Shown: positions 1-64,000, counted from the first letter of the stretch. The stretch is 64,000 bases of DNA from Geotalea toluenoxydans JCM 15764 (GCF_001311985.1 NZ_BBCJ01000012.1:1-64000), one strand, 5' to 3'. The notes: a model not told the origin generated them from the letters alone. Numbers and translations are program-made.

Positions 1-13
1 TAGCAAGTGATGG

Positions 14-55
14 CAAAAAAAAGAAAAAAGGCCGGGGAATTTCCCCCGGCCTTTT
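14..55 (-). terminator. Rho-independent terminator downstream of pta
   Basis: A 12-bp perfect stem (26-37 pairing with 44-55, six-base loop) is followed on the minus strand by a long T-rich run (complement of the A run at 14-29). It lies about 90 bp beyond the pta stop codon, with the heptamer array in between. The A-rich and T-rich flanks would also let it work weakly in the other direction. Confidence 0.85.
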
Positions 56-63
56 CTGCTTGG

Positions 64-124
64 CCACCAACCACCAACCACCAACCACCAACCACCAACC
101 ACCAACCACCAACCACCAACCACC
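64..124. repeat. Heptamer tandem array CCACCAA, 8.7 copies
   Basis: Eight perfect back-to-back copies of CCACCAA plus five bases lie between the pta stop and its terminator. Read on the minus strand the unit is TTGGTGG, one base different from the TTGGTGA unit found at 6308, 33621 and 42630, so these arrays look like one family. Nothing separates the units, so this is not a CRISPR. Confidence 0.95.
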
Positions 125-142
125 TTTAACGCCGACCGCTTT

Positions 143-1144
143 TTATCCTTGTGCCTGAACAGCTGTGATTGCTGCGACATTCACTATGTCATCCACGGAG
201 CAGCCGCGTGAAAGATCGTTTACCGGCTTTGCAAGTCCTTGGATGACCGGTCCGATAGCTTCTGCCCCGGCAACACGTTCCACCAGCTTATAGGCGATAT
301 TCCCGGCATCCAGGTCGGGGAAGACCAGGACGTTGGCCTTACCGGCAACCGGGCTTCCTGGCGCCTTCTTTTCCCCGACTTTTGGCAGCAGGGCTGCATC
401 GGCTTGCAATTCCCCGTCGATCTGCAGTGATGGATCGATCCCCTTGGCGATTTCCAGAGCCTTGAGCACCTTGTCCACATCGGCATGGGCTGCGCTTCCC
501 TTGGTGGAGAAGGAGAGCATGGCAACGTGGGCGGGAACGTCGAGGAAGGATTTGCAGTTGCGGGCGGTGGCGACGGCTATTTCGGCCAGGGCCTGGGCAT
601 CCGGATTGGGATTGACGGCGCAGTCGGCAAAAAGGACGATGCCGTTTTCACCGAAGTCGGTATTTTTAGTAACCATGAGAAAAAATGAAGAGACGGTTTT
701 GATCCCCGGAGCCGTCCCAACTGTCTGAAATGCGGCCTTCAGCACATTGCCGGTGGTTCCGGTGGCACCGGCAACTTCACCTCCGGCGTCTCCCAGCCTG
801 ACCATCATGCCGGCATAGTACAGGTAATCCTTTGCCGTGAGAAGGTTACGGGCCTCTTCCCTGGTCAATCCCTTGCTTTTCCGCAGTTCCACCAGTGCAT
901 TGATGTAGGCTTCTAATTTTGGCGAGGTTGCCGGATCGAGGATCTCCACTCCCGCAAGATTGACCCCTTTGTTCTGGGCAGCGGCGGAAACCTCCGTCTG
1001 ATTACCAAGGATGATTATTTTGGCCAAACCTTGTTCCACTATTTTCTGAGCGGCAAAAAGCATCCTCTCGTCATAACTTTCAGGTAGCACGACAGTTTGC
1101 AGGTTTTTTTTGGCTTTGGCCTTGATCTGCTCCATTAAGTGCAT
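143..1144 (-). CDS. pta: Phosphate acetyltransferase
   Basis: 333 aa, the length of the short single-domain PTA family. It interconverts acetyl-CoA and acetyl phosphate in the cytoplasm; in acetate-using Geobacter it works with acetate kinase to activate acetate. The start is the ATG at 1144, preceded by GGGAGG seven bases upstream. An open frame continues 106 codons further 5' but crosses the moaC terminator and has no family-like sequence. Typical features include the N-terminal 'VVLPES.DERML' segment, a central '[11 protein letters not shown]' segment and the C-terminal '[14 protein letters not shown]' motif. The gene is intact and appears to be transcribed alone: a terminator precedes it (moaC) and another follows it. 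Confidence 0.95.
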
Positions 1145-1189
1145 AATTTCCTCCCATTTAATATTTAGAACAAGATTTGATTTTATACC

Positions 1190-1204
1190 GCAAGCTTTAG
1201 GCCT
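1190..1204 (-). promoter_or_regulatory. Possible sigma-54 promoter for pta
   Basis: On the minus strand the sequence reads GGCCTAAAGCTTGC, giving GG and GC dinucleotides with the ten-base spacing required at -24/-12, and TTGC at the -12 element. The -24 element matches the consensus less well (GGCC instead of GGCAC). It lies about 45 bp upstream of the pta start. Confidence 0.3.
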
Positions 1205-1229
1205 GGTCAATAAAAAAAGTGGCTCTAAA

Positions 1230-1270
1230 ATTAAAAACCCTCTGCCAAGCAATTGATGGTAGAGGGTTTT
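1230..1270 (-). terminator. Terminator downstream of moaC
   Basis: A 13-bp stem (1234-1246 with 1258-1270, one G-T pair) precedes a T-rich tract on the minus strand. It closes the tupB-tupC-moeA-moaC operon and separates it from pta. Confidence 0.85.
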
Positions 1271-1292
1271 ATCTGGAAAGTGGGGTAGCAGT

Positions 1293-1787
1293 TCAGGCAG
1301 AATCGGACGATTTATTTTGCTGTTTACGATAGGTGCCGCTCTTCCCACCCTCCTTGTAAAGAAGAGTGATCTCGCCAATGGAAATTCCCTTGTCTGCCCC
1401 TTTGCACATGTCATAGATGGCAAGCGCTGCCAGGGAAGCCGAAACCATCGCCTCCATCTCAACCCCTGTACGCTCCAGCGCCCGGACCGTGGCCTCTATG
1501 GTTATAGTCCCTGTCTCCACGTCGGTCTCAAATTCAATGGCGGCGTGATGGATGGCAAGGGGATGGGATAAGGGGATCAGTTCCGGGGTCTTCTTGGCGG
1601 CAGTGATCCCTGCCAGTCGGGCAACGGCGAAGACATCCCCCTTGCTGATTCTTCCTTCGATAATGGCAGACAGGGTTTCTTTTTTCAGAAAAACCGTTGC
1701 CGCAGCAACAGCCGTGCGCAGGGTCGGTTGTTTGCCGCTGACATCGACCATGATTGCCTGGCCCCGGTCGTCAAAGTGGTTGAACAT
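1293..1787 (-). CDS. moaC: Cyclic pyranopterin monophosphate synthase MoaC
   Basis: 164 aa, a normal MoaC length. With MoaA it converts GTP to cyclic pyranopterin monophosphate, the first step of molybdopterin synthesis. Family motifs are clear: 'MVDVSGK' near the N-terminus, 'ELIPLSHPL' around residue 75, 'ERTGVEMEA' near residue 110 and 'IYDMCKG'. The start ATG follows AGGTGA. It is the last gene of the minus-strand tup-moe-moa operon, 13 bases after moeA. The gene is intact. Confidence 0.96.
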
Positions 1788-1800
1788 TGATCACCTCGCT

Positions 1801-3014
1801 TTATGCTTCTTCCATTTCGAAATTGTGGTTAAGGATATGCACGTCAATCTGTTCACCGGCAGCGAACACCGATTTATCGGCTGGCAGCAGGGCCAGTCCG
1901 TCCGCCTGAATCATTGTTCTGACGATGCCGGTTTCCTGGTTGCCGCTACTGGTTGCCAGGTAGCCATCCTTTCCTTTCCCGAGGGTGACGCGAAGGAAAT
2001 GCAGCCGCCCGGGTTTCTTGCGGATCTCTTCCGTCAGCGTTGCCTTGTATGTGGGGGCGATAATCCTCGTTCTCCCCATCATCTTCAAAAGCGCAGGTTT
2101 TACCAGTCTTCGAAGGTAATCATGGTCGACACAGGATTGCCGGGGAGAGAGAAGACGGGGATATTGTCTTTCATGGCGAAGGCGGTGGGGCGCCCCGGCT
2201 TGATGTCAACCTTCCAGAATAGTTGCCGCACCCCCAGTTCGGTTAGGACCTCCCGCACCAGGTCGCGATCGCCGGCGGAAACGCCTGCAGATGTCAATAG
2301 CACATCCGCTTGTAGTCCCTGGCTGAGGAGATGCAGATGGCTTTCCCTGTTATCCCTGGCGATGCCGATGATGACCGGTTCTCCGCCGATTTCCCTGACG
2401 GCCGCCGCCAGTGATAAAGCATTGCTGTTGATGATTTGCCCTTGTCCAATCTGTCCCCCCAGTTCAACCAGTTCATCCCCGGTCGAAACTATGGCAACTC
2501 TGAGTCTGCGGAAAACAGGCACCAGGGCAGCGCCCAGAGATGCAAGCATGTTGATGCCCGACGAAGTAATTGCTGTGCCGGCTGCCAGGACCTTGTCTCC
2601 AGCCTTGATATCCTCGCCGGCAAAGCGGATATGCTGCCTTTTCTTTACCTGCTCCAGTATCTTTACCGAATCAGTTCCTTCGACGGTTTCCTCGACCGGC
2701 ACTACTGCATCGGCTCCGGGAGGGATTGGGGCGCCGGTCATGATCTTTATGGCACAGCCCGGTTCCACGGCAGCAGTGGCTATGGCTCCGGCAGGAATAT
2801 ATCCGGTGACCCTGAGCGTTGCCGGTCCTTGGCAGTCTTCGGCCCGGACGGCAAAACCATCCATGGCCGAGTTGTTCCAAGGGGGCATGTCCCATGGGGC
2901 GGCCATATCCTCGGCGAGAGTCCGGCCTATCGCATCAAGGAGGGCAACACGCTCCATGTTTGTGGTTGCAACATTGTCAAGAATGATTTTCCTGGCTTCA
3001 GTGAAGGTGGGCAT
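1801..3014 (-). CDS. moeA: Molybdopterin molybdenumtransferase MoeA (one-base frameshift)
   Basis: About 404 aa once a one-base loss near 2102 is restored. MoeA inserts molybdate or tungstate into adenylylated molybdopterin. Visible features are the N-terminal 'EARKIIL', 'MPPWNNSAMDGFAV', the central MoCF-biosynthesis domain with 'VAIVSTGDELVE' and 'GVSAGDRDLV', and 'PVFSLPGNPVS'. Reading stops at 'TFEDW' around 2100 and resumes one frame over with 'VKPALLKMMGR', followed by the C-terminal beta domain. The start is the ATG at 3014 ('MPTFTEAR'), with GAGGT upstream; a 13-codon longer start is less likely. It lies in the riboswitch-controlled operon between tupC and moaC. I regard the break as a sequence error. 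Confidence 0.92.
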
Positions 3015-3076
3015 GGAGTTTACCTCGTCTGGCTTCTTAAGATTTTGAAACAAAAGCCTCTACTGCAAGAGAAGAG

Positions 3077-3759
3077 TTATGCAGCCGTAAGGCAATTAAC
3101 CTGCGGTGAGCCTGCCAGCTTTCCCTGGACGAGGTGAATGCTTTCGGCAAAGAGCAGAGGCTCCCGCGAAGGTTCATGGGTTGCCATGATCACCGTCGTT
3201 CCTCCTTGGGGGAGGGAAGCCAGTATGCTTTCCATCATTTCCGCAGTCTTCCTGTCGACGCTGCTAAACGGCTCATCGAGCAGCAGCACCAGCGGTTTCA
3301 ATATCAGGGCCCTTGCCATTGCCACCCGCTGTGCTTCACCCCCGGAGAGGTCCTGAACCGGCCTCGCCTGAAAGCCACTCAGTCCGACCGAGTCGAGGGC
3401 TTCATCAACCAGCTGCTGTTGCAGCCCATGGGGTATCTTGCGGGCATTGAGTCCATAAGCCACATTGGCAAAGACGGTCCCGGCAAAAAGATACGGGGAT
3501 TGATGGAGCAGGGTCACTTTTTGTCTGCAGGCAAGCAAGGTGCGGCTTTTCCAATCAACCCCGTGCCCCTCGAAAGAGATATCTCCCGAAGTGGGTGGCG
3601 AAAGAAAAGCAGGATGTTCAGCAGTGTGCTTTTGCCGGCTCCGTTCTGACCGGTCAACAGATAACAGCGCCCTTGATGGATATCCAGGTGCTCCAGGTCA
3701 AGTACGATGTTATTCCTGTAGAACTTACGAATCGATCGCAAAGTGAAGAGCGTGGTCAT
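3077..3759 (-). CDS. tupC: Tungstate ABC transporter ATP-binding protein (one-base frameshift)
   Basis: About 227 aa after restoring a one-base loss near 3606. It powers tungstate (or molybdate) import together with TupB. It has Walker A 'GQNGAGKST' near residue 38, Q-loop 'LLHQSPYLF', signature 'LSGGEAQRVA', Walker B '[10 protein letters not shown]' and the H-loop 'ATHEP'. The break falls between 'LLNIL' and 'SPPTSGDISF'. It starts three bases after tupB ends, so the two are translationally close. Assignment to tungstate rather than molybdate rests on the small TupB-type permease and the Moco/Tuco-type leader. No substrate-binding protein (tupA) is present in this window. Confidence 0.85.
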
Positions 3760-3762
3760 GGT

Positions 3763-4452
3763 TTACCTCTGTTGCTGAAGAATGTTCAGTGCCAGGTTGA
3801 CGAGAAAGGCCACCGCCAGGAGAACAATCCCCAATGCCAGTCCGAAGGCGAATTCTCCCTTGCTGGTTTCCATGGCAATGGCAGTGGTCATGGTACGGGT
3901 ATAACCGCGAATGTTTCCTCCGAGCATCATGGCAGCGCCTACCTCGGCGATGACCCTTCCAAAGCCGGCAATGACGGCCGCCATCACGCCATACCGCTCT
4001 TCACGTACCAGCTGCAGGACCCCTTGCAAAGGGCCAGCTCCCAAAGTGAGAGCCGTGGGAAGGATCCGCTTGTCGGCGCCTTCGATGGTACTGAGGGTAT
4101 AATTGGTAATGATGGGGATGGCCAGAAGTGTCTGTCCCAAAACCATCGCTTTTGGTGTAAAAAGAAGCCCCAACTGCCCAAGAGGCCCTTGGCGGCTTAT
4201 CATGCCATAGACCACCAGTCCCACAACAACTGTAGGTAGGGCCATCAGCGTGTTAAGCGTTGTCGTCAGGGCTCCTTTCAGCGGAAATGTGCCGATGCCG
4301 ATAGTAATACCGGCAGGGATGCCGATGACCGATGCAAAAAGCGTTGACCATATGGATACGTAGATGGAAGTCCAGACGGTCGTATAGACCTCCCTGTCCA
4401 TGGACATGATGAGGCTGAAAGCTGTCTGCAGTGATTCGGAAAAAAACCCCAC
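3763..4452 (-). CDS. tupB: Tungstate ABC transporter permease
   Basis: 229 aa with five to six hydrophobic segments and the permease EAA-like region ('FGRVIAEVGAAMMLGGNIRG') near residue 165. Length and sequence fit the TupB/WtpB permease type, which imports tungstate across the inner membrane. It is the first gene of the minus-strand operon and is directly preceded by the Moco-type riboswitch leader. The expected periplasmic binding protein gene is absent upstream, where the riboswitch and the divergent moaA lie instead, so TupA must be encoded elsewhere. Confidence 0.88.
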   Translation of the reverse strand: MGFFSESLQTAFSLIMSMDREVYTTVWTSIYVSIWSTLFASVIGIPAGITIGIGTFPLKGALTTTLNTLMALPTVVVGLVVYGMISRQGPLGQLGLLFTPKAMVLGQTLLAIPIITNYTLSTIEGADKRILPTALTLGAGPLQGVLQLVREERYGVMAAVIAGFGRVIAEVGAAMMLGGNIRGYTRTMTTAIAMETSKGEFAFGLALGIVLLAVAFLVNLALNILQQQR

Positions 4453-4542
4453 CTTAGTTTATCCTCTCCTGTGGATACTGAATGTGCTTAAGGTCCTCCT
4501 TTGCCAGCGACATTGAAGGCTCCTTACCCTGTCTTCCGAAAT

Positions 4543-4574
4543 AAAAAAGGTCCCTTTCTTGATGGAAAGAGACC
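4543..4574 (-). terminator. Attenuator terminator of the Moco-type riboswitch
   Basis: On the minus strand a ten-pair stem (4565-4574 with 4549-4558, one G-T pair) is followed by six T residues. It lies between the riboswitch aptamer and tupB, the position expected for a transcription-terminating expression platform. Confidence 0.8.
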
Positions 4575-4600
4575 CCGCGGGTAACGGTTTTTTATGCCGT

Positions 4601-4715
4601 TCGGTGACTCTCCTTTCCAAAAGGGAGGCGCTGCCGTTTCCAGCAGGACCCAATGGTCGGTTGCCATGGAATGACAGCTTTGTCATCCCCGGTAGGCAAT
4701 TGCGACTCGGAGATT
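4601..4715 (-). ncRNA. Moco/Tuco-type riboswitch aptamer upstream of tupB
   Basis: The minus-strand leader closely follows the molybdenum-cofactor RNA motif. It has CTCCGAG at the 5' side, ACCGGGG then GACAA, a GAAA-capped stem (CTGCT-GGAAA-CGGCAG) and the hallmark GCCTCCC followed by TTGGAAAGG, as in the E. coli moaA leader. The family senses Moco or its tungsten analogue and controls moa/mod/tup genes. Here it precedes tupB-tupC-moeA-moaC and is followed at once by an intrinsic terminator, so ligand binding probably decides termination. Whether it is the Moco or the shorter Tuco form cannot be settled by eye. Confidence 0.82.
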
Positions 4716-4818
4716 TAGTTTTAAAACGGTGTTTTTGTTTAATTCAAGTGTTTGTGGTTGCTAAAAGCCTTGCTGCACAGCGCCCATGTGTTAATTTCTT
4801 AATGCATGTATAAAATAC

Positions 4819-4853
4819 CACAAAATTTTAAAATTTGTGATATTTTTTATCAC
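4819..4853. promoter_or_regulatory. Two palindromes in the tupB-moaA divergent region
   Basis: A near-perfect 21-bp palindrome (4819-4839, CACAAAATTTT...) abuts an exact inverted repeat GTGATA-N5-TATCAC (4837-4853), about 35 bp upstream of the moaA start. The position suggests an operator for moaA. The bound protein is unknown; the arms are not a ModE consensus. Confidence 0.45.
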
Positions 4854-4888
4854 GGCATTTTGCTAGTTAAAAATAATTGGTGGAGTCA

Positions 4889-5868
4889 ATGAAACTACTT
4901 GATACCCATGGCCGTCATATAAACTATCTTCGCCTTTCCGTGACCGACCGCTGCAACTTGCGCTGCAGTTATTGCATGCCTGAGCAGGGGATCGAAAAGC
5001 TTTGCCATGACGACATTCTCACTTACGAAGACCTTGTCTGTGTTGCGCGGCAAGCGGTTGCCATCGGCATAGAAAAAATTCGCATCACCGGTGGCGAGCC
5101 GCTGGTGCGCAGAGATATCATCCGGTTTTTAAAGGAACTGTCCGCTGTGCCAGGCCTGAAGCAACTGGTGCTGACCACCAACGGCTTGTTACTGGCGGAA
5201 ATGGCTGAGGATCTGTTTAAGGCTGGAGTCCAGCGGCTTAATATCAGCTTGGATTCCCTGAAGGAGCAGACTTTTGCCCACATTACCCGCGGTGGTGACG
5301 TGCACAGGTCCTGAGAGGATTGGACGCAGCTGAAGCAGCCGGTTTTCCACCCCATAAGATCAACATGGTGGTGATGCGTGGCATCAATGACGAAGAGGTG
5401 CTTGATTTTGCGGCCATGACCTTGGATCGCCCCTATGCTGTACGTTTTATCGAATACATGCCGACCTTGCAGGCTGATAACTGGCGAAACCTGTCGGTTT
5501 CCGGAAGTGAGATTTTAGAGAGGATCGGCAAGAGATATGAGTTGCTCCCTTACGGCAGTCAGGAACTGGCTGGGCCGTCACGTAACTTCAAGATCAAAGG
5601 GTCTGCAGGCTCCATCGGCATCATCACCCCTATTTCAGGGCATTTCTGTAGCGACTGCAACCGCATCAGGGTTACTTCTGCCGGAATGGCCAAGGGCTGC
5701 CTGCTGTCCGGGGATGGTATGGATCTTAAGCCGCTTCTGAGACTGGGCGACGAGAAACGGCTGCGGGAGGCGTTACGACAGATTGTTGCCGGCAAGCCGG
5801 ACCGGCATGGCCTGGATGATAACAACAAGGAATTGCAGCCCTTCGCCATGTCAAGGGTCGGGGGCTAG
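4889..5868 (+). CDS. moaA: GTP 3',8-cyclase MoaA (one-base frameshift)
   Basis: About 326 aa after restoring a G lost near 5307 (GGG read as GG). MoaA is a radical-SAM enzyme that cyclises GTP in molybdopterin synthesis. The N-terminal cluster motif 'CNLRCSYC' is near residue 23, 'ITGGEPLVRRD' follows, and the C-terminal second cluster is shown by 'GHFCSDCNRIR' and the later Cys in 'AKGCLL'. The break falls between 'GDVHR' and 'LRGLDAAEAAGF'. The start ATG at 4889 has GGTGGAG five bases upstream. It is followed after eight bases by the MOSC gene, probably in one transcript divergent from the tup operon. Confidence 0.94.
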
Positions 5869-5876
5869 GAAAGGAT

Positions 5877-6326
5877 ATGAAAGATATGTCGGCAAAGGTA
5901 CTAGCAGTATGCATCAGTGAGAAAAAAGGGGAGCGGAAGACCCCGGTTGCTTCGGTGGAGTTGAAGGAGAATCATGGCATCATCGGCGACGCCCATGCCG
6001 GTGATTGGCACCGTCAGGTGAGCCTTTTGGCCATGGAGAGCATCCGCAAGATGCAGGCGCTGGGCCTTTCCGTGGACACGGGGGATTTTGCCGAGAACAT
6101 AACAACCGAAGGGATAGAGTTGGTCTCTTTGCCCATCGGCACCAGGCTCAGCATCGGACCGACCGAAATGGAAGTTACCCAGATCGGCAAAGAGTGCCAT
6201 ACCCGCTGTGCCATCTATTACCAGGCTGGTGACTGTGTCATGCCCAAGGAAGGGATTTTTGCCAAGGTCCTCAAAGGGGGAACTGTCAAGCCGGGAGACG
6301 TGGTTGCGGTGATTGGTGATTGGTGA
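5877..6326 (+). CDS. MOSC-domain protein
   Basis: 149 aa, essentially one MOSC domain: 'NHGIIGDAHAG' near residue 30 and the conserved Cys in 'IGKECHTRCAIY' near residue 105. MOSC domains bind molybdopterin or carry sulfur for it; Geobacter and clostridia often place such a gene in moa operons. It starts eight bases after moaA, with GGAAAGG upstream. The last codons and the stop (…VIGDW) are encoded by the GGTGATT repeat array at 6308-6333, so its C-terminus depends on that array's copy number. The precise reaction is unknown. Confidence 0.82.
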   Translation: MKDMSAKVLAVCISEKKGERKTPVASVELKENHGIIGDAHAGDWHRQVSLLAMESIRKMQALGLSVDTGDFAENITTEGIELVSLPIGTRLSIGPTEMEVTQIGKECHTRCAIYYQAGDCVMPKEGIFAKVLKGGTVKPGDVVAVIGDW

Positions 6327-6333
6327 TTGGTGA
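6308..6333. repeat. Heptamer array GGTGATT, 3.7 copies
   Basis: Three perfect GGTGATT units plus GGTGA. The stop codon of the MOSC gene (6324-6326) lies inside the third unit. Confidence 0.9.
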
Positions 6334-6342
6334 GGCGATCAT

Positions 6343-8411
<2,069 letters not shown>

Positions 8412-8414
8412 TGG

Positions 8415-9797
8415 TTACTCTCCTTCGGGCTTCAGCCCGAATTCCGCAATCTTGCGGTCGAGGGTCTTGCGGGAAATACCGAGAATTTCGGCGGTCCTGC
8501 TCTTATGAAAGCCGGTCCGCGCCAGCGTCTGCCGGATGTGCTCCCGTTCCACATTCTCCAGGGAGACCAGCTGGTCGGGCGGCGGGGCAGATGCCGGCCC
8601 AGTTGCAGCGGTCGAGGCCACAGTTCTCTTCCACATGGGCAGGTGGTCGGTGGTGACTACGCCGCTGCGGGCCAGTATCACTGCCCGCTCGACGACGTTT
8701 TCCAACTCCCGGATATTGCCCGGCCAGCTATAGCCCAGCATCAGGTCCAGCGCTTCCCTGGTGAAGCGGTCGACCTCCTTGTTCATGCGCTGGTTGTACT
8801 TTCTCAGGAAATGGCGGGCCAGGGGCTCGATGTCCTCTTTTCTCTCCCTGAGCGGCGGCAGGGGTATGGAGATGACATTCAGCCGGTAATAGAGGTCCTC
8901 CCGGAACCTTCCCTCGGCCACCTCCTTCTCCAGGTTTTTGTTAGTGGCGGCAACGAAGCGGATGTCCACCTTCTTCGCCCTGGTCGCTCCCACCGGAATG
9001 AAATCTCCCTCCTGGATCACCCTGAGCAGCTTGGCCTGCAGCATCAGGCTCATGTCACCAATCTCGTCCATGAAGAGGGTGCCGCTGTCCGCCTCTTCCA
9101 GAAGCCCTTTCTGGTTGGTGGTGGCGCCGGTGAAGGCGCCGCGCACATGGCCGAAGAGTTGCGATTCCAGGAGCGTATCGGACAGGGCGGCGCAGTTGAT
9201 GGAAAGAATACGCCGTCCCCTGCGCTTGCTGTGCCGGTGAATGGCGCCGGCAATGAGTTCCTTTCCCGTCCCCGATTCGCCGAGGATGAGGATGTTTGCC
9301 TCGCTGGCCGCTACCTCCAGGGTCAACTCGTAGACTTCGCGGAAGCGGTCGCTGGCAAAGACGATGGCATCCGTCAGGGTCACCTTTCCCAGTTCCTCCT
9401 TAAGCTGCTGGTTTTCCTTGCGCAGGAGTTCCCGTTCCAGAACATTCTCCAGCACTCCTAGGATTTTTTCCTTCGGAAAGGGCTTGGTTACATAATCGTA
9501 GGCCCCCAGTTTCATTGCCTCCACAGCAGCATCGATGGTGCCGAAGGCGGTCATGATGACTACCGGCAGCCCCGGACAGACCTTTTTTGCGTTCTGTAAG
9601 ACCTGGAGCCCATCCATGTCAGGCATTTTCACGTCCTGCAGCAACAGGTCGGCATTGGCGCCTTGCTGCAGCCGGGCAAGGAGCATCTTTCCGGAGGTGA
9701 ACGTTTCAACGACCAACCCCTGAGACTCAAGGAGCTTTTTCATATATTTGAGGATGCCCTCTTCGTCATCGCAGATGAGTATTCTTGTCTCTGACAT
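8415..9797 (-). CDS. NtrC-family sigma-54-dependent response regulator
   Basis: 460 aa and intact. The receiver domain (1-120) has acidic 'CDDEEG' and phospho-acceptor Asp in 'LLLQDVKMPDMDG'. The AAA+ domain has Walker A 'GESGTGKE', the sigma-54 contact loop 'GAFTGA', Walker B 'TLFMDEIGDM' and the arginine-finger region. The C-terminal Fis-type helix-turn-helix ('HKSRTAEILGISRKTLDRKI') binds DNA. I place the start at the ATG at 9797 ('MSETRILICDDEE'); longer openings lack family sequence. It activates RNA polymerase with RpoN. It is divergent from fdnG, whose promoter is sigma-54 type, and two matching 12-bp sites lie between them, so it probably controls formate dehydrogenase 1. Confidence 0.93.
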   Translation of the reverse strand: MSETRILICDDEEGILKYMKKLLESQGLVVETFTSGKMLLARLQQGANADLLLQDVKMPDMDGLQVLQNAKKVCPGLPVVIMTAFGTIDAAVEAMKLGAYDYVTKPFPKEKILGVLENVLERELLRKENQQLKEELGKVTLTDAIVFASDRFREVYELTLEVAASEANILILGESGTGKELIAGAIHRHSKRRGRRILSINCAALSDTLLESQLFGHVRGAFTGATTNQKGLLEEADSGTLFMDEIGDMSLMLQAKLLRVIQEGDFIPVGATRAKKVDIRFVAATNKNLEKEVAEGRFREDLYYRLNVISIPLPPLRERKEDIEPLARHFLRKYNQRMNKEVDRFTREALDLMLGYSWPGNIRELENVVERAVILARSGVVTTDHLPMWKRTVASTAATGPASAPPPDQLVSLENVEREHIRQTLARTGFHKSRTAEILGISRKTLDRKIAEFGLKPEGE

Positions 9798-9814
9798 GCA
9801 GTTGCACTCCATAT

Positions 9815-9860
9815 CCCCCTCAATTCCCCCTGCTCTGTAGGGAGGGGGGGCGAGGGGGGT
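9815..9860. repeat. C-rich/G-rich intergenic repeat
   Basis: An imperfect inverted element of CCCCC and GGGGGG blocks around CTCTGTAGGG. It resembles the other 'ccctc/gaggg' elements at about 14000, 15350, 45700, 50455 and 59395. Confidence 0.5.
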
Positions 9861-9872
9861 GAAATATTGTGT

Positions 9873-9995
9873 CAAAATGATACATGAGATGGACAGAACA
9901 GCGCAAGACAACTTTTCTTCCCGCTACCGATGTTCTTCCCGACATAACAAAAAAAGGCGGTATTCCAGCTGCTTGAACTCCTTTGTATCATTTTG
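9873..9995. promoter_or_regulatory. Paired putative enhancer sites for the NtrC-type regulator
   Basis: The 12-mer TGTATCATTTTG occurs at 9984-9995 on the plus strand and exactly at 9873-9884 on the minus strand, 111 bp apart. Both copies continue with AC-rich sequence (TGACAC and TAAACG). They lie upstream of the sigma-54 promoter of fdnG and next to the regulator's own start, as expected for upstream activating sequences. Assignment to this regulator is inference. Confidence 0.6.
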
Positions 9996-10012
9996 TAAAC
10001 GTGTAAACGTAT

Positions 10013-10028
10013 TGGCACGGCTGTTGCC
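10013..10028 (+). promoter_or_regulatory. Sigma-54 (-24/-12) promoter of formate dehydrogenase 1
   Basis: The sequence TGGCACGGCTGTTGCC matches the RpoN consensus TGGCACG-N4-TTGC at every defined position, with GG and GC twelve bases apart. It lies about 80 bp upstream of the fdnG start and downstream of two putative enhancer sites. Confidence 0.88.
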
Positions 10029-10109
10029 GTATACGGCTCGGTTGAAGCCACATTTGTTTACAGAACGCAGAACGTCTTGCACGTTTACCTATCATGGAAG
10101 GGAGCACAT

Positions 10110-13100
10110 ATGGCAGTTTCACGAAGACAATTCCTGCAGGGGGGCGCTCTGGCAGCGGCAGGGCTGACGCTTACCGGCAAGCCCGGGGAGGCAAGCGTCG
10201 ATGCGCCCCAGATGCGGACCAAGGGGCTGAAGAGTTCCACCACCATCTGCCCGTTCTGCGCCGTGGGCTGCGGCTGATCGTCCACACCAGGAACGGCAAG
10301 GTCGTCAACATCGAAGGGGATCCGGATCACCCAATCAACCATGGGGCGCTCTGTCCCAAGGGGGGCGCCCTGTTTCAGATCGCCAACAATGAGCGGCGTC
10401 TGCAGAAGGTCATGTACCGTGCCCCCCGTTCCGACAAATGGGAAGAAAAATCCTGGGACTGGGCACTGGAGCGGATCGCCAAAAACATGAAGGAAACCCG
10501 AGACAAGACCTTCAAGGCGACAGAGATCAACAAGAAGGACAATAAAGAGTATCTGGTGAACAGGACCGAGGGGCTTGCTTTTCTAGGTGGCGCAGGGTTA
10601 GACAACGAGGAATGCTACCTCTGGTCCAAGTTCGGCCGGGCCATGGGTGTGGCCAACCTGGAACACCAGGCCCGACTATGACACAGTGCTACAGTCGCCG
10701 GTCTGGCGGCTTCATTCGGTCGTGGTGCCATGACCAATCACTGGATTGACCTGAAGAACTCCGATGCAATACTGGCCATCGGCTGCAACCCGGCCGAGAA
10801 CCATCCCATCTCCTTCAAATGGATCGAGGAGTCACTGGATAACGGCGGCAAGCTGATCGCCGTAGATCCCCGTTTTACCCGGACCGCCTCAAAGGCGGAT
10901 ATCTATGCCCAGATCCGGCCGGGCACCGATATCGCCTTTCTCGGCGGGCTGATCAACTATGCCCTCAGCCATAACCTGATCCACCAGGAATACGTGCGGG
11001 AGTACACCAACGCCACCTTCATCGTCAACGACAAGTTCGATTTCGAACAGGGAATGTTCTGCGGCTTTGACGACACGGAGAAGAGCTATGATTTAAAGAT
11101 GCTTGCCTATGAGCTTGATGAGGCAGGTAATCCGAAGCAGGACCGCTCCATGCAGCATCCCCGCTCCGTTTTCCAGCTGATGCGGAAGCACTTCTCCCGT
11201 TACGATGTGGATACCGTCTGCGCCATCACCGGCACGAACAAGGAAGGCTACCTCAAAGTCGCCAACACCTTCTGCAGCACCGGTCGTGCCGATAAGGCCG
11301 GGACCATCCTTTATGCAATGGGCATCACCCAGTCCACCCATGGTACCCAGAACGTGCGTGCCATATCAATGCTGCAGATGCTCCTGGGCAACATCGGTAT
11401 CGCCGGCGGCGGCATCAATGCCCTGCGCGGCGAGAGCAACGTCCAGGGTTCCACCGATTACGGGCTCCTCTTCCACATCCTGCCGGGCTACCTGAAATCC
11501 CCGGAGTTCGACAACGTGGACCTGAAGACCTACCTGGAGAAATGGACCCCCAAAACCAAGGACAAGAAGAGCGCCAACTGGTGGGGCAACACCCCGAAAT
11601 ACACCGTCAGCCTCTTGAAGGCTGGTACGGTGACAACGCCACCAAGGACAATGACTTCTGCTACAGCTATCTCCCCAAGCGGAGCGGCAACTACTCCTAC
11701 ATGAAGCTCATGGAGAAGATGGGCAAGGGGGAACTGGAAGGGCTGGTCTGCATGGGCATGAACCCGGCCATGGGGGGACCCGACTCCACAAATGCCAGGG
11801 ATGCCCTGGGCAAACTGAAATGGCTGGTGACCGTGGACCTGTGGGAAACGGAGACCTCCATCTTCTGGAAGCGCCCCGGCGTTGACCCGAAGAAAATTGA
11901 TACTGAAGTATTCATGCTTCCTGCCGCCTCCAGCGTGGAAAAGGAAGGTTCCATCTCCAACTCCGGCCGCTGGGCCCAGTGGCGCTACAAGGCACAGGAG
12001 CCGGTAGGCGAATCCAGGAGCGACCTGCACATCATCCACGAGTTCTTCACCAGGGTCAGGGACCTCTACAAGAAAGAAGGGGGCGCCTTCCCCGAGCCGA
12101 TTACCAAGCTGGCCTGGAACTACGGCAGCGGCCATGAGCCCGATGTGCACCAGGTGGCCAAGGAGATCAACGGCTACTTCACGAAAGACATGACCATCAA
12201 GGACAAGGACAAGACCCTGGAGTTCAAGGCCGGGGACCAGGTCCCCATGTTCAAGTACCTGCAGGACGATGGTTCCACCGTCTCCGGCTGCTGGATCTAC
12301 TGCGGTTCCTATACCAAGGAGGGAAATCAGATGGCCCGCCGCGATGCCTGCGACCCCACCGGCCTCGGCCTCTTCCCCAAGTGGTCCTGGTGCTGGCCGG
12401 TCAACCGGCGCATCATCTACAACCGGGCCTCGGTCAATCCCGACGGTGTTCCCTTCAATCCCAAGCGGGCGGTCATTGCCTGGGACGGGCTGGAGAAGAA
12501 GTGGAAGGGGGATGTGCCCGACGGACCGTGGCCTCCCATGAACGACGACAAGGAGGGGAAGTACCCCTTCATCATGCTGGCCGAGGGGCATGCCCGCCTC
12601 TACGGCCTGGATCTGAAAGACGGTCCGTTCCCCGAGCACTACGAGCCGGTGGAGAGCCCGGCCAGGAACCTTTTGTCGCCGGTGCAGAACAACCCGGTGG
12701 TGAAACTGCCGAAGAACGTCTCCTCTGATCTGGCCAAGTTCCCTTATATCGGCACCACCTACCGGGTCACCGAGCACTGGCAGGCCGGGGCCATGACCCG
12801 CAACCTCCCCTGGCTGGTGGAACTGGTGCCCGATATGTTCGTCGAGCTTTCCGAGACCCTGGCCAAAGAGAAGGGAATCCACCAGGGGGACAAGGTGCGA
12901 ATCAGCACCGTGCGCGGCGCCATCGAAGCGACGGCGCTGGTGACGGCACGGCTCAAGCCATTCAATGTTGATGGAAAAATGATCGAGCAGGTGGGGATGC
13001 CTTGGCATTTCGGCTATGCCGGGCTGGCCAAGGGGGACAGCGGCAACGTTCTGACCCCGTCCGTTGGCTGCGCCAATACCAGCATTCCCGAGTTCAAGGC

Positions 13101-13140
13101 CTTCCTCTGCAATATCGAGAAAGGGGGTAAACGCTCATGA
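10110..13140 (+). CDS. fdnG: Formate dehydrogenase 1 alpha subunit, selenocysteine-containing
   Basis: About 1010 aa, close to E. coli FdnG. It is the periplasmic formate-oxidising subunit with a bis-MGD Mo/W centre and one [4Fe-4S] cluster. The twin-arginine signal 'SRRQFLQGG' is at residues 4-12. The cluster motif is 'CPFCAVGCG', followed by 'GDPDHP' and 'ALCPKG'. The in-frame UGA at 10679-10681 falls exactly at the active-site position in 'EHQAR-L-U-HSATVA', where E. coli has selenocysteine. One-base losses near 10274 and 11627 break the frame; both restore family sequence when corrected. The start ATG at 10110 follows GGGAG. It overlaps fdnH by four bases (ATGA). Expression probably depends on sigma-54. 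Confidence 0.93.
10679..10710 (+). promoter_or_regulatory. SECIS element with UGA selenocysteine codon of fdnG 1
   Basis: The UGA is followed after 12 bases by a six-pair hairpin (10694-10699 with 10705-10710) capped by the loop GGTCT. The same loop caps the E. coli fdn/fdh SECIS hairpins that recruit SelB. This supports recoding rather than termination. Confidence 0.82.
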
Positions 13141-13990
13141 GTGGCGAGACCAAGGACTTTAACAACAGCGGAGCGTTCCTCATCGACATGACCAAATGCA
13201 CCGGCTGCCGCGGCTGCCAGGTGGCCTGCAAGCAGTGGAATCAGCTGAAGGCGGAGAAAACAAGCTTCTTCAATGGTGAGGGGTATCAGAATCCCCCGGC
13301 CATGTCCGAACATACTTTTACCCGCATCAAGTTCCGCGACTACCAGAAAAACGGCCAGAACGAGTTCGCTTCTACAAGGAGATGTGCATGCACTGCAATG
13401 ACCCGGCATGCGCCTCCGTCTGTCCGGTCGGCGCCTTCAATAAAACCAAGGAAGGGCCGGTGGTGTACGACACCAAGCGCTGCATCGGTTGTCGCTTCTG
13501 TATGGTCGCCTGCCCCTTCGGCGTCCCCAAGTACGAGTGGAGCAAGGCTTTTCCTCTGGTGAAAAAATGCACCGGCTGCTACAGCAGGATCAGGGAAGGC
13601 CACAAGCCCGCCTGCGCCACCGCCTGTCCGTCTGCCATTACCTACGGGCCACGGGCTGACATGCTCAAGGAGGCGGAACGGCGCATTGCCGCCCGCCCGG
13701 AGCGTTATCTCAACAAAATCTATGGCAAGGAAGAGGCGGGTGGCACCAGTGTCATCTACCTGACCGCGCTCCCCTTCGACGAGCTCGGTTTCAAGCAGGT
13801 AACCAAACGGCCGCTTCCCTCCTACACCTGGCAGGCGCTGCGCCTGGTGCCGGGGGTTTTCCTCACCGTGGGCGGCTCCCTGTCGCTTCTTTCCTGGTTT
13901 ACCCACCGGAAAGAACGGCTGAAAAAGGAAGAAGAGCAGAGAACCCAAAGCAGGAAACAACTGGACCGGAATCAGGATGAAATATCTTAG
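13137..13990 (+). CDS. fdnH: Formate dehydrogenase 1 iron-sulfur (beta) subunit (one-base frameshift)
   Basis: About 284 aa after restoring a T lost near 13371. It relays electrons from FdnG to the membrane subunit through four [4Fe-4S] clusters. Cysteine groups are seen in 'CTGCRGCQVAC', 'CMHCNDPACASVC', 'CIGCRFCMVAC' and 'CTGCYSR…CATAC'. A C-terminal membrane helix ('ALRLVPGVFLTVGGSLSLL') anchors it on the periplasmic side, followed by a charged tail. Its start overlaps the fdnG stop. Confidence 0.92.
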
Positions 13991-13997
13991 TAAAAAG

Positions 13998-14103
13998 TTC
14001 CCTCCCCCTGGTGGACCCGCGGGGCCTAAAGGGAGGGTTAGGGAGAGGGGGGAAGCGGAAGATCTCACCCTCCCCCTTACCCCTTCCCATCAAGGGAGGG
14101 GGA
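13998..14103. repeat. Intergenic ccctc/gaggg repeat element, copy 1
   Basis: A G/C-block element with the core GGACCCGCGGGGCCTAAAGG, followed by a second inverted block, fills the gap between fdnH and the nrfD-type gene. A related copy lies on the other side of that gene at 15352. Confidence 0.75.
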
Positions 14104-14131
14104 ATCCTTATATGGCATTGGAGGACAATAA

Positions 14132-15330
14132 ATGACTGCTGCTAAACTGATCATAAATGAAATAAAGGGCTACCACCGCTTCCTCAAGTTCCTCATGGTG
14201 CTGGTTGGCCTCGGCGCCCTGGCGTCCCTGGCCCGCTTCATCTTCGGCCTGGGGGTCACCACCAACCTGAATGATACCTATCCCTGGGGGCTGTGGATCT
14301 CCTTCGACGTGGTCACGGCGGTGCCGCTGGCCGCCGGCGCCTTCACCCTGGGGGCCATCACCCATTGCTTTCACATCAAAAAACTGGAGCCGTTGGTGCG
14401 GCCCGCCATTGTCACCGGCTTCCTCGGCTACTCCCTGGTGAGCGTGGGACTGTTGCTGGATCTTGGGCAGCCCCAGCGCTGCTGGCACACCATGGTCTTC
14501 TGGAACCCCCATTCCCCAATGTTCGAAGTTTCCATGTGCATCATGGCTTACACCACGGTGCTTTTCCTGGAGTTCTTGTCGCCGGTCTGCGAGAAACTGG
14601 GCTATTACCTGCGCTGCGGGTGCTGAGGACCCTGGAGATGCCCCTGGTGGTGGCTGCAGCCGCCATCTCCACTTTGCACCAATCGTCCCTGGGGACCTTT
14701 TTCCTCATTGCCGTGGATAAGCTGCACAGCCTCTGGTATAACCCGCTCTTGCCGCTCTTGTTCTGGATCTCAGCCATTTTCAGCGGCCTGTCCATCATCA
14801 TCCTCGAAGCAACCATGACCCACAAGTGGCTGGGACAGGAGGACGAGTCAGAACTGCTGGAGACCCTGGCCAAGATCATCCCGTGGGTGATCGGCGTCTA
14901 CATCCTGGTCAAGGCCTATGCCCTGGTTTTTCTCAGCCAGGGCCCCTTCTTCGATAGGCCTGGCATGTTGGTCCTCTTTGCCGTGGAAGTTGTCATCGGC
15001 GTGTTCGTGCCGTTCTTCATGTTCCTGCAGCGCAAAGTCCGCAGCGACAACCGGCTCCGCGCCATCGCCGCCGGCCTTGTCATCTTCGGGCTGGTGGTCA
15101 ACCGCTTCAACGTCTCCATGTACGGCATGATCCACGAGGGCGCCGCCTACGTGCCGTCGCTCCTGGAGACCCTGGTGACGGTAGGCATCATTGCCGCGGA
15201 GATCCTCTTCTTTGTCCTCATCGCCAAGTACTTTCCCATCTTCGAGCACCATCCGGAGACGGTGGATTACTCCCTGCCGGACAAGTTCCGCAAGGTGGAG
15301 AAGCCTGGTTCAGTGGCGGTAGAAGCTTAA
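14132..15330 (+). CDS. NrfD/HybB-type quinone-reactive membrane subunit (one-base frameshift)
   Basis: About 399 aa after restoring one base near 14613. It is a polytopic membrane protein (about ten helices) of the NrfD/PsrC/HybB family, which exchanges electrons with the quinone pool without haem. Recognisable segments are 'NDTYPWGLWISFDV', 'LLLDLGQPQRCWH' and 'TLHQSSLGT'. It takes the place usually held by cytochrome b FdnI, which the second formate dehydrogenase cluster retains. It follows fdnH after a repeat-filled gap of 141 bp and is probably co-transcribed. I infer it is the quinone reductase partner of formate dehydrogenase 1. Confidence 0.88.
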
Positions 15331-15351
15331 GAACCAAAAGGAGCTGTGGTT

Positions 15352-15487
15352 TCAGTTCCCTCTCCATGAGGACCCACAGGGCCTAAAGGAGAGGGTCAGG
15401 GTGAGGGGGAAATGGTGGATGCATTGATATGGCTGTTCCCCTCATCCGGCCTTCGGCCACCTTCTCCCCCAGGGAGAAGGCTATGGG
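15352..15487. repeat. Intergenic ccctc/gaggg repeat element, copy 2
   Basis: It shares the core GGACCCACAGGGCCTAAAGG with the element at 13998, followed by 'CTCATCCGGCCTTCGGCCACC' type palindromic sequence. Together they flank the nrfD-type gene. Confidence 0.7.
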
Positions 15488-15532
15488 GGGGATTGATATT
15501 GCCGTTGACTTCACTCTCTAAACAGGATCGTC

Positions 15533-16195
15533 ATGCATCTCAGCAACTTTAGGACCCAGAGTACCAACGTCACCGGCGTCATCCTCGCCGGTGGCGCCTC
15601 CAGCCGTATGGGGAGCAACAAGGCCCTCCTCCCTTACCGGGGAGGGCGTTTCATCGAGGCGATCCATCGCCAGCTGACGGCGATCTTCCCCGAGGTCATC
15701 GTTGTTACCAACACACCGGAGCAGTACCGGTTTCTCCCCTGCCGCACGGTGGGAGATATCTTCCCCGGCATGGGGGCGCTGGCCGGCATCCATGCCGGGC
15801 TCTTCCACAGCACCACCCCGGCCATCTTCGCCGTCGCCTGCGACATGCCCTACCTGGATGACGAGCTGATACGCTACCTTGCCGGGCGCTATAATCCAGC
15901 CGGTGTGGTGATTCCCGAAAGCGACGGCGGCCTTGAACCGCTCCATGCGGTATATGGGCGCGGCTGCCTGGATGCCATGGAGAAGAGCCTGGCAGCAGGG
16001 AAGAAGCGGGTGGTTTCCTTTTTCGATGCGGTTCCCGTGGAGGTCGTGCCGGCCGATCTGGTGGCCTGTTTCGACGGAGGGTTCAACTCTTTCCGCAACA
16101 TCAATACCCCCGCCGACTACTTCAGTCTGCGCGGGGAGCATACGGTCGTCCACAGCAGTAACAACAGCAGCGCCATAAGCAAAAGGAGAGAGTAA
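15533..16195 (+). CDS. mobA: Molybdenum cofactor guanylyltransferase, copy 1
   Basis: 220 aa, normal MobA length. It transfers GMP from GTP to molybdopterin to make the guanine dinucleotide cofactor required by formate dehydrogenase. The nucleotide-binding motif 'LAGGASSRMGSNKALLPY' is at residues 18-35, and 'ACDMPYLDDELI' carries the metal-binding Asp. 'SFRNINTPADY' is the typical C-terminal motif. It shares its stop codon base with the tatA start (TAATG). A second, similar mobA lies in the other formate dehydrogenase cluster. The ribosome site is weak. Confidence 0.93.
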   Translation: MHLSNFRTQSTNVTGVILAGGASSRMGSNKALLPYRGGRFIEAIHRQLTAIFPEVIVVTNTPEQYRFLPCRTVGDIFPGMGALAGIHAGLFHSTTPAIFAVACDMPYLDDELIRYLAGRYNPAGVVIPESDGGLEPLHAVYGRGCLDAMEKSLAAGKKRVVSFFDAVPVEVVPADLVACFDGGFNSFRNINTPADYFSLRGEHTVVHSSNNSSAISKRRE

Positions 16196-16359
16196 TGTTC
16201 GGATTCGGCATGCCCGAAGTCATTATCATCGGCATAATCGCCCTGGTGGTGGTTGGCCCGTCGAAACTGCCCCAGTTGGGCCAGGCCCTGGGGAGCAGTA
16301 TCAGGAACTTTAAGAAAGCCAGCCAGGGCGAGGATATGGCGAAGATCGAGAAGGAGTAG
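16195..16359 (+). CDS. tatA: Twin-arginine translocase subunit TatA/E (54 aa)
   Basis: A short gene, 'MFGFGMPEVIIIGIIALVVV' then 'GPSKLPQLGQALGSSIRNFK'. This is the TatA pattern: one N-terminal membrane helix, the 'FG.P' hinge and an amphipathic helix with 'LGxxLGxxIRxFK'. TatA oligomers form the channel for folded Tat substrates. Its stop-start overlap with mobA places it in the formate dehydrogenase operon, whose FdnG carries a Tat signal. At 54 aa it is at the short end of the family. Confidence 0.93.
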   Translation: MFGFGMPEVIIIGIIALVVVGPSKLPQLGQALGSSIRNFKKASQGEDMAKIEKE

Positions 16360-16653
16360 GGGGGAGGGGAGGTCATTTTCGCCGCTGAGCCGTTTGGGAA
16401 TGCAAATTTGCTATTCCTTTTGCCAAGTTACAGTGTTTATTAATGTATTGGCGGGGCGGAATGACAAGGCTTCTTATAAACATCTGGGTGTCACCCTTTT
16501 GGTATCGAATTTAATGGCCGAAAGGTCTCTTGTTACAGGGCCTGTCCATAATTAAACTTAACTTGTATTCTTTGCGATCTTTGCTCTCATCTGAGAGATA
16601 AAGCAGGCTGGAGTGGCTGTAAGGCGAGTATTACAGGGAAAAAGGAGGTAATT

Positions 16654-17226
16654 ATGGCAGGAAAGAACACGGCAGTTTATGGGATCTACACCAATAGGGC
16701 GGATGCGGAAGATTGTCTGGACGCATTGCGTGATGCAGGGTTCAGAAGCACGGATATTTCGGTTCTCCTACCTGAAAATGTGGGATCGAAGGATTTTGCC
16801 CATGAGAAGCACACCAAGGCTCCGGAGGGTACGGCAGCCGGGGCCGGGACAGGCGCAGCAATAGGTGGCGCTTTGGGGTGGCTTACCGGCATAGGAGCGC
16901 TGGCCATACCCGGCATTGGACCATTCCTCGCGGCCGGGCCGATTGTTGCCCTTCTGGCCGGAGTGGGGGTAGGCGGAGTGGTAGGGGGCATAGCAGGTGC
17001 ACTGGTGGGAATGGGAATTCCCGAATATGAGGCTAAGCGTTATGAAGGCCGCGTAAAGGAAGGGGGAATACTCATGTCGGTCCATTCCGACAATTCGGAA
17101 TGGACCGACCGGGCAAAGGAGATCCTGGCGCGTACCGGTGCCCGTGATGTCTCATCCCACGGGGAAGCCAAAGCGGATTTCGCCAAGAGCGACAAACCCG
17201 AATTCCGGGGCGGATCGCAGGTATAA
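16654..17226 (+). CDS. Glycine-zipper stress-type protein
   Basis: 190 aa. The N-terminal domain ('AVYGIYTNRADAEDCLDALRDAGF…DISVLLPE') resembles the general stress protein 17M/YflT fold. It is followed by a long Gly/Ala-rich hydrophobic stretch (about residues 65-125, repeated GxxxG) that could form a membrane glycine zipper, and a C-terminal 'GGILMSVHSD…AKEILARTGARDV' segment that repeats the first domain's pattern. Such proteins are often stress-induced; the molecular role is unknown. It has a strong ribosome site (AAAGGAGG) and stands alone before a hairpin terminator. Confidence 0.7.
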   Translation: MAGKNTAVYGIYTNRADAEDCLDALRDAGFRSTDISVLLPENVGSKDFAHEKHTKAPEGTAAGAGTGAAIGGALGWLTGIGALAIPGIGPFLAAGPIVALLAGVGVGGVVGGIAGALVGMGIPEYEAKRYEGRVKEGGILMSVHSDNSEWTDRAKEILARTGARDVSSHGEAKADFAKSDKPEFRGGSQV

Positions 17227-17248
17227 GGTTACAGCTTCGATTTTTATT

Positions 17249-17281
17249 ACAGGGGCAGGGCTGGTCATAGCCTGCCCCTGT
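17249..17281 (+). terminator. Hairpin terminator after the stress protein
   Basis: A perfect 11-bp stem (17249-17259 with 17271-17281) lies 23 bp after the stop codon. There is no clear T run, so efficiency is uncertain. Confidence 0.6.
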
Positions 17282-17369
17282 AGCCATTTAATCAACATAT
17301 TCCCTTAGCCTCCCAAGAAGAATTGTACTCCATAGCAGATTAGGAGGGTTGAGTCTTCCCTATGATTTG

Positions 17370-17414
17370 TCAACTACATTGCAAATTTGCATTGTATTAT
17401 TGCAATGTAGTTGA
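17370..17414. promoter_or_regulatory. 15-bp perfect inverted repeat before the DUF4143 ATPase
   Basis: TCAACTACATTGCAA (17370-17384) and its exact reverse complement (17400-17414) flank 15 bp of AT-rich sequence containing a further TTGCATT. It ends 12 bp before the ATPase start codon, so it overlaps the expected promoter or leader. It could be an operator or an RNA hairpin. Confidence 0.6.
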
Positions 17415-17426
17415 TATAAATACGTC

Positions 17427-18705
17427 ATGGACAGCATCAAACGATCAATAACCGACACCATAATCACCCGTCTGAACCATGAGCAGGTTGTGGCCCTGAC
17501 CGGTGCGCGTCAGACAGGCAAGACCACGCTTTGCGAAATGCAGCTCCCAGAACGGCTTGACCTTTCGTTTACCTACATCTCCTTCGACGATCCCGACGAA
17601 CGGCTTCGTTTTCAGCGCTCGGCCGTGCAGATCCTGGAAAGCATTACGACACCGCTGGTGGTGCTTGACGAGGTGCAGAAAATCCCGCAATTGTTCGACC
17701 CGCTGAAGCTGGTGGTAGACCGGGAACGGAAAAAACCTGCCAACGCACGGAAACGCTTCGTTTTGACCGGATCGTCGCAATTGCTGATGATGAAGAACAT
17801 TCGCGAGACCCTGGCCGGTCGGGTGGCGCTCTGCCAGATGTACCCGTTTTCCCTCTTTGAACTGACCGGTGGCGGCGAATCACCGCTTCTCTCCCGAATA
17901 TGGCAGGATCAGGCGATTTCACCACAGGACGCCGGGCGGCTCTCCCTGGTTTCACCTCAACAATTGCGTACCCTGCGTGGGATGCGGGACGAACATCAAC
18001 GATGGGGCGGCTATCCGCCAGTGTGGCAGCGCACGGGAGAAACGGAGCGGTTGAACTGGCTCAAGGACTATCGCAAAACATACCTGGAGCGGGATATTGC
18101 CGATGTGGGGCAGGTGGCGAACATCGATACCTTTGCCCTGGCGCAGAAGCTGTTATGCAGCCGCACCGCAAATCTGTTTTCAATCAGCGAAGTGTCGCGG
18201 GATCTGGGAGTGGCGGTCAATACCATCAAGCGCTATCTGGAACTGCTGACCATGTCGTTTCAGTGCGTTCTGCTCCCCCCTTGGCATGAAAACGTCAGCA
18301 AACGGCTGGTCAAGAGTCCGAAACTCTTCTTCCGGACGTGGGGTTGAACAGGGCCATTGTTGGGGAGCTTTCCATCAGTCGCGGCGCAGCCTACGAAAGC
18401 TGGCTTTGCACCGAACTTTTGAAGTGGAAGCAGCTCCAGCCGGTGGAGCCGGAGCTGTATTTCTACCGCACAGCCGCTGGACTGGAGGTGGATTTTCTTC
18501 TGGCGAGTGAGCACGGAATTATCCCCATCGAGACCAAATCATCGGAACGGGTGACCGCAGCAGACGGCAGAAGCGTGGAGACGTTCATGCGGAACATCGG
18601 GATGCGGCCAAAGTAGGGTTGGTGGTCTATCCGGGAGATGAGGTTGTCGAATTGCGCCGGAATGTCTGGGGGGTGCCGGACTGGTATCTGCTGGGGGCGC
18701 TGTAA
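17427..18705 (+). CDS. AAA ATPase with DUF4143 domain (two frameshifts)
   Basis: About 426 aa once single bases lost near 18334 and 18592 are restored. The N-terminal AAA_14 domain has Walker A 'GARQTGKTT' near residue 27, Walker B 'PLVVLDEVQK' and the sensor 'FVLTGSSQ'. The C-terminal DUF4143 domain has a winged-helix-like segment ('SISEVSRDLGVAVNTIKRYLELL') and a nuclease-fold-like end ('YFYRTAAGLEVDFLL…IPIETKSSE') that resembles the D-ExK core. The family is common, patchily distributed and often horizontally acquired; its function is unsettled. It is isolated here, next to a toxin-antitoxin relic, and preceded by a striking inverted repeat. Confidence 0.85.
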
Positions 18706-18964
18706 CTATTGCCGTTGGCAGAGCCAGGATATGACGATGCAGGAGACAATTGCGAGGTATTTCGGCAAGAGATGCTGTAGGGGGTTGTGACGCGACAACA
18801 GGACTCGGATCAGCCGGTGTTTCCATCGCTGTACGTAGAGGCGAGGAGTTGATGAAAAGAGATCCATCACTGCGGGAACGGATTGTTCTGCCAGATTAGC
18901 AAGATAGCAAGGGAATTATTAGGGGGCACGTTTTCAAATCACAAATTTGGAATTTGGAGACGCG
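18706..18964. other. Gene-poor stretch with probable gene debris
   Basis: No open frame resembles a known protein. A short start-like 'MKRDPSLRERIVLPD' closed by a stop at about 18898 may be debris. The composition is mixed. A 17-bp direct duplication (GACCCTTCTTCTTTTCC) lies at the end of this stretch around 18964-18998, just before the toxin remnant. Confidence 0.5.
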
Positions 18965-19075
18965 ACCCTTCTTCTTTTCCCGACCCTTCTTCTTTTCCTT
19001 CTGTATGTGAAATTCACAGCCGACACCATAACCGAGTTCCTGCTGCTGTCGTTCAAGGAGAAGAACCATGAATAA
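18965..19075 (+). pseudogene. C-terminal remnant of an MqsR-type toxin
   Basis: The frame ending at the TAA at 19073-19075 reads 'LYVKFTADTITEFLLLSFKEK' (split here by function, about 24 aa). This parallels the C-terminus of E. coli MqsR ('VYLKITV…VLIVSFKEK'). It overlaps the antitoxin start by eight bases, as in mqsRA operons. Upstream sequence, including a tandem duplication, does not code for the rest of an MqsR, so the toxin appears truncated. MqsR is a ribosome-independent mRNA interferase; this stump should be inactive. Confidence 0.6.
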
Positions 19076-19481
19076 TCCCGTCTGCCCGGAAACGGGTGCG
19101 CCAATGTATCGCGGGGTACGTCCAATGACTCTTACCTACAAAGGCGAGAGCCTCACTTTCGATATGCCTGGCTGGTACTGTGATCAATCGGAGGAGAGTA
19201 TACATACCGGTGAGGATATGAAAATTTCCGATCGGAAGTTGAATCTCCTCAAAGCCAGAAGTGAAAAATTGCTGGAGCCGGATGAAATTCGCCGTGTCCG
19301 CAAGAAGCTTCATCTTTCCCAGGAAGAGGCCGGTCTCTTAATAGGCGGCGGCCCAAGGGCTTTCCAGAAATATGAAAGCGGTGATTTACTGCCCAGTCGG
19401 GCGATAAGCAGTGCCCTGGTATTGCTGGATCATGACCCGGCAGCATTGTCGGTGCTTAAGGCACACCGAAAAGCAGCCTAA
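19068..19481 (+). CDS. mqsA: MqsA/YgiT-family antitoxin
   Basis: 137 aa. The N-terminal zinc-finger-like domain ('CPETGAPMYRG…MPGWYCDQSEE') leads into a C-terminal XRE helix-turn-helix ('RKKLHLSQEEAGLLIGGGPRAFQKYESG'). MqsA neutralises MqsR and represses its operon. The usual zinc ligands are two Cys-x-x-Cys pairs; here each pair keeps only its first Cys (CPET and YCDQ), so metal binding is probably lost. This fits an antitoxin orphaned from its toxin. The start ATG overlaps the toxin remnant. Confidence 0.8.
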   Translation: MNNPVCPETGAPMYRGVRPMTLTYKGESLTFDMPGWYCDQSEESIHTGEDMKISDRKLNLLKARSEKLLEPDEIRRVRKKLHLSQEEAGLLIGGGPRAFQKYESGDLLPSRAISSALVLLDHDPAALSVLKAHRKAA

Positions 19482-19565
19482 ATAATGACTTTCGGGGGAA
19501 ACCAGTTCAGTTCTCTATTCTCTCCGATTTGCTTGGGGCAAAGGCGTGGGCATTTCTCGCCGCCC

Positions 19566-20405
19566 CTAGTCTTTTTTTCTCGCTTTCTCAATGGTTTGCC
19601 ATTCCCGGCCATCACGGCGCAAAGTGGTATCTTTAAGTTTGTCTTCCAATACCCTGTAGACAATTTTTTCATTGCTTAATTCAAGAACTTCAATTTTAAA
19701 ATCTTTGAATCTAATCTCTTTCGCGCCGGTTTCGTATACAAGGTTTTGGAAGAAGGATGGTCTTGCTAGATCGTTCCAGGTATATTCCCTGTACATGAGT
19801 GAGATGGTAACGTTGTTAATTCCTCCATAAATAAGCTCAAGATTATTGTCACCAATAGTTATGTCATCAGAGTCGTAGTTATTAAACCCGCTACATGGGG
19901 TGGACTTTTTTGTTATTTTCATGGTGGTGTTTGCTGGGTCTAAAACCACATCTTTCAATAGGTACATGCTGCTACTATCATGATTATCAACGAAAGCATA
20001 TCCAGTAAAAATTTTGCCATTGTCATCGATCAATAAGCCATAATCCTTGCCATTTTCACTACCAATCCAAAACACAGAATATTCGGCGTTGTTGATTTTA
20101 GTGACATAATTAAATGGATATTGCTTTTGACTTGAACCCGATACTTTCAGACTTCTGTCAATGAATCGTTCCGTATATTTAGCGGATACGGAAAAGTCAC
20201 TAGACGGCTCAAGACACACTCCTTTGACACTAGGGTGATTTTCATCAAATTCTCGATAGATATCCCTGATTTTAATTATAGGCTCGCCGATATGAACGGT
20301 TTGCGGTTCGCCCAAGGTGTAGTTTTTCAGGTAGGCATGCTGCACCAGATCTTTTGAACAGCCAGTTAGGGCCAGCAATAATAGAAAACAGACTAATTGT
20401 CGCAC
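19566..20405 (-). CDS. Predicted lipoprotein of unknown function
   Basis: 279 aa from a GTG start at 20405 with GGAGG seven bases upstream; longer openings lack a ribosome site. The N-terminus is a lipoprotein signal ending in the lipobox 'LALTGC'. The mature part is soluble, rich in Asn, Asp and Ile/Lys, with no family I recognise. Its A+T content is clearly higher than that of its neighbours, which together with the adjacent toxin-antitoxin relic suggests an acquired segment. Confidence 0.7.
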   Translation of the reverse strand: MRQLVCFLLLLALTGCSKDLVQHAYLKNYTLGEPQTVHIGEPIIKIRDIYREFDENHPSVKGVCLEPSSDFSVSAKYTERFIDRSLKVSGSSQKQYPFNYVTKINNAEYSVFWIGSENGKDYGLLIDDNGKIFTGYAFVDNHDSSSMYLLKDVVLDPANTTMKITKKSTPCSGFNNYDSDDITIGDNNLELIYGGINNVTISLMYREYTWNDLARPSFFQNLVYETGAKEIRFKDFKIEVLELSNEKIVYRVLEDKLKDTTLRRDGREWQTIEKARKKD

Positions 20406-20866
20406 GATAATTCCTCCATATCTTTTCTTAAGGAACTTAGGGATACTCCCCATATTTCTCTGTTGCAGCCGTAAACCCACCAATTATTCCAACCTTCCCA
20501 TCGTCTCACGAATGAAAACCCACCAATTGACGCGCACTATAAACCCGATTCTAACGATTGTCAAAGGGCGATACACCCCATTTTATCAGGCAGATCCTGT
20601 CTCCATGGGACAACCTTCTTTCAAGTCTACGAAAGAAAAAACGGAAATAGCTAAAGCTCCGGCAGGGATGTGACGATATTTTAATATGCAGCGTTATATA
20701 TCGTTTCTCTAGTCCAATAAAACAATGTCATATTGATTTGCAACTAAAAATAGCCATTGCAGGGGCGGTAATAATTGCTGACTTGAGAATATAAAACATA
20801 GTATTATAATGACGTAAACCAGGTTGCCATGTGATTGCAGACTTTTTCCACGAAGGAGGTTGTGCT
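20406..20866. other. Intergenic region upstream of formate dehydrogenase 2
   Basis: About 460 bp without a supported gene. 'CCCACCAATT' occurs twice (about 20477 and 20519). The only strong signal is the promoter at 20783. Confidence 0.6.
20783..20810 (+). promoter_or_regulatory. Sigma-70-type promoter of formate dehydrogenase 2
   Basis: TTGAGA and a perfect TATAAT are separated by 16 bp, 57 bp upstream of the fdnG 2 start. No sigma-54 element with correct spacing is present, so the two formate dehydrogenases are probably controlled differently. Confidence 0.7.
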
Positions 20867-23800
20867 ATGGCAGTTTCTCGAAGGAATTTTCTCAAGCTTT
20901 CCGGGGCCGGGCTGGCGGCATCGGCGCTGGGGCTGGATCTGGCCCCGCTGGAGGCGAAGGCGGAGGACCTTCCCATCCGCTTTGCCAAGGAGACCACTTC
21001 AATCTGTCCTTACTGCTCGGTGGGGTGCGGCATGATCATGCATACCTGGGTGGGAATCTGATCAACGTGGAGGGGGACCCGGACCATCCCATCAACGAGG
21101 GGGCGCTCTGTCCCAAGGGATCAGCTGTCTTCCAGCTGCGGGATAACCCGGCCAGGGTGACCAAGCCCATGTACCGTGCCGCCGGCGCCAAGGAATGGCA
21201 GACGGTGACCTGGGACTGGGCCATGGACGAGATTGCCAGGCGGGTGAAGAAAAGCCGCGATACCAGCTTCGTTGCCACCAGCAAGATCAAGGTGAAAGAG
21301 AAGGTGGGGGCCGCCGAGGTGGAAAAAGAGGTGACGGCCACCGTCAATCGCACCATGGGCATGGCCTCGGTGGGTAGCGCCGCACTGGACAATGAAGAGT
21401 GTTACCTGTACCAAAAACTATTAAGGGGGTTGGGCCTGGTGTACATCGAACATCAGGCGCGCATTTGACACAGCGCAACTGTAGCGGCTCTGGCAGAGTC
21501 GTTTGGACGCGGTGCAATGACCAATCACTGGATAGATCTGAAGAATTCAAATGTTATTCTCATCATGGGGGCCAATCCGGCGGAAAACCACCCGGTCTCC
21601 TTCCGCTGGATATTGAAGGCCAAGGACGCAGGGGCCAAGGTTATCTGCGTCGATCCACGTTTTACCCGTAGTGCGGCCAAGGCGGACATCTATGCGCCGC
21701 TACGCTCGGGCACCGATATTGCCTTCCTCGGCGGGATGATCAACTATATCCTGCAGAACAAGCTTTACTTCGCCGATTACGTCACGCACTACACCAATGC
21801 CGCCATGCTGGTATCAGCCGATTTCAGGATGCCGGACAAGCTTGACGGCCTTTTCTCCGGGTATGACCCCAAAAAGCGCAGCTATGATGCCAAATCCTGG
21901 GGATTCCAGAGAGATGGAGCAGGTAATCCCCTTACCGACCCGACCCTCAGTGATCCGAACTGCGTATTCCAGCTTCTGAAGAAACACTACGCTCGCTATA
22001 CCCCGGAGATGGTCTCCAGCATTACCGGTACCCCCAAGGAGACTCTGGTCGAGGTGTACAAGGCATATGGCTCCACCGGCGCCCCCGACAAGGCGGGGAC
22101 CTCCCTCTATGCAATGGGCTGGACCCAGCATACCGTGGGGACGCAAAATATCCGGGCCATGTCCATCATTCAGCTTCTTCTGGCAATATCGGCATTGCCG
22201 GGGGCGGAGTAAACGCCCTGCGCGGCGAGTCCAATGTCCAGGGCTCAACCGACCATGGCCTGCTTTTCCATATCCTTCCCGGTTACCTGCCCATGCCGTC
22301 TGCTGATTTGAAGGACCTTGCCGCTTACAACGCCAAGTACACCCCGAAGAGCAACGACCCCCAGAGCGCCAACTGGTGGCAGAACCGCCCCAAATATATC
22401 GCCAGCTACCTGAAGGCCATCTACGGGGGCAGCGCCACCAAGGAAAATGATTTCGGCTACCAGTGGCTCCCCAAGATGGACCCGGGCATGAACGGCTCGT
22501 GGCTGATGATCTTCGACCAGATGATCAGGGGGAAATTCAGCGGCTTCTTTGCCTGGGGGCAGAATCCGGCTTGCTCGGGAGCCAACTCCAACAAGGTGCG
22601 CAAGGCCCTGGCCAAGCTGGACTGGATGGTGGCGGTCAATCTCTTCGACAACGAGACCGCCTCCTTCTGGCGCGGTCCGGGCATGGATCCCGCCAAGGTG
22701 AATACGGAGGTCTTTCTCCTGCCTGCCGCCGCCTCCTTCGAGAAGGAGGGCTCCATCACCAATTCGGGGCGCTGGGCCCAGTGGCGCTACGCGGCGGTGA
22801 AGCCCCTCGGCCAGTCCAAGGCCGACTCGGAGATCATGAACGAGCTTTTCTTCCGCATCAAGGGGCTTTATCAGGTAGAAGGGGGCGCGCTCCCCGAGCA
22901 ACTTACCAACCTGACCTGGAACTACGGCTTCAAACGGGCCGATGGCATAATCCGGAGCATTGATATCCATGCGGTGGCCAAGGAGATCAACGGTACCTTC
23001 ATTGCTGAAGTGGAGGACAAGCCCAAGGCCAAGCCTGGAGAACCGCCGCCACCGCCACCGCAGCCGTGGGAGAAGAAACTGCTCGGCAAAAAGGGTGAGC
23101 TGATCGATGCTTCGCCAAGCTGCAGGCCGACGGCAGCACCGCCTGCGGCAACTGGATCTACTGCCAGAGCTACAACGAGAAGGGGAACATGATGGCCCGG
23201 CGGGTGAAAAAGGACCCCACCGGCCTGGGGATGTTCCCCGAGTGGTCCTGGTGCTGGCCGGTGAACCGGCGCATCATCTATAACCGTGCTTCGGTCAACC
23301 TGGAGGGCAAGCCGTTCAATGTGAAGAAGGCGGTTGTTTACTGGAACCCGCTGGCGGTTCTGCCCGACGGCAAGCTGGGCAAGTGGGAAGGGGATGTGCC
23401 CGACGGGCCGTGGCCACCAATGGCCGATGCCAAGGACGGGCGCAAGCCGTTCATTATGCGTGCTGATGGCCTGGGGGCACTCTTCGGGCCAGGCTTGAAG
23501 GATGGGCCGTTCCCTGAGCATTACGAACCCGTGGAATCGCCGGTAGCGAAAAACCTGCTGTCGAAGCAGCAGATCAATCCGGCGGTGAAAATCTTTGCCG
23601 ATGGCGCTATTCCCGAGGATGTGCTGGCCTCGGCTGACAGCAAATTTCCCCTTGTGGCGACTACCTACCGGGTTACCGAACACTGGCAGACAGGCGTCAT
23701 GACCCGTAACACCCCTTGCTGCTGGAACTGCAGCCAAGGCAGTTCGTGGAAATGAGCGTTGAACTGGCCAAGGAGAAGGGGCTGAAGAATGGCGATCAGG

Positions 23801-24036
23801 TTGTAGTTTCTTCGGCCCGGGGAAGCATCGAGGCTGTGGCCGTGGTTACGCCGCGCCTGAAGCCCATGAAGATTGGAGACCGTCTGGTGCACCAGGTTGG
23901 GCTGCCATGGTGTTTCGGCTGGTGTACACCGGGGGTGGGGGATGCGGCCAATCTGCTGACCCCGACTGCCGGGGATGCCAATACCATGATTCCCGAAACC
24001 AAGGCCTTCATGGTCACGCTGAAGAGAAGGGGGTGA
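20867..24036 (+). CDS. fdnG: Formate dehydrogenase 2 alpha subunit, selenocysteine-containing (four frameshifts)
   Basis: About 1057 aa when single bases lost near 21052, 22185, 23108 and 23717 are restored; each loss can be a collapsed GG run. It has a Tat signal ('SRRNFLKLSGAG'), the cluster motif 'CPYCSVGCGM', 'GDPDHPINEGALCPKG', and an in-frame UGA at 21466-21468 in 'EHQARI-U-HSATVA', the selenocysteine position. It is a second periplasmic formate dehydrogenase. Relative to copy 1 it carries an insert around residue 720 with a run of nine prolines ('PGEPPPPPPQPW'). The start ATG follows AAGGAGG. It heads the operon fdnG-fdnH-fdnI-fdhE-mobA. Confidence 0.92.
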
Positions 24037-24041
24037 GCGCC

Positions 24042-24818
24042 ATGACCGATACCAGGAAAGGATTTCTTATAGATACTTCCCGCTGCATCGGCTGCCGTTC
24101 ATGTCAGGTGGCCTGTAAGCAGTGGAACAAGCTGGATGCGGAGAAAACGGGCAAGGAGCAGGTGGGCGCCGACGCAGAGCTGACCGCCAACCTCTACAAC
24201 CGCATCCATTTTATGGAAAGGGCAAGCGGCACCGGGGTCACCTGGGCCTTTTTCAACGAGCGCTGCATGCACTGCGGCGATGCCGGCTGCCTTAAGGTCT
24301 GTCCCTCGCCGGGGGCGCTCTATCGTACCAGGGACGGCATTATCGCCTATAACAAAGAAAAGTGTATCTCCTGCAAGTACTGTGTTTCTGCCTGTCCCTT
24401 CAACATCCCCCGTTATGGCGCTGACGACAAGGTGGCCAAGTGTCACGTCTGCCAGGATCGCGTCGCCGGCGGCATGGCGCCGGCTTGCGCCAAATCCTGT
24501 CCTACCGGGGCCATCACCTTCGGCAACCGCAGTGAATTGATCACCAAGGCCAAGGCCGCCAAAAAGAAACTCTACGGCGAAAATGACCTGCTCGGGCTCG
24601 GTGTGGTCTATGCACTGGAGGGGCCGCCGGCCGATTACGGTCTGCCTGCCAAGCCATCGATCCCCCTTTCCATCTTTCTCTGGAAAGATGTGGTCAAGCC
24701 TCTGGGAATCCTCGGCTTCTGGGGGAGTATCGGCGCCATGCTGCTCCACTACGTGACGGTGGGGCCGAAACGGCCTGAACATGAGAATGGAAACGGCACG
24801 GAGGAAAGACATGAGTAA
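24042..24818 (+). CDS. fdnH: Formate dehydrogenase 2 iron-sulfur (beta) subunit
   Basis: 258 aa and intact. Four [4Fe-4S] cluster motifs are visible: 'CIGCRSCQVAC', 'CMHCGDAGCLKVC', 'CISCKYCVSAC' and 'CHVCQDR…CAKSC'. A C-terminal hydrophobic helix ('GILGFWGSIGAMLLHYV') anchors it. It is the electron relay between FdnG 2 and the cytochrome b subunit. It starts six bases after fdnG and overlaps fdnI by eight bases. Confidence 0.94.
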   Translation: MTDTRKGFLIDTSRCIGCRSCQVACKQWNKLDAEKTGKEQVGADAELTANLYNRIHFMERASGTGVTWAFFNERCMHCGDAGCLKVCPSPGALYRTRDGIIAYNKEKCISCKYCVSACPFNIPRYGADDKVAKCHVCQDRVAGGMAPACAKSCPTGAITFGNRSELITKAKAAKKKLYGENDLLGLGVVYALEGPPADYGLPAKPSIPLSIFLWKDVVKPLGILGFWGSIGAMLLHYVTVGPKRPEHENGNGTEERHE

Positions 24819-25422
24819 CTATATCGATCGTTTCAATACCAAGGAACGGGTGCTGCACTGGTTTGTCACCACCACCTTTTTTACTCTTCTTCTCTCGGGA
24901 CTGGGGCTTTACTCGCGGCTTTTCACCGGCTACTTCAACCTCTTCGGCGGCGGCCAGAAAGCTATTACCATCCATAAGATCGCCGGTGTCCTTTTCTTTA
25001 TCAGCTCCCTCGTTCTTTTCCTCCACAACCGTGCCAGAACCGTTGATTTCAACCGCGATGACCTGGAATGGTGCCGCTACCTTGGGGGGTACCTGAGCCG
25101 GGAAGAAATTCACCTGAAGGTGGGCAAGTTCAACGCCGGACAAAAAGTATTCGGCGTCTTCATCGGCCTGGCGACACTCTTTCTGGGCATCACCGGCATC
25201 TTCATCTGGTGGCCCCTCGCCTTTCCCCGCTGGATCGTGCAGCTGTCCCTGCTCATCCACGGTCTGCTGTTCGTGCTGTCGGCCATGTTCGTCGTTGTTC
25301 ATGTCTACCTGGGAACCATCGGCAATCCGGGCACCCTTGAAGCAATGCTCTGGGGTAAGGTTTCCCGTGCCTGGGCCAAGAAGCACCATCCAAAATGGTA
25401 CAAGGAAGTGACAGGGGAGTGA
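24811..25422 (+). CDS. fdnI: Formate dehydrogenase 2 cytochrome b (gamma) subunit
   Basis: 203 aa with four membrane helices and His residues placed for two b haems ('RVLHWFV', 'TIHKIAGVLFF', 'LLIHGLLFVLS', 'VVHVYLG'). It passes electrons to menaquinone at the inner membrane. The start ATG at 24811 has GAGGAAAG upstream; the preceding ten in-frame codons belong to fdnH. The first cluster uses an NrfD-type protein instead. Confidence 0.93.
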   Translation: MSNYIDRFNTKERVLHWFVTTTFFTLLLSGLGLYSRLFTGYFNLFGGGQKAITIHKIAGVLFFISSLVLFLHNRARTVDFNRDDLEWCRYLGGYLSREEIHLKVGKFNAGQKVFGVFIGLATLFLGITGIFIWWPLAFPRWIVQLSLLIHGLLFVLSAMFVVVHVYLGTIGNPGTLEAMLWGKVSRAWAKKHHPKWYKEVTGE

Positions 25423-25424
25423 AC

Positions 25425-26266
25425 ATGCCCAATACAGCAGCGAAGCTTGAGTTTCTGCGCAAAACCGTCTGCGACCATCCGGAATACGGCGAGATCCTGC
25501 CGCTGTTCCAGGCCCTGTATCAGGTCATCGATGGGCAGGAAGAGCGGACAGGCATCCATTTCAATCAACCGGCCGACCATGTGCAGGAAAAAGTGAGAAA
25601 TGGCTTTCCTCTTCTCACCCCTGAACACCTGGAGATCGATCCTCCCCAGACAGTCGCTTTTCTCACAGTAGTCATCGAAGCCATGTTGCAGGTGAGCAGG
25701 GAGGGACACGACGAACTGAGCCGCTTGCGGCAGGCAATCGCTTTGGGGAAACTGGACCTGCAACCACTCTTTGCCGGCTGTCTTTCCCGGGAAAGAAGCG
25801 CTGTGGAGGAAGCTGCCGCCCAATTGGAGGTCCCTTCGCCTCTCATGGAATTTGTCCTGGAAATTCCATTGAAAACTGCCCTGGGAATTTACGCCGAGGC
25901 AATCTCTCCCGAGCAGGTTTCGGGCTGGACAGAAGGGTACTGTCCAATCTGCGGCTCCAGGGCAGGCATGGGGGAAATCTGCGGAGATGACGGCAAGCGT
26001 TTTCTCTCCTGCTCCAGCTGTTTCTTCAAGTGGCCTTACAAGCGATTGAAATGCCCCTATTGCGGGAATGACGATCCGGATACCTGTCATATTTCATGGT
26101 CGGGGAAGGACCGACGCGGGTGGATGTATGCCGCAAATGCAGCAGGTACCTGAAGACCAGGGATGCCAGGATTGGTAATTCAGAAGTGCCCCTGGAAGCG
26201 GAAGACCTGGCGACCATCCACCTTGATCTATTGGCAGGCAAAGAGGGATTCGAGCGTGGCAAATGA
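25425..26266 (+). CDS. fdhE: Formate dehydrogenase maturation protein FdhE (one-base frameshift)
   Basis: About 280 aa after restoring a T lost near 26092. FdhE is needed for activity of respiratory formate dehydrogenases and binds iron through rubredoxin-like Cys pairs. These are visible as 'CPICGSRAG', 'CSSCFFKW', 'CPYCGNDD' and, after the break, 'CRKCSRYLK'. It begins two bases after fdnI and its end overlaps the GTG start of mobA, so all are one operon. Confidence 0.92.
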
Positions 26267-26930
26267 GATACCCAACATAACCGGCGTCATATTGGCCGGC
26301 GGCACGTCGAGCAGGATGGGGAGTAACAAGGCGCTCCTTCCTTACCAGGGGCGCAGGTTGATCGAAAACGTATATGGCCACCTGGCAGCCGTTTTTACCG
26401 AAGTTCTTGTCGTCACCAATGCACCACAGCAGTACCGTTTTCTTCCCTGCATGAAAGTGAAGGATGTTTTCGCCGGCGGGGGGGCCTTGGCCGGCATTCA
26501 TGCCGGGCTCTGCCAGAGCGGGAGCCCGGCCGTCTTTGTCGTTGCCTGCGATATGCCCTATCTGAACGAGGCGTTCATTCGCCACCTGGCTTCAAAAGCT
26601 GCCAGTGTCGACGTGGTTATCCCCAGAGGCCCGGCTGGTCTTGAACCGCTCCATGCCGTATACGGCCGTGGCTGCCTGGCTGCCATGGAAGCGAGCCTGA
26701 TCAGGGGTGAAAAGAAGATTTCTTCCTTTTTCGGCGAAACTACCGTGGAGATCGTTACCGAGGAGCACATCACAACTTTCGACCCCGAATTCAAATCTTT
26801 CCGCAACATCAACACTCCCATGGACTACTATCGGCTGCGCGCCGAGAGGCACAGCGAAAGCCCCTTCTTCAAGCATGTGCAGCGGTACGATTCCGACTCA
26901 TGCTCCCTTACTTTCTTTAATCTGATTTGA
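26256..26930 (+). CDS. mobA: Molybdenum cofactor guanylyltransferase, copy 2
   Basis: 224 aa from the GTG at 26256, overlapping the fdhE stop. It has the same core as copy 1: 'LAGGTSSRMGSNKALLPY', 'ACDMPYLNEAFI', 'GLEPLHAVYGRGCL' and 'SFRNINTPMDYY'. It then carries a different C-terminal tail of about 25 residues. Each formate dehydrogenase cluster thus ends with its own MobA, which suggests the clusters duplicated together and later diverged. Confidence 0.92.
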   Translation: MANEIPNITGVILAGGTSSRMGSNKALLPYQGRRLIENVYGHLAAVFTEVLVVTNAPQQYRFLPCMKVKDVFAGGGALAGIHAGLCQSGSPAVFVVACDMPYLNEAFIRHLASKAASVDVVIPRGPAGLEPLHAVYGRGCLAAMEASLIRGEKKISSFFGETTVEIVTEEHITTFDPEFKSFRNINTPMDYYRLRAERHSESPFFKHVQRYDSDSCSLTFFNLI

Positions 26931-26984
26931 CATCCGTTTGCCGTTACAGGGTCAATTACCAAGCCGCGGCAGTTTATCCTCCAG

Positions 26985-27015
26985 AAACAAAAAAAAGCGG
27001 GGCACAAGGCCCCGC
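26985..27015 (-). terminator. Terminator of the large lipoprotein gene
   Basis: A seven-pair GC stem (26997-27003 with 27009-27015) is followed on the minus strand by eight T residues. Confidence 0.88.
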
Positions 27016-27040
27016 CGAGTAAATTACAATTTTTCTGCAA

Positions 27041-28793
27041 TCATTGCCATGCATTCATGGATATGCCCAATTGTCTACCGTAGCTGTCATGTGCTCCCAG
27101 CCAGATGTTCCCCCAGGTTATGGTGAACCTTTGCCCGGTGCTGGTTACTGGAGACAGCACTAATGATCTGCTGGTCTCGGTCGGCAGGAGTCCTGCTTCG
27201 AATCTGGCAGTGTTGCCTGCATTGTCGCCTACCCATACGGACAGCCAATCATTGGTGAGCCCGCTAGGCAGGGTCCAGGTGATCGAGTCGTTGATATCGG
27301 CATTGGTTCCCAATAGAGCATACAACTCAGTCGCTGTCGGCGAGGTGACCTTCGGGAAGCTGTCGGCCGTCAATTCTGTGCTCAGGTAAGGACGCTTGAC
27401 GAGTTTTTCGGTGTAGGTTGCTGCAGGTGTGGTGCTGGTGCCGATGTACAACTCTACGGTATAAGGCTCTCCCGTGTCGGCTATTTTAGCAATATCCGCA
27501 TCGGCCAATGGGTAAAGGTTACCAAAGGTTTGATTTTGACTCTGAATCTGAAATTCGTCGTAGGCAACGTTGTTGATCAGGGTGACGCCATCGACCGGCA
27601 GTCCGGTTCCCTTCACCACTGCCTTTGTAACATTCAGGCCACCACGATCTTCAATGTTAAACCGTATACCGGTAATGATCTGGGGTGTAGCACTGGTAAC
27701 ATGATATTCCGCCACCGGCTCGATATCTGTCCCGACAATGTACTGGTCCCCCTGCATGTACCACTTGCCGTTCTTTTTGATCATGTAAAACGCAACCGGC
27801 GCGTCCAGAGAGACCTTGCCGTTTTCAAGGACGGTAAAGGCGACTGTTGCCGTTCCTTTGGCAACGTCCATTGACTGGATCGAGATGTTGGTAAAGGAGA
27901 TGCCGATCATTTCTTTGTCGGTGGTTATTTCGGAAAGGAAAGAATCCAGATTCTGACCCTGGTCCAGGAAGGTGGCGCTGTCGAAAAGGCCGCGCAGGGT
28001 TGCATTGGTTTCACTGGGCAGACTGGTGGCGAAGAGGTCGGAGAATTGTTTGAACCCGGCGCTGATGCTCTGGATGTCGGTCATGCCGGTAGCGACGTTG
28101 GTTGTGTCGGTAAGGGCGCCGGTGTAAGTTCCAGTGGCAATGTTAGAGGTCATCTGCTGCTGGGTAATGATATTTTCGATGGTGGCAACGTTGGTAGTGG
28201 GGTCGGTGGTAACTTGATCACATCGAGAGCGGCATCGAGACCGCTATGATCGGTGCTGAACGAACTCCGCAGGAGGTCGATGGAATCGCTGACGCTACTG
28301 CCTGCAGAACCGGCAGCAGCTTGGCCTTCAGGGCATCCGACTCGGTTTTCAGCTCGGTCGCGGTCAGGTTGGAAAAGTTGCCGCTTTCGAAATAATTTGA
28401 GGCCACGGTGTTAGCAATGTTGGCCACGATCAAGTCGGTGAGCGGTGTGACGTTAATAGTCCCACCCACATCTGCCGTGGTGCCGGCAGAATAGAGGTGG
28501 TACTCGTTGCCCCCAACATAGCCGTCGGCCCTGACCATGAACGGCCCGGTCATGTCCGAAACATCAACTGTGTATTTGCCGTCGGCGGCGATGGTTACCG
28601 TTTTTGTTTTGGCGGGGGTTGAACTGTCCTTGATGGTGACGGAGCCGATGATGGGTGCGCCGGCGGCTGCTGTGCCGGAGATGGTTGTTGCTGCAGGAGT
28701 GGTGCCGCCACCTCCTCCGCCACACGCGGCAAGAATCAGTGCCGAGGCGCCGGCCAGGATGAACATCTTTACGACCTGCCAAGTTTTTCTCAT
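27041..28793 (-). CDS. Large secreted lipoprotein, function unknown (two frameshifts)
   Basis: About 584 aa when bases lost near 28303 and 28213 are restored. The signal peptide ends with lipobox 'LILAAC' followed by a Gly-rich linker. Residues about 35-110 resemble a carboxypeptidase-regulatory-like beta-sandwich ('ISGTAAAGAPIIGSVTIKDS…TYTVDVSDMTGPFMVRADG'), common at the start of Geobacter cell-surface lipoproteins. A helical middle and a C-terminal beta-rich part follow. No haem motifs are present. The start ATG at 28793 follows GGAGG. It sits alone between its terminator and a 550-bp intergenic region. Confidence 0.75.
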
Positions 28794-29342
28794 AGTTAAA
28801 TCCTCCATGTTAGTAAAAACAACATCAATAAATGGCGTTAATGGTATACATCCGTTTATTGATATGTCAAGATTTCATAAGTCAGCAAAAATTATTTTTC
28901 TTTTATAAAAATTAACGTCATTTTAAATATTGCATTTAAAACTGAAACTGGATTTTGCAATGACAGTTTTTTTGGGGGGGACCTATAGATTTTCCTCCTC
29001 CAGTATTTGCCAAGCTGTTTCTGTGACTACCTCCTTTCATCAAAAATTCAGCGGCTTCTTCCCTTCGGCAAAATAGTCCACCTCCTGCGCGTGTTGGAGT
29101 CCGGCACTGCTTCTGCGTTTTTCTTCAGCGACTCAGCCTCCTTTCGGTAGAACAATGATTTATTGTTTACCACTATATCTCTTAGGCATTAATCTTGTCA
29201 ATGGACTTGAAAACTGGTATTGTTTTGCCATTGTAAAATAGTGTTTGTATATAAAGATGGAGCGGCAGCAGCAAGCTTCCCCTTGTCTTTGTGCCGTCAC
29301 TTCCGGTAAACTTCATCAATCCCCATATCAACGAGGTTCCCT
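28794..29342. other. Intergenic region with possible tiny minus-strand reading frames
   Basis: Between the divergent lipoprotein and fdhD genes. The minus strand carries two AAAGGAGG ribosome-site-like motifs (about 29031-29038 and 29139-29146). Short protein-like frames follow, ending '…HAQEVDYFAEGKKPLNF' (stop near 29045) and '…AWQILEEENL' (stop at 28983). Neither has a convincing start codon. A poly-G run sits near 28972. Confidence 0.35.
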
Positions 29343-30115
29343 TTGAACAAAGATATTCCTGTCTATCATTATGACGGCGGTGTCCTTGCCCCGGTTCAGG
29401 TCCATCCGGTGAAAGAATTTCCCTTGCAACTACTGGTCAACGAGCGTGAATTGGCGACGCTGGTTGCCTCACCCCACGACCTGCGTTTTCTGGTGGCCGG
29501 TTTTCTCAGGCTGCAGGGCTTCGTCAAAAGTCTTGACGACTTTGTCCTGTTCAGCGTCTGCAACGACTTCGGCGTTGCCAACATCCGCATTAAAGGCGAA
29601 CTGCCTGACAAGTTGCGGCCGATCCTTACTTCGGGCTGCGGTACCGGGGTGACCTTCACTCTGCCGGGCTCTGACAGTGCCGGCAAAGTGTTTCAGCCTG
29701 ACAACGGGCTGAGGGTTCATCCGAAGCAGTGTTTGCCCTGATGGATGATCTTGGGAGGAGGGCCGAGCAGTATCGCAGTCACGGTGGCATTCATTCTGCC
29801 GCCGTCGGCGATGGGGAAGATCTGCTCTTCTATGCCGAGGACCTAGGTCGCCACAATACCCTCGATCGTATAGCCGGCGAAGCGCTCTTCAAGGGGGTCG
29901 ACCTTACCGGCAAGATGCTGGTCACCTCAGGCCGCGTCTCCAGCGAGATGGTTGCAAAGGCAGCTCTGCTGGGCATCAGCCTGATCGCCTCACGGACCTC
30001 GCCCACCGATATGGCAGCACAGATCGGCAACCAGCTGGGGATTACCCTGATCGGCTATGTGCGAGGCAGAAAATTTAATGTCTACACCCACCCCCAGCGC
30101 TTGGTTGTATCGTAA
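29343..30115 (+). CDS. fdhD: Formate dehydrogenase sulfurtransferase FdhD (one-base frameshift)
   Basis: About 257 aa after restoring one base near 29727. FdhD transfers sulfur from IscS to the Mo/W centre of formate dehydrogenase. 'TSGCGTGVTF' near residue 97 contains the conserved Cys region (here CG, not the CxxC of E. coli), and 'FYAEDLGRHNTLDRI' and 'TSGRVSSEMV' are strong family motifs. I choose the TTG at 29343, with GAGG six bases upstream. It is monocistronic but clearly serves both formate dehydrogenases. Confidence 0.92.
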
Positions 30116-30193
30116 TCAGTCGCAGCAATTGCCGCGGTCAGATTTACCGATAAAATTTCTTTACAAAATAATGCAAGAATGTTATTTACTATT

Positions 30194-30208
30194 CTATCAA
30201 GTAGATAG
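30194..30208. promoter_or_regulatory. Putative Rrf2 operator, site 1 (autoregulatory)
   Basis: CTATCAAGTAGATAG is an inverted repeat ten bases before the Rrf2 start. It matches 12 of 15 bases with CTATAAAATTGATAG before the sulfate-binding protein gene. Confidence 0.6.
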
Positions 30209-30217
30209 GGTAATATA

Positions 30218-30679
30218 TTGATCTCCAAGAAGACAAAATACGGCTTGAAAGCGATGATTTACCTGGCAAAGGTCTATGACCAGGGGCCGGTGCTGATTGC
30301 CGATTTGGCAAGGGAAGAAAGAATCCCGAAAAAATTTCTGGAGCTGATCCTGCTGACACTGAAAAACCATGGGGTATTACAGAGCAGGAAAGGGAAAGGT
30401 GGGGGCTATTACCTGGGCAAACCCCCAAAGGAAATCAGCCTCGGCAAGCTGGTGCGGATTCTGGACGGTCCGTTGGCTCCGGTTCCCTGCGTCAGCGAGA
30501 CCGCCTATGCAAAATGCGATGAATGTCTGGATGAGAGAACCTGTGGTATCCGGCTGGTGATGAAGGATGTGCGGGATGCAATAGCGGAAATTCTGGATGG
30601 AACATCGCTGGCAGACCTGCTGGAGCGAAGCGAGAAGGCAGAGCAACTGGAAAAGGGCATTTTTACGTATTGCATCTGA
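30218..30679 (+). CDS. Rrf2-family transcriptional regulator
   Basis: 153 aa. The N-terminal winged helix ('TKYGLKAMIYLAKVYDQGPVLIADLAREERIPKKFLELILLTL') and the wing 'GVLQSRKGKGGGYYLGK' are typical of Rrf2/CymR/IscR proteins. Three Cys lie in 'CVSETAYAKCDECLDERTC', where IscR-type members bind an Fe-S cluster. Its position directly before a sulfate uptake operon and the shared operator suggest a CymR-like sulfur-supply regulator. The start is TTG at 30218. Confidence 0.85.
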   Translation: MISKKTKYGLKAMIYLAKVYDQGPVLIADLAREERIPKKFLELILLTLKNHGVLQSRKGKGGGYYLGKPPKEISLGKLVRILDGPLAPVPCVSETAYAKCDECLDERTCGIRLVMKDVRDAIAEILDGTSLADLLERSEKAEQLEKGIFTYCI

Positions 30680-30699
30680 AAAATTTTTTACCAACAAGA

Positions 30700-30714
30700 C
30701 TATAAAATTGATAG
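30700..30714. promoter_or_regulatory. Putative Rrf2 operator, site 2 (sulfate operon)
   Basis: CTATAAAATTGATAG overlaps a TATAAT-like -10 region 40 bases before the sulfate-binding protein start. It parallels site 1 before the regulator. Confidence 0.6.
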
Positions 30715-30754
30715 AGATATAATATTATAAGTAGTGAATAAAGGAGGGTAATCC

Positions 30755-31759
30755 ATGATGACAACAATCAGTAGAGCCATTTTCTTTGCCGCTTTGGCAG
30801 TTGGCCTGCCGTTGGCAGCATTCGCACAGGTCAACCTGTTGAACGTTTCCTACGACCCGACCCGCGAACTTTACCAGGATTTCAATAGCGCCTTTGCCAA
30901 ACAGTGGAAAAAACAAACCAAGGAGGATGTTACCTTCAAGCAGTCCCACGGAGGTTCCGGCAAACAGGCCCGGGCGGTTATCGATGGTCTGGATGCCGAT
31001 GTGGTTACCCTGGCTCTGGCCTACGACATCGACGAGATCCATGACAGGGCAAAGCTCATCCCGCAGGCGTGGCAAAAACGGCTGCCCAACAACAGTTCCC
31101 CCTACACCTCGACTATTGTTTTCCTGGTTCGCAAGGGTAATCCGAAGAAGATCAAGGACTGGAGCGATTTGGTGAAGCCAGGTGTGGCAGTTATCACCCC
31201 CAATCCCAAAACCTCCGGCGGTGCACGATGGAATTACCTGGCTGCCTGGGGATATGCCTTGAAACAGAAGGGTGGAAATGAAGCCAAGGCAAAGGAATTT
31301 GTCACGAGGCTTTTCAAGAACGTGCCGGTCCTTGATTCGGGAGCGAGGGGCTCTACGACTACATTTGTCCAGCGCGGACTGGGAGATGTGCTCCTTGCCT
31401 GGGAAAACGAGGCGTTTCTGGCAGTTAACGAGCTGGGCAAAGACAAGTTCGAGATTGTCGTGCCGTCGGTCAGCATACTCGCCGAACCGCCGGTGACCGT
31501 GGTCGACAAGGTCGTTGACCGGAAGGGGACGCGCAAGGTGGCCGAGGCATATCTGAAGTATCTCTACACGCCGGAAGGGCAGGAGATCGCTGCCAGGCAC
31601 TATTACCGGCCCAGGGACAAAAAGGTGGCGGCGAAATACGCCAAGACCTTCCCCAAAGTGAAGCTCTTTACCATCGATGGGCAGTTCGGCGGCTGGCGGA
31701 AGGCGCAGAAGGCGCATTTTGCCGATGGCGGTGTATTTGACCAGATCTACGCCAAATAA
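30755..31759 (+). CDS. sbp: Periplasmic sulfate-binding protein
   Basis: 334 aa with a Sec signal peptide cleaved after 'PLAAFA'. It captures sulfate or thiosulfate for the ABC importer. Family features include '[17 protein letters not shown]', '[17 protein letters not shown]', '[16 protein letters not shown]' and '[23 protein letters not shown]'. It has a strong ribosome site (AAAGGAGGG) and is first in the sbp-cysT-cysW-cysA operon. Confidence 0.95.
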
Positions 31760-31794
31760 GAGTGAAGAGTGAGGGGTGAGGGGTGAAGAGTGAA
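31760..31794. repeat. Heptamer array GAGTGAA/GGGTGAG, 5 copies
   Basis: Five 7-bp units lie between sbp and cysT and include the GTG start codon of cysT (31790-31792). Confidence 0.9.
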
Positions 31795-32617
31795 GAAGAG
31801 CCAACGACATAACGTGCTTCCGGGGTTTGGCCTGACGCTGGGCTACACGATCTTTTATCTCTGTCTGATCGTCTTGATCCCCTTGTCGGCCCTGGTCTTC
31901 AAGACGGCGACCATGTCCTGGGGCGATTTTGTCGCCGCGGTGACTGCGCCGCGGGTGGTGGCCTCCTACAAGGTCACTTTCGGCGCCGCTCTGCTGGCTG
32001 CGGCAATCAATGCCCTGTTTGGCGTGCTGGTGGCCTGGGTCCTGGTGCGTTACCGCTTTCCGGGGAAGAAGCTGGTGGATGCCCTGGTGGATCTTCCCTT
32101 TGCCCTCCCCACCGCTGTAGCCGGCATTACCCTGGCTTCGGTCTATGCTCCCAATGGCTGGATCGGCAAATGGCTTGAGCCCCATGGCATCAAGGTGGCT
32201 TACACGCCCCTGGGTATTCTGGTGGCGATGATCTTTATCGGCCTTCCATTTGTGGTGCGGACGGTGCAGCCGGTCCTGGAGGAACTGGAGGCTGAACTGG
32301 AGGAAGCTGCTGCCTGCCTGGGGGCCAACCGCTGGCAGACCTTTCGCCGGGTGCTGTTCCCGGTGATGCTTCCCTCAATTCTCACCGGCTTTGCTCTGTC
32401 CTTTGCCAGGGCGGTTGGCGAGTACGGCTCGATCATCTTCATCGCCGGCAACATGCCCATGGTATCGGAGATTACACCACTTCTGATCATCACCAAGCTG
32501 GAGCAGTACGATTATGCCGGAGCTACGGCTATCGCTTCGGTGATGCTTTTGGCCTCATTTGTCATGCTCTTTGCCGTTAACCTGTTGCAGAAATGGAGTA
32601 GAAGGTTTGCCGGGTAG
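31790..32617 (+). CDS. cysT: Sulfate ABC transporter permease CysT
   Basis: 275 aa with six membrane helices and the permease loop 'EEAAACLGANRWQTFRRVLFP' near residue 180. It forms the sulfate channel with CysW. The GTG start lies inside the heptamer array, and GAGGGG repeat bases serve as the ribosome site, so copy-number change could alter translation. It is intact. Confidence 0.94.
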   Translation: MKKSQRHNVLPGFGLTLGYTIFYLCLIVLIPLSALVFKTATMSWGDFVAAVTAPRVVASYKVTFGAALLAAAINALFGVLVAWVLVRYRFPGKKLVDALVDLPFALPTAVAGITLASVYAPNGWIGKWLEPHGIKVAYTPLGILVAMIFIGLPFVVRTVQPVLEELEAELEEAAACLGANRWQTFRRVLFPVMLPSILTGFALSFARAVGEYGSIIFIAGNMPMVSEITPLLIITKLEQYDYAGATAIASVMLLASFVMLFAVNLLQKWSRRFAG

Positions 32618-32631
32618 TAAAGGGAATTTTT

Positions 32632-32716
32632 AACCACGAATGACACGAATTGACACGAATTGACACGAATAAAGAGGCTTTGAATGGTTATTCGTGAACA
32701 TTCGTGAAATTCGTGG
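32632..32716. repeat. ACGAAT-type inverted repeat element, copy 1
   Basis: Left arm: CCACGAATGACACGAATTG with further ACACGAATTG iterations. Right arm: ATTCGTGAA units ending in ATTCGTGG. The arms can fold into an 80-bp hairpin. It lies between cysT and cysW. A second copy is at 52511. Confidence 0.9.
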
Positions 32717-32753
32717 CTGATGGTTTGGACCTAAATCTCTATGTGAGGGTGAA

Positions 32754-33625
32754 ATGAATATAGTTGGAGCGCTGACAACAAATGGAGAGCGAAGCAGCGG
32801 AGGCGAACTGACCGAACCAATGCTGGTGCGATGGCTGCTGATCGCCGCCGCACTGGTATTTCTCGGCCTCTTCCTGGTTGTGCCGCTGGCCGCCGTTTTC
32901 AGCCAGGCCCTGGAGAAGGGCTTTGCCACTTATCTTGCCGCCCTGCACGAGCCCGATGCTGTTGCCTCCATCAAGCTGACGCTGGTGGCGGCAGCCGTCA
33001 GCGTACCACTTAACCTGATTTTTGGTGTGGTGGCTGCCTGGGCCATTGCCAAATTCGATTTCCCCGGCAAAAGCTTCCTCATTACCCTGATAGATCTTCC
33101 CTTTTCCGTGTCGCCGGTTATCTCCGGCCTCATCTACGTGCTGCTCTTCGGCCTGCAGGGGTGGCTGGGCCCGTGGCTCCAGGAGCACGACATCAAGATC
33201 ATCTTTGCCGTGCCGGGTATCATCCTGGCTACCATTTTCGTCACCTTTCCCTTTGTGCTCGTGAACTGATTCCCCTCATGGAATCACAGGGGAAAGACGA
33301 GGAGGAGGCGGCACTGGTATTGGGAGCCAGCGGGTGGCAAACCTTTTGGAGGGTTACCCTCCCCAATATCCGCTGGGGTATCCTTTACGGCGTCATTCTC
33401 TGTAATGCCAGGGCCATGGGGGAATTCGGCGCGGTATCCGTCGTTTCCGGCCACGTGCGCGGCTCCACCAACACCATTCCGCTGCATGTGGAGATTCTCT
33501 ACAACGAGTACAATTATGTGGCCGCCTTTGCCGTGGCGTCACTTCTGGGGATGCTGGCAGTCGTCACCCTGGTTGCCAAGAGTTTCGTGGAATGGCGGAT
33601 AAAGGCTGTGAAGAGTGACGGGTGA
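32754..33625 (+). CDS. cysW: Sulfate ABC transporter permease CysW (one-base frameshift)
   Basis: About 290 aa after restoring a G lost near 33267. It has six helices and the loop '[22 protein letters not shown]'. It pairs with CysT. Its last codons and stop lie within the heptamer array at 33621. The 136-bp gap from cysT is mostly the ACGAAT element. Confidence 0.92.
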
Positions 33626-33690
33626 TTGGTGATTGGTGAAGAGTGAAGAGTGAAGAGTGAAGAGTGAAGAGTGAAGAGTGAAGAGTGAAG
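33621..33690. repeat. Mixed heptamer array GGTGATT/AGTGAAG, 10 copies
   Basis: Two GGTGATT units, one hybrid GGTGAAG and seven AGTGAAG units, between cysW and cysA. The hybrid junction links the two unit types and shows they belong to one family. The cysW stop lies in the first unit. Confidence 0.93.
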
Positions 33691-33717
33691 GCGCATCAAA
33701 GGAATGGGGAAGAACAG

Positions 33718-34785
33718 ATGAGCATTGAAGTCAAAAATATAACCAAGACCTTCGGCGGTTTTACTGCCTCAAGGATGTCAGCGTCAACATACCTACGGGG
33801 GAACTGATTGCCCTCCTGGGTCCTTCCGGTTGCGGCAAGACGAGTCTTTTGCGGATCATTGCCGGTCTGGAAACGCCGGATGGGGGAAGTGTCCATTTTA
33901 ACGGCGCCGACACCACCAGGCACGAAGTACGCGAGCGTAAAGTGGGTTTCGTGTTCCAGCACTACGCACTGTTCAAGCACATGACCGTCTTCGATAACAT
34001 CGCCTTCGGGCTCCAGGTAAGGCCCCGCAAGACGCGGCCGGCCAAGGAAGAGATTGCTGCCAAGGTGCACGAATTGATCCGGCTGGTCCAACTGGAGGGG
34101 ATGGCCCAGCGCTACCCGTCCCAGCTTTCAGGCGGGCAGCGGCAGCGGGTGGCCTTGGCCAGGGCCCTGGCGGTGGAACCGCAGGTGTTGCTCCTGGATG
34201 AGCCATTCGGCGCCTGGATGCCCGGGTCAGGCAGGAACTGCGCCGTTGGCTGCGGCGGCTCCATGATGAGCTGCACATCACCAGCGTCTTCGTCACCCAT
34301 GACCAGGAAGAGGCGCTGGAAGTGGCCGACCGGGTGGTGATCATGAATGCCGGCCAGGTGGAGCAGGCCGGAACGCCGGAAGAGGTTTATGATCATCCGG
34401 CTACCCCCTTTGTCTACAACTTCCTCGGCAACGTCAACCTTTTCCATGGCCGGGTAAACCAGGGGCAGGCCAAACTTGGGAGATGGAGCTCTCCACCCCG
34501 GAACTGGCAGCGGTGCCGGACCGTCCTGCAGTGGGCTACGTGCGTCCCCATGACCTGGAGCTTGAGCGGAACTACTCGAACAGTTCCTCGGTGGAGGCTT
34601 CGATCCGCCACATCCATGCTGTCGGGCCGGTGGTACGGATAGAGCTGGAGCGGGGGGATACCTTCGAGATCCTGGAAGCGGAATTGACCAAGGACGTTTA
34701 CCAGAAGCTGGCGCCCAAGGTGGGGGAGAAGGTCTTTGTCCGGCCGAGGAAATACCGGGTCTTCGTCGATGACTACCAGATCTGA
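33718..34785 (+). CDS. cysA: Sulfate ABC transporter ATP-binding protein CysA (three frameshifts)
   Basis: About 356 aa when bases lost near 33773, 34214 and 34482 are restored. It has Walker A 'GPSGCGKTS', signature '[10 protein letters not shown]', Walker B '[12 protein letters not shown]' (the second break lies in the D-loop), H-loop 'FVTHDQEEA' and a C-terminal TOBE domain ('[13 protein letters not shown]…[16 protein letters not shown]'). It energises sulfate uptake. It is last in the operon, after the heptamer array. Confidence 0.92.
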
Positions 34786-34808
34786 TGCGGACTGCAACCG
34801 AGGAGAAT

Positions 34809-34949
34809 ATGCTGAAAAATGCCGAGCAGCAGCCGTGGACCATGGAAGTGGAACAAAGGATCAAGGATTCGCTTAGGTTGACCTTTTTTTGTAGCGTAAC
34901 CTGGATCGTTCATAGCCGTTTTGAGGGTTTTATCTTGATGAGAGGGTAA
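34809..34949 (+). CDS. Possible small protein after cysA (46 aa)
   Basis: An ATG with GAGGAG upstream opens a frame starting 'MLKNAEQQPWTMEVEQRIKD' that reads like a helical protein for 20 residues, then passes through a T run. It may be a real small or frameshifted operon member, or chance. I do not recognise it. Confidence 0.3.
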   Translation: MLKNAEQQPWTMEVEQRIKDSLRLTFFCSVTWIVHSRFEGFILMRG

Positions 34950-35012
34950 TGTTGGATATTATTAACTTGAAGTGTTTTGTCATCCGGGAAAGCTTAATTG
35001 CGCGGAGATACC

Positions 35013-35441
35013 ATGAAGCTCATCCTGCTCATCGCTCTGGCCTCCATCATTGCTTTGGCCGATTGCTTCGCTGCCGATCAGTCCATCTGCAATCCGGGCA
35101 CCGAAATAAGTTACTTCCCCAATGGGGCGGTTCGCTCCTGCCTGCTGAGGGACTTTTACCCCATTGACGGCATCACCTGCAACCACTTGGAAAGAATCAC
35201 CTTTCACGGCAACGGCAAGCTGCAGAGCTGTGTTTCAAGCGATGAAGTCTTGGTTGGCAACGTGCCCTGCGCCAGATACGGCTGGATAAGTTTCTATCCC
35301 TCAGGCCGGCTTGAGAGATGTACCCTGAGAGTCGTCACGGAGATTGAAGGTAAACAGTGCAATGAGCAGGAGGAGGTGAGCTTTCTGGAGAACGGGAAGC
35401 TTCTTTCCTGTTCATCGCCGCCCGGAACGATGCCTTTTTAA
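35013..35441 (+). CDS. Secreted protein with YwqK/MORN-like repeats
   Basis: 142 aa from the ATG at 35013, with GGAGA upstream. A Sec signal peptide (residues 1-20) is followed by three to four repeats of the form 'ISYFPNGAVRSC', 'ITFHGNGKLQSC', 'ISFYPSGRLERC' and 'VSFLENGKLLSC'. Each repeat is a short beta-hairpin of the YwqK/MORN-variant type, and here each ends in Cys. The even spacing of Cys suggests disulfides in the periplasm. Function unknown. Confidence 0.7.
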   Translation: MKLILLIALASIIALADCFAADQSICNPGTEISYFPNGAVRSCLLRDFYPIDGITCNHLERITFHGNGKLQSCVSSDEVLVGNVPCARYGWISFYPSGRLERCTLRVVTEIEGKQCNEQEEVSFLENGKLLSCSSPPGTMPF

Positions 35442-35449
35442 CAGGCCTG

Positions 35450-36705
35450 TCAGATTTGCCTGGTCGGTTCATCTTCATAGAGCAGGTAATTTTTACGCAG
35501 CTGCAGAAAGTCAGCAATCTCTTCCGCCCAAAGTTGAGTGATTTCCTCCGGTGATTTCCCCTCTTCCACCGCCTGTCTTGCCAGACCTGATCCGACCATG
35601 TCTTCAAAACCCTGACGAAAAAAGGTCTTTCTCTCTGCGGTAGAAAGCCCGTCGTATAATTCCGAGACTACTGCAATGCCCACCTCCACCGGCTGGACTG
35701 CCAGGTAATCGTCTATTACCAACTCAACACCACTGACAGCCTTATTCATCTGTTTCGGCAGGGATGATTTTCCGGGCAAGGAAAGGGGGGTGAACTGCAC
35801 TGGATCGAAGTGGATGCCGGCAAGCTCTTGCCGGTTAAGTTTTTTAGCAACGGCTGCCCTGTCCAGGCCCGGAATGCCGGCTAGGCGGAATGGCCTGTCA
35901 GTGCCTCGTCCTTCACTGGCGTTGGTTGCCTCCAGAAGGCCAATGCCCGGATAAAGGAGGGCGCTTTCGAAGTCCGGAATATTGGGGCTGGTCGGCAGCC
36001 AGGTCAGCCCCGTGTCCGGCCAGCGCATCCACCTCTGCCAGCCCTCCATCCTGACGACGATTATCTCCAGTTGGGCCAGCCCAGGCAGCATGCCTGCTCC
36101 TTGATCATCAATGCCATTTCACCGACTGTCATGCCATGGGCAATGGGGATGGGGTAAAAGGAAGTGAAGGTTGCCGGCAGCTCTTTCCTGATAAAGCCTG
36201 CCACATAATTGCCCCCCAGAGGGTTGGGCCGGTCGAGGACCATGAAGGGAATGCCTTTTTCCGCAGCGGCTTCCATCACCAGCCCCATGGTGGAAATGTA
36301 GGTATAGAACCGGACCCCCACATCCTGGATATCGAAGACCACCAGGTCGATATCCTTCAGGTCTTCCTGTTTCGGTTTCTTAGCCGAACCATAGAGACTC
36401 CTGACCGGAATGCCATCGCAGGTGCCGTTGCCGATATGGATGCCGTCTTCTGCCGTCCCTTTCAGCCCGTGTTCGGGGGTGAAGACAACTGCCGGGGGAA
36501 CCTGGGCCTTGATCATCAGGTCCATGAGATGGATGCCATCCACCACGGCGGTGTGATTGGTTACCAGGGCGAATCTCTTGCCGCGCAGAGGCGAAAAGTC
36601 TTCGCCGGCCAGTATCTGAGCGCCGGTTCTGACCGGTGCGGCAAATGAGAGGGAGGGAGCCCCGAGGAAGATAAGGAATGTTATGGCAATAACGCAGCGG
36701 AACAC
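35450..36705 (-). CDS. namZ: DUF1343 (NamZ-type) exo-N-acetylmuramidase homologue (one-base frameshift)
   Basis: About 418 aa after restoring a base near 36085. From a GTG at 36705 it has a signal peptide ('CVIAITFLIFLGAPSLSFA'); an ATG at 36756 is an alternative. DUF1343 motifs include 'LVTNHTAVV', 'VFTPEHGLKG', 'VVFDIQDVGVRFYTY' and 'VLDRPNPLGG'. Characterised members (NamZ) remove terminal N-acetylmuramate from peptidoglycan fragments, so a cell-wall recycling role is likely. It lies downstream of the rhomboid gene on the same strand. Confidence 0.85.
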
Positions 36706-36818
36706 GTGAGTACCCTTTGTCCAGTAGAAGCCGCAACAGCTTAGCTGAAACGACATGCGACAACAACAAATTTTGCGTTTGATTTTTCTTATCGGCGAGG
36801 GGGCTTTTATCTTGAGTG

Positions 36819-37757
36819 TTACCGAGCGAAGAGAGCCAGCCACCAGGCGCCAAGGACAACTGCAGCACTGGTCACGGCAAGAAAGGCATTGAGAAATTTC
36901 TGGGGCTGACCGAACCTGGCTGTGGAGAGCCCGGTGATAAAGCCCAGGGCTATGCCGGAGATAAAGCCGAAAAGATGTGCGCCCAGGTCGGTGTTTTTCC
37001 CTTCCGTACCCAGGATGGCCAGAAGTGACAGGGCTGCGGCAACAGGAAGAATCCGGCGCCCCTGAAGGGCGTGTGGGTGGTGGAGCATGTTGACTGCGGC
37101 AAGGACGCCGACGGCGCCGAAGACGGCGGTGGATGCACCTATGGAGCTATGCTGCGGCTGGTTGAGGTAAACGTTGGTCAGGTTGCCGAGAATGCCCGAC
37201 AGGAGGATCAGGCTCCAGGCCAATCCGGAGCCGAGCTGACGGCAGAGCCAGATGGTGAAGATACCGCCGATGGCCAGGTTGCCAAGAAGGTGCGCCGCGT
37301 CAGTATGTAGAGTGAGTGCAGTTACCAGCCTCCACCATTCGCCGGAGAGGATTCTGGCCGCATTGCCGCTGCCAAGAGCCTGCCAGCTGACGCTTGCATG
37401 ATTGGCAATGGCGATGTCCAGGCGGGTGATGTTGTGAAAGGTGGCCAGCAGTATCAGCACCGATAGCGTGCTGAGGGCGTTTTCCTTCAGGGGAGGTGTC
37501 AGGGATATGTGGGGTGGCCAGGCGTGGTTTTCCTTTTCGAAGAGGCGCAGTTCATCCCTGGCGGCAATGAGAAAATCGTCGGGTACCAGTATCAGCCAGC
37601 CATCTTCGCTTTTCTCGGTGCGGAACGGGATGCCGCGGGCTTCCAGCACCAGGGCCCAGAGGCGCACCCGTCGTTCCGACAGGGGCGAATTTTCTCTCCA
37701 TACCCCAAGTTCCGCAGGGATGCTCAGCCATTCGGATTGTTCAGCTTCCCGTTCCAT
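36819..37757 (-). CDS. Rhomboid-family intramembrane serine protease
   Basis: 312 aa. An N-terminal soluble extension of about 90 residues precedes six to seven membrane helices. The catalytic Ser is in 'IGASTAVFG' (usual GxSG/GASG form altered to GAST) and the His in 'GAHLFGF'. 'WWRLVTALTLHTDAAHLLGN' matches the family's first-loop motif with conserved His and Asn. It would cleave membrane proteins within the inner membrane; substrates are unknown. Intact. Confidence 0.88.
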   Translation of the reverse strand: MEREAEQSEWLSIPAELGVWRENSPLSERRVRLWALVLEARGIPFRTEKSEDGWLILVPDDFLIAARDELRLFEKENHAWPPHISLTPPLKENALSTLSVLILLATFHNITRLDIAIANHASVSWQALGSGNAARILSGEWWRLVTALTLHTDAAHLLGNLAIGGIFTIWLCRQLGSGLAWSLILLSGILGNLTNVYLNQPQHSSIGASTAVFGAVGVLAAVNMLHHPHALQGRRILPVAAALSLLAILGTEGKNTDLGAHLFGFISGIALGFITGLSTARFGQPQKFLNAFLAVTSAAVVLGAWWLALFAR

Positions 37758-37793
37758 GCCTGCCAGTATGGCAGATAGCCTGGCCCTCGTCCA

Positions 37794-39342
37794 TCAGGAA
37801 ACATATATCTTTCCCGTTGTCCCGGAAAGATTGCGGTAATGCCTGATGAGACAGCTGGTGGAGCTGTCATGGTCTGGTGTGGTTGAGCCATTTTCCAGTT
37901 CCATCGCGATATTTCGTGCCTCCAGCTTTCCGAACTCCATCCCTTGCCGGTCAATTATCCCCCATTGACCGACGACCTGTTGGGTGTAAACAGCGTGTTC
38001 GTAGAGGGCCAGGAGCTCGCCGAATACTTCCGGTGTCAAGTTTTCCGCAAGAATGGTATTGCTTGGATGATTCCCTTCCATGGGCAGGTATTGTTTCAGT
38101 GAATCGGGACACTTTCCCCCTTGGAATTGGCTTGCATGCCTGCCGAAGGCAAGGGACTTTGTCAGGGCGAACATCTTTGCCATGAGCAGATTGTTGCTCC
38201 CTCCGTCAAGCTCTTCATCCCGGCAGAAGCCGATAAAGTCGCATGGGCAAATGGTGCTGCCGTGAAGGATCTGCTGGCAGATGGCATGCTGTATGTTAGT
38301 TGCCTCGTCAGGTTCCCCGATTGGCATTGCTTCCATGTTGCTGCCGCTGCAGGTGACAAGCCGGTTGACATATACCGGAAGGTTGGACAGCCACCGGTGG
38401 TATGGTAGGAGCGCCATTTGCCTGCTGCCGTAGAAATTGCAGTACCAGACCCGCAGAAGTCCCATGGTTACCGGCAGATTGCGGTTTAACGGCGCAGTGC
38501 TGAAGTGCTGGTCCATGGAACGGATGCCGGCCAGCATGCGCTGGAAGATCCCTGTTCCCAATCCAACCATGGTTGAAAAATCCACCAGCCTGCTTCCCTG
38601 ACTCCGGCTGGCAAAGATGTTTCCCGGATCGATGCCGAATTTTCTCGCTTCTTCCTCATTGAGGGAAACGGCAGTGAAGTGGCGAGCTACAGCGCATTCG
38701 TCTCTCATGGCTTTGAGAACCCACCGGCGGGCGGTATGGGCGCAGACCATCGTTTCGCGGCAGGTGAATGTATCGGAAACAACATTGAAAAGGGTTTCCG
38801 CCGGATTGAGTTCATTGAGGATGCTGCAGAAGTCCAGGTTGTTGGCCCTGGTAATGAAAAGTGTCGTCACATTACCACGGATGAAGCCTTTCAACGCCTG
38901 ATAAGCCATGGGCGGGCCGGGATCGCTTTCATTGACATTGATGTTGATGACCGTCTTGATGCGCATGCCGCTATGACCGGTCCATTCCCCGTTCCAGATC
39001 CTGTTGGCAAGGTCGGTCATCCTGGCCGATTCCTCATCTTTCTGCAAAGCCTGTCGAAAGGCAGACTGGCAGCCTATCTCATCAAAGGTCATGAACCGTT
39101 CATCTATTTTTTCCGGCAATTTCCTTGCCTGGCAAGTTCCATGAGAAGTTCCATGGTTTTTGCGTGATCAGGTTCTTTGAGTAGTCCAGGTAAAGCCCCT
39201 TTTCCTCCATGCTGAACCGCTCGCCACGCTGGTGGTCTTCGGCGAAGAGCTGAAGGAGATGGGAGTTTTTCATCAGCTGGTGATGAACCTTAAGTGCCTG
39301 CAATGGGATGTTCATCAGGGGGGTGTTCTCTGCTGTTGGCAT
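37794..39342 (-). CDS. Divergent glucose-6-phosphate isomerase-like protein, probably non-canonical
   Basis: About 516 aa after restoring bases lost near 39148 and 39123. Overall order follows phosphoglucose isomerase: 'LYLDYSKNLIT', 'GEWTGHSG', 'SDTFTCRETM', 'LPVTMGLLRVWYCNFYG', 'CDFIGF', 'PSNTILAENLTPEVFGELLALYEH'. Key active-site motifs are altered. The sugar-phosphate loop normally 'GIGGSDLGP' reads 'NVNESDPGP', and the 'GGR(Y/F)SLWSAIGL' motif reads 'GSRLVDFSTMVGL'. 'WGEPGTN.QH' is 'IGEPDEATNIQH'. It may have lost isomerase activity or changed substrate. The start ATG follows AGGAG. Confidence 0.72.
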
Positions 39343-39510
39343 TGGTTCTCCTTTTAATGTCGCGGGTGTATATGGAACCGATGGCTGCCATAGATATTAA
39401 ACTATTCTAAGCGATAACGTGAATAAGGCAAACCTGCTCGGGAAAATTCTCCATTTCCCAGCTGCTAAAATTAATTAATCTGGTTGAAAGATGGCCTGTC
39501 AGACGCTATT

Positions 39511-40740
39511 ATGTGGCCAACAAATAACAGGGTTTTACAGGAGCACCTATTGCATCCCTATCTCACCGGGAATATACCGGGCACGGGCGGAATATTCAAA
39601 GAGACACCGGAAGATTTCCTGGTTACGGAAATCCCCATCTACACCCCCTGCGGTGAAGGGGAGCATATCTATGCCGAGATCGAAAAGCGAGGCATCACCA
39701 CTCTTGAAGCCATACGCCGTCTGGCAAAGGCGCTGGGCGTAGGGGAGCGTGATGTCGGTTACGCCGGGATGAAAGATGCAAAAGGGATTACCCGCCAGAC
39801 CATTTCATTGCCCAGGGTGGCGCCGGAGCAAGTGCTCGGGCTGGAACTGTCCGGGATCAAGGTCCTGTCGGCGGTACCGCACAGGAATAAACTGAAGGTC
39901 GGTCATTTGCGGGGCAACCGTTTCCGTATCCGAATAGGCGGTGTCGGCGCCGATGCTGCAACTATCGCCATTGCGGTACTGGACATCCTGGAGAAAAGGG
40001 GGGTGCCCAATTTTTTCGGCGAGCAGCGCTACGGCGCCCAGGGCAACTCCCATCTCATCGGGGGAGCAATGCTGCGCAACGATTATCGTGGCGCAGTGGA
40101 TGCCCTGATCGGCGAGCCGGACAAGGTAACGGACGAACGGTGGCGAGGGGCTATCGAGGCATTCAAAGCGGGAGATCCGGCCAAAAGCCTGGAGATCTTC
40201 CCCCCCACTGCCGCACGGAGCGGGAACTGCTCCAGAAACTGGTCAAGCAGCCGGATGCCCATGAAAAGGCTTTTCGTGCCGTTCATCCTCGCCTGAGAAA
40301 ATTGTACCTGTCCGCCTTCCAGGCCGACCTGTTCGACCGGGTAGTGCATCAACGCATGGACAGCCTGGATCAGGTTGTCCCTGGAGATGTCGCTTTCAAG
40401 CATGATAACGGCGCATGCTTTCTGGTCACAGATGCAGCTGCCGAGGCGCCAAGGCAGCCGCCTTTGAGATTTCGGCCACCGGACCCATGTTCGGCTGTCG
40501 CATGAAAGAGCCCGAAGGGGAGACCCTGGCCATGGAGCGCCGATTGCTGGAGACTGAAGGATTGACCCTGCCAAGCTTCGACCTGGAAGGGGGCCTTCGT
40601 ATGGAGGGAGAACGGCGCCCTTTGCGTGTGCCAATCGCAGAAATCGGAGTAGAAGCGGACGGGGCAGGACTTGTCCTGGAGTTTTCCCTGCCCAAGGCTC
40701 CTATGCCACCACCGTGCTGCGAGAGGTTATGAAGTCATAA
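39511..40740 (+). CDS. truD: tRNA pseudouridine(13) synthase TruD (three frameshifts)
   Basis: About 410 aa after restoring bases near 40204, 40448 and 40694. TruD makes pseudouridine at position 13 of tRNA. 'FKETPEDFLVTEIP' opens the fold, 'GYAGMKDAKGITRQ' carries the catalytic Asp, and 'VPNFFGEQRYG' and 'FQADLFDRVV' are family motifs. The C-terminus ends 'GSYATTVLREVMKS' in the corrected frame. The start is uncertain: ATG at 39511 or TTG at 39484; neither has a good ribosome site. Confidence 0.9.
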
Positions 40741-40775
40741 AAAACATCTGCAGAATGATCCGGGGAGGTGTATTC

Positions 40776-41099
40776 ATGAAAGACAGCAAAGACTCCTATA
40801 GCGTCAATATTTTCAAGCCGAAGAATGGCTACATGCATGATGAGGTACGAATTATCCTGCTGATCCTTCTGGGCTGGCTGGTTATGACCTTCGGCTTTCA
40901 GCTGCTCGTGGTTCTCCTGGGGGATGTGAACGGGCAGAGCCTGCTCACCATCCGCACCTTTTTCACCCTCCCGTTCCATTTCTGGTTTACGGGCCAGTTT
41001 CTTCCACTCTGGTTCATCATCCTCTGCATCGTTTTCAATCTCTGCATTGATCGCCTCAGTGAAAGTCACAGCCGCAGGAGAGACAGATCCTATGACTAG
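40776..41099 (+). CDS. DUF4212 small subunit of sodium/solute symporter
   Basis: 107 aa with two membrane helices ('IILLILLGWLVMTFGFQLLV' and 'LPLWFIILCIVFNLCID'). It fits the small partner proteins encoded before VC_2705-type SSS symporters. The start ATG has GGGAGGTG upstream. It overlaps the symporter start by eight bases, so the two are translationally coupled. Confidence 0.88.
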   Translation: MKDSKDSYSVNIFKPKNGYMHDEVRIILLILLGWLVMTFGFQLLVVLLGDVNGQSLLTIRTFFTLPFHFWFTGQFLPLWFIILCIVFNLCIDRLSESHSRRRDRSYD

Positions 41100-42615
41100 C
41101 GAGAACCTATCGGTCTGGCCACTCATTTTTATTGTCGGAGTTCTCATTGCCTTCGTTCTGGCGGGGCTGAGTGCAAAGGCACGGGATAGCTCAAGCTACG
41201 GTTTCGGCGGGCGATATATCGGGCGTATCGGCGGGGGGGCCGCCATCGCCAGTAACTGGATGAGCGCGGCCAGCTTCCTGGGCCTTGCCGGCATCATCTA
41301 CCTGCAGGGCTATCAGGGATTTGCCTATGTAATCGGCTGGACTGGCGGATATGTCCTGCTGCTGGTGCTGATGTCGGGGCAGATACGCCGTTTCGGCAAG
41401 TTTACCACCCCCGATTTCGTCGGCGACCGGTATGATTCCGACGCTGCCCGGTTCATTGCCGCCGTTATTTCCATTGCTATCTCCGTTATCTACAGCGTGG
41501 CCCAGTTCAAGGGCCTGGGCATGGTGTTCGCCTGGCTGCTGGGGAGCGATTACACTACTGGTCTCATGGTGGGATCAGCTGCAGTGGTGTCATACGTGGT
41601 CATCTGCGGCATGCTGGGGGTGGCGAGAAACCAGCAGATGCAATACTTCGTCCTGATCGTCTCCTTTATCGTGCCCCTGATGTTCCTGGCCTGGCGGCTC
41701 GGCTACTTCTGGATACTTCCCCAGTTCGGCTACGGGCAGGGGATTCAGGACCTGGCAACGGAATTCCATGTGGATTTCGCCGCTCCTTTTGTTTCCGGTT
41801 CCCTGTTCCAGTGGGTCGCCCTCTGTTTTACCCTCATGGTGGGCACTGCCGGACTGCCCCACATTCTATCCCGCTTTTATGTTGTGCCCAATATCCGGGA
41901 CGCACGCTGGAGCCTTGTCTGGGGGCTTTTTTTCATCGCCCTCATTTACTGGTCGGCCCCCGCCTACGCCGTTTTTGCCAAGCTGTTCGAGGCGAGAGGA
42001 GGTGCCGTGCCGGACACGGCGACCGCCAGGCAGATTGCCGACATTATCGTTCTGAAAGCTGCCCAGGGCGCGCCGGTCTGGCTTACCGGCATTCTTGCCG
42101 CCGGAGCAGTCAGCGCCACTTTTTTCACTGTGGCCGGCCTGCTCATGAACGGTGCTGCTGCCTTCTCCCATGACATCTACTACCGGCTCATCAATCCCCT
42201 CGCTTCCGAAGCCCACAAAATGGCCATTGCCAAGGGTGCTATCCTGGCCCTGGCCGCCATAGTCTTTCTCCTGGCTTTAAAACCGTGGGCCATGATCGCC
42301 GAGATAACCGCCGTTGCTTTTGCCCTGGCAGGCAACACTTTTTTTCCCGTCTTCCTACTGGGAATCTGGTGGGGAAGGGCCAACCGCCAGGGGGCCATTG
42401 CCGGCATGCTCACCGGGATCGTCATCACCTTTTCATCGCCGCTTCTGGCCAGCACGTTTCCTCTCGTGGGAAAGCTCTTCCCCCTGACCGCCTCCGCCCT
42501 TTGCGGAGCACCACTGGTTATCGCAGTTATAACAGTCGTTTCACTGCTGACCCCTCCCCCTGACGAAGAGATGCAGCGTTTTCTGGCCGAACAGGTCCAC
42601 GGGCATCTTGATTAG
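41092..42615 (+). CDS. Sodium/solute symporter, VC_2705 subfamily
   Basis: 507 aa, thirteen hydrophobic segments, SSS family. Motifs include 'IASNWMSAASFLGLAG', 'FTTPDFVGDRYDS' and 'GTAGLPHILSRFYVVPN'. Members paired with DUF4212 proteins and acetate-type relatives in Geobacter import short-chain carboxylates; acetate is the likeliest substrate but is not proven. It is intact, and a heptamer array follows its stop codon. Confidence 0.9.
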   Translation: MTSENLSVWPLIFIVGVLIAFVLAGLSAKARDSSSYGFGGRYIGRIGGGAAIASNWMSAASFLGLAGIIYLQGYQGFAYVIGWTGGYVLLLVLMSGQIRRFGKFTTPDFVGDRYDSDAARFIAAVISIAISVIYSVAQFKGLGMVFAWLLGSDYTTGLMVGSAAVVSYVVICGMLGVARNQQMQYFVLIVSFIVPLMFLAWRLGYFWILPQFGYGQGIQDLATEFHVDFAAPFVSGSLFQWVALCFTLMVGTAGLPHILSRFYVVPNIRDARWSLVWGLFFIALIYWSAPAYAVFAKLFEARGGAVPDTATARQIADIIVLKAAQGAPVWLTGILAAGAVSATFFTVAGLLMNGAAAFSHDIYYRLINPLASEAHKMAIAKGAILALAAIVFLLALKPWAMIAEITAVAFALAGNTFFPVFLLGIWWGRANRQGAIAGMLTGIVITFSSPLLASTFPLVGKLFPLTASALCGAPLVIAVITVVSLLTPPPDEEMQRFLAEQVHGHLD

Positions 42616-42629
42616 CGGTGATGATTAGC

Positions 42630-42652
42630 GGTGATTGGTGATTGGTGATTGG
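42630..42652. repeat. Heptamer array GGTGATT, 3.3 copies
   Basis: Three GGTGATT units plus GG, 15 bp after the symporter stop. A diverged unit pair (GGTGATGATTAGC) precedes it. Confidence 0.88.
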
Positions 42653-42707
42653 CGCGGACTACCTTTATCACGGGCTACCGACCCGCCTGAATAAACAGGA
42701 GTAATTG

Positions 42708-43940
42708 ATGGCAATTTTTCTCGGTGCCAAAGGTGGTGATATCGTCGCCACCCAGAGTGCTTCCCGCCTGCTGGCTGCCGTACGCGAAAAAGTGGCAGGA
42801 AAGATGGCCTATCTCCTTGCCGGGGAAGATGCTGAGCTCCTCCGTGGCTTGCGGTTGCGGGTTGGAGATGAGCTGGCTTTCGAAGAGGACTTTGCCCATC
42901 GTTTGGACCTGCAGCTGCAAGAATTTGCCCAGGTTGAATATGCAGATCAGCTGGCCGGCGCTTGCACCAGTTTCACTTTGCTGGCAAAGGAATATTTCAT
43001 AAGAAGAAGCTCGGTCATTGCCTTTCACGGTCTGTGCGCAACGTTTCACGACCTGCTGTTTCGCAAAGCGCTGGTGTTGGCCCAAACCGGCACCGGGACC
43101 ATGTATCCCGACAACATACCGTGCTGCCTTTTGGCAACTGGCAGTGCCGGGCGCAAGGAGTTTTTGCGGGGGACTGACTCCCATTATTTTCTCGTTTACC
43201 CTGATTCCCAGGTTCACCATGCCGGGTATTTCGAGGAGATGAGGTACCGGCTGATCGCTCTTCTTGACCAATGCGGAATTTTCGGCGCCGGCCACCGGTA
43301 TGTTGATGATGGCTGGTTGTGGAAAGGCTCTGAAAGTGAGTGGCGAAGCTGGAGTTCAAGCCAGATGCAGAGGATGGGGAAACTGGGGGAAATTCTGGCC
43401 GTACTTGGCGATCTGAGGGGAATTGCCGGTGATGAAACTTTGACGGCCGGTTTGAAAACCATTTCCTCAGAGTTGCTGGCAAAAGAGCAGGGAAAAGACC
43501 TCTATGGCCAGGCAGCAAGAAAGCTCTCTTCCATGCCGGTGGCACTGGGCATGTTCGGCAACTTCAAAACCTTACGCAGTGGCGAGCATCGTGGCATGTT
43601 CAACTTCGATGAAGCTGTCTTGAATCCACTGCTGATCAACGTGCGAATCCTTGCAGTACATCACAGCCTTGTGGAAACAGGCACCGTAGAGCGGATCAAG
43701 GGGCTTGTCAATGCCGGACATCTGGGGGTGGACCTGGCAGACAGGCTGCTGAAGGCCTATCACCTTTTTGCCGGCTACAGGATTAAACAGTCCATGGAAG
43801 CGGAAGATTGCAAAGTGAAAGAGCTTTACCTGAATCCCGACGAATTGGGTGAAGAAGAGGCTTTCCTGTTCAAGAGCGGCCTTGAGGCGGTGATCAACCT
43901 GCAGAAGATAGTCTACCAAGTCTTTTCGGAGCAAGGGTAG
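42708..43940 (+). CDS. DUF294-type nucleotidyltransferase-like protein
   Basis: 410 aa. The central segment 'LLATGSAGRKEFLRGTDSHYFLVY' near residue 145 is the GlnD-like nucleotidyltransferase motif, but the usual DxD ('TDQDN') is 'TDSHY', so catalysis is doubtful. The C-terminal half matches the substrate-binding DUF294_C region ('LGMFGNFKTLRSGEHRGMFNFDEAVLNPL'). CBS domains usually found at the N-terminus are absent. Genes of this type often sit beside VC_2705/DUF4212 symporters, as here, and probably regulate them. Confidence 0.82.
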   Translation: MAIFLGAKGGDIVATQSASRLLAAVREKVAGKMAYLLAGEDAELLRGLRLRVGDELAFEEDFAHRLDLQLQEFAQVEYADQLAGACTSFTLLAKEYFIRRSSVIAFHGLCATFHDLLFRKALVLAQTGTGTMYPDNIPCCLLATGSAGRKEFLRGTDSHYFLVYPDSQVHHAGYFEEMRYRLIALLDQCGIFGAGHRYVDDGWLWKGSESEWRSWSSSQMQRMGKLGEILAVLGDLRGIAGDETLTAGLKTISSELLAKEQGKDLYGQAARKLSSMPVALGMFGNFKTLRSGEHRGMFNFDEAVLNPLLINVRILAVHHSLVETGTVERIKGLVNAGHLGVDLADRLLKAYHLFAGYRIKQSMEAEDCKVKELYLNPDELGEEEAFLFKSGLEAVINLQKIVYQVFSEQG

Positions 43941-43949
43941 GGGCGTCCC

Positions 43950-44755
43950 ATGAAACTTTCCATATCCACAGGGACACTGTTCACCTTCCCCCTGGAAAAG
44001 GTCTTCACCATTGCCATGGAGACAGGCTTCGACGGGGTGGAACTGATCATCAACCACGAGTTCCAGAAGGTGAACAGCCGCCGTCTGATCAAGGACCTCT
44101 CGGAAATTTTGCCCGTCTTTTCCATGCATGCTCCGTTCATGCCTCTCGACGGGTGGGGCACGCCGATGGATTCACTGAAGAGATCGGTGGAAATAGCCGC
44201 CGACTGCGGCATAAAGCTGGTTAATTTCCATCCCCCTCATGGTTGGGAGGCGAATTCCGCTTCTGGCGCTGGCTGTACCGGATTATGGATTTTCAGGAAG
44301 AGGTGGGGCGGGAAGGGGTGATCCTCACCCTGGAAAACATGCCCTGGGTAGGGAGATTCAACATCAACCCCCACATCCTTTCCAATACGGAGAAGATGAT
44401 AGATTTTCTCCACGAGAAGAACCTTTTCCTCACCTTCGACTGTACCATATGGGCTCGGGAAAAGCCAACTTCATCAACGACTTTTACCTCTTTTACAACT
44501 CCGGCCGCATCCGCAATATCCACTTCTCCGATTACGGCCACGGCAGGGAGCACCTGCTGCCCGGGCGGCATTCTGCCCCTGACCCGATTTCTCAATCACC
44601 TGCGCAACACGGATTACAGCGAGACCTTGACCCTGGAACTTTCTCCCCATGAGTTTCCCAAAGACGAAAAGATCATTATCGGCAGTCTCAAGGAGATCAG
44701 GAGATATCTTGAACGGGAGACGAGGCAGCCGAGCCCGGATGAGGTAAAGTTATAA
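43950..44755 (+). CDS. Sugar phosphate isomerase/epimerase-like TIM-barrel protein (frameshifted)
   Basis: About 269 aa. 'MKLSISTGTLFTFPLEKVFTIAMETGFDGVELIIN', 'FSMHAPFM', 'ILTLENMP' and 'TLELSPHEF' are the xylose-isomerase-like TIM barrel pattern with metal-binding Glu and His. Bases are lost near 44240 and 44447, with a two-base loss in a G run near 44572. The last two events restore the frame, so a false internal segment ('ARE KPTSSTTFTSFTTPAAS…') replaces the true 'HMGSGKANFINDFYLFYNSGRI…IHFSDYGHG'. Substrate unknown. Confidence 0.82.
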
Positions 44756-44848
44756 CACCTCTAATCTTCCCCGCGATTTTCCCATGAATTTTATTCCCGT
44801 CCCTGTGAAATTCGGCTACACTGACCGGAGCAAAAATCTTCCGGAGGT

Positions 44849-45684
44849 ATGAAATTCGTTATGAAGTTCCGTCTGCTGCTGTTCGTCCTGCTGTTCTCTC
44901 TGTTTGCCGCCTTTCCCGTTCACGCCGCTCAACCTGGCACAAAAAAAGTCGTCCCTGCTGTAACCCAGGCGGTTAATGTGCCGATCCTGCTCTACCATCG
45001 CTTCGGTCCCACCGTTGCCGACGGCATGACCATCACCACCCCGGTATTCGAGTCCCACCTCAAATTTTTGCGCGATAATGGCTACAAGGTCATTCCCCTG
45101 CGTCAGCTGATTGACTACTATCAGAAGAAAGGGCCGGCGCCGGCGCCGAAATCGGTAGTCATCGTCGAGGACGATGCCCACAAGAGCGTTTACACCGACA
45201 TGCTGCCCCTGGCCAAGAAATACAACGTGCCGGTGACGATCTTCGTCTATCCCTCCGCCATCTCCAACGCCAAGTATGCCATGACCTGGGATCAACTGCG
45301 GGAGCTGAAAAAGACCGGGCTTTTCGACATCCAGTCCCATACCTTCTGGCATCCCAATTTTAAGCGGGAAAGAAAAAAGCTGCCGCCGGCAGAGTTCGAG
45401 AAGCTGGTTAACATTCAGCTGAAGAAGGCCAAGGAGAGGCTGGACAAGCAGCTGGGCATCTCTGTGGACATGCTCGCCTGGCCTTTCGGTATCCATGACG
45501 ATTATCTTCTCAACAAGGCGGCCGAAGCCGGTTACAAAGCTACCTTTACCATCCAGGCCCACCATGCCGGTCCAAACGACGCCATCATGAAGCTACCCCG
45601 TTACCTGCTCATCAACGCCGACCAGGGCAAGGCCTTCGCCAGATCGTCACCGGCGCAGCGCCGAAACGGAATATCGCTTTTTAG
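44849..45684 (+). CDS. Secreted polysaccharide deacetylase (one-base frameshift at 3' end)
   Basis: About 278 aa. A signal peptide ('LLLFVLLFSLFAAFPVHA') precedes a NodB-type domain: 'VPILLYHRF', 'SVVIVEDDAHKSVY' (metal Asp), 'DIQSHTFWHPNF' (metal His pair) and 'LAWPFGIHDDYLL'. It would remove acyl groups from a cell-wall or exopolysaccharide sugar. One base lost near 45643 makes the frame run on through a repeat; the family ending 'RIVTGAAPKRNIAF' and stop at 45684 appear in the corrected frame. The start is 44849 or 44861. Confidence 0.85.
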
Positions 45685-45735
45685 GTGCAAGCCTCACCCC
45701 TGCCCTCTCCCTCCTGGAGAGCAGGTGAGGGGATA

Positions 45736-45924
45736 TTGAATCGAGAGCAGGAAGTGACCAACGATATTCCCAAAAAACATCCCTGCCCCGACTGCCATTT
45801 CTGCCAGTGGTGCTCCGATGACCGCTGCCGCATGTGTCGGGGGAAGGGATGCGGCGGGAAGCGAAAGCTTTCCGTCGCTGAGCAGATCGCCCTCTACGAT
45901 GCTTTAAACCAAAAATCTTCAGAT
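45736..45924 (+). CDS. Small Cys-rich protein
   Basis: A short frame reading 'CPDCHFCQWCSDDRCRMCRG' then 'KGCGGKRKLSVAEQIALYDALN'. Seven Cys occur in the first 25 residues (C-x2-C-x2-C-x2-C-x4-C-x2-C-x4-C), compact enough for zinc or Fe-S binding, followed by a short helix. The frame as sequenced continues into the proC terminator and beyond, so the end is uncertain and a base may be missing near 45903. I do not recognise a named family. Confidence 0.5.
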
Positions 45925-45964
45925 GAAAAAAGAGTGGTTGAGCTTCCTCGGCTCAACCACTCTT
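45924..45964 (-). terminator. Terminator of proC
   Basis: A perfect 13-bp stem (45930-45942 with 45952-45964) is followed by six T residues on the minus strand. Confidence 0.9.
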
Positions 45965-45989
45965 CATTTCCCTTATCCCAACGAAAACT

Positions 45990-46800
45990 TTATTTCTTCC
46001 CCAGCTCCATGGACCGCGCCGTGGCCGCATCCACTGCTGCGATGGCGGCGTTGCGGAATCCCTCTTTTTCCAGGGCAGCCAATCCGGCAATGGTCGTGCC
46101 ACCCGGCGATGTCACCTTGTCACGGAGGACGGCGGGGTGTTCGCGGGTCTCCAGGAGCAGCTTTGCCGTACCGAACACAGTCTGGGCTGCCAGTCCGGTA
46201 GCCGCTTCGCGGGTCAGGCCGTTCTTCACCCCGGCGTCTGACAGTGCTTCAATAAACGTGAGCACATAGGCTGGGCCGCTGCCGGACAGCCCGGTGACGG
46301 CATCCAGCAGCTTTTCTTCCACAGTCCAGCTTTTTCCCACCATGTCGAAGATGTGCCGGGCCAGGGAAAGATCTGCTGCAGTGGCATGGCTGCCGGCACA
46401 GAGAGCGGAGGCGCCTTCCATGACCAGTGCCGACGTATTGGGCATCACTCTCACAACCCGCGGCGCCCCTCCCAGGGAATTCTCGATGGCCTCGATTTTG
46501 ATCCCTGCCATGATCGATATGAAAAGCTGGTCCTGGCGCACGGTCCTCTTTATGTCCTGCAGAGCCTGATTGCAGGTTTGGGGCTTGATACAGAGCAGGA
46601 TGGCATTGCAGGCACCGGTAACGGCGCTGTTGTCATCGGTGACAGTCACCTCATATCGCTCCTGAAGAAAATCACGGCGTGCACCTATGGGTTCGGCAAT
46701 CAGCAGTTCCCTTGCCGGTACGCCACCGCCGATCAATCCTTTGATCAGCTTCCGCCATGTTGCCGCCGCCGATAAAACCGATTTTCCTGTCAGTAATCAT
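45990..46800 (-). CDS. proC: Pyrroline-5-carboxylate reductase (frameshift near start)
   Basis: About 270 aa. It makes proline from pyrroline-5-carboxylate using NAD(P)H. The corrected N-terminus 'ITDRKIGFIGGGNMAEAL' has the dinucleotide-binding loop. Two bases appear missing near 46752 (GCCCTG read as GCTG). Later motifs are 'RVMPNTSALV', 'VTGLSGSGPAYV', 'VTSPGGTTIAGL' and 'AIAAVDAATARSMELGKK'. The start ATG at 46800 has GGAG upstream. Confidence 0.93.
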
Positions 46801-47013
46801 CGAATTTCTCCAATCATGCATTCAGTTATTGGTGCTCAATAGGTAATAAATCCACCATTAAAAGTCAATAAAAAGGAACCCTCATCCGCCTTCCTGCTGT
46901 CGTCGTTGACACTGCTGCCTTTTCTATGACCACCACAACTAAGGGAATTTATTTTCCTTTCTTCGATGTTATTTGCATCCAAAGTTTGACCTTTTTCTGC
47001 CGCTAAAAAAGAT

Positions 47014-47042
47014 TTGACTTGTTGAATTACATATATTATAAA
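47014..47042 (+). promoter_or_regulatory. Sigma-70-type promoter of the XRE-cupin regulator
   Basis: TTGACT and TATAAA are 17 bp apart, 130 bp upstream of the regulator start and just before its putative operators. Confidence 0.65.
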
Positions 47043-47074
47043 CCTTAGCCGTTTGTGTCGAGATTAAACATAAA

Positions 47075-47125
47075 GTTTAGAAATGCTAAACAAGGCATCA
47101 GACAAAAAGTTTACCATTACTAAAC
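47075..47125. promoter_or_regulatory. Twin operators GTTTA-N7-TAAAC
   Basis: Two perfect inverted repeats, GTTTAGAAATGCTAAAC (47075-47091) and GTTTACCATTACTAAAC (47109-47125), have centres 34 bp apart, about three helical turns. A further half site GGTAAAC lies at 47151, beside the ribosome site. They are probably bound by the adjacent XRE-cupin regulator. Confidence 0.75.
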
Positions 47126-47170
47126 CATCTTTGTGTAAAGAGGCTGAAATGGTAAACTTTGGAGGAATGC

Positions 47171-47716
47171 TTGAAGATCGGTGAAAGGTTGAAGCGGCTG
47201 AGAATGATCAATTCCCTGACCCAGGAAGAGCTGGCAAGCCGCGCCGACCTTACCAAAGGCTACATTTCGCAGCTGGAGAACGATGCCACATCCCCATCCA
47301 TTGCCACCTTGAAGGACATCATCGATGTCTTCGGCGTGAGCATGCAGGAATTTTTCAGCGAGACCATTGACGAGGATGTGGTCTACGGCAAGGACTACCG
47401 GGTGCAGGCCTCCGGTGACGACGAGAAGATCCGGGTGGAACTGCTGATTCCGGCCGCCCAGAACCGGGATATGGATCCGGCCATGGTGACCCTTGAGCCG
47501 GGTGAAGAGATGGAGGAGCAACCGTTCCACGAGGGGGAGGAGTTCGGCTTTGTCCTGAGTGGAAAGGTGCAGTTGAAGCTGGATGACAAGCTCTACACGG
47601 TGAAAAAGGACGAATGTTTCTATTTCGGCTCGGATAAAAAGCATTCGATCAAGAACATCGGCCGGACCCAGGCGCGGATATTGTGGGTAGTAACGCCCCC
47701 CACCTTTACTTACTGA
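47171..47716 (+). CDS. XRE-cupin regulator, PuuR-like
   Basis: 181 aa from a TTG with GGAGGA five bases upstream. The N-terminal XRE helix-turn-helix ('GERLKRLRMINSLTQEELASRADLTKGYISQLEND') is followed by a cupin domain ('TLEPGEEMEEQPFHEGEEFGFVLSG'). Proteins of this plan (PuuR and relatives) sense polyamines and repress polyamine genes. It directly precedes the carboxynorspermidine genes and has paired operators upstream, so it probably regulates itself and perhaps the pathway. Confidence 0.85.
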   Translation: MKIGERLKRLRMINSLTQEELASRADLTKGYISQLENDATSPSIATLKDIIDVFGVSMQEFFSETIDEDVVYGKDYRVQASGDDEKIRVELLIPAAQNRDMDPAMVTLEPGEEMEEQPFHEGEEFGFVLSGKVQLKLDDKLYTVKKDECFYFGSDKKHSIKNIGRTQARILWVVTPPTFTY

Positions 47717-47772
47717 GGGGGGGACGCGGCTTTTCCGCCCTGGCTGCGTAAGTCTTCGGCGGTTGCTTGTGC

Positions 47773-47940
47773 GACGTAGCGCTGCTACGTCTCCGCGCAC
47801 CACCTCGACAGCCTTGCCAGGACGAAAAATCCGCGTCCCCTGTGGCAGTATCGCTTTTAAAAAAACCTACGGGGCGCCAGATTTGTGATGATGGCGGCGA
47901 CGGAGAGGATGAAGGCCCGCAGACGTAGCAGCGCTACGTC
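47773..47940. repeat. Inverted pair of a 19-bp near-palindrome
   Basis: GACGTAGCGCTGCTACGTC at 47773-47791 and its exact reverse complement at 47922-47940, flanked by GC-rich sequence, fill the 293-bp gap between the regulator and the dehydrogenase gene. No gene is seen in this gap. Confidence 0.8.
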
Positions 47941-48009
47941 GAGGAGACTTCTGACGAGCCGGCGTCGTCAGCGCGCAAATATGGCGGCCCTTTCTATGGA
48001 GGAGTTGCC

Positions 48010-49202
48010 ATGAGCAAGGTATTGATAATTGGTGCCGGCGGAGTCGGCCAGGTGGTCACCCACAAATGCGCCCAGCGGCGCGACATCTTCAGCGAGATCA
48101 CCCTTGCCTCGCGGACCAAAGCCAAGTGCGATGCCATTGCCGCCCAGTTGGGGGGCAGCATCAAGACCGCCCAGGTGGATGCGGACAACGTGCCCGAGCT
48201 GGTGGCTCTGATCAAGCAGGTGCAGCCGAAACTGGTCATCAACGTGGCGCTCCCCTACCAGGACCTGCACATCATGGATGCCTGCCTCGAGACCGGCGTC
48301 GATTACCTGGATACCGCCAACTATGAGCCTCTGGATACGGCAAAGTTCGAATATTCGTGGCAGTGGGCCTACCAGGAGCGCTTCAAAGAGAAGGGGATCA
48401 TGGCGCTGCTCGGTTCCGGCTTCGATCCGGGGGTGACCAACGTCTATACGGCACTTGCCGCCAAAAAGTACCTGGACGTGGTCGAGGAGCTGGACATCAT
48501 CGACGCCAACGCCGGTTCCCACGGCCAGCCCTTTGCCACCAATTTCAATCCGGAGATTAATATCCGTGAGGTGACCGCCACCTGCAGGCACTGGGAGAAC
48601 GGCGCTTTTCAGGAGTCGCCGCCGCTGTCCACCAAGCGGGTCTTCGACTTCCCGGAGGGGATCGGTCCCATGAACATCTACCGCCTCTATCACGAAGAAA
48701 TGGAGTCGCTGGTCAGGCACATCCCCACCATCAAGAAGGCCCAGTTCTGGATGACCTTCTCCGACAATTACCTGAAGCACCTGGAGGTGCTGCAGAATGT
48801 GGGAATGACCCGCATCGACGAAGTGGAGTACAACGGCCAGAAGATCGTGCCGATCCAGTTCCTGAAGGCGCTCCTCCCCGATCCGGGCTCCTTGGGCCGC
48901 TGACCAAGGGTAAGACCTGCATCGGCGTCATTGCCCGGGGACTCAAAGATGGGAAGCGGAAACAGGTCTACATCTACAATATCTGCGACCACGAGGCCTG
49001 CTACAAAGAGGTCAAGTCCCAGGCCATCAGCTACACCACCGGCGTGCCGGCAGTGGTCGGCGCCATCATGATGCTGACCGGCAAGTGGCATGCCCCCGGG
49101 GTCTGGAACATGGAGCAGTTCGATCCGGAGGTGTTCCTCAAGGAGCTGGGGCCGATGGGGCTGCCGGAAGTGGTTGTGGAAGGTGAATGGCCGGAATTGT
49201 AG
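48010..49202 (+). CDS. Carboxynorspermidine/carboxyspermidine dehydrogenase (one-base frameshift)
   Basis: About 397 aa after restoring a C lost near 48893. It belongs to the saccharopine-dehydrogenase-like family: N-terminal NAD(P)-binding 'VLIIGAGGVGQVVTHKCAQ', then 'VINVALPYQDLHIMDACLETGVDYLDTANYE' and 'GSGFDPGVTNV'. In this context it should condense aspartate semialdehyde with putrescine or diaminopropane to a carboxylated polyamine. The next gene, NspC, decarboxylates the product. The stop codon lies within the small repeat at 49199. Confidence 0.9.
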
Positions 49203-49273
49203 GGGCGAACCTCGTGTTCGCCCTTTACGTGGGAATCGGCTTTGATGCGGGCGATCACAAGGATCGCCCCTAC
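49199..49273. repeat. Short inverted-repeat element with GTAGGGGCGA ends
   Basis: A 75-bp element bounded by GTAGGGGCGA and TCGCCCCTAC (perfect terminal inverted repeats), with internal ACCTCGTGTTCGCCC and GGGCGATCACAAGGATCGCCC blocks. It supplies the stop codon of the upstream gene and ends 20 bp before the nspC start. Confidence 0.85.
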
Positions 49274-49292
49274 CACATCAGGAAAACCTTTG

Positions 49293-50444
49293 ACTGGTAT
49301 TGACATAGAAAAAATTCTGAAGCTGGCTCCATCCCCCGCCTATGTGGTGGACCTGGGGCGGCTGCGCCATAACCTGGCCATCCTCGATGATGTGCAAAAG
49401 CGGAGCGGCGCCAAGATTCTTCTGGCGCTCAAGGCTTTCTCCATGTGGTCGGTGTTTCCCCTCATCAGGGAGACGCTCCACGGGGTCTGCGCCAGCAGCC
49501 CTTGGGAGGCGCGCCTGGGGCGGGAAGAGTTCGACCGCGAGGTGCATTCCTTTGCCGCAGCATTCAAGGAACGGGATGTGGTTGAGCTGTTGCAGCTCTC
49601 CAACCACCTGGTTTTCAACTCCTTCAACCAGCTGGAGCGCTTCCGCCCCCTGTGGGAAAAGGAGCGGGGCAGGGTCTCGGTGGGCTTGCGTGTGAACCCG
49701 GAACATTCCGAGGGGCATACGGCCATCTACGATCCATGTGCTGTCAATTCCCGGCTGGGCATCCCCCGGCGGGAATTCGAAGGGCGGTCGTTGGAGGGGG
49801 TTGAAGGGCTCCATTTCCACACCCTCTGCGAGCAGCTGTTCGAGCCCCTGGAGCGGACCGTCAAGGTATTCGACGAGAAATTCGGCTCCTTCATGCCGGG
49901 TATGAAGTGGCTGAACCTGGGGGGCGGCCACCACATCACCCGTGAAGGCTATGATATCGACGGGCTGGTTGAGCTGGTCAAACACCTGAAGGCTAAGTAC
50001 GATGTGGAGGTTTACCTGGAACCGGGCGAGGCTATCGCCATCGGTACCGGCATTCTGGTTGGCGAGGTGATGGACGTGGTGAAGAACGGCATGGATATTG
50101 CCATTCTGGATGTTTCCGCCACCTGCCATATGCCTGATGTGCTGGAAATGCCGTACCGTCCCGGCATCACTGGCGGTTTCGACCCTGGCGCCAAGAAGCA
50201 TACCTACCGCCTGGGCGGGCCGTCATGTCTGGCAGGGGACGTGATCGGCGACTGGTCGTTCGAAAAACCGCTGCAGCCGGGAGACCGGCTGGCTTTTGAA
50301 GACATGTCCCACTACACCATGGTGAAAACCACCACCTTCAACGGGATACAGCACCCGGCCATCTGCACCTTTGAGCCGGAGACGGAGCAGTTGAAGGTGG
50401 TGCGGCAGTTTGATTATTCTGATTTCAAGAGCAGGTTGTCGTAA
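49293..50444 (+). CDS. nspC: Carboxynorspermidine decarboxylase
   Basis: 383 aa. A PLP-dependent alanine-racemase-fold decarboxylase: the PLP Lys is in 'LLALKAFSMW', with 'GLHFHTLCEQ', 'WLNLGGGHHI', 'LEPGEAIAIG' and 'DVSATCHMPDVLEMPYRP'. It forms norspermidine or spermidine from the carboxylated precursor. I choose the TTG at 49293 (AGGA upstream) because the longer frame to 49242 is encoded by the repeat element. It is in line with the dehydrogenase and speA. Confidence 0.92.
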   Translation, partial: TGIDIEKILKLAPSPAYVVDLGRLRHNLAILDDVQKRSGAKILLALKAFSMWSVFPLIRETLHGVCASSPWEARLGREEFDREVHSFAAAFKERDVVELLQLSNHLVFNSFNQLERFRPLWEKERGRVSVGLRVNPEHSEGHTAIYDPCAVNSRLGIPRREFEGRSLEGVEGLHFHTLCEQLFEPLERTVKVFDEKFGSFMPGMKWLNLGGGHHITREGYDIDGLVELVKHLKAKYDVEVYLEPGEAIAIGTGILVGEVMDVVKNGMDIAILDVSATCHMPDVLEMPYRPGITGGFDPGAKKHTYRLGGPSCLAGDVIGDWSFEKPLQPGDRLAFEDMSHYTMVKTTTFNGIQHPAICTFEPETEQLKVVRQFDYSDFKSRLS

Positions 50445-50454
50445 CGTTTTTCTT

Positions 50455-50541
50455 CCCCCTTTGACAAAGGGGGACAGAGGGGGATTTGTTTTTGGTATCC
50501 GGACAAAATCCCCCCTTACCCCCCTTTGATAAAGGGGGATT
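50455..50541. repeat. CCCCCTTTGACAAAGGGGG inverted element
   Basis: Two palindromic blocks (50455-50474 and 50521-50538) joined by GGGGATTTG and its inverse CAAAATCCCC. It fills the gap between nspC and speA. Confidence 0.8.
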
Positions 50542-50563
50542 CGCATTGTAAAGGTGGCAATGT

Positions 50564-52471
50564 ATGGAACGCTGGAACATCAACGATTCTTCTAAAATCT
50601 ACAACCTGGACAACTGGGGAGCGGATCTCTTTTCCATTAACAAGAAAGGGAATGTCTGCGTGCACCCATCCCCCAGTTCCAAGAGTTCCATTGACCTGCG
50701 GGTGCTGGTTGACGACCTGATCAAGCGGAAGATCAAACCTCCCATTCTGCTCCGGTTCATGGATGTTCTCCAGGGGCGAATAGCCAGTATCAACAGGGCA
50801 TTCAGAAGCGCCATCACCGAAAATGACTACCCGGCAAAGTACCAGACTTTCTTTCCGATCAAGGTCAACCAGCAGCGGCAGGTGGTGGAAGCGATTGCCA
50901 GCTACGGCAAGCGTTACAATATCGGTCTCGAGGTCGGTTCCAAGCCGGAGCTGGTGGCCGGCATCGGCATCTCCAGCGGCAACAACCTGCCTATCATCTG
51001 CAACGGCTACAAGGACAGCGAGTATATAGAAACCGTGCTCTATGCCACAGCCATCGGCTACGACATCACTCTGGTCATCGAAAAGCTCTTCGAACTGGAG
51101 AAGGTTATCGAGCTGGTGAAGAAGACCGGTATCCAGCCGCGGCTGGGCATCCGCGTCAAGCTTTCCTCCAAGGGAACTGGCAAATGGGCAACTTCTGGAG
51201 GGGAGGATGCCAAGTTCGGCCTGCGCATGTCCGAAATCATCGCCGCCATCGACCTTCTGGAAGAGAACGGCCTCCTCGACCGGGTCAAGCTGATCCATTT
51301 CCACATCGGCAGCCAGATCACCAAGATCGACAAGATCAAGACCGCCCTCATCGAGGGTGCACGGGTCTACACCGAATTGCGCAAGATGGGGATGGGGATC
51401 GAGTTCGTGGATATCGGCGGCGGATTGGGGGTCGATTATGACGGCTCCAAGTCCAGCTACTTTTCCAGCGTCAACTATTCCGTCGAGGAATATGCCAACG
51501 ACGTCATCTATCAAATCAAGAATATCTGCGACGATGCCGGGGTGGAGTGCCCCAACATCATCTCCGAGTCGGGCCGCGCTACCGTTGCCCATTACTCGGT
51601 GCTGGTGACCAACGTGCTCAATACCAATACCCAGCGCCTTACCCCTGATTTCGAGGAGGAACTGGCAGCGGCGGAGAAACTGGCGCCGACGGTGAAGAAG
51701 CTGGTGGATATCCACAAAAGCATCGACCGCTACAGCCTGCGCGAGGATTACCACGATACCGTGCAGCTGATCCAGGAGGCGGTGAGCCTTTTCAACCTGG
51801 GCTACCTGACCCTGAATGAACGGGCCATGGCCGAATGGCTCTACGGCAAGATCATCAAGAAGATCAACAGCATCGTCGAGAAGATCAAGCCGATCCCCGA
51901 GGAGCTGCAGAATTTCCAGCTGGCGCTACGGCAGACCTATTTCGCCAACTTTTCCCTCTTCCAGTCGATCCCCGACTCCTGGGCCATCGATCAACTCTTC
52001 CCCATCGTGCCGATTCAGCGCCTCAATCAGAAGCCGGACGTTATCGCCTCCATCGCGGACATCACCTGCGATTCGGACGGGGAGATCACCAGCTTTGTCG
52101 GGGAGAACGGCCGGACCAAGTTCCTTCCCCTGCACAAGATCCGCAAGGACGAAGATTATTACATCGGCTTCTTCCTCATCGGCGCATACCAGGAGATTTT
52201 GGGGGACATGCACAACCTGTTCGGCGACACCAATGCCGTACACATTACCTTCAACAAGAAAACCGGCTACATGATCGACACGGTCATTAACGGTGACGCC
52301 TGCTGGGAGAGTCTCAAGTATGTCCAGTACAAGGGACCAGAGATCCTGAAGCGGGTCAGGGAGCATCTTGAGAAGGGAGTGGCCCAGCGCAAGGTCTCCA
52401 TCGAGGAAAGCAGCCACTTCATCGAGCTGTTGGACAGAACCCTGTTGGGCTATACCTACCTGGGCGAGTAG
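50564..52471 (+). CDS. speA: Biosynthetic arginine decarboxylase
   Basis: 635 aa and intact, the normal SpeA length. It converts arginine to agmatine with PLP. Motifs: 'YPIKVNQQRQVVEAI'-like (here 'FFPIKVNQQRQVVEAI', PLP Lys), 'LIHFHIGSQI', 'FVDIGGGLGVDYDG' and 'ADITCDSDGEI'. The start ATG follows AAGGTGG. It supplies the diamine arm of the polyamine pathway encoded with the two preceding genes; agmatine-to-putrescine enzymes are not in this window. Confidence 0.96.
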   Translation: MERWNINDSSKIYNLDNWGADLFSINKKGNVCVHPSPSSKSSIDLRVLVDDLIKRKIKPPILLRFMDVLQGRIASINRAFRSAITENDYPAKYQTFFPIKVNQQRQVVEAIASYGKRYNIGLEVGSKPELVAGIGISSGNNLPIICNGYKDSEYIETVLYATAIGYDITLVIEKLFELEKVIELVKKTGIQPRLGIRVKLSSKGTGKWATSGGEDAKFGLRMSEIIAAIDLLEENGLLDRVKLIHFHIGSQITKIDKIKTALIEGARVYTELRKMGMGIEFVDIGGGLGVDYDGSKSSYFSSVNYSVEEYANDVIYQIKNICDDAGVECPNIISESGRATVAHYSVLVTNVLNTNTQRLTPDFEEELAAAEKLAPTVKKLVDIHKSIDRYSLREDYHDTVQLIQEAVSLFNLGYLTLNERAMAEWLYGKIIKKINSIVEKIKPIPEELQNFQLALRQTYFANFSLFQSIPDSWAIDQLFPIVPIQRLNQKPDVIASIADITCDSDGEITSFVGENGRTKFLPLHKIRKDEDYYIGFFLIGAYQEILGDMHNLFGDTNAVHITFNKKTGYMIDTVINGDACWESLKYVQYKGPEILKRVREHLEKGVAQRKVSIEESSHFIELLDRTLLGYTYLGE

Positions 52472-52510
52472 GCAAACCCGCAAGGTCAAAGGCCTTAAAG
52501 GTAAACTGCA

Positions 52511-52596
52511 ACCACGAATGACACGAATTGACACGAATAAAACCTAAACCAGGTTTTTGATTTTTAAATTCGTGAATATTCGTGAAATTCGTGGTT
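52511..52596. repeat. ACGAAT-type inverted repeat element, copy 2
   Basis: Arms match copy 1 at 32632 (CCACGAATGACACGAATTG; ATTCGTGAAATTCGTGG) while the central 20-25 bp differ. It lies between speA and the MFS gene, ending about 30 bp before the MFS start. Confidence 0.9.
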
Positions 52597-52626
52597 AAAA
52601 GCTTAAAGGCTTCTTCGGAGGTCCTC

Positions 52627-53796
52627 ATGTTCCGCGGCATAACCGGTAATGTCCTCATTCTGGGCATAGTCAGTTTCTTGACTGACGTTTCCAGCGAGAT
52701 GATCTATCCGCTCTTGCCGCTGTTTCTCACAACCGTCCTCGGTGGCGGGCCTGCCTTTCTCGGTATCATCGAAGGGGTTGCGGAGTCCACTGCCTCATTC
52801 CTCAAGCTTTTTTCGGGCATCGTTTCCGACCGGGTAAAAAACCGGCAGAGGCTTGTTTTCTGGGGCTACACGCTTTCCTCTGTTGCCCGCCCCCTGATGG
52901 CCGTCGCCACAGCCCCCTGGGCAGTACTGCTGATCCGCTTTTCCGATCGGATAGGAAAGGGGATCAGGACGTCGCCACGGGATGCCCTCATTGCCGATTC
53001 TGTAGATCCATCACTGAGGGGCAAGGCCTTTGGCTTTCACCGTTCCATGGACCATGCAGGCGCTGTTGTCGGTCCTCTCATTGCCACCTTTCTTCTGGCA
53101 TACGTCACCAAGGACTTGCGGACCGTATTCTGGCTGGCGGCTATCCCCGGCCTGCTGGCGGTACTGATGATCGTGCTGCGGGTCAGGGATGTCGCCCGCG
53201 CCAGAAAAGAGAGCGATGGCCGTTTTCTCCAGGCCGTTCCCAAAGGAAATTTAAAAACCTATTTGCTTATCCTCTTCCTCTTTACCCTTGGCAACTCTTC
53301 CGATGCATTTCTCCTGCTCAAGGCGGGGCAGCTCGGCGTTACTCCGGCACGTATCCCGCTGCTCTGGACCTTTTTCCATGTGATCAAGATGACTTCCTCC
53401 ATGCCCTTCGGCGCCCTCTCGGACCGGATCGGCCGTCGCGGCATAATCCTTAGTGGTTGGGGGATCTATGTCCTGACCTACCTGGGCTTTGCCCTGGCCG
53501 TAACGGAACTCCAGGTTTGGCTTCTCTTCGCCTTCTATGGGCTCTTCTATGGTCTCACAGAAGGGGTCGAAAAAGCACTTTTGATGGATATTGCACCGAC
53601 AAACGAGCGTGGGACCGCCTTTGGCTGGTACAATTTCGCCATCGGCGCCGGCGCGCTGCCCGCAAGCCTCCTCTTCGGCTTTGTCTGGCAACTGGCGGGG
53701 GCCGGGGCAGCCTTTACCTTTGGCGCCAGCCTGGCTGCCGTTGCTGCCTTGCTCATGTTTTTCTTCATAAAAACGGCAAATCCGCCGGTGCGCTAG
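52627..53796 (+). CDS. MFS transporter
   Basis: 389 aa with twelve hydrophobic helices. The loop motifs 'SDRVKNRQRLVFWGY' (residues about 68-82) and 'LSDRIGRRGIIL' after helix 8 are the major-facilitator signature, and 'RIGKGIRTSPRDALIADS' is typical of one efflux-type MFS subgroup. Substrate unknown. The start is the ATG at 52627 with GGAGGTCCTC; the longer frame to 52582 overlaps the repeat. Intact. Confidence 0.9.
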   Translation: MFRGITGNVLILGIVSFLTDVSSEMIYPLLPLFLTTVLGGGPAFLGIIEGVAESTASFLKLFSGIVSDRVKNRQRLVFWGYTLSSVARPLMAVATAPWAVLLIRFSDRIGKGIRTSPRDALIADSVDPSLRGKAFGFHRSMDHAGAVVGPLIATFLLAYVTKDLRTVFWLAAIPGLLAVLMIVLRVRDVARARKESDGRFLQAVPKGNLKTYLLILFLFTLGNSSDAFLLLKAGQLGVTPARIPLLWTFFHVIKMTSSMPFGALSDRIGRRGIILSGWGIYVLTYLGFALAVTELQVWLLFAFYGLFYGLTEGVEKALLMDIAPTNERGTAFGWYNFAIGAGALPASLLFGFVWQLAGAGAAFTFGASLAAVAALLMFFFIKTANPPVR

Positions 53797-54351
53797 ACTT
53801 TCCCCAGGCTTTTACTCAGTTTTTGCAATTTTCTGTTCGATAATCCAGCCCCTGAATTCAATCCACAGATAGAAGAAAATCTCTTTCCCCATATTTTTTA
53901 CTCAAGTTTTCAACTCTCCCTGTCGACTAGGTAACGGTGCGGCCGATTCGGTCATAAGACTGCTAAAGCCGCCAGTATTCCGGCCATACATGTCAACTAT
54001 GTGACGTCAGTATCTTGACTTGTGACAGGGGGGGCACCGCCCTGTTATTGTCCAGTAAACCGTTTTTTTAATCTTTCGCAAATTCGGCACGATAAGCCAG
54101 TAAGCTATCGGGCGGGGTGTTTGCTGCTTGGTTTTGATTGATTAAGTGATGCTAACTAAAGTTGGCAGGAAATATGCTGACTTATCAGATGTTTGTCCTG
54201 AATGGGTAATTGTTGACAAGAGCTCTTTTTTTCATTAAAACCAAATGCCCCTGCTGTTTAAGGCATTACATGTGGAGGAGGTGATCGGTAACCGTAAGCA
54301 GCAGCTTGTTATGTTTCAGATGTATTAACGCAAGGAAAGGAGGTTCAATTA
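53797..54351. other. Long intergenic region before the first cytochrome conduit
   Basis: About 555 bp with no supported gene. It contains a CAGGG/CCCTG hairpin (about 54026-54047) and the sigma-54-like element at 54163. A TTGACA at 54213 and a purine-rich leader with GGAGGAGG near 54273 are the other features. Confidence 0.6.
54163..54178 (+). promoter_or_regulatory. Probable sigma-54 promoter of the first conduit
   Basis: TGGCAGGAAATATGCT fits TGGCACG-N4-TTGCW with two mismatches and exact GG/GC spacing. It lies about 170 bp upstream of the porin gene. Confidence 0.5.
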
Positions 54352-55566
54352 ATGGGGATTAAAGGGTTATTACGAATGCTTCTGTTCTGCTCTCTGCTCA
54401 GCGCTTCAACAGGCTTGGCGGCTGAGATCCACGGCAGAAGTTCCACCCAGTTTCTCTCGTTTAGTAACGAACTGTTGGATGACAAACGCCAGATCGAGCT
54501 GAACGAGTATCTGCGTTTCTCTATCACCAACATCGACAAGGCCGGCAAATTTTCCATCCACGGCTACGGCAGAGCCTCGCAGGACTTCACCAATGGAGAA
54601 GGTCTGAACGGCCGGCTTTACTATCTGTATGGTGAATATCGCGACCTCTTTGACAAGGCAGATATCAAGATCGGCCGTCAATTTGTCAATCTGGCTGCGG
54701 GAAGCGCCATTATCGACGGCGGTCAGGTGGATGTGAAAAATGTCGGTCCTGTCGCCTTTACCATCCTTGGCGGGCGAGATGTCCAGTTCGGGATTAACGG
54801 TGAGATTGGCGACGCTACCAATACCGTTCTCGGTATGGGCGCCTACCTGACCGGCTTCAAGAACACCGATGCCGAGGTCAGCTGGTTCCGCAAGTGGGAT
54901 GAGGGGGATATCGCCAGGGATATTCTGGGCCTGTCCGGCAAGCAGTATCTGTTCAACAACGTCAAGGTCTATGGTAACGCCAGGTACGACCTCACTGCCG
55001 AAGCCTTCAACGAGGTGCAGGGGGGCTTGAAGTTTTATCCCCTCTCAAACCTGATCTTTACCGGTGAATATTACCAGAGCTATGCCACCTTCGACACCAC
55101 TTCTTTCTACTCGGTGTTCGCCGTTGATCAGTATCAGGAAGGCCTCTTCCGAGTCGACTACACCTTCAACGACATGGTCTCCGTCAACGGCGGCTACAAT
55201 CGTCAGTTCTACGGCGAAGGCGCCCATGCCAATGTCTACCATGTGGGCCTTTCCCTGCGTCCCATCGAACCGCTCCGGGTCAATGTGGAATACGACAACC
55301 GCAATGGCTACTACGGCAGTACCAACGGCGGCATAATCGATGCTTCCTACGACATCAACAAGGCTGCTCAGGTTGCAGGTGGTATTACCTATGACGTTTA
55401 CCAGCGGGATTCTTTAACGGGAGACGAGATAGCCCGTCGGTACTGGCTGGGCGGGAAATACAAAATAGCGAAGAATATGGCGGTATCCGGCCGTATTCAG
55501 GATGATGTCAATGCCCGTTACAGCACAAACGTTTCCGGACGTGTGACGTTCGATTACGATTTCTAG
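54352..55566 (+). CDS. Outer-membrane porin-like beta-barrel of conduit 1
   Basis: 404 aa. A signal peptide ends at 'STGLAA'. The mature protein has alternating beta-strand pattern throughout and ends in 'VTFDYDF', with the C-terminal Phe used for outer-membrane insertion. It is directly followed (15 bp) by a periplasmic octahaem cytochrome and then a lipoprotein multihaem cytochrome, the order of Geobacter porin-cytochrome (Pcc, OmbB-OmaB-OmcB type) clusters. It probably forms the pore through which haems pass electrons. It is a close paralogue of the protein at 59607. Confidence 0.85.
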   Translation: MGIKGLLRMLLFCSLLSASTGLAAEIHGRSSTQFLSFSNELLDDKRQIELNEYLRFSITNIDKAGKFSIHGYGRASQDFTNGEGLNGRLYYLYGEYRDLFDKADIKIGRQFVNLAAGSAIIDGGQVDVKNVGPVAFTILGGRDVQFGINGEIGDATNTVLGMGAYLTGFKNTDAEVSWFRKWDEGDIARDILGLSGKQYLFNNVKVYGNARYDLTAEAFNEVQGGLKFYPLSNLIFTGEYYQSYATFDTTSFYSVFAVDQYQEGLFRVDYTFNDMVSVNGGYNRQFYGEGAHANVYHVGLSLRPIEPLRVNVEYDNRNGYYGSTNGGIIDASYDINKAAQVAGGITYDVYQRDSLTGDEIARRYWLGGKYKIAKNMAVSGRIQDDVNARYSTNVSGRVTFDYDF

Positions 55567-55581
55567 AAAGGAGGTGCCACT

Positions 55582-56282
55582 GTGAAGAAATTGTTGTTTA
55601 TATGTATGCTTCTGCTGATGTCTGCTCTCTATGTGCAGCAGGCGACGGCTCAGAAGCAGCCCCACAAGGAATATGCCGAATCCAAGCTTTCCGAGTGTGC
55701 CAGCTGCCACAAGGCTGAAGGTGTAGCCCCCACCCATGATGCGACTGGGTGCGCAGTCACCGGACCCTGGCAAGCAAGGCCGGCAATAATTGCGCCCAAT
55801 GCCACGACCAGTCTTACTGTCTGGATTGCCATAAGGGTGGCGGGATAAACGCCGACCTGTCGGTGGATAACTTCGGCCGTGATTATGTGCCCAAAAGTCA
55901 TCGCAGCGATTTCGTCAATATCCATCCAATCAAGGCACAGGATAATCCCCAGACATGCTACCGTTGCCATGACCAGAAATTCTGTAACGCCTGTCATGAC
56001 CGCTTCCCCAAAGGAAGCATGCGCATCAAGTCGCACTTGATGTCAGGCAATACCCAGTCCATAAACAGCGTTGCTTTTGGTGAGCATCCTGCCGAGGCAC
56101 GCCGTAACCTGCAGTCCTGCCAAGCCTGTCATCCGGATGGCGATGTCTGTATTCAGTGCCACAGTGCGAAAACCAGTGGAACTAACCCCCATCCCCGCAA
56201 CTGGAGAAGCATCAGCAATAACTACAAGGACAAAGCAGGAAGCAAAGTCTGTACTAAATGTCATCTGCCCGGAACCTATTGA
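55582..56282 (+). CDS. Periplasmic octahaem c-type cytochrome of conduit 1 (one-base frameshift)
   Basis: About 233 aa after restoring a base near 55748. Signal peptide residues 1-24. Eight CxxCH haem motifs are present: CASCH, CAQCH, CLDCH, CYRCH, CNACH, CQACH, CIQCH and CTKCH. Length and haem number match the OmaB-type periplasmic subunit of Pcc conduits, which would hand electrons to the outer lipoprotein cytochrome inside the porin. The GTG start has AAAGGAGG upstream. Compared with its paralogue at 60844 it lacks one haem-bearing segment of about 17 residues. Confidence 0.88.
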
Positions 56283-56310
56283 TAGTTAAATAAACCAAGG
56301 AGGATACAGC

Positions 56311-58080
56311 ATGAGTAGAAACATTTTCAGTTATTCGGCAGTAATTGCTTCACTCCTAGCGACGGCGCTGTTCGCCGGTTGTGGAACGAGCAACAAAGAG
56401 GGCAATCTCTCGGCAGCCGATGTGGCTAAAGTCGAGGAAACGGCATGTGCACAGTGCCACAGCACCGCTATCGACCATATCGCCGGTACTCCCATTTATG
56501 ATGCATACCTGCAGTCAGCCCACTTCACCAACAACTTCCGTGTTGTAGGCTGCCAGGACTGTCACGGTGGCGGCGCACAGCATAACGGCGTCGGGCCTCT
56601 CCCCTATCCCAATCCTGACGCAGCAGGCAAGTGCTTCGAATGCCACGAGAAATATCTGCCGACAAACCATTTTGCCTCTTACACGGCAGCTGCTCATCCC
56701 GGCCAGTACGTGAGCACCAATTACCAGAACTCATGTACCAGCTGCCATGATCCCCATTTAGCCCAAAACGGCATACTTAACGGTGAGATCAATACGGTCA
56801 CCGGTCAGCTGAAGGGCACAGAGCATACCGACTGGGCCGAGTCCGGTCACGGTGAAGTTGACGGCGAAGCTTGGGCTCACTATGATTTCAAGCTTAGAGA
56901 AAACTGCAACCGCTGCCACACCTCGACCGGCTACATTACCTATGTCAGCTCAAACTATGCTTATCCGGTGCCTGCATGGGGCAAAGCAGGGGACAAGACC
57001 AACGAGGTCCTGACCTGTAAAGCTTGCCACACCGACTACAACTTCAAGAACCGCATCCGCCGTGCGGGGGCATTCTCCGCACCCTTCAACGGCAATAAAA
57101 ACCCCATCGCTTTTCCCAATTCCGGAACCTCCAACCTGTGTATCGCCTGCCATAGCGGGTACGAGAGCGGCGGCGCCATCGGTGGCTTTACCGGAACTCT
57201 TACCGCCCTTACGGGGGACATGGACACCAAAACAGCCGTCAACTCCCATTATCTGGCTGCAGCAGCATTGTTCTACGGCAAATCCGCCTTCCATTTCTAC
57301 ACATCAAATGTCAAGTATGACACTGGCTATAACACCGGCAAGAACTTCGGTACCTGGAGCATGGCAAGCTGGGATGATCGATCCGTCGACGAACCAGCCC
57401 TATGTTGCTTCCGGTGTCTCTACCGGCGAAGATGGTCCCTGTGTAGCCTGTCACCTGGGCTCCGTCAACGGCAACACCAGAACCCATACCTTGAGCGCTT
57501 CTGAGACATGGAATGCCCAGGCAGATGTTTCGGCTGCCATAGCAACTTTGCAGCAGAAGGTGGCGTTGATGCCGTCATCGAAGAAGAAAAAGAGCTTTTC
57601 GACAGGGGGCTGGACTTCTATCTCTTTACCCTGGCCAACCACAATATCGGCAACAAGACCCCCGTCTACTATGACGTGACTACCTATCCGTACTTCCACA
57701 AGTCACTGCCTGCCAAAAGGGGCACAACCGACTTCAAAACCTGGACCATGGGCACGGCTGACAGCACCATCGGTAAACAGGTCATGGGCGTTGCATTCAA
57801 CTACAACCTGATCAACAGGGAGAAAGGTGCCCACGTCCATAACCGCAGCTACACACGTCGACTGATGTTTGACGGGATCCAGTACCTGCAGAAGGGTGCA
57901 AATACTTACTCTACCTCCACAGGTGCCATTGGTGGAACTGCTGACCCCAATGCCCAGCTATCCTTCACGGGATACTCAACGGCAGTGGCTGCAGGAACTC
58001 GTCCGGCTAACCCTGTCAGCATTTCACAGCTCAAGGGCTGGCTGTTGAGATCGTCCGGTGGTCTGTACTATAGAAGGTAA
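56311..58080 (+). CDS. Outer-membrane multihaem lipoprotein cytochrome of conduit 1 (frameshifted)
   Basis: About 590 aa with single-base losses near 57349, 57372 and 57516. The lipobox is 'LFAGC'. Nine CxxCH motifs are visible: CAQCH, CQDCH, CFECH, CTSCH, CNRCH, CKACH, CIACH, CVACH and, after the last break, CFGCH. The C-terminal third lacks haems and has 'GAHVHNRSYTRRLMFDGIQYL'-type sequence common in Geobacter Omc proteins. It should sit on the cell surface as the outer electron exit. The start has AAGGAGG, and a strong terminator follows. Confidence 0.86.
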
Positions 58081-58104
58081 TATTGTTTACCTGCTGTAAC
58101 TCGA

Positions 58105-58135
58105 AACCCCGCTTCGCAAGAAGCGGGGTTTTTTT
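58105..58135 (+). terminator. Terminator of conduit 1 operon
   Basis: An 11-bp perfect stem with a GCAA tetraloop (58105-58115 with 58120-58130) is followed by a T run, 25 bp after the cytochrome stop. Confidence 0.93.
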
Positions 58136-58202
58136 ATCGCTGAGGATCTTTTTCTGTGCAAATCTTTGGACCGCGGATAAAATAGGTTCTGCGGCAGAAA
58201 AT

Positions 58203-59360
58203 ATGAGTGATACCTTCAAAAAAAATAGCGCGGTCTGTGCTGCCTTCGGGCTATCCCTGGCGCTGCATGTGGCCCTGTTTTTCCCGTTTGCCGATTACGG
58301 CAGCTACAACTTTGCCAGGCCGGTGTCTTCGGCCGGAGCGGTCATGGTCGATCTGGCAATGGCCCAAGGTAAATCAGCGGCCAAGTCCCATGTGGCGAAA
58401 ACATCATCGGCCGGTACAAAAGCCGGGAAGCCCTACGTTTCTCGTGCAGCATTCTCCTACGACACACCTGCAGCCCCTCTCAGAGAACAGGATCAAGAAG
58501 CGCTTTCCGGTGCACATGTTGCCGAGCAAACCACTACTATCCCTGCAGAACAAGCAGCATCAAAAAAAGAAACAAGCACCGAGCACCTTTCCAAGTCCCT
58601 GCTGCAAGAATTGCCTCCTCCCCTGCGCACTGCCGGCGAGTTCACCACCACATCCCATGAACGGCTCAACTACCGCATCAGCCTTCTGGGAATGCCCATC
58701 GGCGTTGCCGAACTGGAGGCGAAAAACGATAAAGGGGAAATGAAAATTTCTCTGAAGGTTAAATCCACTCCTGCCATTTCCGCCGTTTACCCCATCGACG
58801 ACCTGATCGAGACCCGCCACATCGCCGGCAATTTCATCATCACCAAAATTCGGCAGCAGGAAGGGAACTTCAGGAGCCACCGGGGCTTCACCATCTTTCT
58901 GCGCGACAGGAGCGTCTTCTGGATCGACCTTTTGCGCAATCGTACCAGCAGGGAAACCATTCCCAATTCCCAGGTGCTCGATCTCATATCTGCCTTTTAT
59001 TTCCTGAGGAACCGTCCGCTGCAGGTCGGCAACACGGAAGAGCTCCATGTTTATGACAGTGATACCTATACTTCGGTTCCGGTGGAAATCCTCCGTCGCG
59101 AGCGGATCAGCCTGCCCGGATTCAGGCACTCGGAAACGCTGGTGGTGAAGCCCAACCTGAAGACCGACGGCATCTTCAAGAGAACCGGCGATGTGACCAT
59201 CTGGCTCACTGACGATGAGTACAAGGTGCCGGTGCGCATGGAAACAAGCATACCTCTCGGCAAGATCACGGCAGAACTTGTTTCGTCCCAGGTTGATAAG
59301 CTGGAACCGGCCACACCCATTTCTCCCGTCCCCCCGTTACCCAAAGGGGTAACGCCCTAA
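58203..59360 (+). CDS. DUF3108 protein with N-terminal membrane anchor
   Basis: 385 aa from the ATG at 58203. The N-terminal helix 'AVCAAFGLSLALHVALFFPF' resembles a TonB-like signal anchor. A Ser/Ala/Gln-rich low-complexity linker (about 40-150) leads to a C-terminal DUF3108 beta-rich domain ('ERLNYRISLLGMPIGVAELE…VYPIDDLIETRHI…DKLEPATP'). DUF3108 proteins are periplasmic or outer-membrane associated with no assigned activity. It lies between two cytochrome conduits, behind a terminator, so it may be independent; the ribosome site is weak. Confidence 0.75.
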   Translation: MSDTFKKNSAVCAAFGLSLALHVALFFPFADYGSYNFARPVSSAGAVMVDLAMAQGKSAAKSHVAKTSSAGTKAGKPYVSRAAFSYDTPAAPLREQDQEALSGAHVAEQTTTIPAEQAASKKETSTEHLSKSLLQELPPPLRTAGEFTTTSHERLNYRISLLGMPIGVAELEAKNDKGEMKISLKVKSTPAISAVYPIDDLIETRHIAGNFIITKIRQQEGNFRSHRGFTIFLRDRSVFWIDLLRNRTSRETIPNSQVLDLISAFYFLRNRPLQVGNTEELHVYDSDTYTSVPVEILRRERISLPGFRHSETLVVKPNLKTDGIFKRTGDVTIWLTDDEYKVPVRMETSIPLGKITAELVSSQVDKLEPATPISPVPPLPKGVTP

Positions 59361-59394
59361 ACACTCAAATCTCTCATCCTCACCTTCAATCCTC

Positions 59395-59466
59395 CTTGCC
59401 CAACTCCCTGCCAGGACCCCCCTGCTCACTGGCGTTCGCTTCCCCCCTATGGCATAGGGGGATGAG
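59395..59466. repeat. CCCCCCT/AGGGGG intergenic repeat
   Basis: Contains CCCCCCTATGGCATAGGGGG, a near-palindrome related to the G/C-block elements elsewhere in the window. Confidence 0.65.
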
Positions 59467-59606
59467 GGCCGTGTATTTTGCAGTTAAAAATAATTTTCTC
59501 CCGCAGTGAATAATAGAGAAAGGATGGTAAATTTGTACAAGCAAATTAAGCGTAACTAATTAAATGAGCTGTCGTTCTACCAATAATGGAAAGGAGGGTT
59601 CACTGA

Positions 59607-60833
59607 ATGGGCTACAAAAGGGTCTGGCATTGGTTGTTACTGGTCTTTCTGCTGAGCGGGACAAGCGGCTGGGCAGCGGAAATACATGGCCGCAGTTCCA
59701 CCCAGGTGCTCTGGTTCAATGACTTCTATAACGGTCGCCAGATTGAAGCAGCCGAGTATCTTCGTCTTTCTGCAACAAAGCTGACCAGTGACGGCAAGTT
59801 TTCCATTTACGGCTATGGCCGAGGAACACAGGACTTTACCAATGGCGAGGGGCTGAATGGGCGCCTATACTTTCTGTATGGCGACTATCGCGATCTGCTG
59901 AATGTATTCGATGTGAAGGTCGGCCGTCAGTTCGTCAACCTTTCGGCAGGAACCACCATTATCGATGGCGGCGAACTGATCGTGAAGAATATCGGTCCTG
60001 CTGGCCTGACGGTATTGGGAGGCCGTGATGTGGTTTTCGGGATCGACGGCGAGTTGGGGCATGCCGGAAACTATGCCTTTGGCGCTGCGGCTTATCTGAA
60101 CGGCCTGAGAAAGACCGACCTTGATATAAGCTGGCTTCGCAAATGGGATTCGGGGGATGTTTCCCGGGACATCATGGGAGCGTCATTCAAGCAGTATCTG
60201 TTGGACCGGGTGAAGCTTTACGGCAATGCCCGCTATGACCTGACTGCCGAGGTATTCAACGAGGTTCTCGGCGGGGTCAAATATTTTCCCTCTGCCAATC
60301 TGGTGCTGACCGGAGAATGGTTCCAGAGCTACCCCACCTTTGATACCACCGATATCTTTTCCGTCTTTGCCGCCGACAGATACCAGGAAGGGGTTATTCG
60401 GGCAGATTACACAATCAACAAGATGCTGTCGGTCTATGGTGGCTATAACAGGGAAGAGTTCGGGGACGGGGCCAGCGCCAACGTCATCGAGGCCGGCGTA
60501 AATCTGCGGCCGCTGCCCGATCTGCAGCTCACCTTCGAATACGACCGGCGTGTCGGTATCGGCAGTGATGACAGCAAGCTGGACGGCGGGCTGTTCGAGG
60601 CGGCGTGGGATATGACCAAAGCCTTTCAGCTGGCAGGCGGTTTGGGTGTCGATGCCTATGATCGTGAAATCTTCCACAGCTCAACGGGTGAGCAGATTGC
60701 GCAGAAATACTGGCTAGGCAGCAGGCTGAAGCTGGCCAATAACATGAGTGCCTCTCTGCGCATCGAAGATGACATCAATGTGACTTACAACAACAACGTT
60801 CAAGGACGTTTCATCTTTAATTACGATTTCTAG
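59607..60833 (+). CDS. Outer-membrane porin-like beta-barrel of conduit 2
   Basis: 408 aa, paralogue of the porin at 54352 along its whole length (shared 'AEIHGRSSTQ', 'NGEGLNGRLY', 'KIGRQFVNL'/'KVGRQFVNL', 'IIDGG', 'YGNARYDLTAE', 'FNYDF' end). Signal peptide ends near 'SGWAA'. It is intact and precedes the nonahaem cytochrome by ten bases. The ribosome site AAAGGAGGG matches that of conduit 1. Confidence 0.86.
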   Translation: MGYKRVWHWLLLVFLLSGTSGWAAEIHGRSSTQVLWFNDFYNGRQIEAAEYLRLSATKLTSDGKFSIYGYGRGTQDFTNGEGLNGRLYFLYGDYRDLLNVFDVKVGRQFVNLSAGTTIIDGGELIVKNIGPAGLTVLGGRDVVFGIDGELGHAGNYAFGAAAYLNGLRKTDLDISWLRKWDSGDVSRDIMGASFKQYLLDRVKLYGNARYDLTAEVFNEVLGGVKYFPSANLVLTGEWFQSYPTFDTTDIFSVFAADRYQEGVIRADYTINKMLSVYGGYNREEFGDGASANVIEAGVNLRPLPDLQLTFEYDRRVGIGSDDSKLDGGLFEAAWDMTKAFQLAGGLGVDAYDREIFHSSTGEQIAQKYWLGSRLKLANNMSASLRIEDDINVTYNNNVQGRFIFNYDF

Positions 60834-60843
60834 AAAGGGGGGT

Positions 60844-61623
60844 ATGGCGGTGAAAAACTGGTTTTTTGTCTTTCTGCTGATTTCCTTGCCGGCTGTCTAT
60901 GTGCAGCAGGCAGTCGCCCAGAAGGAGTCCCACCGGGATTATGCTTCCATGAAAGTTGTCGAGTGCAACGACTGTCACAAGAATGAGGGGGTCGCACTCA
61001 ATCACGATGCCGACTGGCTGCGGGGGCACCGGCTGCCGGCCCAGAAGGGTGTATCCAACTGCGGGCAGTGCCATGATCAGTCCTATTGCCTTGACTGCCA
61101 TACGGGGGGAGGCATCAATGCCGATCTTTCAACCCAGAATTACCGGCGGGATTATATCCCCAAAAGTCACAAGAGCGACTGGATAGAGATCCATCCCATA
61201 AAGGCCCAGGATAATCCCCAGTCCTGCACCCGCTGTCATGACCAGAAAAACTGCCAGGATTGCCACTCCCGGTACCGGTCCACAGACCTGCAGTTCCAGT
61301 CCCACCGGCGCCAGTTCCGGGACATCAAGGTCAGCGATATCGGCCCGAACCATGCCATCTTCACTACCGCCCAATGTCCCACATGCCATCAGGGGGGGAT
61401 TCTGCCGAGCCATCAATGGTCATCGGATCATGCCTCGGAGGCGCGGCGCAATCTGCAGTCCTGCGGTACCTGCCACAGTGACGGCGATGTCTGCATGACC
61501 TGCCATAGCGCGCGCACCGGTCTCAAGATCAATCCCCATCCACGGAACTGGAACGGGATCAAGGGCAACTACAGGGACAAGAGCAGCGGCAGGACCTGCG
61601 TCCGCTGCCATGACAGATTTTAA
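60844..61623 (+). CDS. Periplasmic nonahaem c-type cytochrome of conduit 2
   Basis: 259 aa and intact. It has a signal peptide and nine CxxCH motifs: CNDCH, CGQCH, CLDCH, CTRCH, CQDCH, CPTCH, CGTCH, CMTCH and CVRCH. It aligns with the octahaem protein at 55582 except for the extra segment around CPTCH ('ISDIGPNHAIFTTAQCPTCH' region), which contributes the ninth haem. This provides the intact reference for the frame repair in that paralogue. Confidence 0.92.
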   Translation: MAVKNWFFVFLLISLPAVYVQQAVAQKESHRDYASMKVVECNDCHKNEGVALNHDADWLRGHRLPAQKGVSNCGQCHDQSYCLDCHTGGGINADLSTQNYRRDYIPKSHKSDWIEIHPIKAQDNPQSCTRCHDQKNCQDCHSRYRSTDLQFQSHRRQFRDIKVSDIGPNHAIFTTAQCPTCHQGGILPSHQWSSDHASEARRNLQSCGTCHSDGDVCMTCHSARTGLKINPHPRNWNGIKGNYRDKSSGRTCVRCHDRF

Positions 61624-61658
61624 ACAAAGATAAATATACTGGAAAGGAGGAATCATCA

Positions 61659-63917
61659 ATGGGCAGAAGCGTATCGTTGCAGTTGTTCCTTGCCGTTTTC
61701 CTGGTGTCCGGGTTGCTTGGCGGCTGCGGCTCGTCCAAGAAAGAAGGTGAGCAACAGACTCAGGTGAGTGCCCCAACCAAAGTGGGTTCCGAAAGCTGTA
61801 CCAACACCTGTCATAGTACCACCAGGGATATTACCGGCAATATCATCGCCCAGGCCTGGGCAAATACCACCCATACGACCGTGCAGGGCGTCCAGTGCGA
61901 GGATTGTCACGGCGGCGGCAGCATGCACTGGGGTGTCGGGCCGATGCCGTTCCCCATTCCCCAGGCCGAGCAATGCAGTCAGGCCAGCTGTCATGCCTCT
62001 TTCCTTTCGGGCTTCAATCAGACCGCCCATGCCAACACCCACGCGGAAGGGGCGCCTTTCGGGCCTGACAAGTTTTTCTTCCAGGGAGACCCCGGCAGCG
62101 GCCAGGCAAGTCTGAGAACAAGAAACGGGACTGATATTCAGGAGGTTACGCCGACCGGTCAGCCTGTGAACAAATCGCAGCACATCGTAGAATGCTCGGT
62201 CTGCCATAATCCCAACCAGCGTTTCGTCGCCTACAGCACCAATCTGTTCAGGCCGTTCCAGAGGAATTTCCCCAGCGACACCGGTGAGGATTCCCAGAAC
62301 CAGAATGGGGAAGACAGCAACTTCCAGAGCCGATACATCAACCCGGCGGTTTCCTGTGCCGGTTGCCATGATGCCCATCAGCCGCAACAGATGGTAACCA
62401 TTCCACAGCGTACAACGCCGGTGGGTTATTCCATTTATCGCAGATACAGCACTCCTGAGCTGGGGCGGATTCAGGGAACCATCTTTCAGCCCAATGGGGT
62501 GGTGCTGACCGGAGTTCCAGTTGCCGGCACCGCCACCAACAACAATGAAGTCAGTCCGGAACTGCTCTGCGCTGCCTGCCATACGGTCAGCAAATACAAG
62601 TTTTCCAATCTCTCCACCCACCAGAGCAACGTCTATCCCCAGTGGACCCATTCGGGACATGGTGAAAGAGAAAAGCCGGCCTGGGCCGAGTTTTCAGCAA
62701 ACCTGCGGGGTACATCAATCCACTTACAGGGCTCGCTTATACTGATCTCGGCCATACCACCAGCTATCCCGTCGATATGGCACTCAGGAGTTATGGCGCC
62801 ACCGCAAGTGCAACGAGCAATCAGGGTAACAACAATTTTGCCTGCTTCAAATGCCACAACGGCCTCACCTCTATTGCATACCAGAAAAATATCCAGGGAA
62901 CACCGGCAGCGCCGGTAGTCTTCGGAGATGCCAGCGCTACCTGCATCACCTGCCACGATCCACACCAAAAAGGCACCTTTGCCGGCGGGGCAAATACCAC
63001 CAGCAACATCCGTGTTCCGGTGGCAATGACCAATTACTCAACTGCCAACGTCAAGGTCTTCGGCAATGTCTTCCTGGATAATCAGCCGATCCCCCAGAAC
63101 AATGCCAACGAGACCATCTGCATTTTCTGTCACCAGGGCCGGGAGAGCGGCTTCACCCTATATCGGGCCAAGCTGGCGCCGGGCAAAAGCTCTGCCGGCG
63201 CGTTCTTCAATCCCCACTACCTGGCACCGCAGCAATGCTGTGGGGAGCCAACGGTTACGAATTCAGCGGAAAATCCTACAGTGCCAATGTGGCCCATCAG
63301 CAAGCAAACTGTGCCAGCTGCCACATGGATAATGCCACCGAAGACGACACCATCGGCGGACATAGCTGGAATCCGAACGTCGCTTCCTGCAATACCTCCA
63401 GTTGCCACGGCGGAGGAGTCGGCCCAGCTGTTGCGGCAAAACCGGGCACCGCTGCACCTGAGGTCAACGCTTACCGGGCTGCCTTCGATACCAGCGATTA
63501 TGATGCAGCGGTGCTCTTGAGCCGATAGCAGTTGAAATAAAAGGCCTTCAGGACAAACTGATCGCCCTTCTTGCCGCCAACGGCATTTTCTATACGGATC
63601 TCAAGTATCCCTATTTCTTTGCCGATCCCGCCTTTACCACCAACTACACGGCCTGGAACACGGCGACCGGAGGTACAACAGCTTTCAAGGCTGCGTTCAA
63701 TCTGCAATTCATCATCAAGGGGCTACCATCCGCGGCAACATCTCAAACGGCTGTGCCCAATGCTTCTGCAGCCGTGCATAACCACAAATACATTATCCAG
63801 TTGCTCCGCGATTCATACGAGGAATACAACGCGGTGGCAGCAGCCAAAGGGGCAACCCTTTCAGGTGTGAGGCCGGCGGGTACAAGACCTGCAACTGTCT
63901 ATGGTCCGGGTCAGTAA
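61659..63917 (+). CDS. Outer-membrane multihaem lipoprotein cytochrome of conduit 2 (frameshifted)
   Basis: About 753 aa with single-base losses near 62708, 63228 and 63517. The lipobox is 'LLGGC'. Canonical haem motifs are CEDCH, CSVCH, CAGCH, CAACH, CFKCH, CITCH, CIFCH and CASCH. Unusual spacings also occur: CTNTCH (CX3CH), CSQASCH and CNTSSCH (CX4CH). That gives eight to eleven haems. The C-terminal region 'SAAVHNHKYIIQLLRDSYEEYN' is typical of Geobacter Omc cytochromes. It is longer than its conduit 1 counterpart and only distantly similar to it. It should be the surface-exposed exit of conduit 2. Confidence 0.86.
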
Positions 63918-63940
63918 GGAGTTTTTTTGAGAATGGAACA

Positions 63941-63974
63941 GCAAAAAGCCCCGAGGTCTCTTCGGGGCTTTTTG
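63941..63974 (+). terminator. Terminator of conduit 2 operon
   Basis: A 14-bp stem (GCAAAAAGCCCCGA pairing with TCGGGGCTTTTTGC), with an A tract before and a T tract inside the 3' arm, 24 bp after the cytochrome stop. Confidence 0.92.
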
Positions 63975-64000
63975 CATTGAATCGAACACAAATCCGATTC

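Follow-up and report, generated by a model that had tools for sequence, protein, structure and literature searches.

Two adjacent, probably Pcc-type porin-cytochrome conduits of old paralogous lineages, with mosaic surface cytochromes, in a Geotalea

Within the window, by which we mean the whole 64-kb stretch of DNA analysed, seven genes on the + strand form two sets of the same order (porin, periplasmic cytochrome, surface lipoprotein cytochrome) on either side of a gene for a DUF3108 protein, which is the arrangement that the initial annotation had described. The first set (conduit 1, 54352-58080) begins with an OmbB-type beta-barrel porin of 404 aa (porin 1, 54352-55566, an intact reading frame), followed by an OmaB-type periplasmic eight-haem cytochrome with a GTG start (periplasmic 1, 55582-56282), whose eight CXXCH motifs are spread over two frames, and by a surface lipoprotein cytochrome with nine haem motifs, all CXXCH (lipoprotein 1, 56311-58080, lipobox LFAGC-G). 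The DUF3108 protein (385 aa, PF11306 at 3.3e-25, with no haem motif) is encoded at 58203-59360. In the second set (conduit 2, 59607-63917), a porin of 408 aa (porin 2, 59607-60833) and a periplasmic nine-haem cytochrome (periplasmic 2, 60844-61623, nine CXXCH) are both intact, and the surface lipoprotein cytochrome (lipoprotein 2, 61659-63917, lipobox LGGC-G) carries eight CXXCH, one CX3CH and two CX4CH motifs over three frames.

Each set is closed by its own strong intrinsic terminator on the + strand, a 13-bp hairpin with a T run after conduit 1 (58103-58132, -23.2 kcal/mol, z -6.1) and a 16-bp hairpin after conduit 2 (63941-63975, -28.1 kcal/mol, z -6.4), which makes it probable that each set is transcribed on its own. 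The promoter and terminator scans as a whole were at chance level, and we therefore rely only on these two hairpins. Ahead of conduit 1 lies an MFS transporter gene (52582-53796), separated from porin 1 by a 555-bp gap, and the window has no OrfR-like TetR regulator immediately before the conduit. Rf4 and isolate H2geo, by contrast, do have a TetR gene ahead of porin 1; published Pcc clusters comprise two to nine genes, and the OrfR/OrfS-like regulator, though present in G. sulfurreducens, is not a defining component. The gap holds a weak candidate sigma-54-type promoter (54163-54178, + strand, TGGCAGGAAATATGCT) with GG-N10-GC spacing, which is a consensus match only: it matches TGGCAN7TGCW exactly, as do three other sites in the 64-kb window, and a similar sequence, TGGCAAGGTTTATGCT, stands at the aligned place in SG265. 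Rfam searches returned no GEMM-type riboswitch upstream of either conduit in the window (chance-level matches only), nor any in six related loci, where only a Moco-II element was found.

Haem counts and identities of genes that are broken in the window were taken from the intact copies in G047 (periplasmic 1, 233 aa; lipoprotein 1, 590 aa; lipoprotein 2, 750 aa), a relative with a single contig in which the conduit stretch is 95.8% identical at the nucleotide level. We take G047 to be G. daltonii FRC-32 and, by the same token, G050 to be G. uraniireducens Rf4. These copies give eight, nine and nine CXXCH motifs for periplasmic 1, periplasmic 2 and lipoprotein 1, and 11 putative haem motifs for lipoprotein 2 if its atypical motifs are counted; Shi 2014 (PMC4245776) cites confirmation of haem attachment at motifs of the CX3-4CH type. 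The unequal haem counts that had been proposed are thus borne out, at 8+9 motifs in conduit 1 and 9+11 in conduit 2.

The likeness between the sets falls from the inside outwards. Porins 1 and 2 are 57-58% identical and the periplasmic subunits, like the porins initially called paralogues, 50%, whereas identity between the lipoproteins is 40% for residues 1-116 and drops to about 24.5% in a further 432 aligned columns; their strong divergence relative to the porins, also claimed initially, is therefore real. Both periplasmic subunits have a hydrophobic N-terminal signal and are encoded directly after a porin, and both lipoproteins, which are probably located at the surface, carry a lipobox cysteine. 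An AlphaFold model of porin 1 consists of a signal helix and a 22-strand barrel (pLDDT 83.7), and its matches listed from the PDB are outer-membrane barrels only (siderophore receptors, ushers and porins); porin 2, 58% identical to porin 1, can be expected to fold likewise. MtrB is missing from the matches listed, which speaks neither for nor against a relation to the MtrCAB conduit of Shewanella. For the porins of G. metallireducens, published predictions give 20 strands (Zhuo 2024, PMC11389400). A search of PDB sequences returned no solved relative of porin 1 or of the DUF3108 protein, and for periplasmic 2 a single marginal match, to a reaction-centre cytochrome. Periplasmic 2 and lipoprotein 1 score above the cut-off of the Pfam domain MtrC/MtrF II/IV, which may reflect a shared pattern of haem motifs.

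What kind of system is this? The likeness to OmbB-OmaB-OmcB of G. sulfurreducens was judged by gene order, sizes and haem counts, the sequence link running through G. daltonii in Shi 2014. The reading as Pcc-type conduits offered by the initial annotation draws support from gene order, subunit sizes, an eight-haem subunit of OmaB size, the lipoboxes and the predicted barrel, and also from near identity with G047, given the paired Pcc clusters published for FRC-32 (PMC4245776). We are confident that the locus encodes two complete conduits of this kind across the outer membrane, belonging to old paralogous lineages and fitted with a putative docking module and an exchangeable antenna. By analogy, the subunits would assemble such that electrons from periplasmic carriers enter the eight- or nine-haem cytochrome, sheathed by the barrel, are carried by it across the outer membrane, reach an N-terminal three-haem module of the lipoprotein on the surface, and exit by way of a variable outer antenna to Fe(III), electrodes or partner cells. 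Electron transfer across proteoliposome membranes by the G. sulfurreducens OmbB-OmaB-OmcB complex is cited in PMC4589669. Paired conduits of this type help decide which outside acceptors the relatives of Geobacter can breathe.

It had been suggested that the inner parts are kept while the outer exit is swapped, and comparison among relatives supports this in two ways. First, the exchange can be seen in situ: between conduit 1 of G047 and of SG265 the porins are 94% and the periplasmic subunits 90% identical, but the lipoproteins only 41%, and between G049 and Rf4 the corresponding values are 94.5%, 88.8% and 29%, with 12 haems against 9 in the lipoproteins. Second, alignment scores across pairs correlate at 0.68 between porins and periplasmic subunits and at 0.21 between porins and lipoproteins, and the lipoprotein tree, disregarding the conduit-2 rows of Rf4 and G054 (L054_10455, L078_5706), conflicts with the porin tree. 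In conduit 2 of Rf4 there is an inserted eight-haem gene, which is followed by the lipoprotein gene that bears the module; the pairwise lipoprotein values obtained for this conduit are disregarded. Outer cytochromes have previously been considered unlikely to have co-evolved with the porin and periplasmic parts (Shi 2014, PMC4245776), and Geobacter cytochromes are described as fast-evolving, exchanged and often species-specific (Starwalt-Lee 2026, PMC12977616).

One part of the surface cytochromes is conserved. Lipoproteins 1 and 2 share the first ~95 residues after the lipid-anchored cysteine, comprising three haem motifs and the signature CHGGGxxHxGxGP; alignment places this module at 56380-56673 and 61725-62012 (both + strand). 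A profile of the module, built from 17 of 48 surface cytochromes, matches 45 of those 48 at E <1e-10, and among 84 candidates in the window's own genome it is strong only in the two conduit lipoproteins (E 4.7e-39 for lipoprotein 1, 3.0e-35 for lipoprotein 2; the next match is at 3e-9). Judged by their sequences, the surface cytochromes are mosaics: the three-haem module at the N-terminus is conserved and specific to conduits, whereas what follows it has been exchanged. The module would be the part that contacts the barrel and the periplasmic cytochrome, such that the surface cytochrome docks through it and the remainder serves as an exchangeable outer antenna. A limited literature search returned no description of the module in the literature examined. 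We dropped the idea that the C-terminal antennae are unrelated folds, as single-linkage clustering puts most of them in one diverged superfamily; those of lipoproteins 1 and 2 are, over the 432 columns mentioned above, distant homologues. A fixed module with an exchanged antenna would amount to a concrete rule for fitting new outer exits to an old conduit, and the module also offers a handle for annotating surface cytochromes, for which overall similarity is a poor guide.

Do the two conduits serve different extracellular acceptors, as was initially proposed? This is plausible, but lipoprotein divergence does not in itself imply a different acceptor, because rapid evolution and exchange of cytochromes are general in Geobacter (PMC12977616). 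The conduits could instead be functionally redundant Pcc systems, their lipoproteins differing through fast evolution and exchange and not through the acceptor. Orthologous conduits of sister species, with lipoproteins only 41% and 29% identical, diverge strongly enough, as far as sequence comparison goes, to account for the difference without recourse to function; Geobacter cytochromes in general show raised mutation rates and exchange; and in both G. metallireducens and G. sulfurreducens the clusters of a pair make up for one another. Against redundancy stand the long retention of two lineages whose periplasmic subunits have eight and nine haems (see below), the separate upstream regions of the two conduits, and the different phenotypes of single-cluster deletions in G. 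metallireducens, where the roles are partly distinct, overlapping and compensating (Zhuo 2024, PMC11389400). Full redundancy is thus a serious possibility, if somewhat short of an even chance, and a partly different acceptor preference appears somewhat more likely.

Of the four cytochrome genes, only periplasmic 2 has a single uninterrupted reading frame in the window: periplasmic 1 is frameshifted near 55740, the two frameshifts of lipoprotein 1 lie between about 57380 and about 57510 and compensate each other, and lipoprotein 2 is broken near 62700, 63223 and 63507. Taken at face value, such breaks in periplasmic 1 and both lipoproteins might mean that these are true pseudogenes and that this strain is losing its conduits through decay. 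However, all of these genes are intact in G047 and SG265, comparison with G047 reveals similar frame breaks in many unrelated genes across the window, and identity is high to either side of every break, in neighbouring frames. The source genome is moreover an assembly of 77 contigs that is 84% complete. Since the genes are intact in both relatives and similar breaks occur throughout the window, we attribute the frameshifts to assembly errors and regard decay as very improbable.

Of 141 genomes of the order, 69 have relatives of porin 1. In trees of 48 porin and 46 periplasmic sequences, conduits 1 and 2 belong to separate lineages, both of which also contain sequences of other species and genera; porin 2 sits on a branch separate from that of porin 1, and the nine-haem, conduit-2-type periplasmic lineage forms one side of a branch with support of 100/99. 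Two such porins are present in each of the five Geotalea-level genomes searched (that of the window, G047, G048, which is SG265, G049 and G050), and wherever contigs allow a view the DUF3108 gene separates the sets. Some genomes have only one of the two lineages. The trees indicate that the conduits are two old paralogous lineages, with eight- and nine-haem periplasmic subunits, kept side by side. Although the sets are adjacent, homologous and of the same order, a recent tandem duplication is refuted for this pair and its probability is negligible, since in the trees every porin and periplasmic subunit joins its counterparts in other species and genera and not its neighbour, identity between the sets is only 50-58%, and some genomes have just one lineage. 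True recent copies are found in isolate H2geo, where two sets are 96.6% identical in their DNA over a stretch that starts shortly ahead of the porin and reaches into the lipoprotein gene; after about 98 codons of that gene they diverge sharply.

The DUF3108 protein between the sets has an N-terminal membrane helix with the motif SxxxH (here SLALH), a low-confidence linker and a C-terminal LolA-like domain. SxxxH, which is a motif of TonB, is present in the membrane helix of all 62 relatives of this long DUF3108 class; a distinct, shorter DUF3108 protein is encoded at another place in these genomes. The model, built from seven sequences with a mean pLDDT of 65, has a fold closest to DUF1849 (6ntr, Z 17.5), followed by LolA, LolB and RseB (Z about 7.5-9). 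A TonB C-terminal domain was not found, DUF3108 being the only domain detected; the protein is thus not a TonB, but may act in a TonB-like manner. The upstream sequence was long enough to judge for 58 long-class genes. In 34 of them a multihaem cytochrome gene precedes at a distance of no more than 1 kb, a count that is non-independent through shared ancestry, and for five of the 34 the stretch fetched contains no OmbB-type porin. The other 24 lack a multihaem neighbour over that distance on the upstream side, and we accordingly rejected the notion of a strictly conduit-bound gene. Across the 141 genomes, porin and long DUF3108 occur together in 42, the porin alone in 27, DUF3108 alone in 21 and neither in 51, which is co-occurrence above expectation (Fisher p 2e-4, although genomes are not independent). 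Speculatively, and with a low probability, the protein could be an inner-membrane, ExbB/D-energised factor whose LolA-like clam acts on the lipoprotein cytochrome of the surface, for instance in exposing it on the outer leaflet and docking it on the barrel by way of the module. If so, its role would be a step in electron conduit building driven by the proton-motive force, and this TonB-like, LolA-like neighbour would be a candidate for a missing assembly step.

The system is of a known kind, and its paired arrangement has already been published, probably for the nearest named species. Adjacent pcc clusters less than 64% identical to each other are reported from FRC-32, Rf4 and G. metallireducens (Shi 2014, PMC4245776), those of FRC-32 and Rf4 having the same gene order, adjacency and level of identity between sets as in the window. 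The atypical haem motifs reported for Geob_1686 of FRC-32 in the same study fit lipoprotein 2. The DUF3108 gene should by its numbering be Geob_1683, which is listed there among c-type cytochromes of the cytoplasmic membrane, whereas neither the window copy nor that of G047 contains a CXXCH. Despite 95.8% nucleotide identity in this stretch, the FRC-32 genome (as G047) and that of the window differ at the species level. In G. metallireducens, Gmet0908-0910 (pccF) and Gmet0911-0913 (pccG) likewise form a pair of neighbouring sets with 26-62% identity between them (PMC11389400), with nine and eight haems in the periplasmic and 10 and nine in the outer cytochromes, compared with nine and eight, and 11 and nine, in the window. 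Their order as numbered is the reverse of that in the window, and orthology rests on the haem signature. The tandem OmbB-OmaB-OmcB and OmbC-OmaC-OmcC sets of G. sulfurreducens resemble those of the window in comprising a porin, an eight-haem periplasmic subunit and a lipoprotein cytochrome (PMC4589669, PMC6148476). They are, however, near-identical recent duplicates with 12-haem OmcB/C and OrfR/OrfS regulators (PMC4589669, PMC6148476), whereas the sets in the window have no adjacent regulator and are old paralogues whose outer cytochromes carry nine and 11 haem motifs.

The DUF3108 protein encoded between the two conduits (58203-59360, forward strand) is of the long class, with an SxxxH membrane anchor like that of TonB and a LolA/DUF1849-like domain. 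This class is present in about 60 of the 141 genomes of the order, often with a surface multihaem cytochrome gene immediately upstream. At L096:8037-12154 in genome G023, and likewise at L134 in G043, a gene for a 10-haem lipoprotein cytochrome is followed directly by a long DUF3108 gene, and no OmbB-type porin lies near either pair, so the partner of the long DUF3108 protein may be a lipoprotein cytochrome rather than the conduit.

Compared with the close relative G047 (taken to be G. daltonii FRC-32), many genes throughout the window contain frame breaks, and an ORF-based reading of this assembly is therefore unreliable. Besides the conduit pair, the window holds a further duplicated neighbourhood: blocks 10237-16133 and 20994-26841 each match the other's G047 counterpart at 65-74% nucleotide identity.

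In isolate H2geo, contig PJFC01000010.1 carries two near-identical porin-periplasmic cytochrome copies (L006 and L016) separated by 52 kb; their surface cytochromes diverge sharply beyond about 98 codons, and a DUF3108 gene lies downstream of only one copy. Elsewhere, at L054:12493-15958 (in a genome taken to be G. uraniireducens Rf4) and at L078:7733-11754 (in G054), conduit 2 contains an additional multihaem lipoprotein gene, placed after the periplasmic subunit and before the lipoprotein bearing the conserved N-terminal three-haem module.
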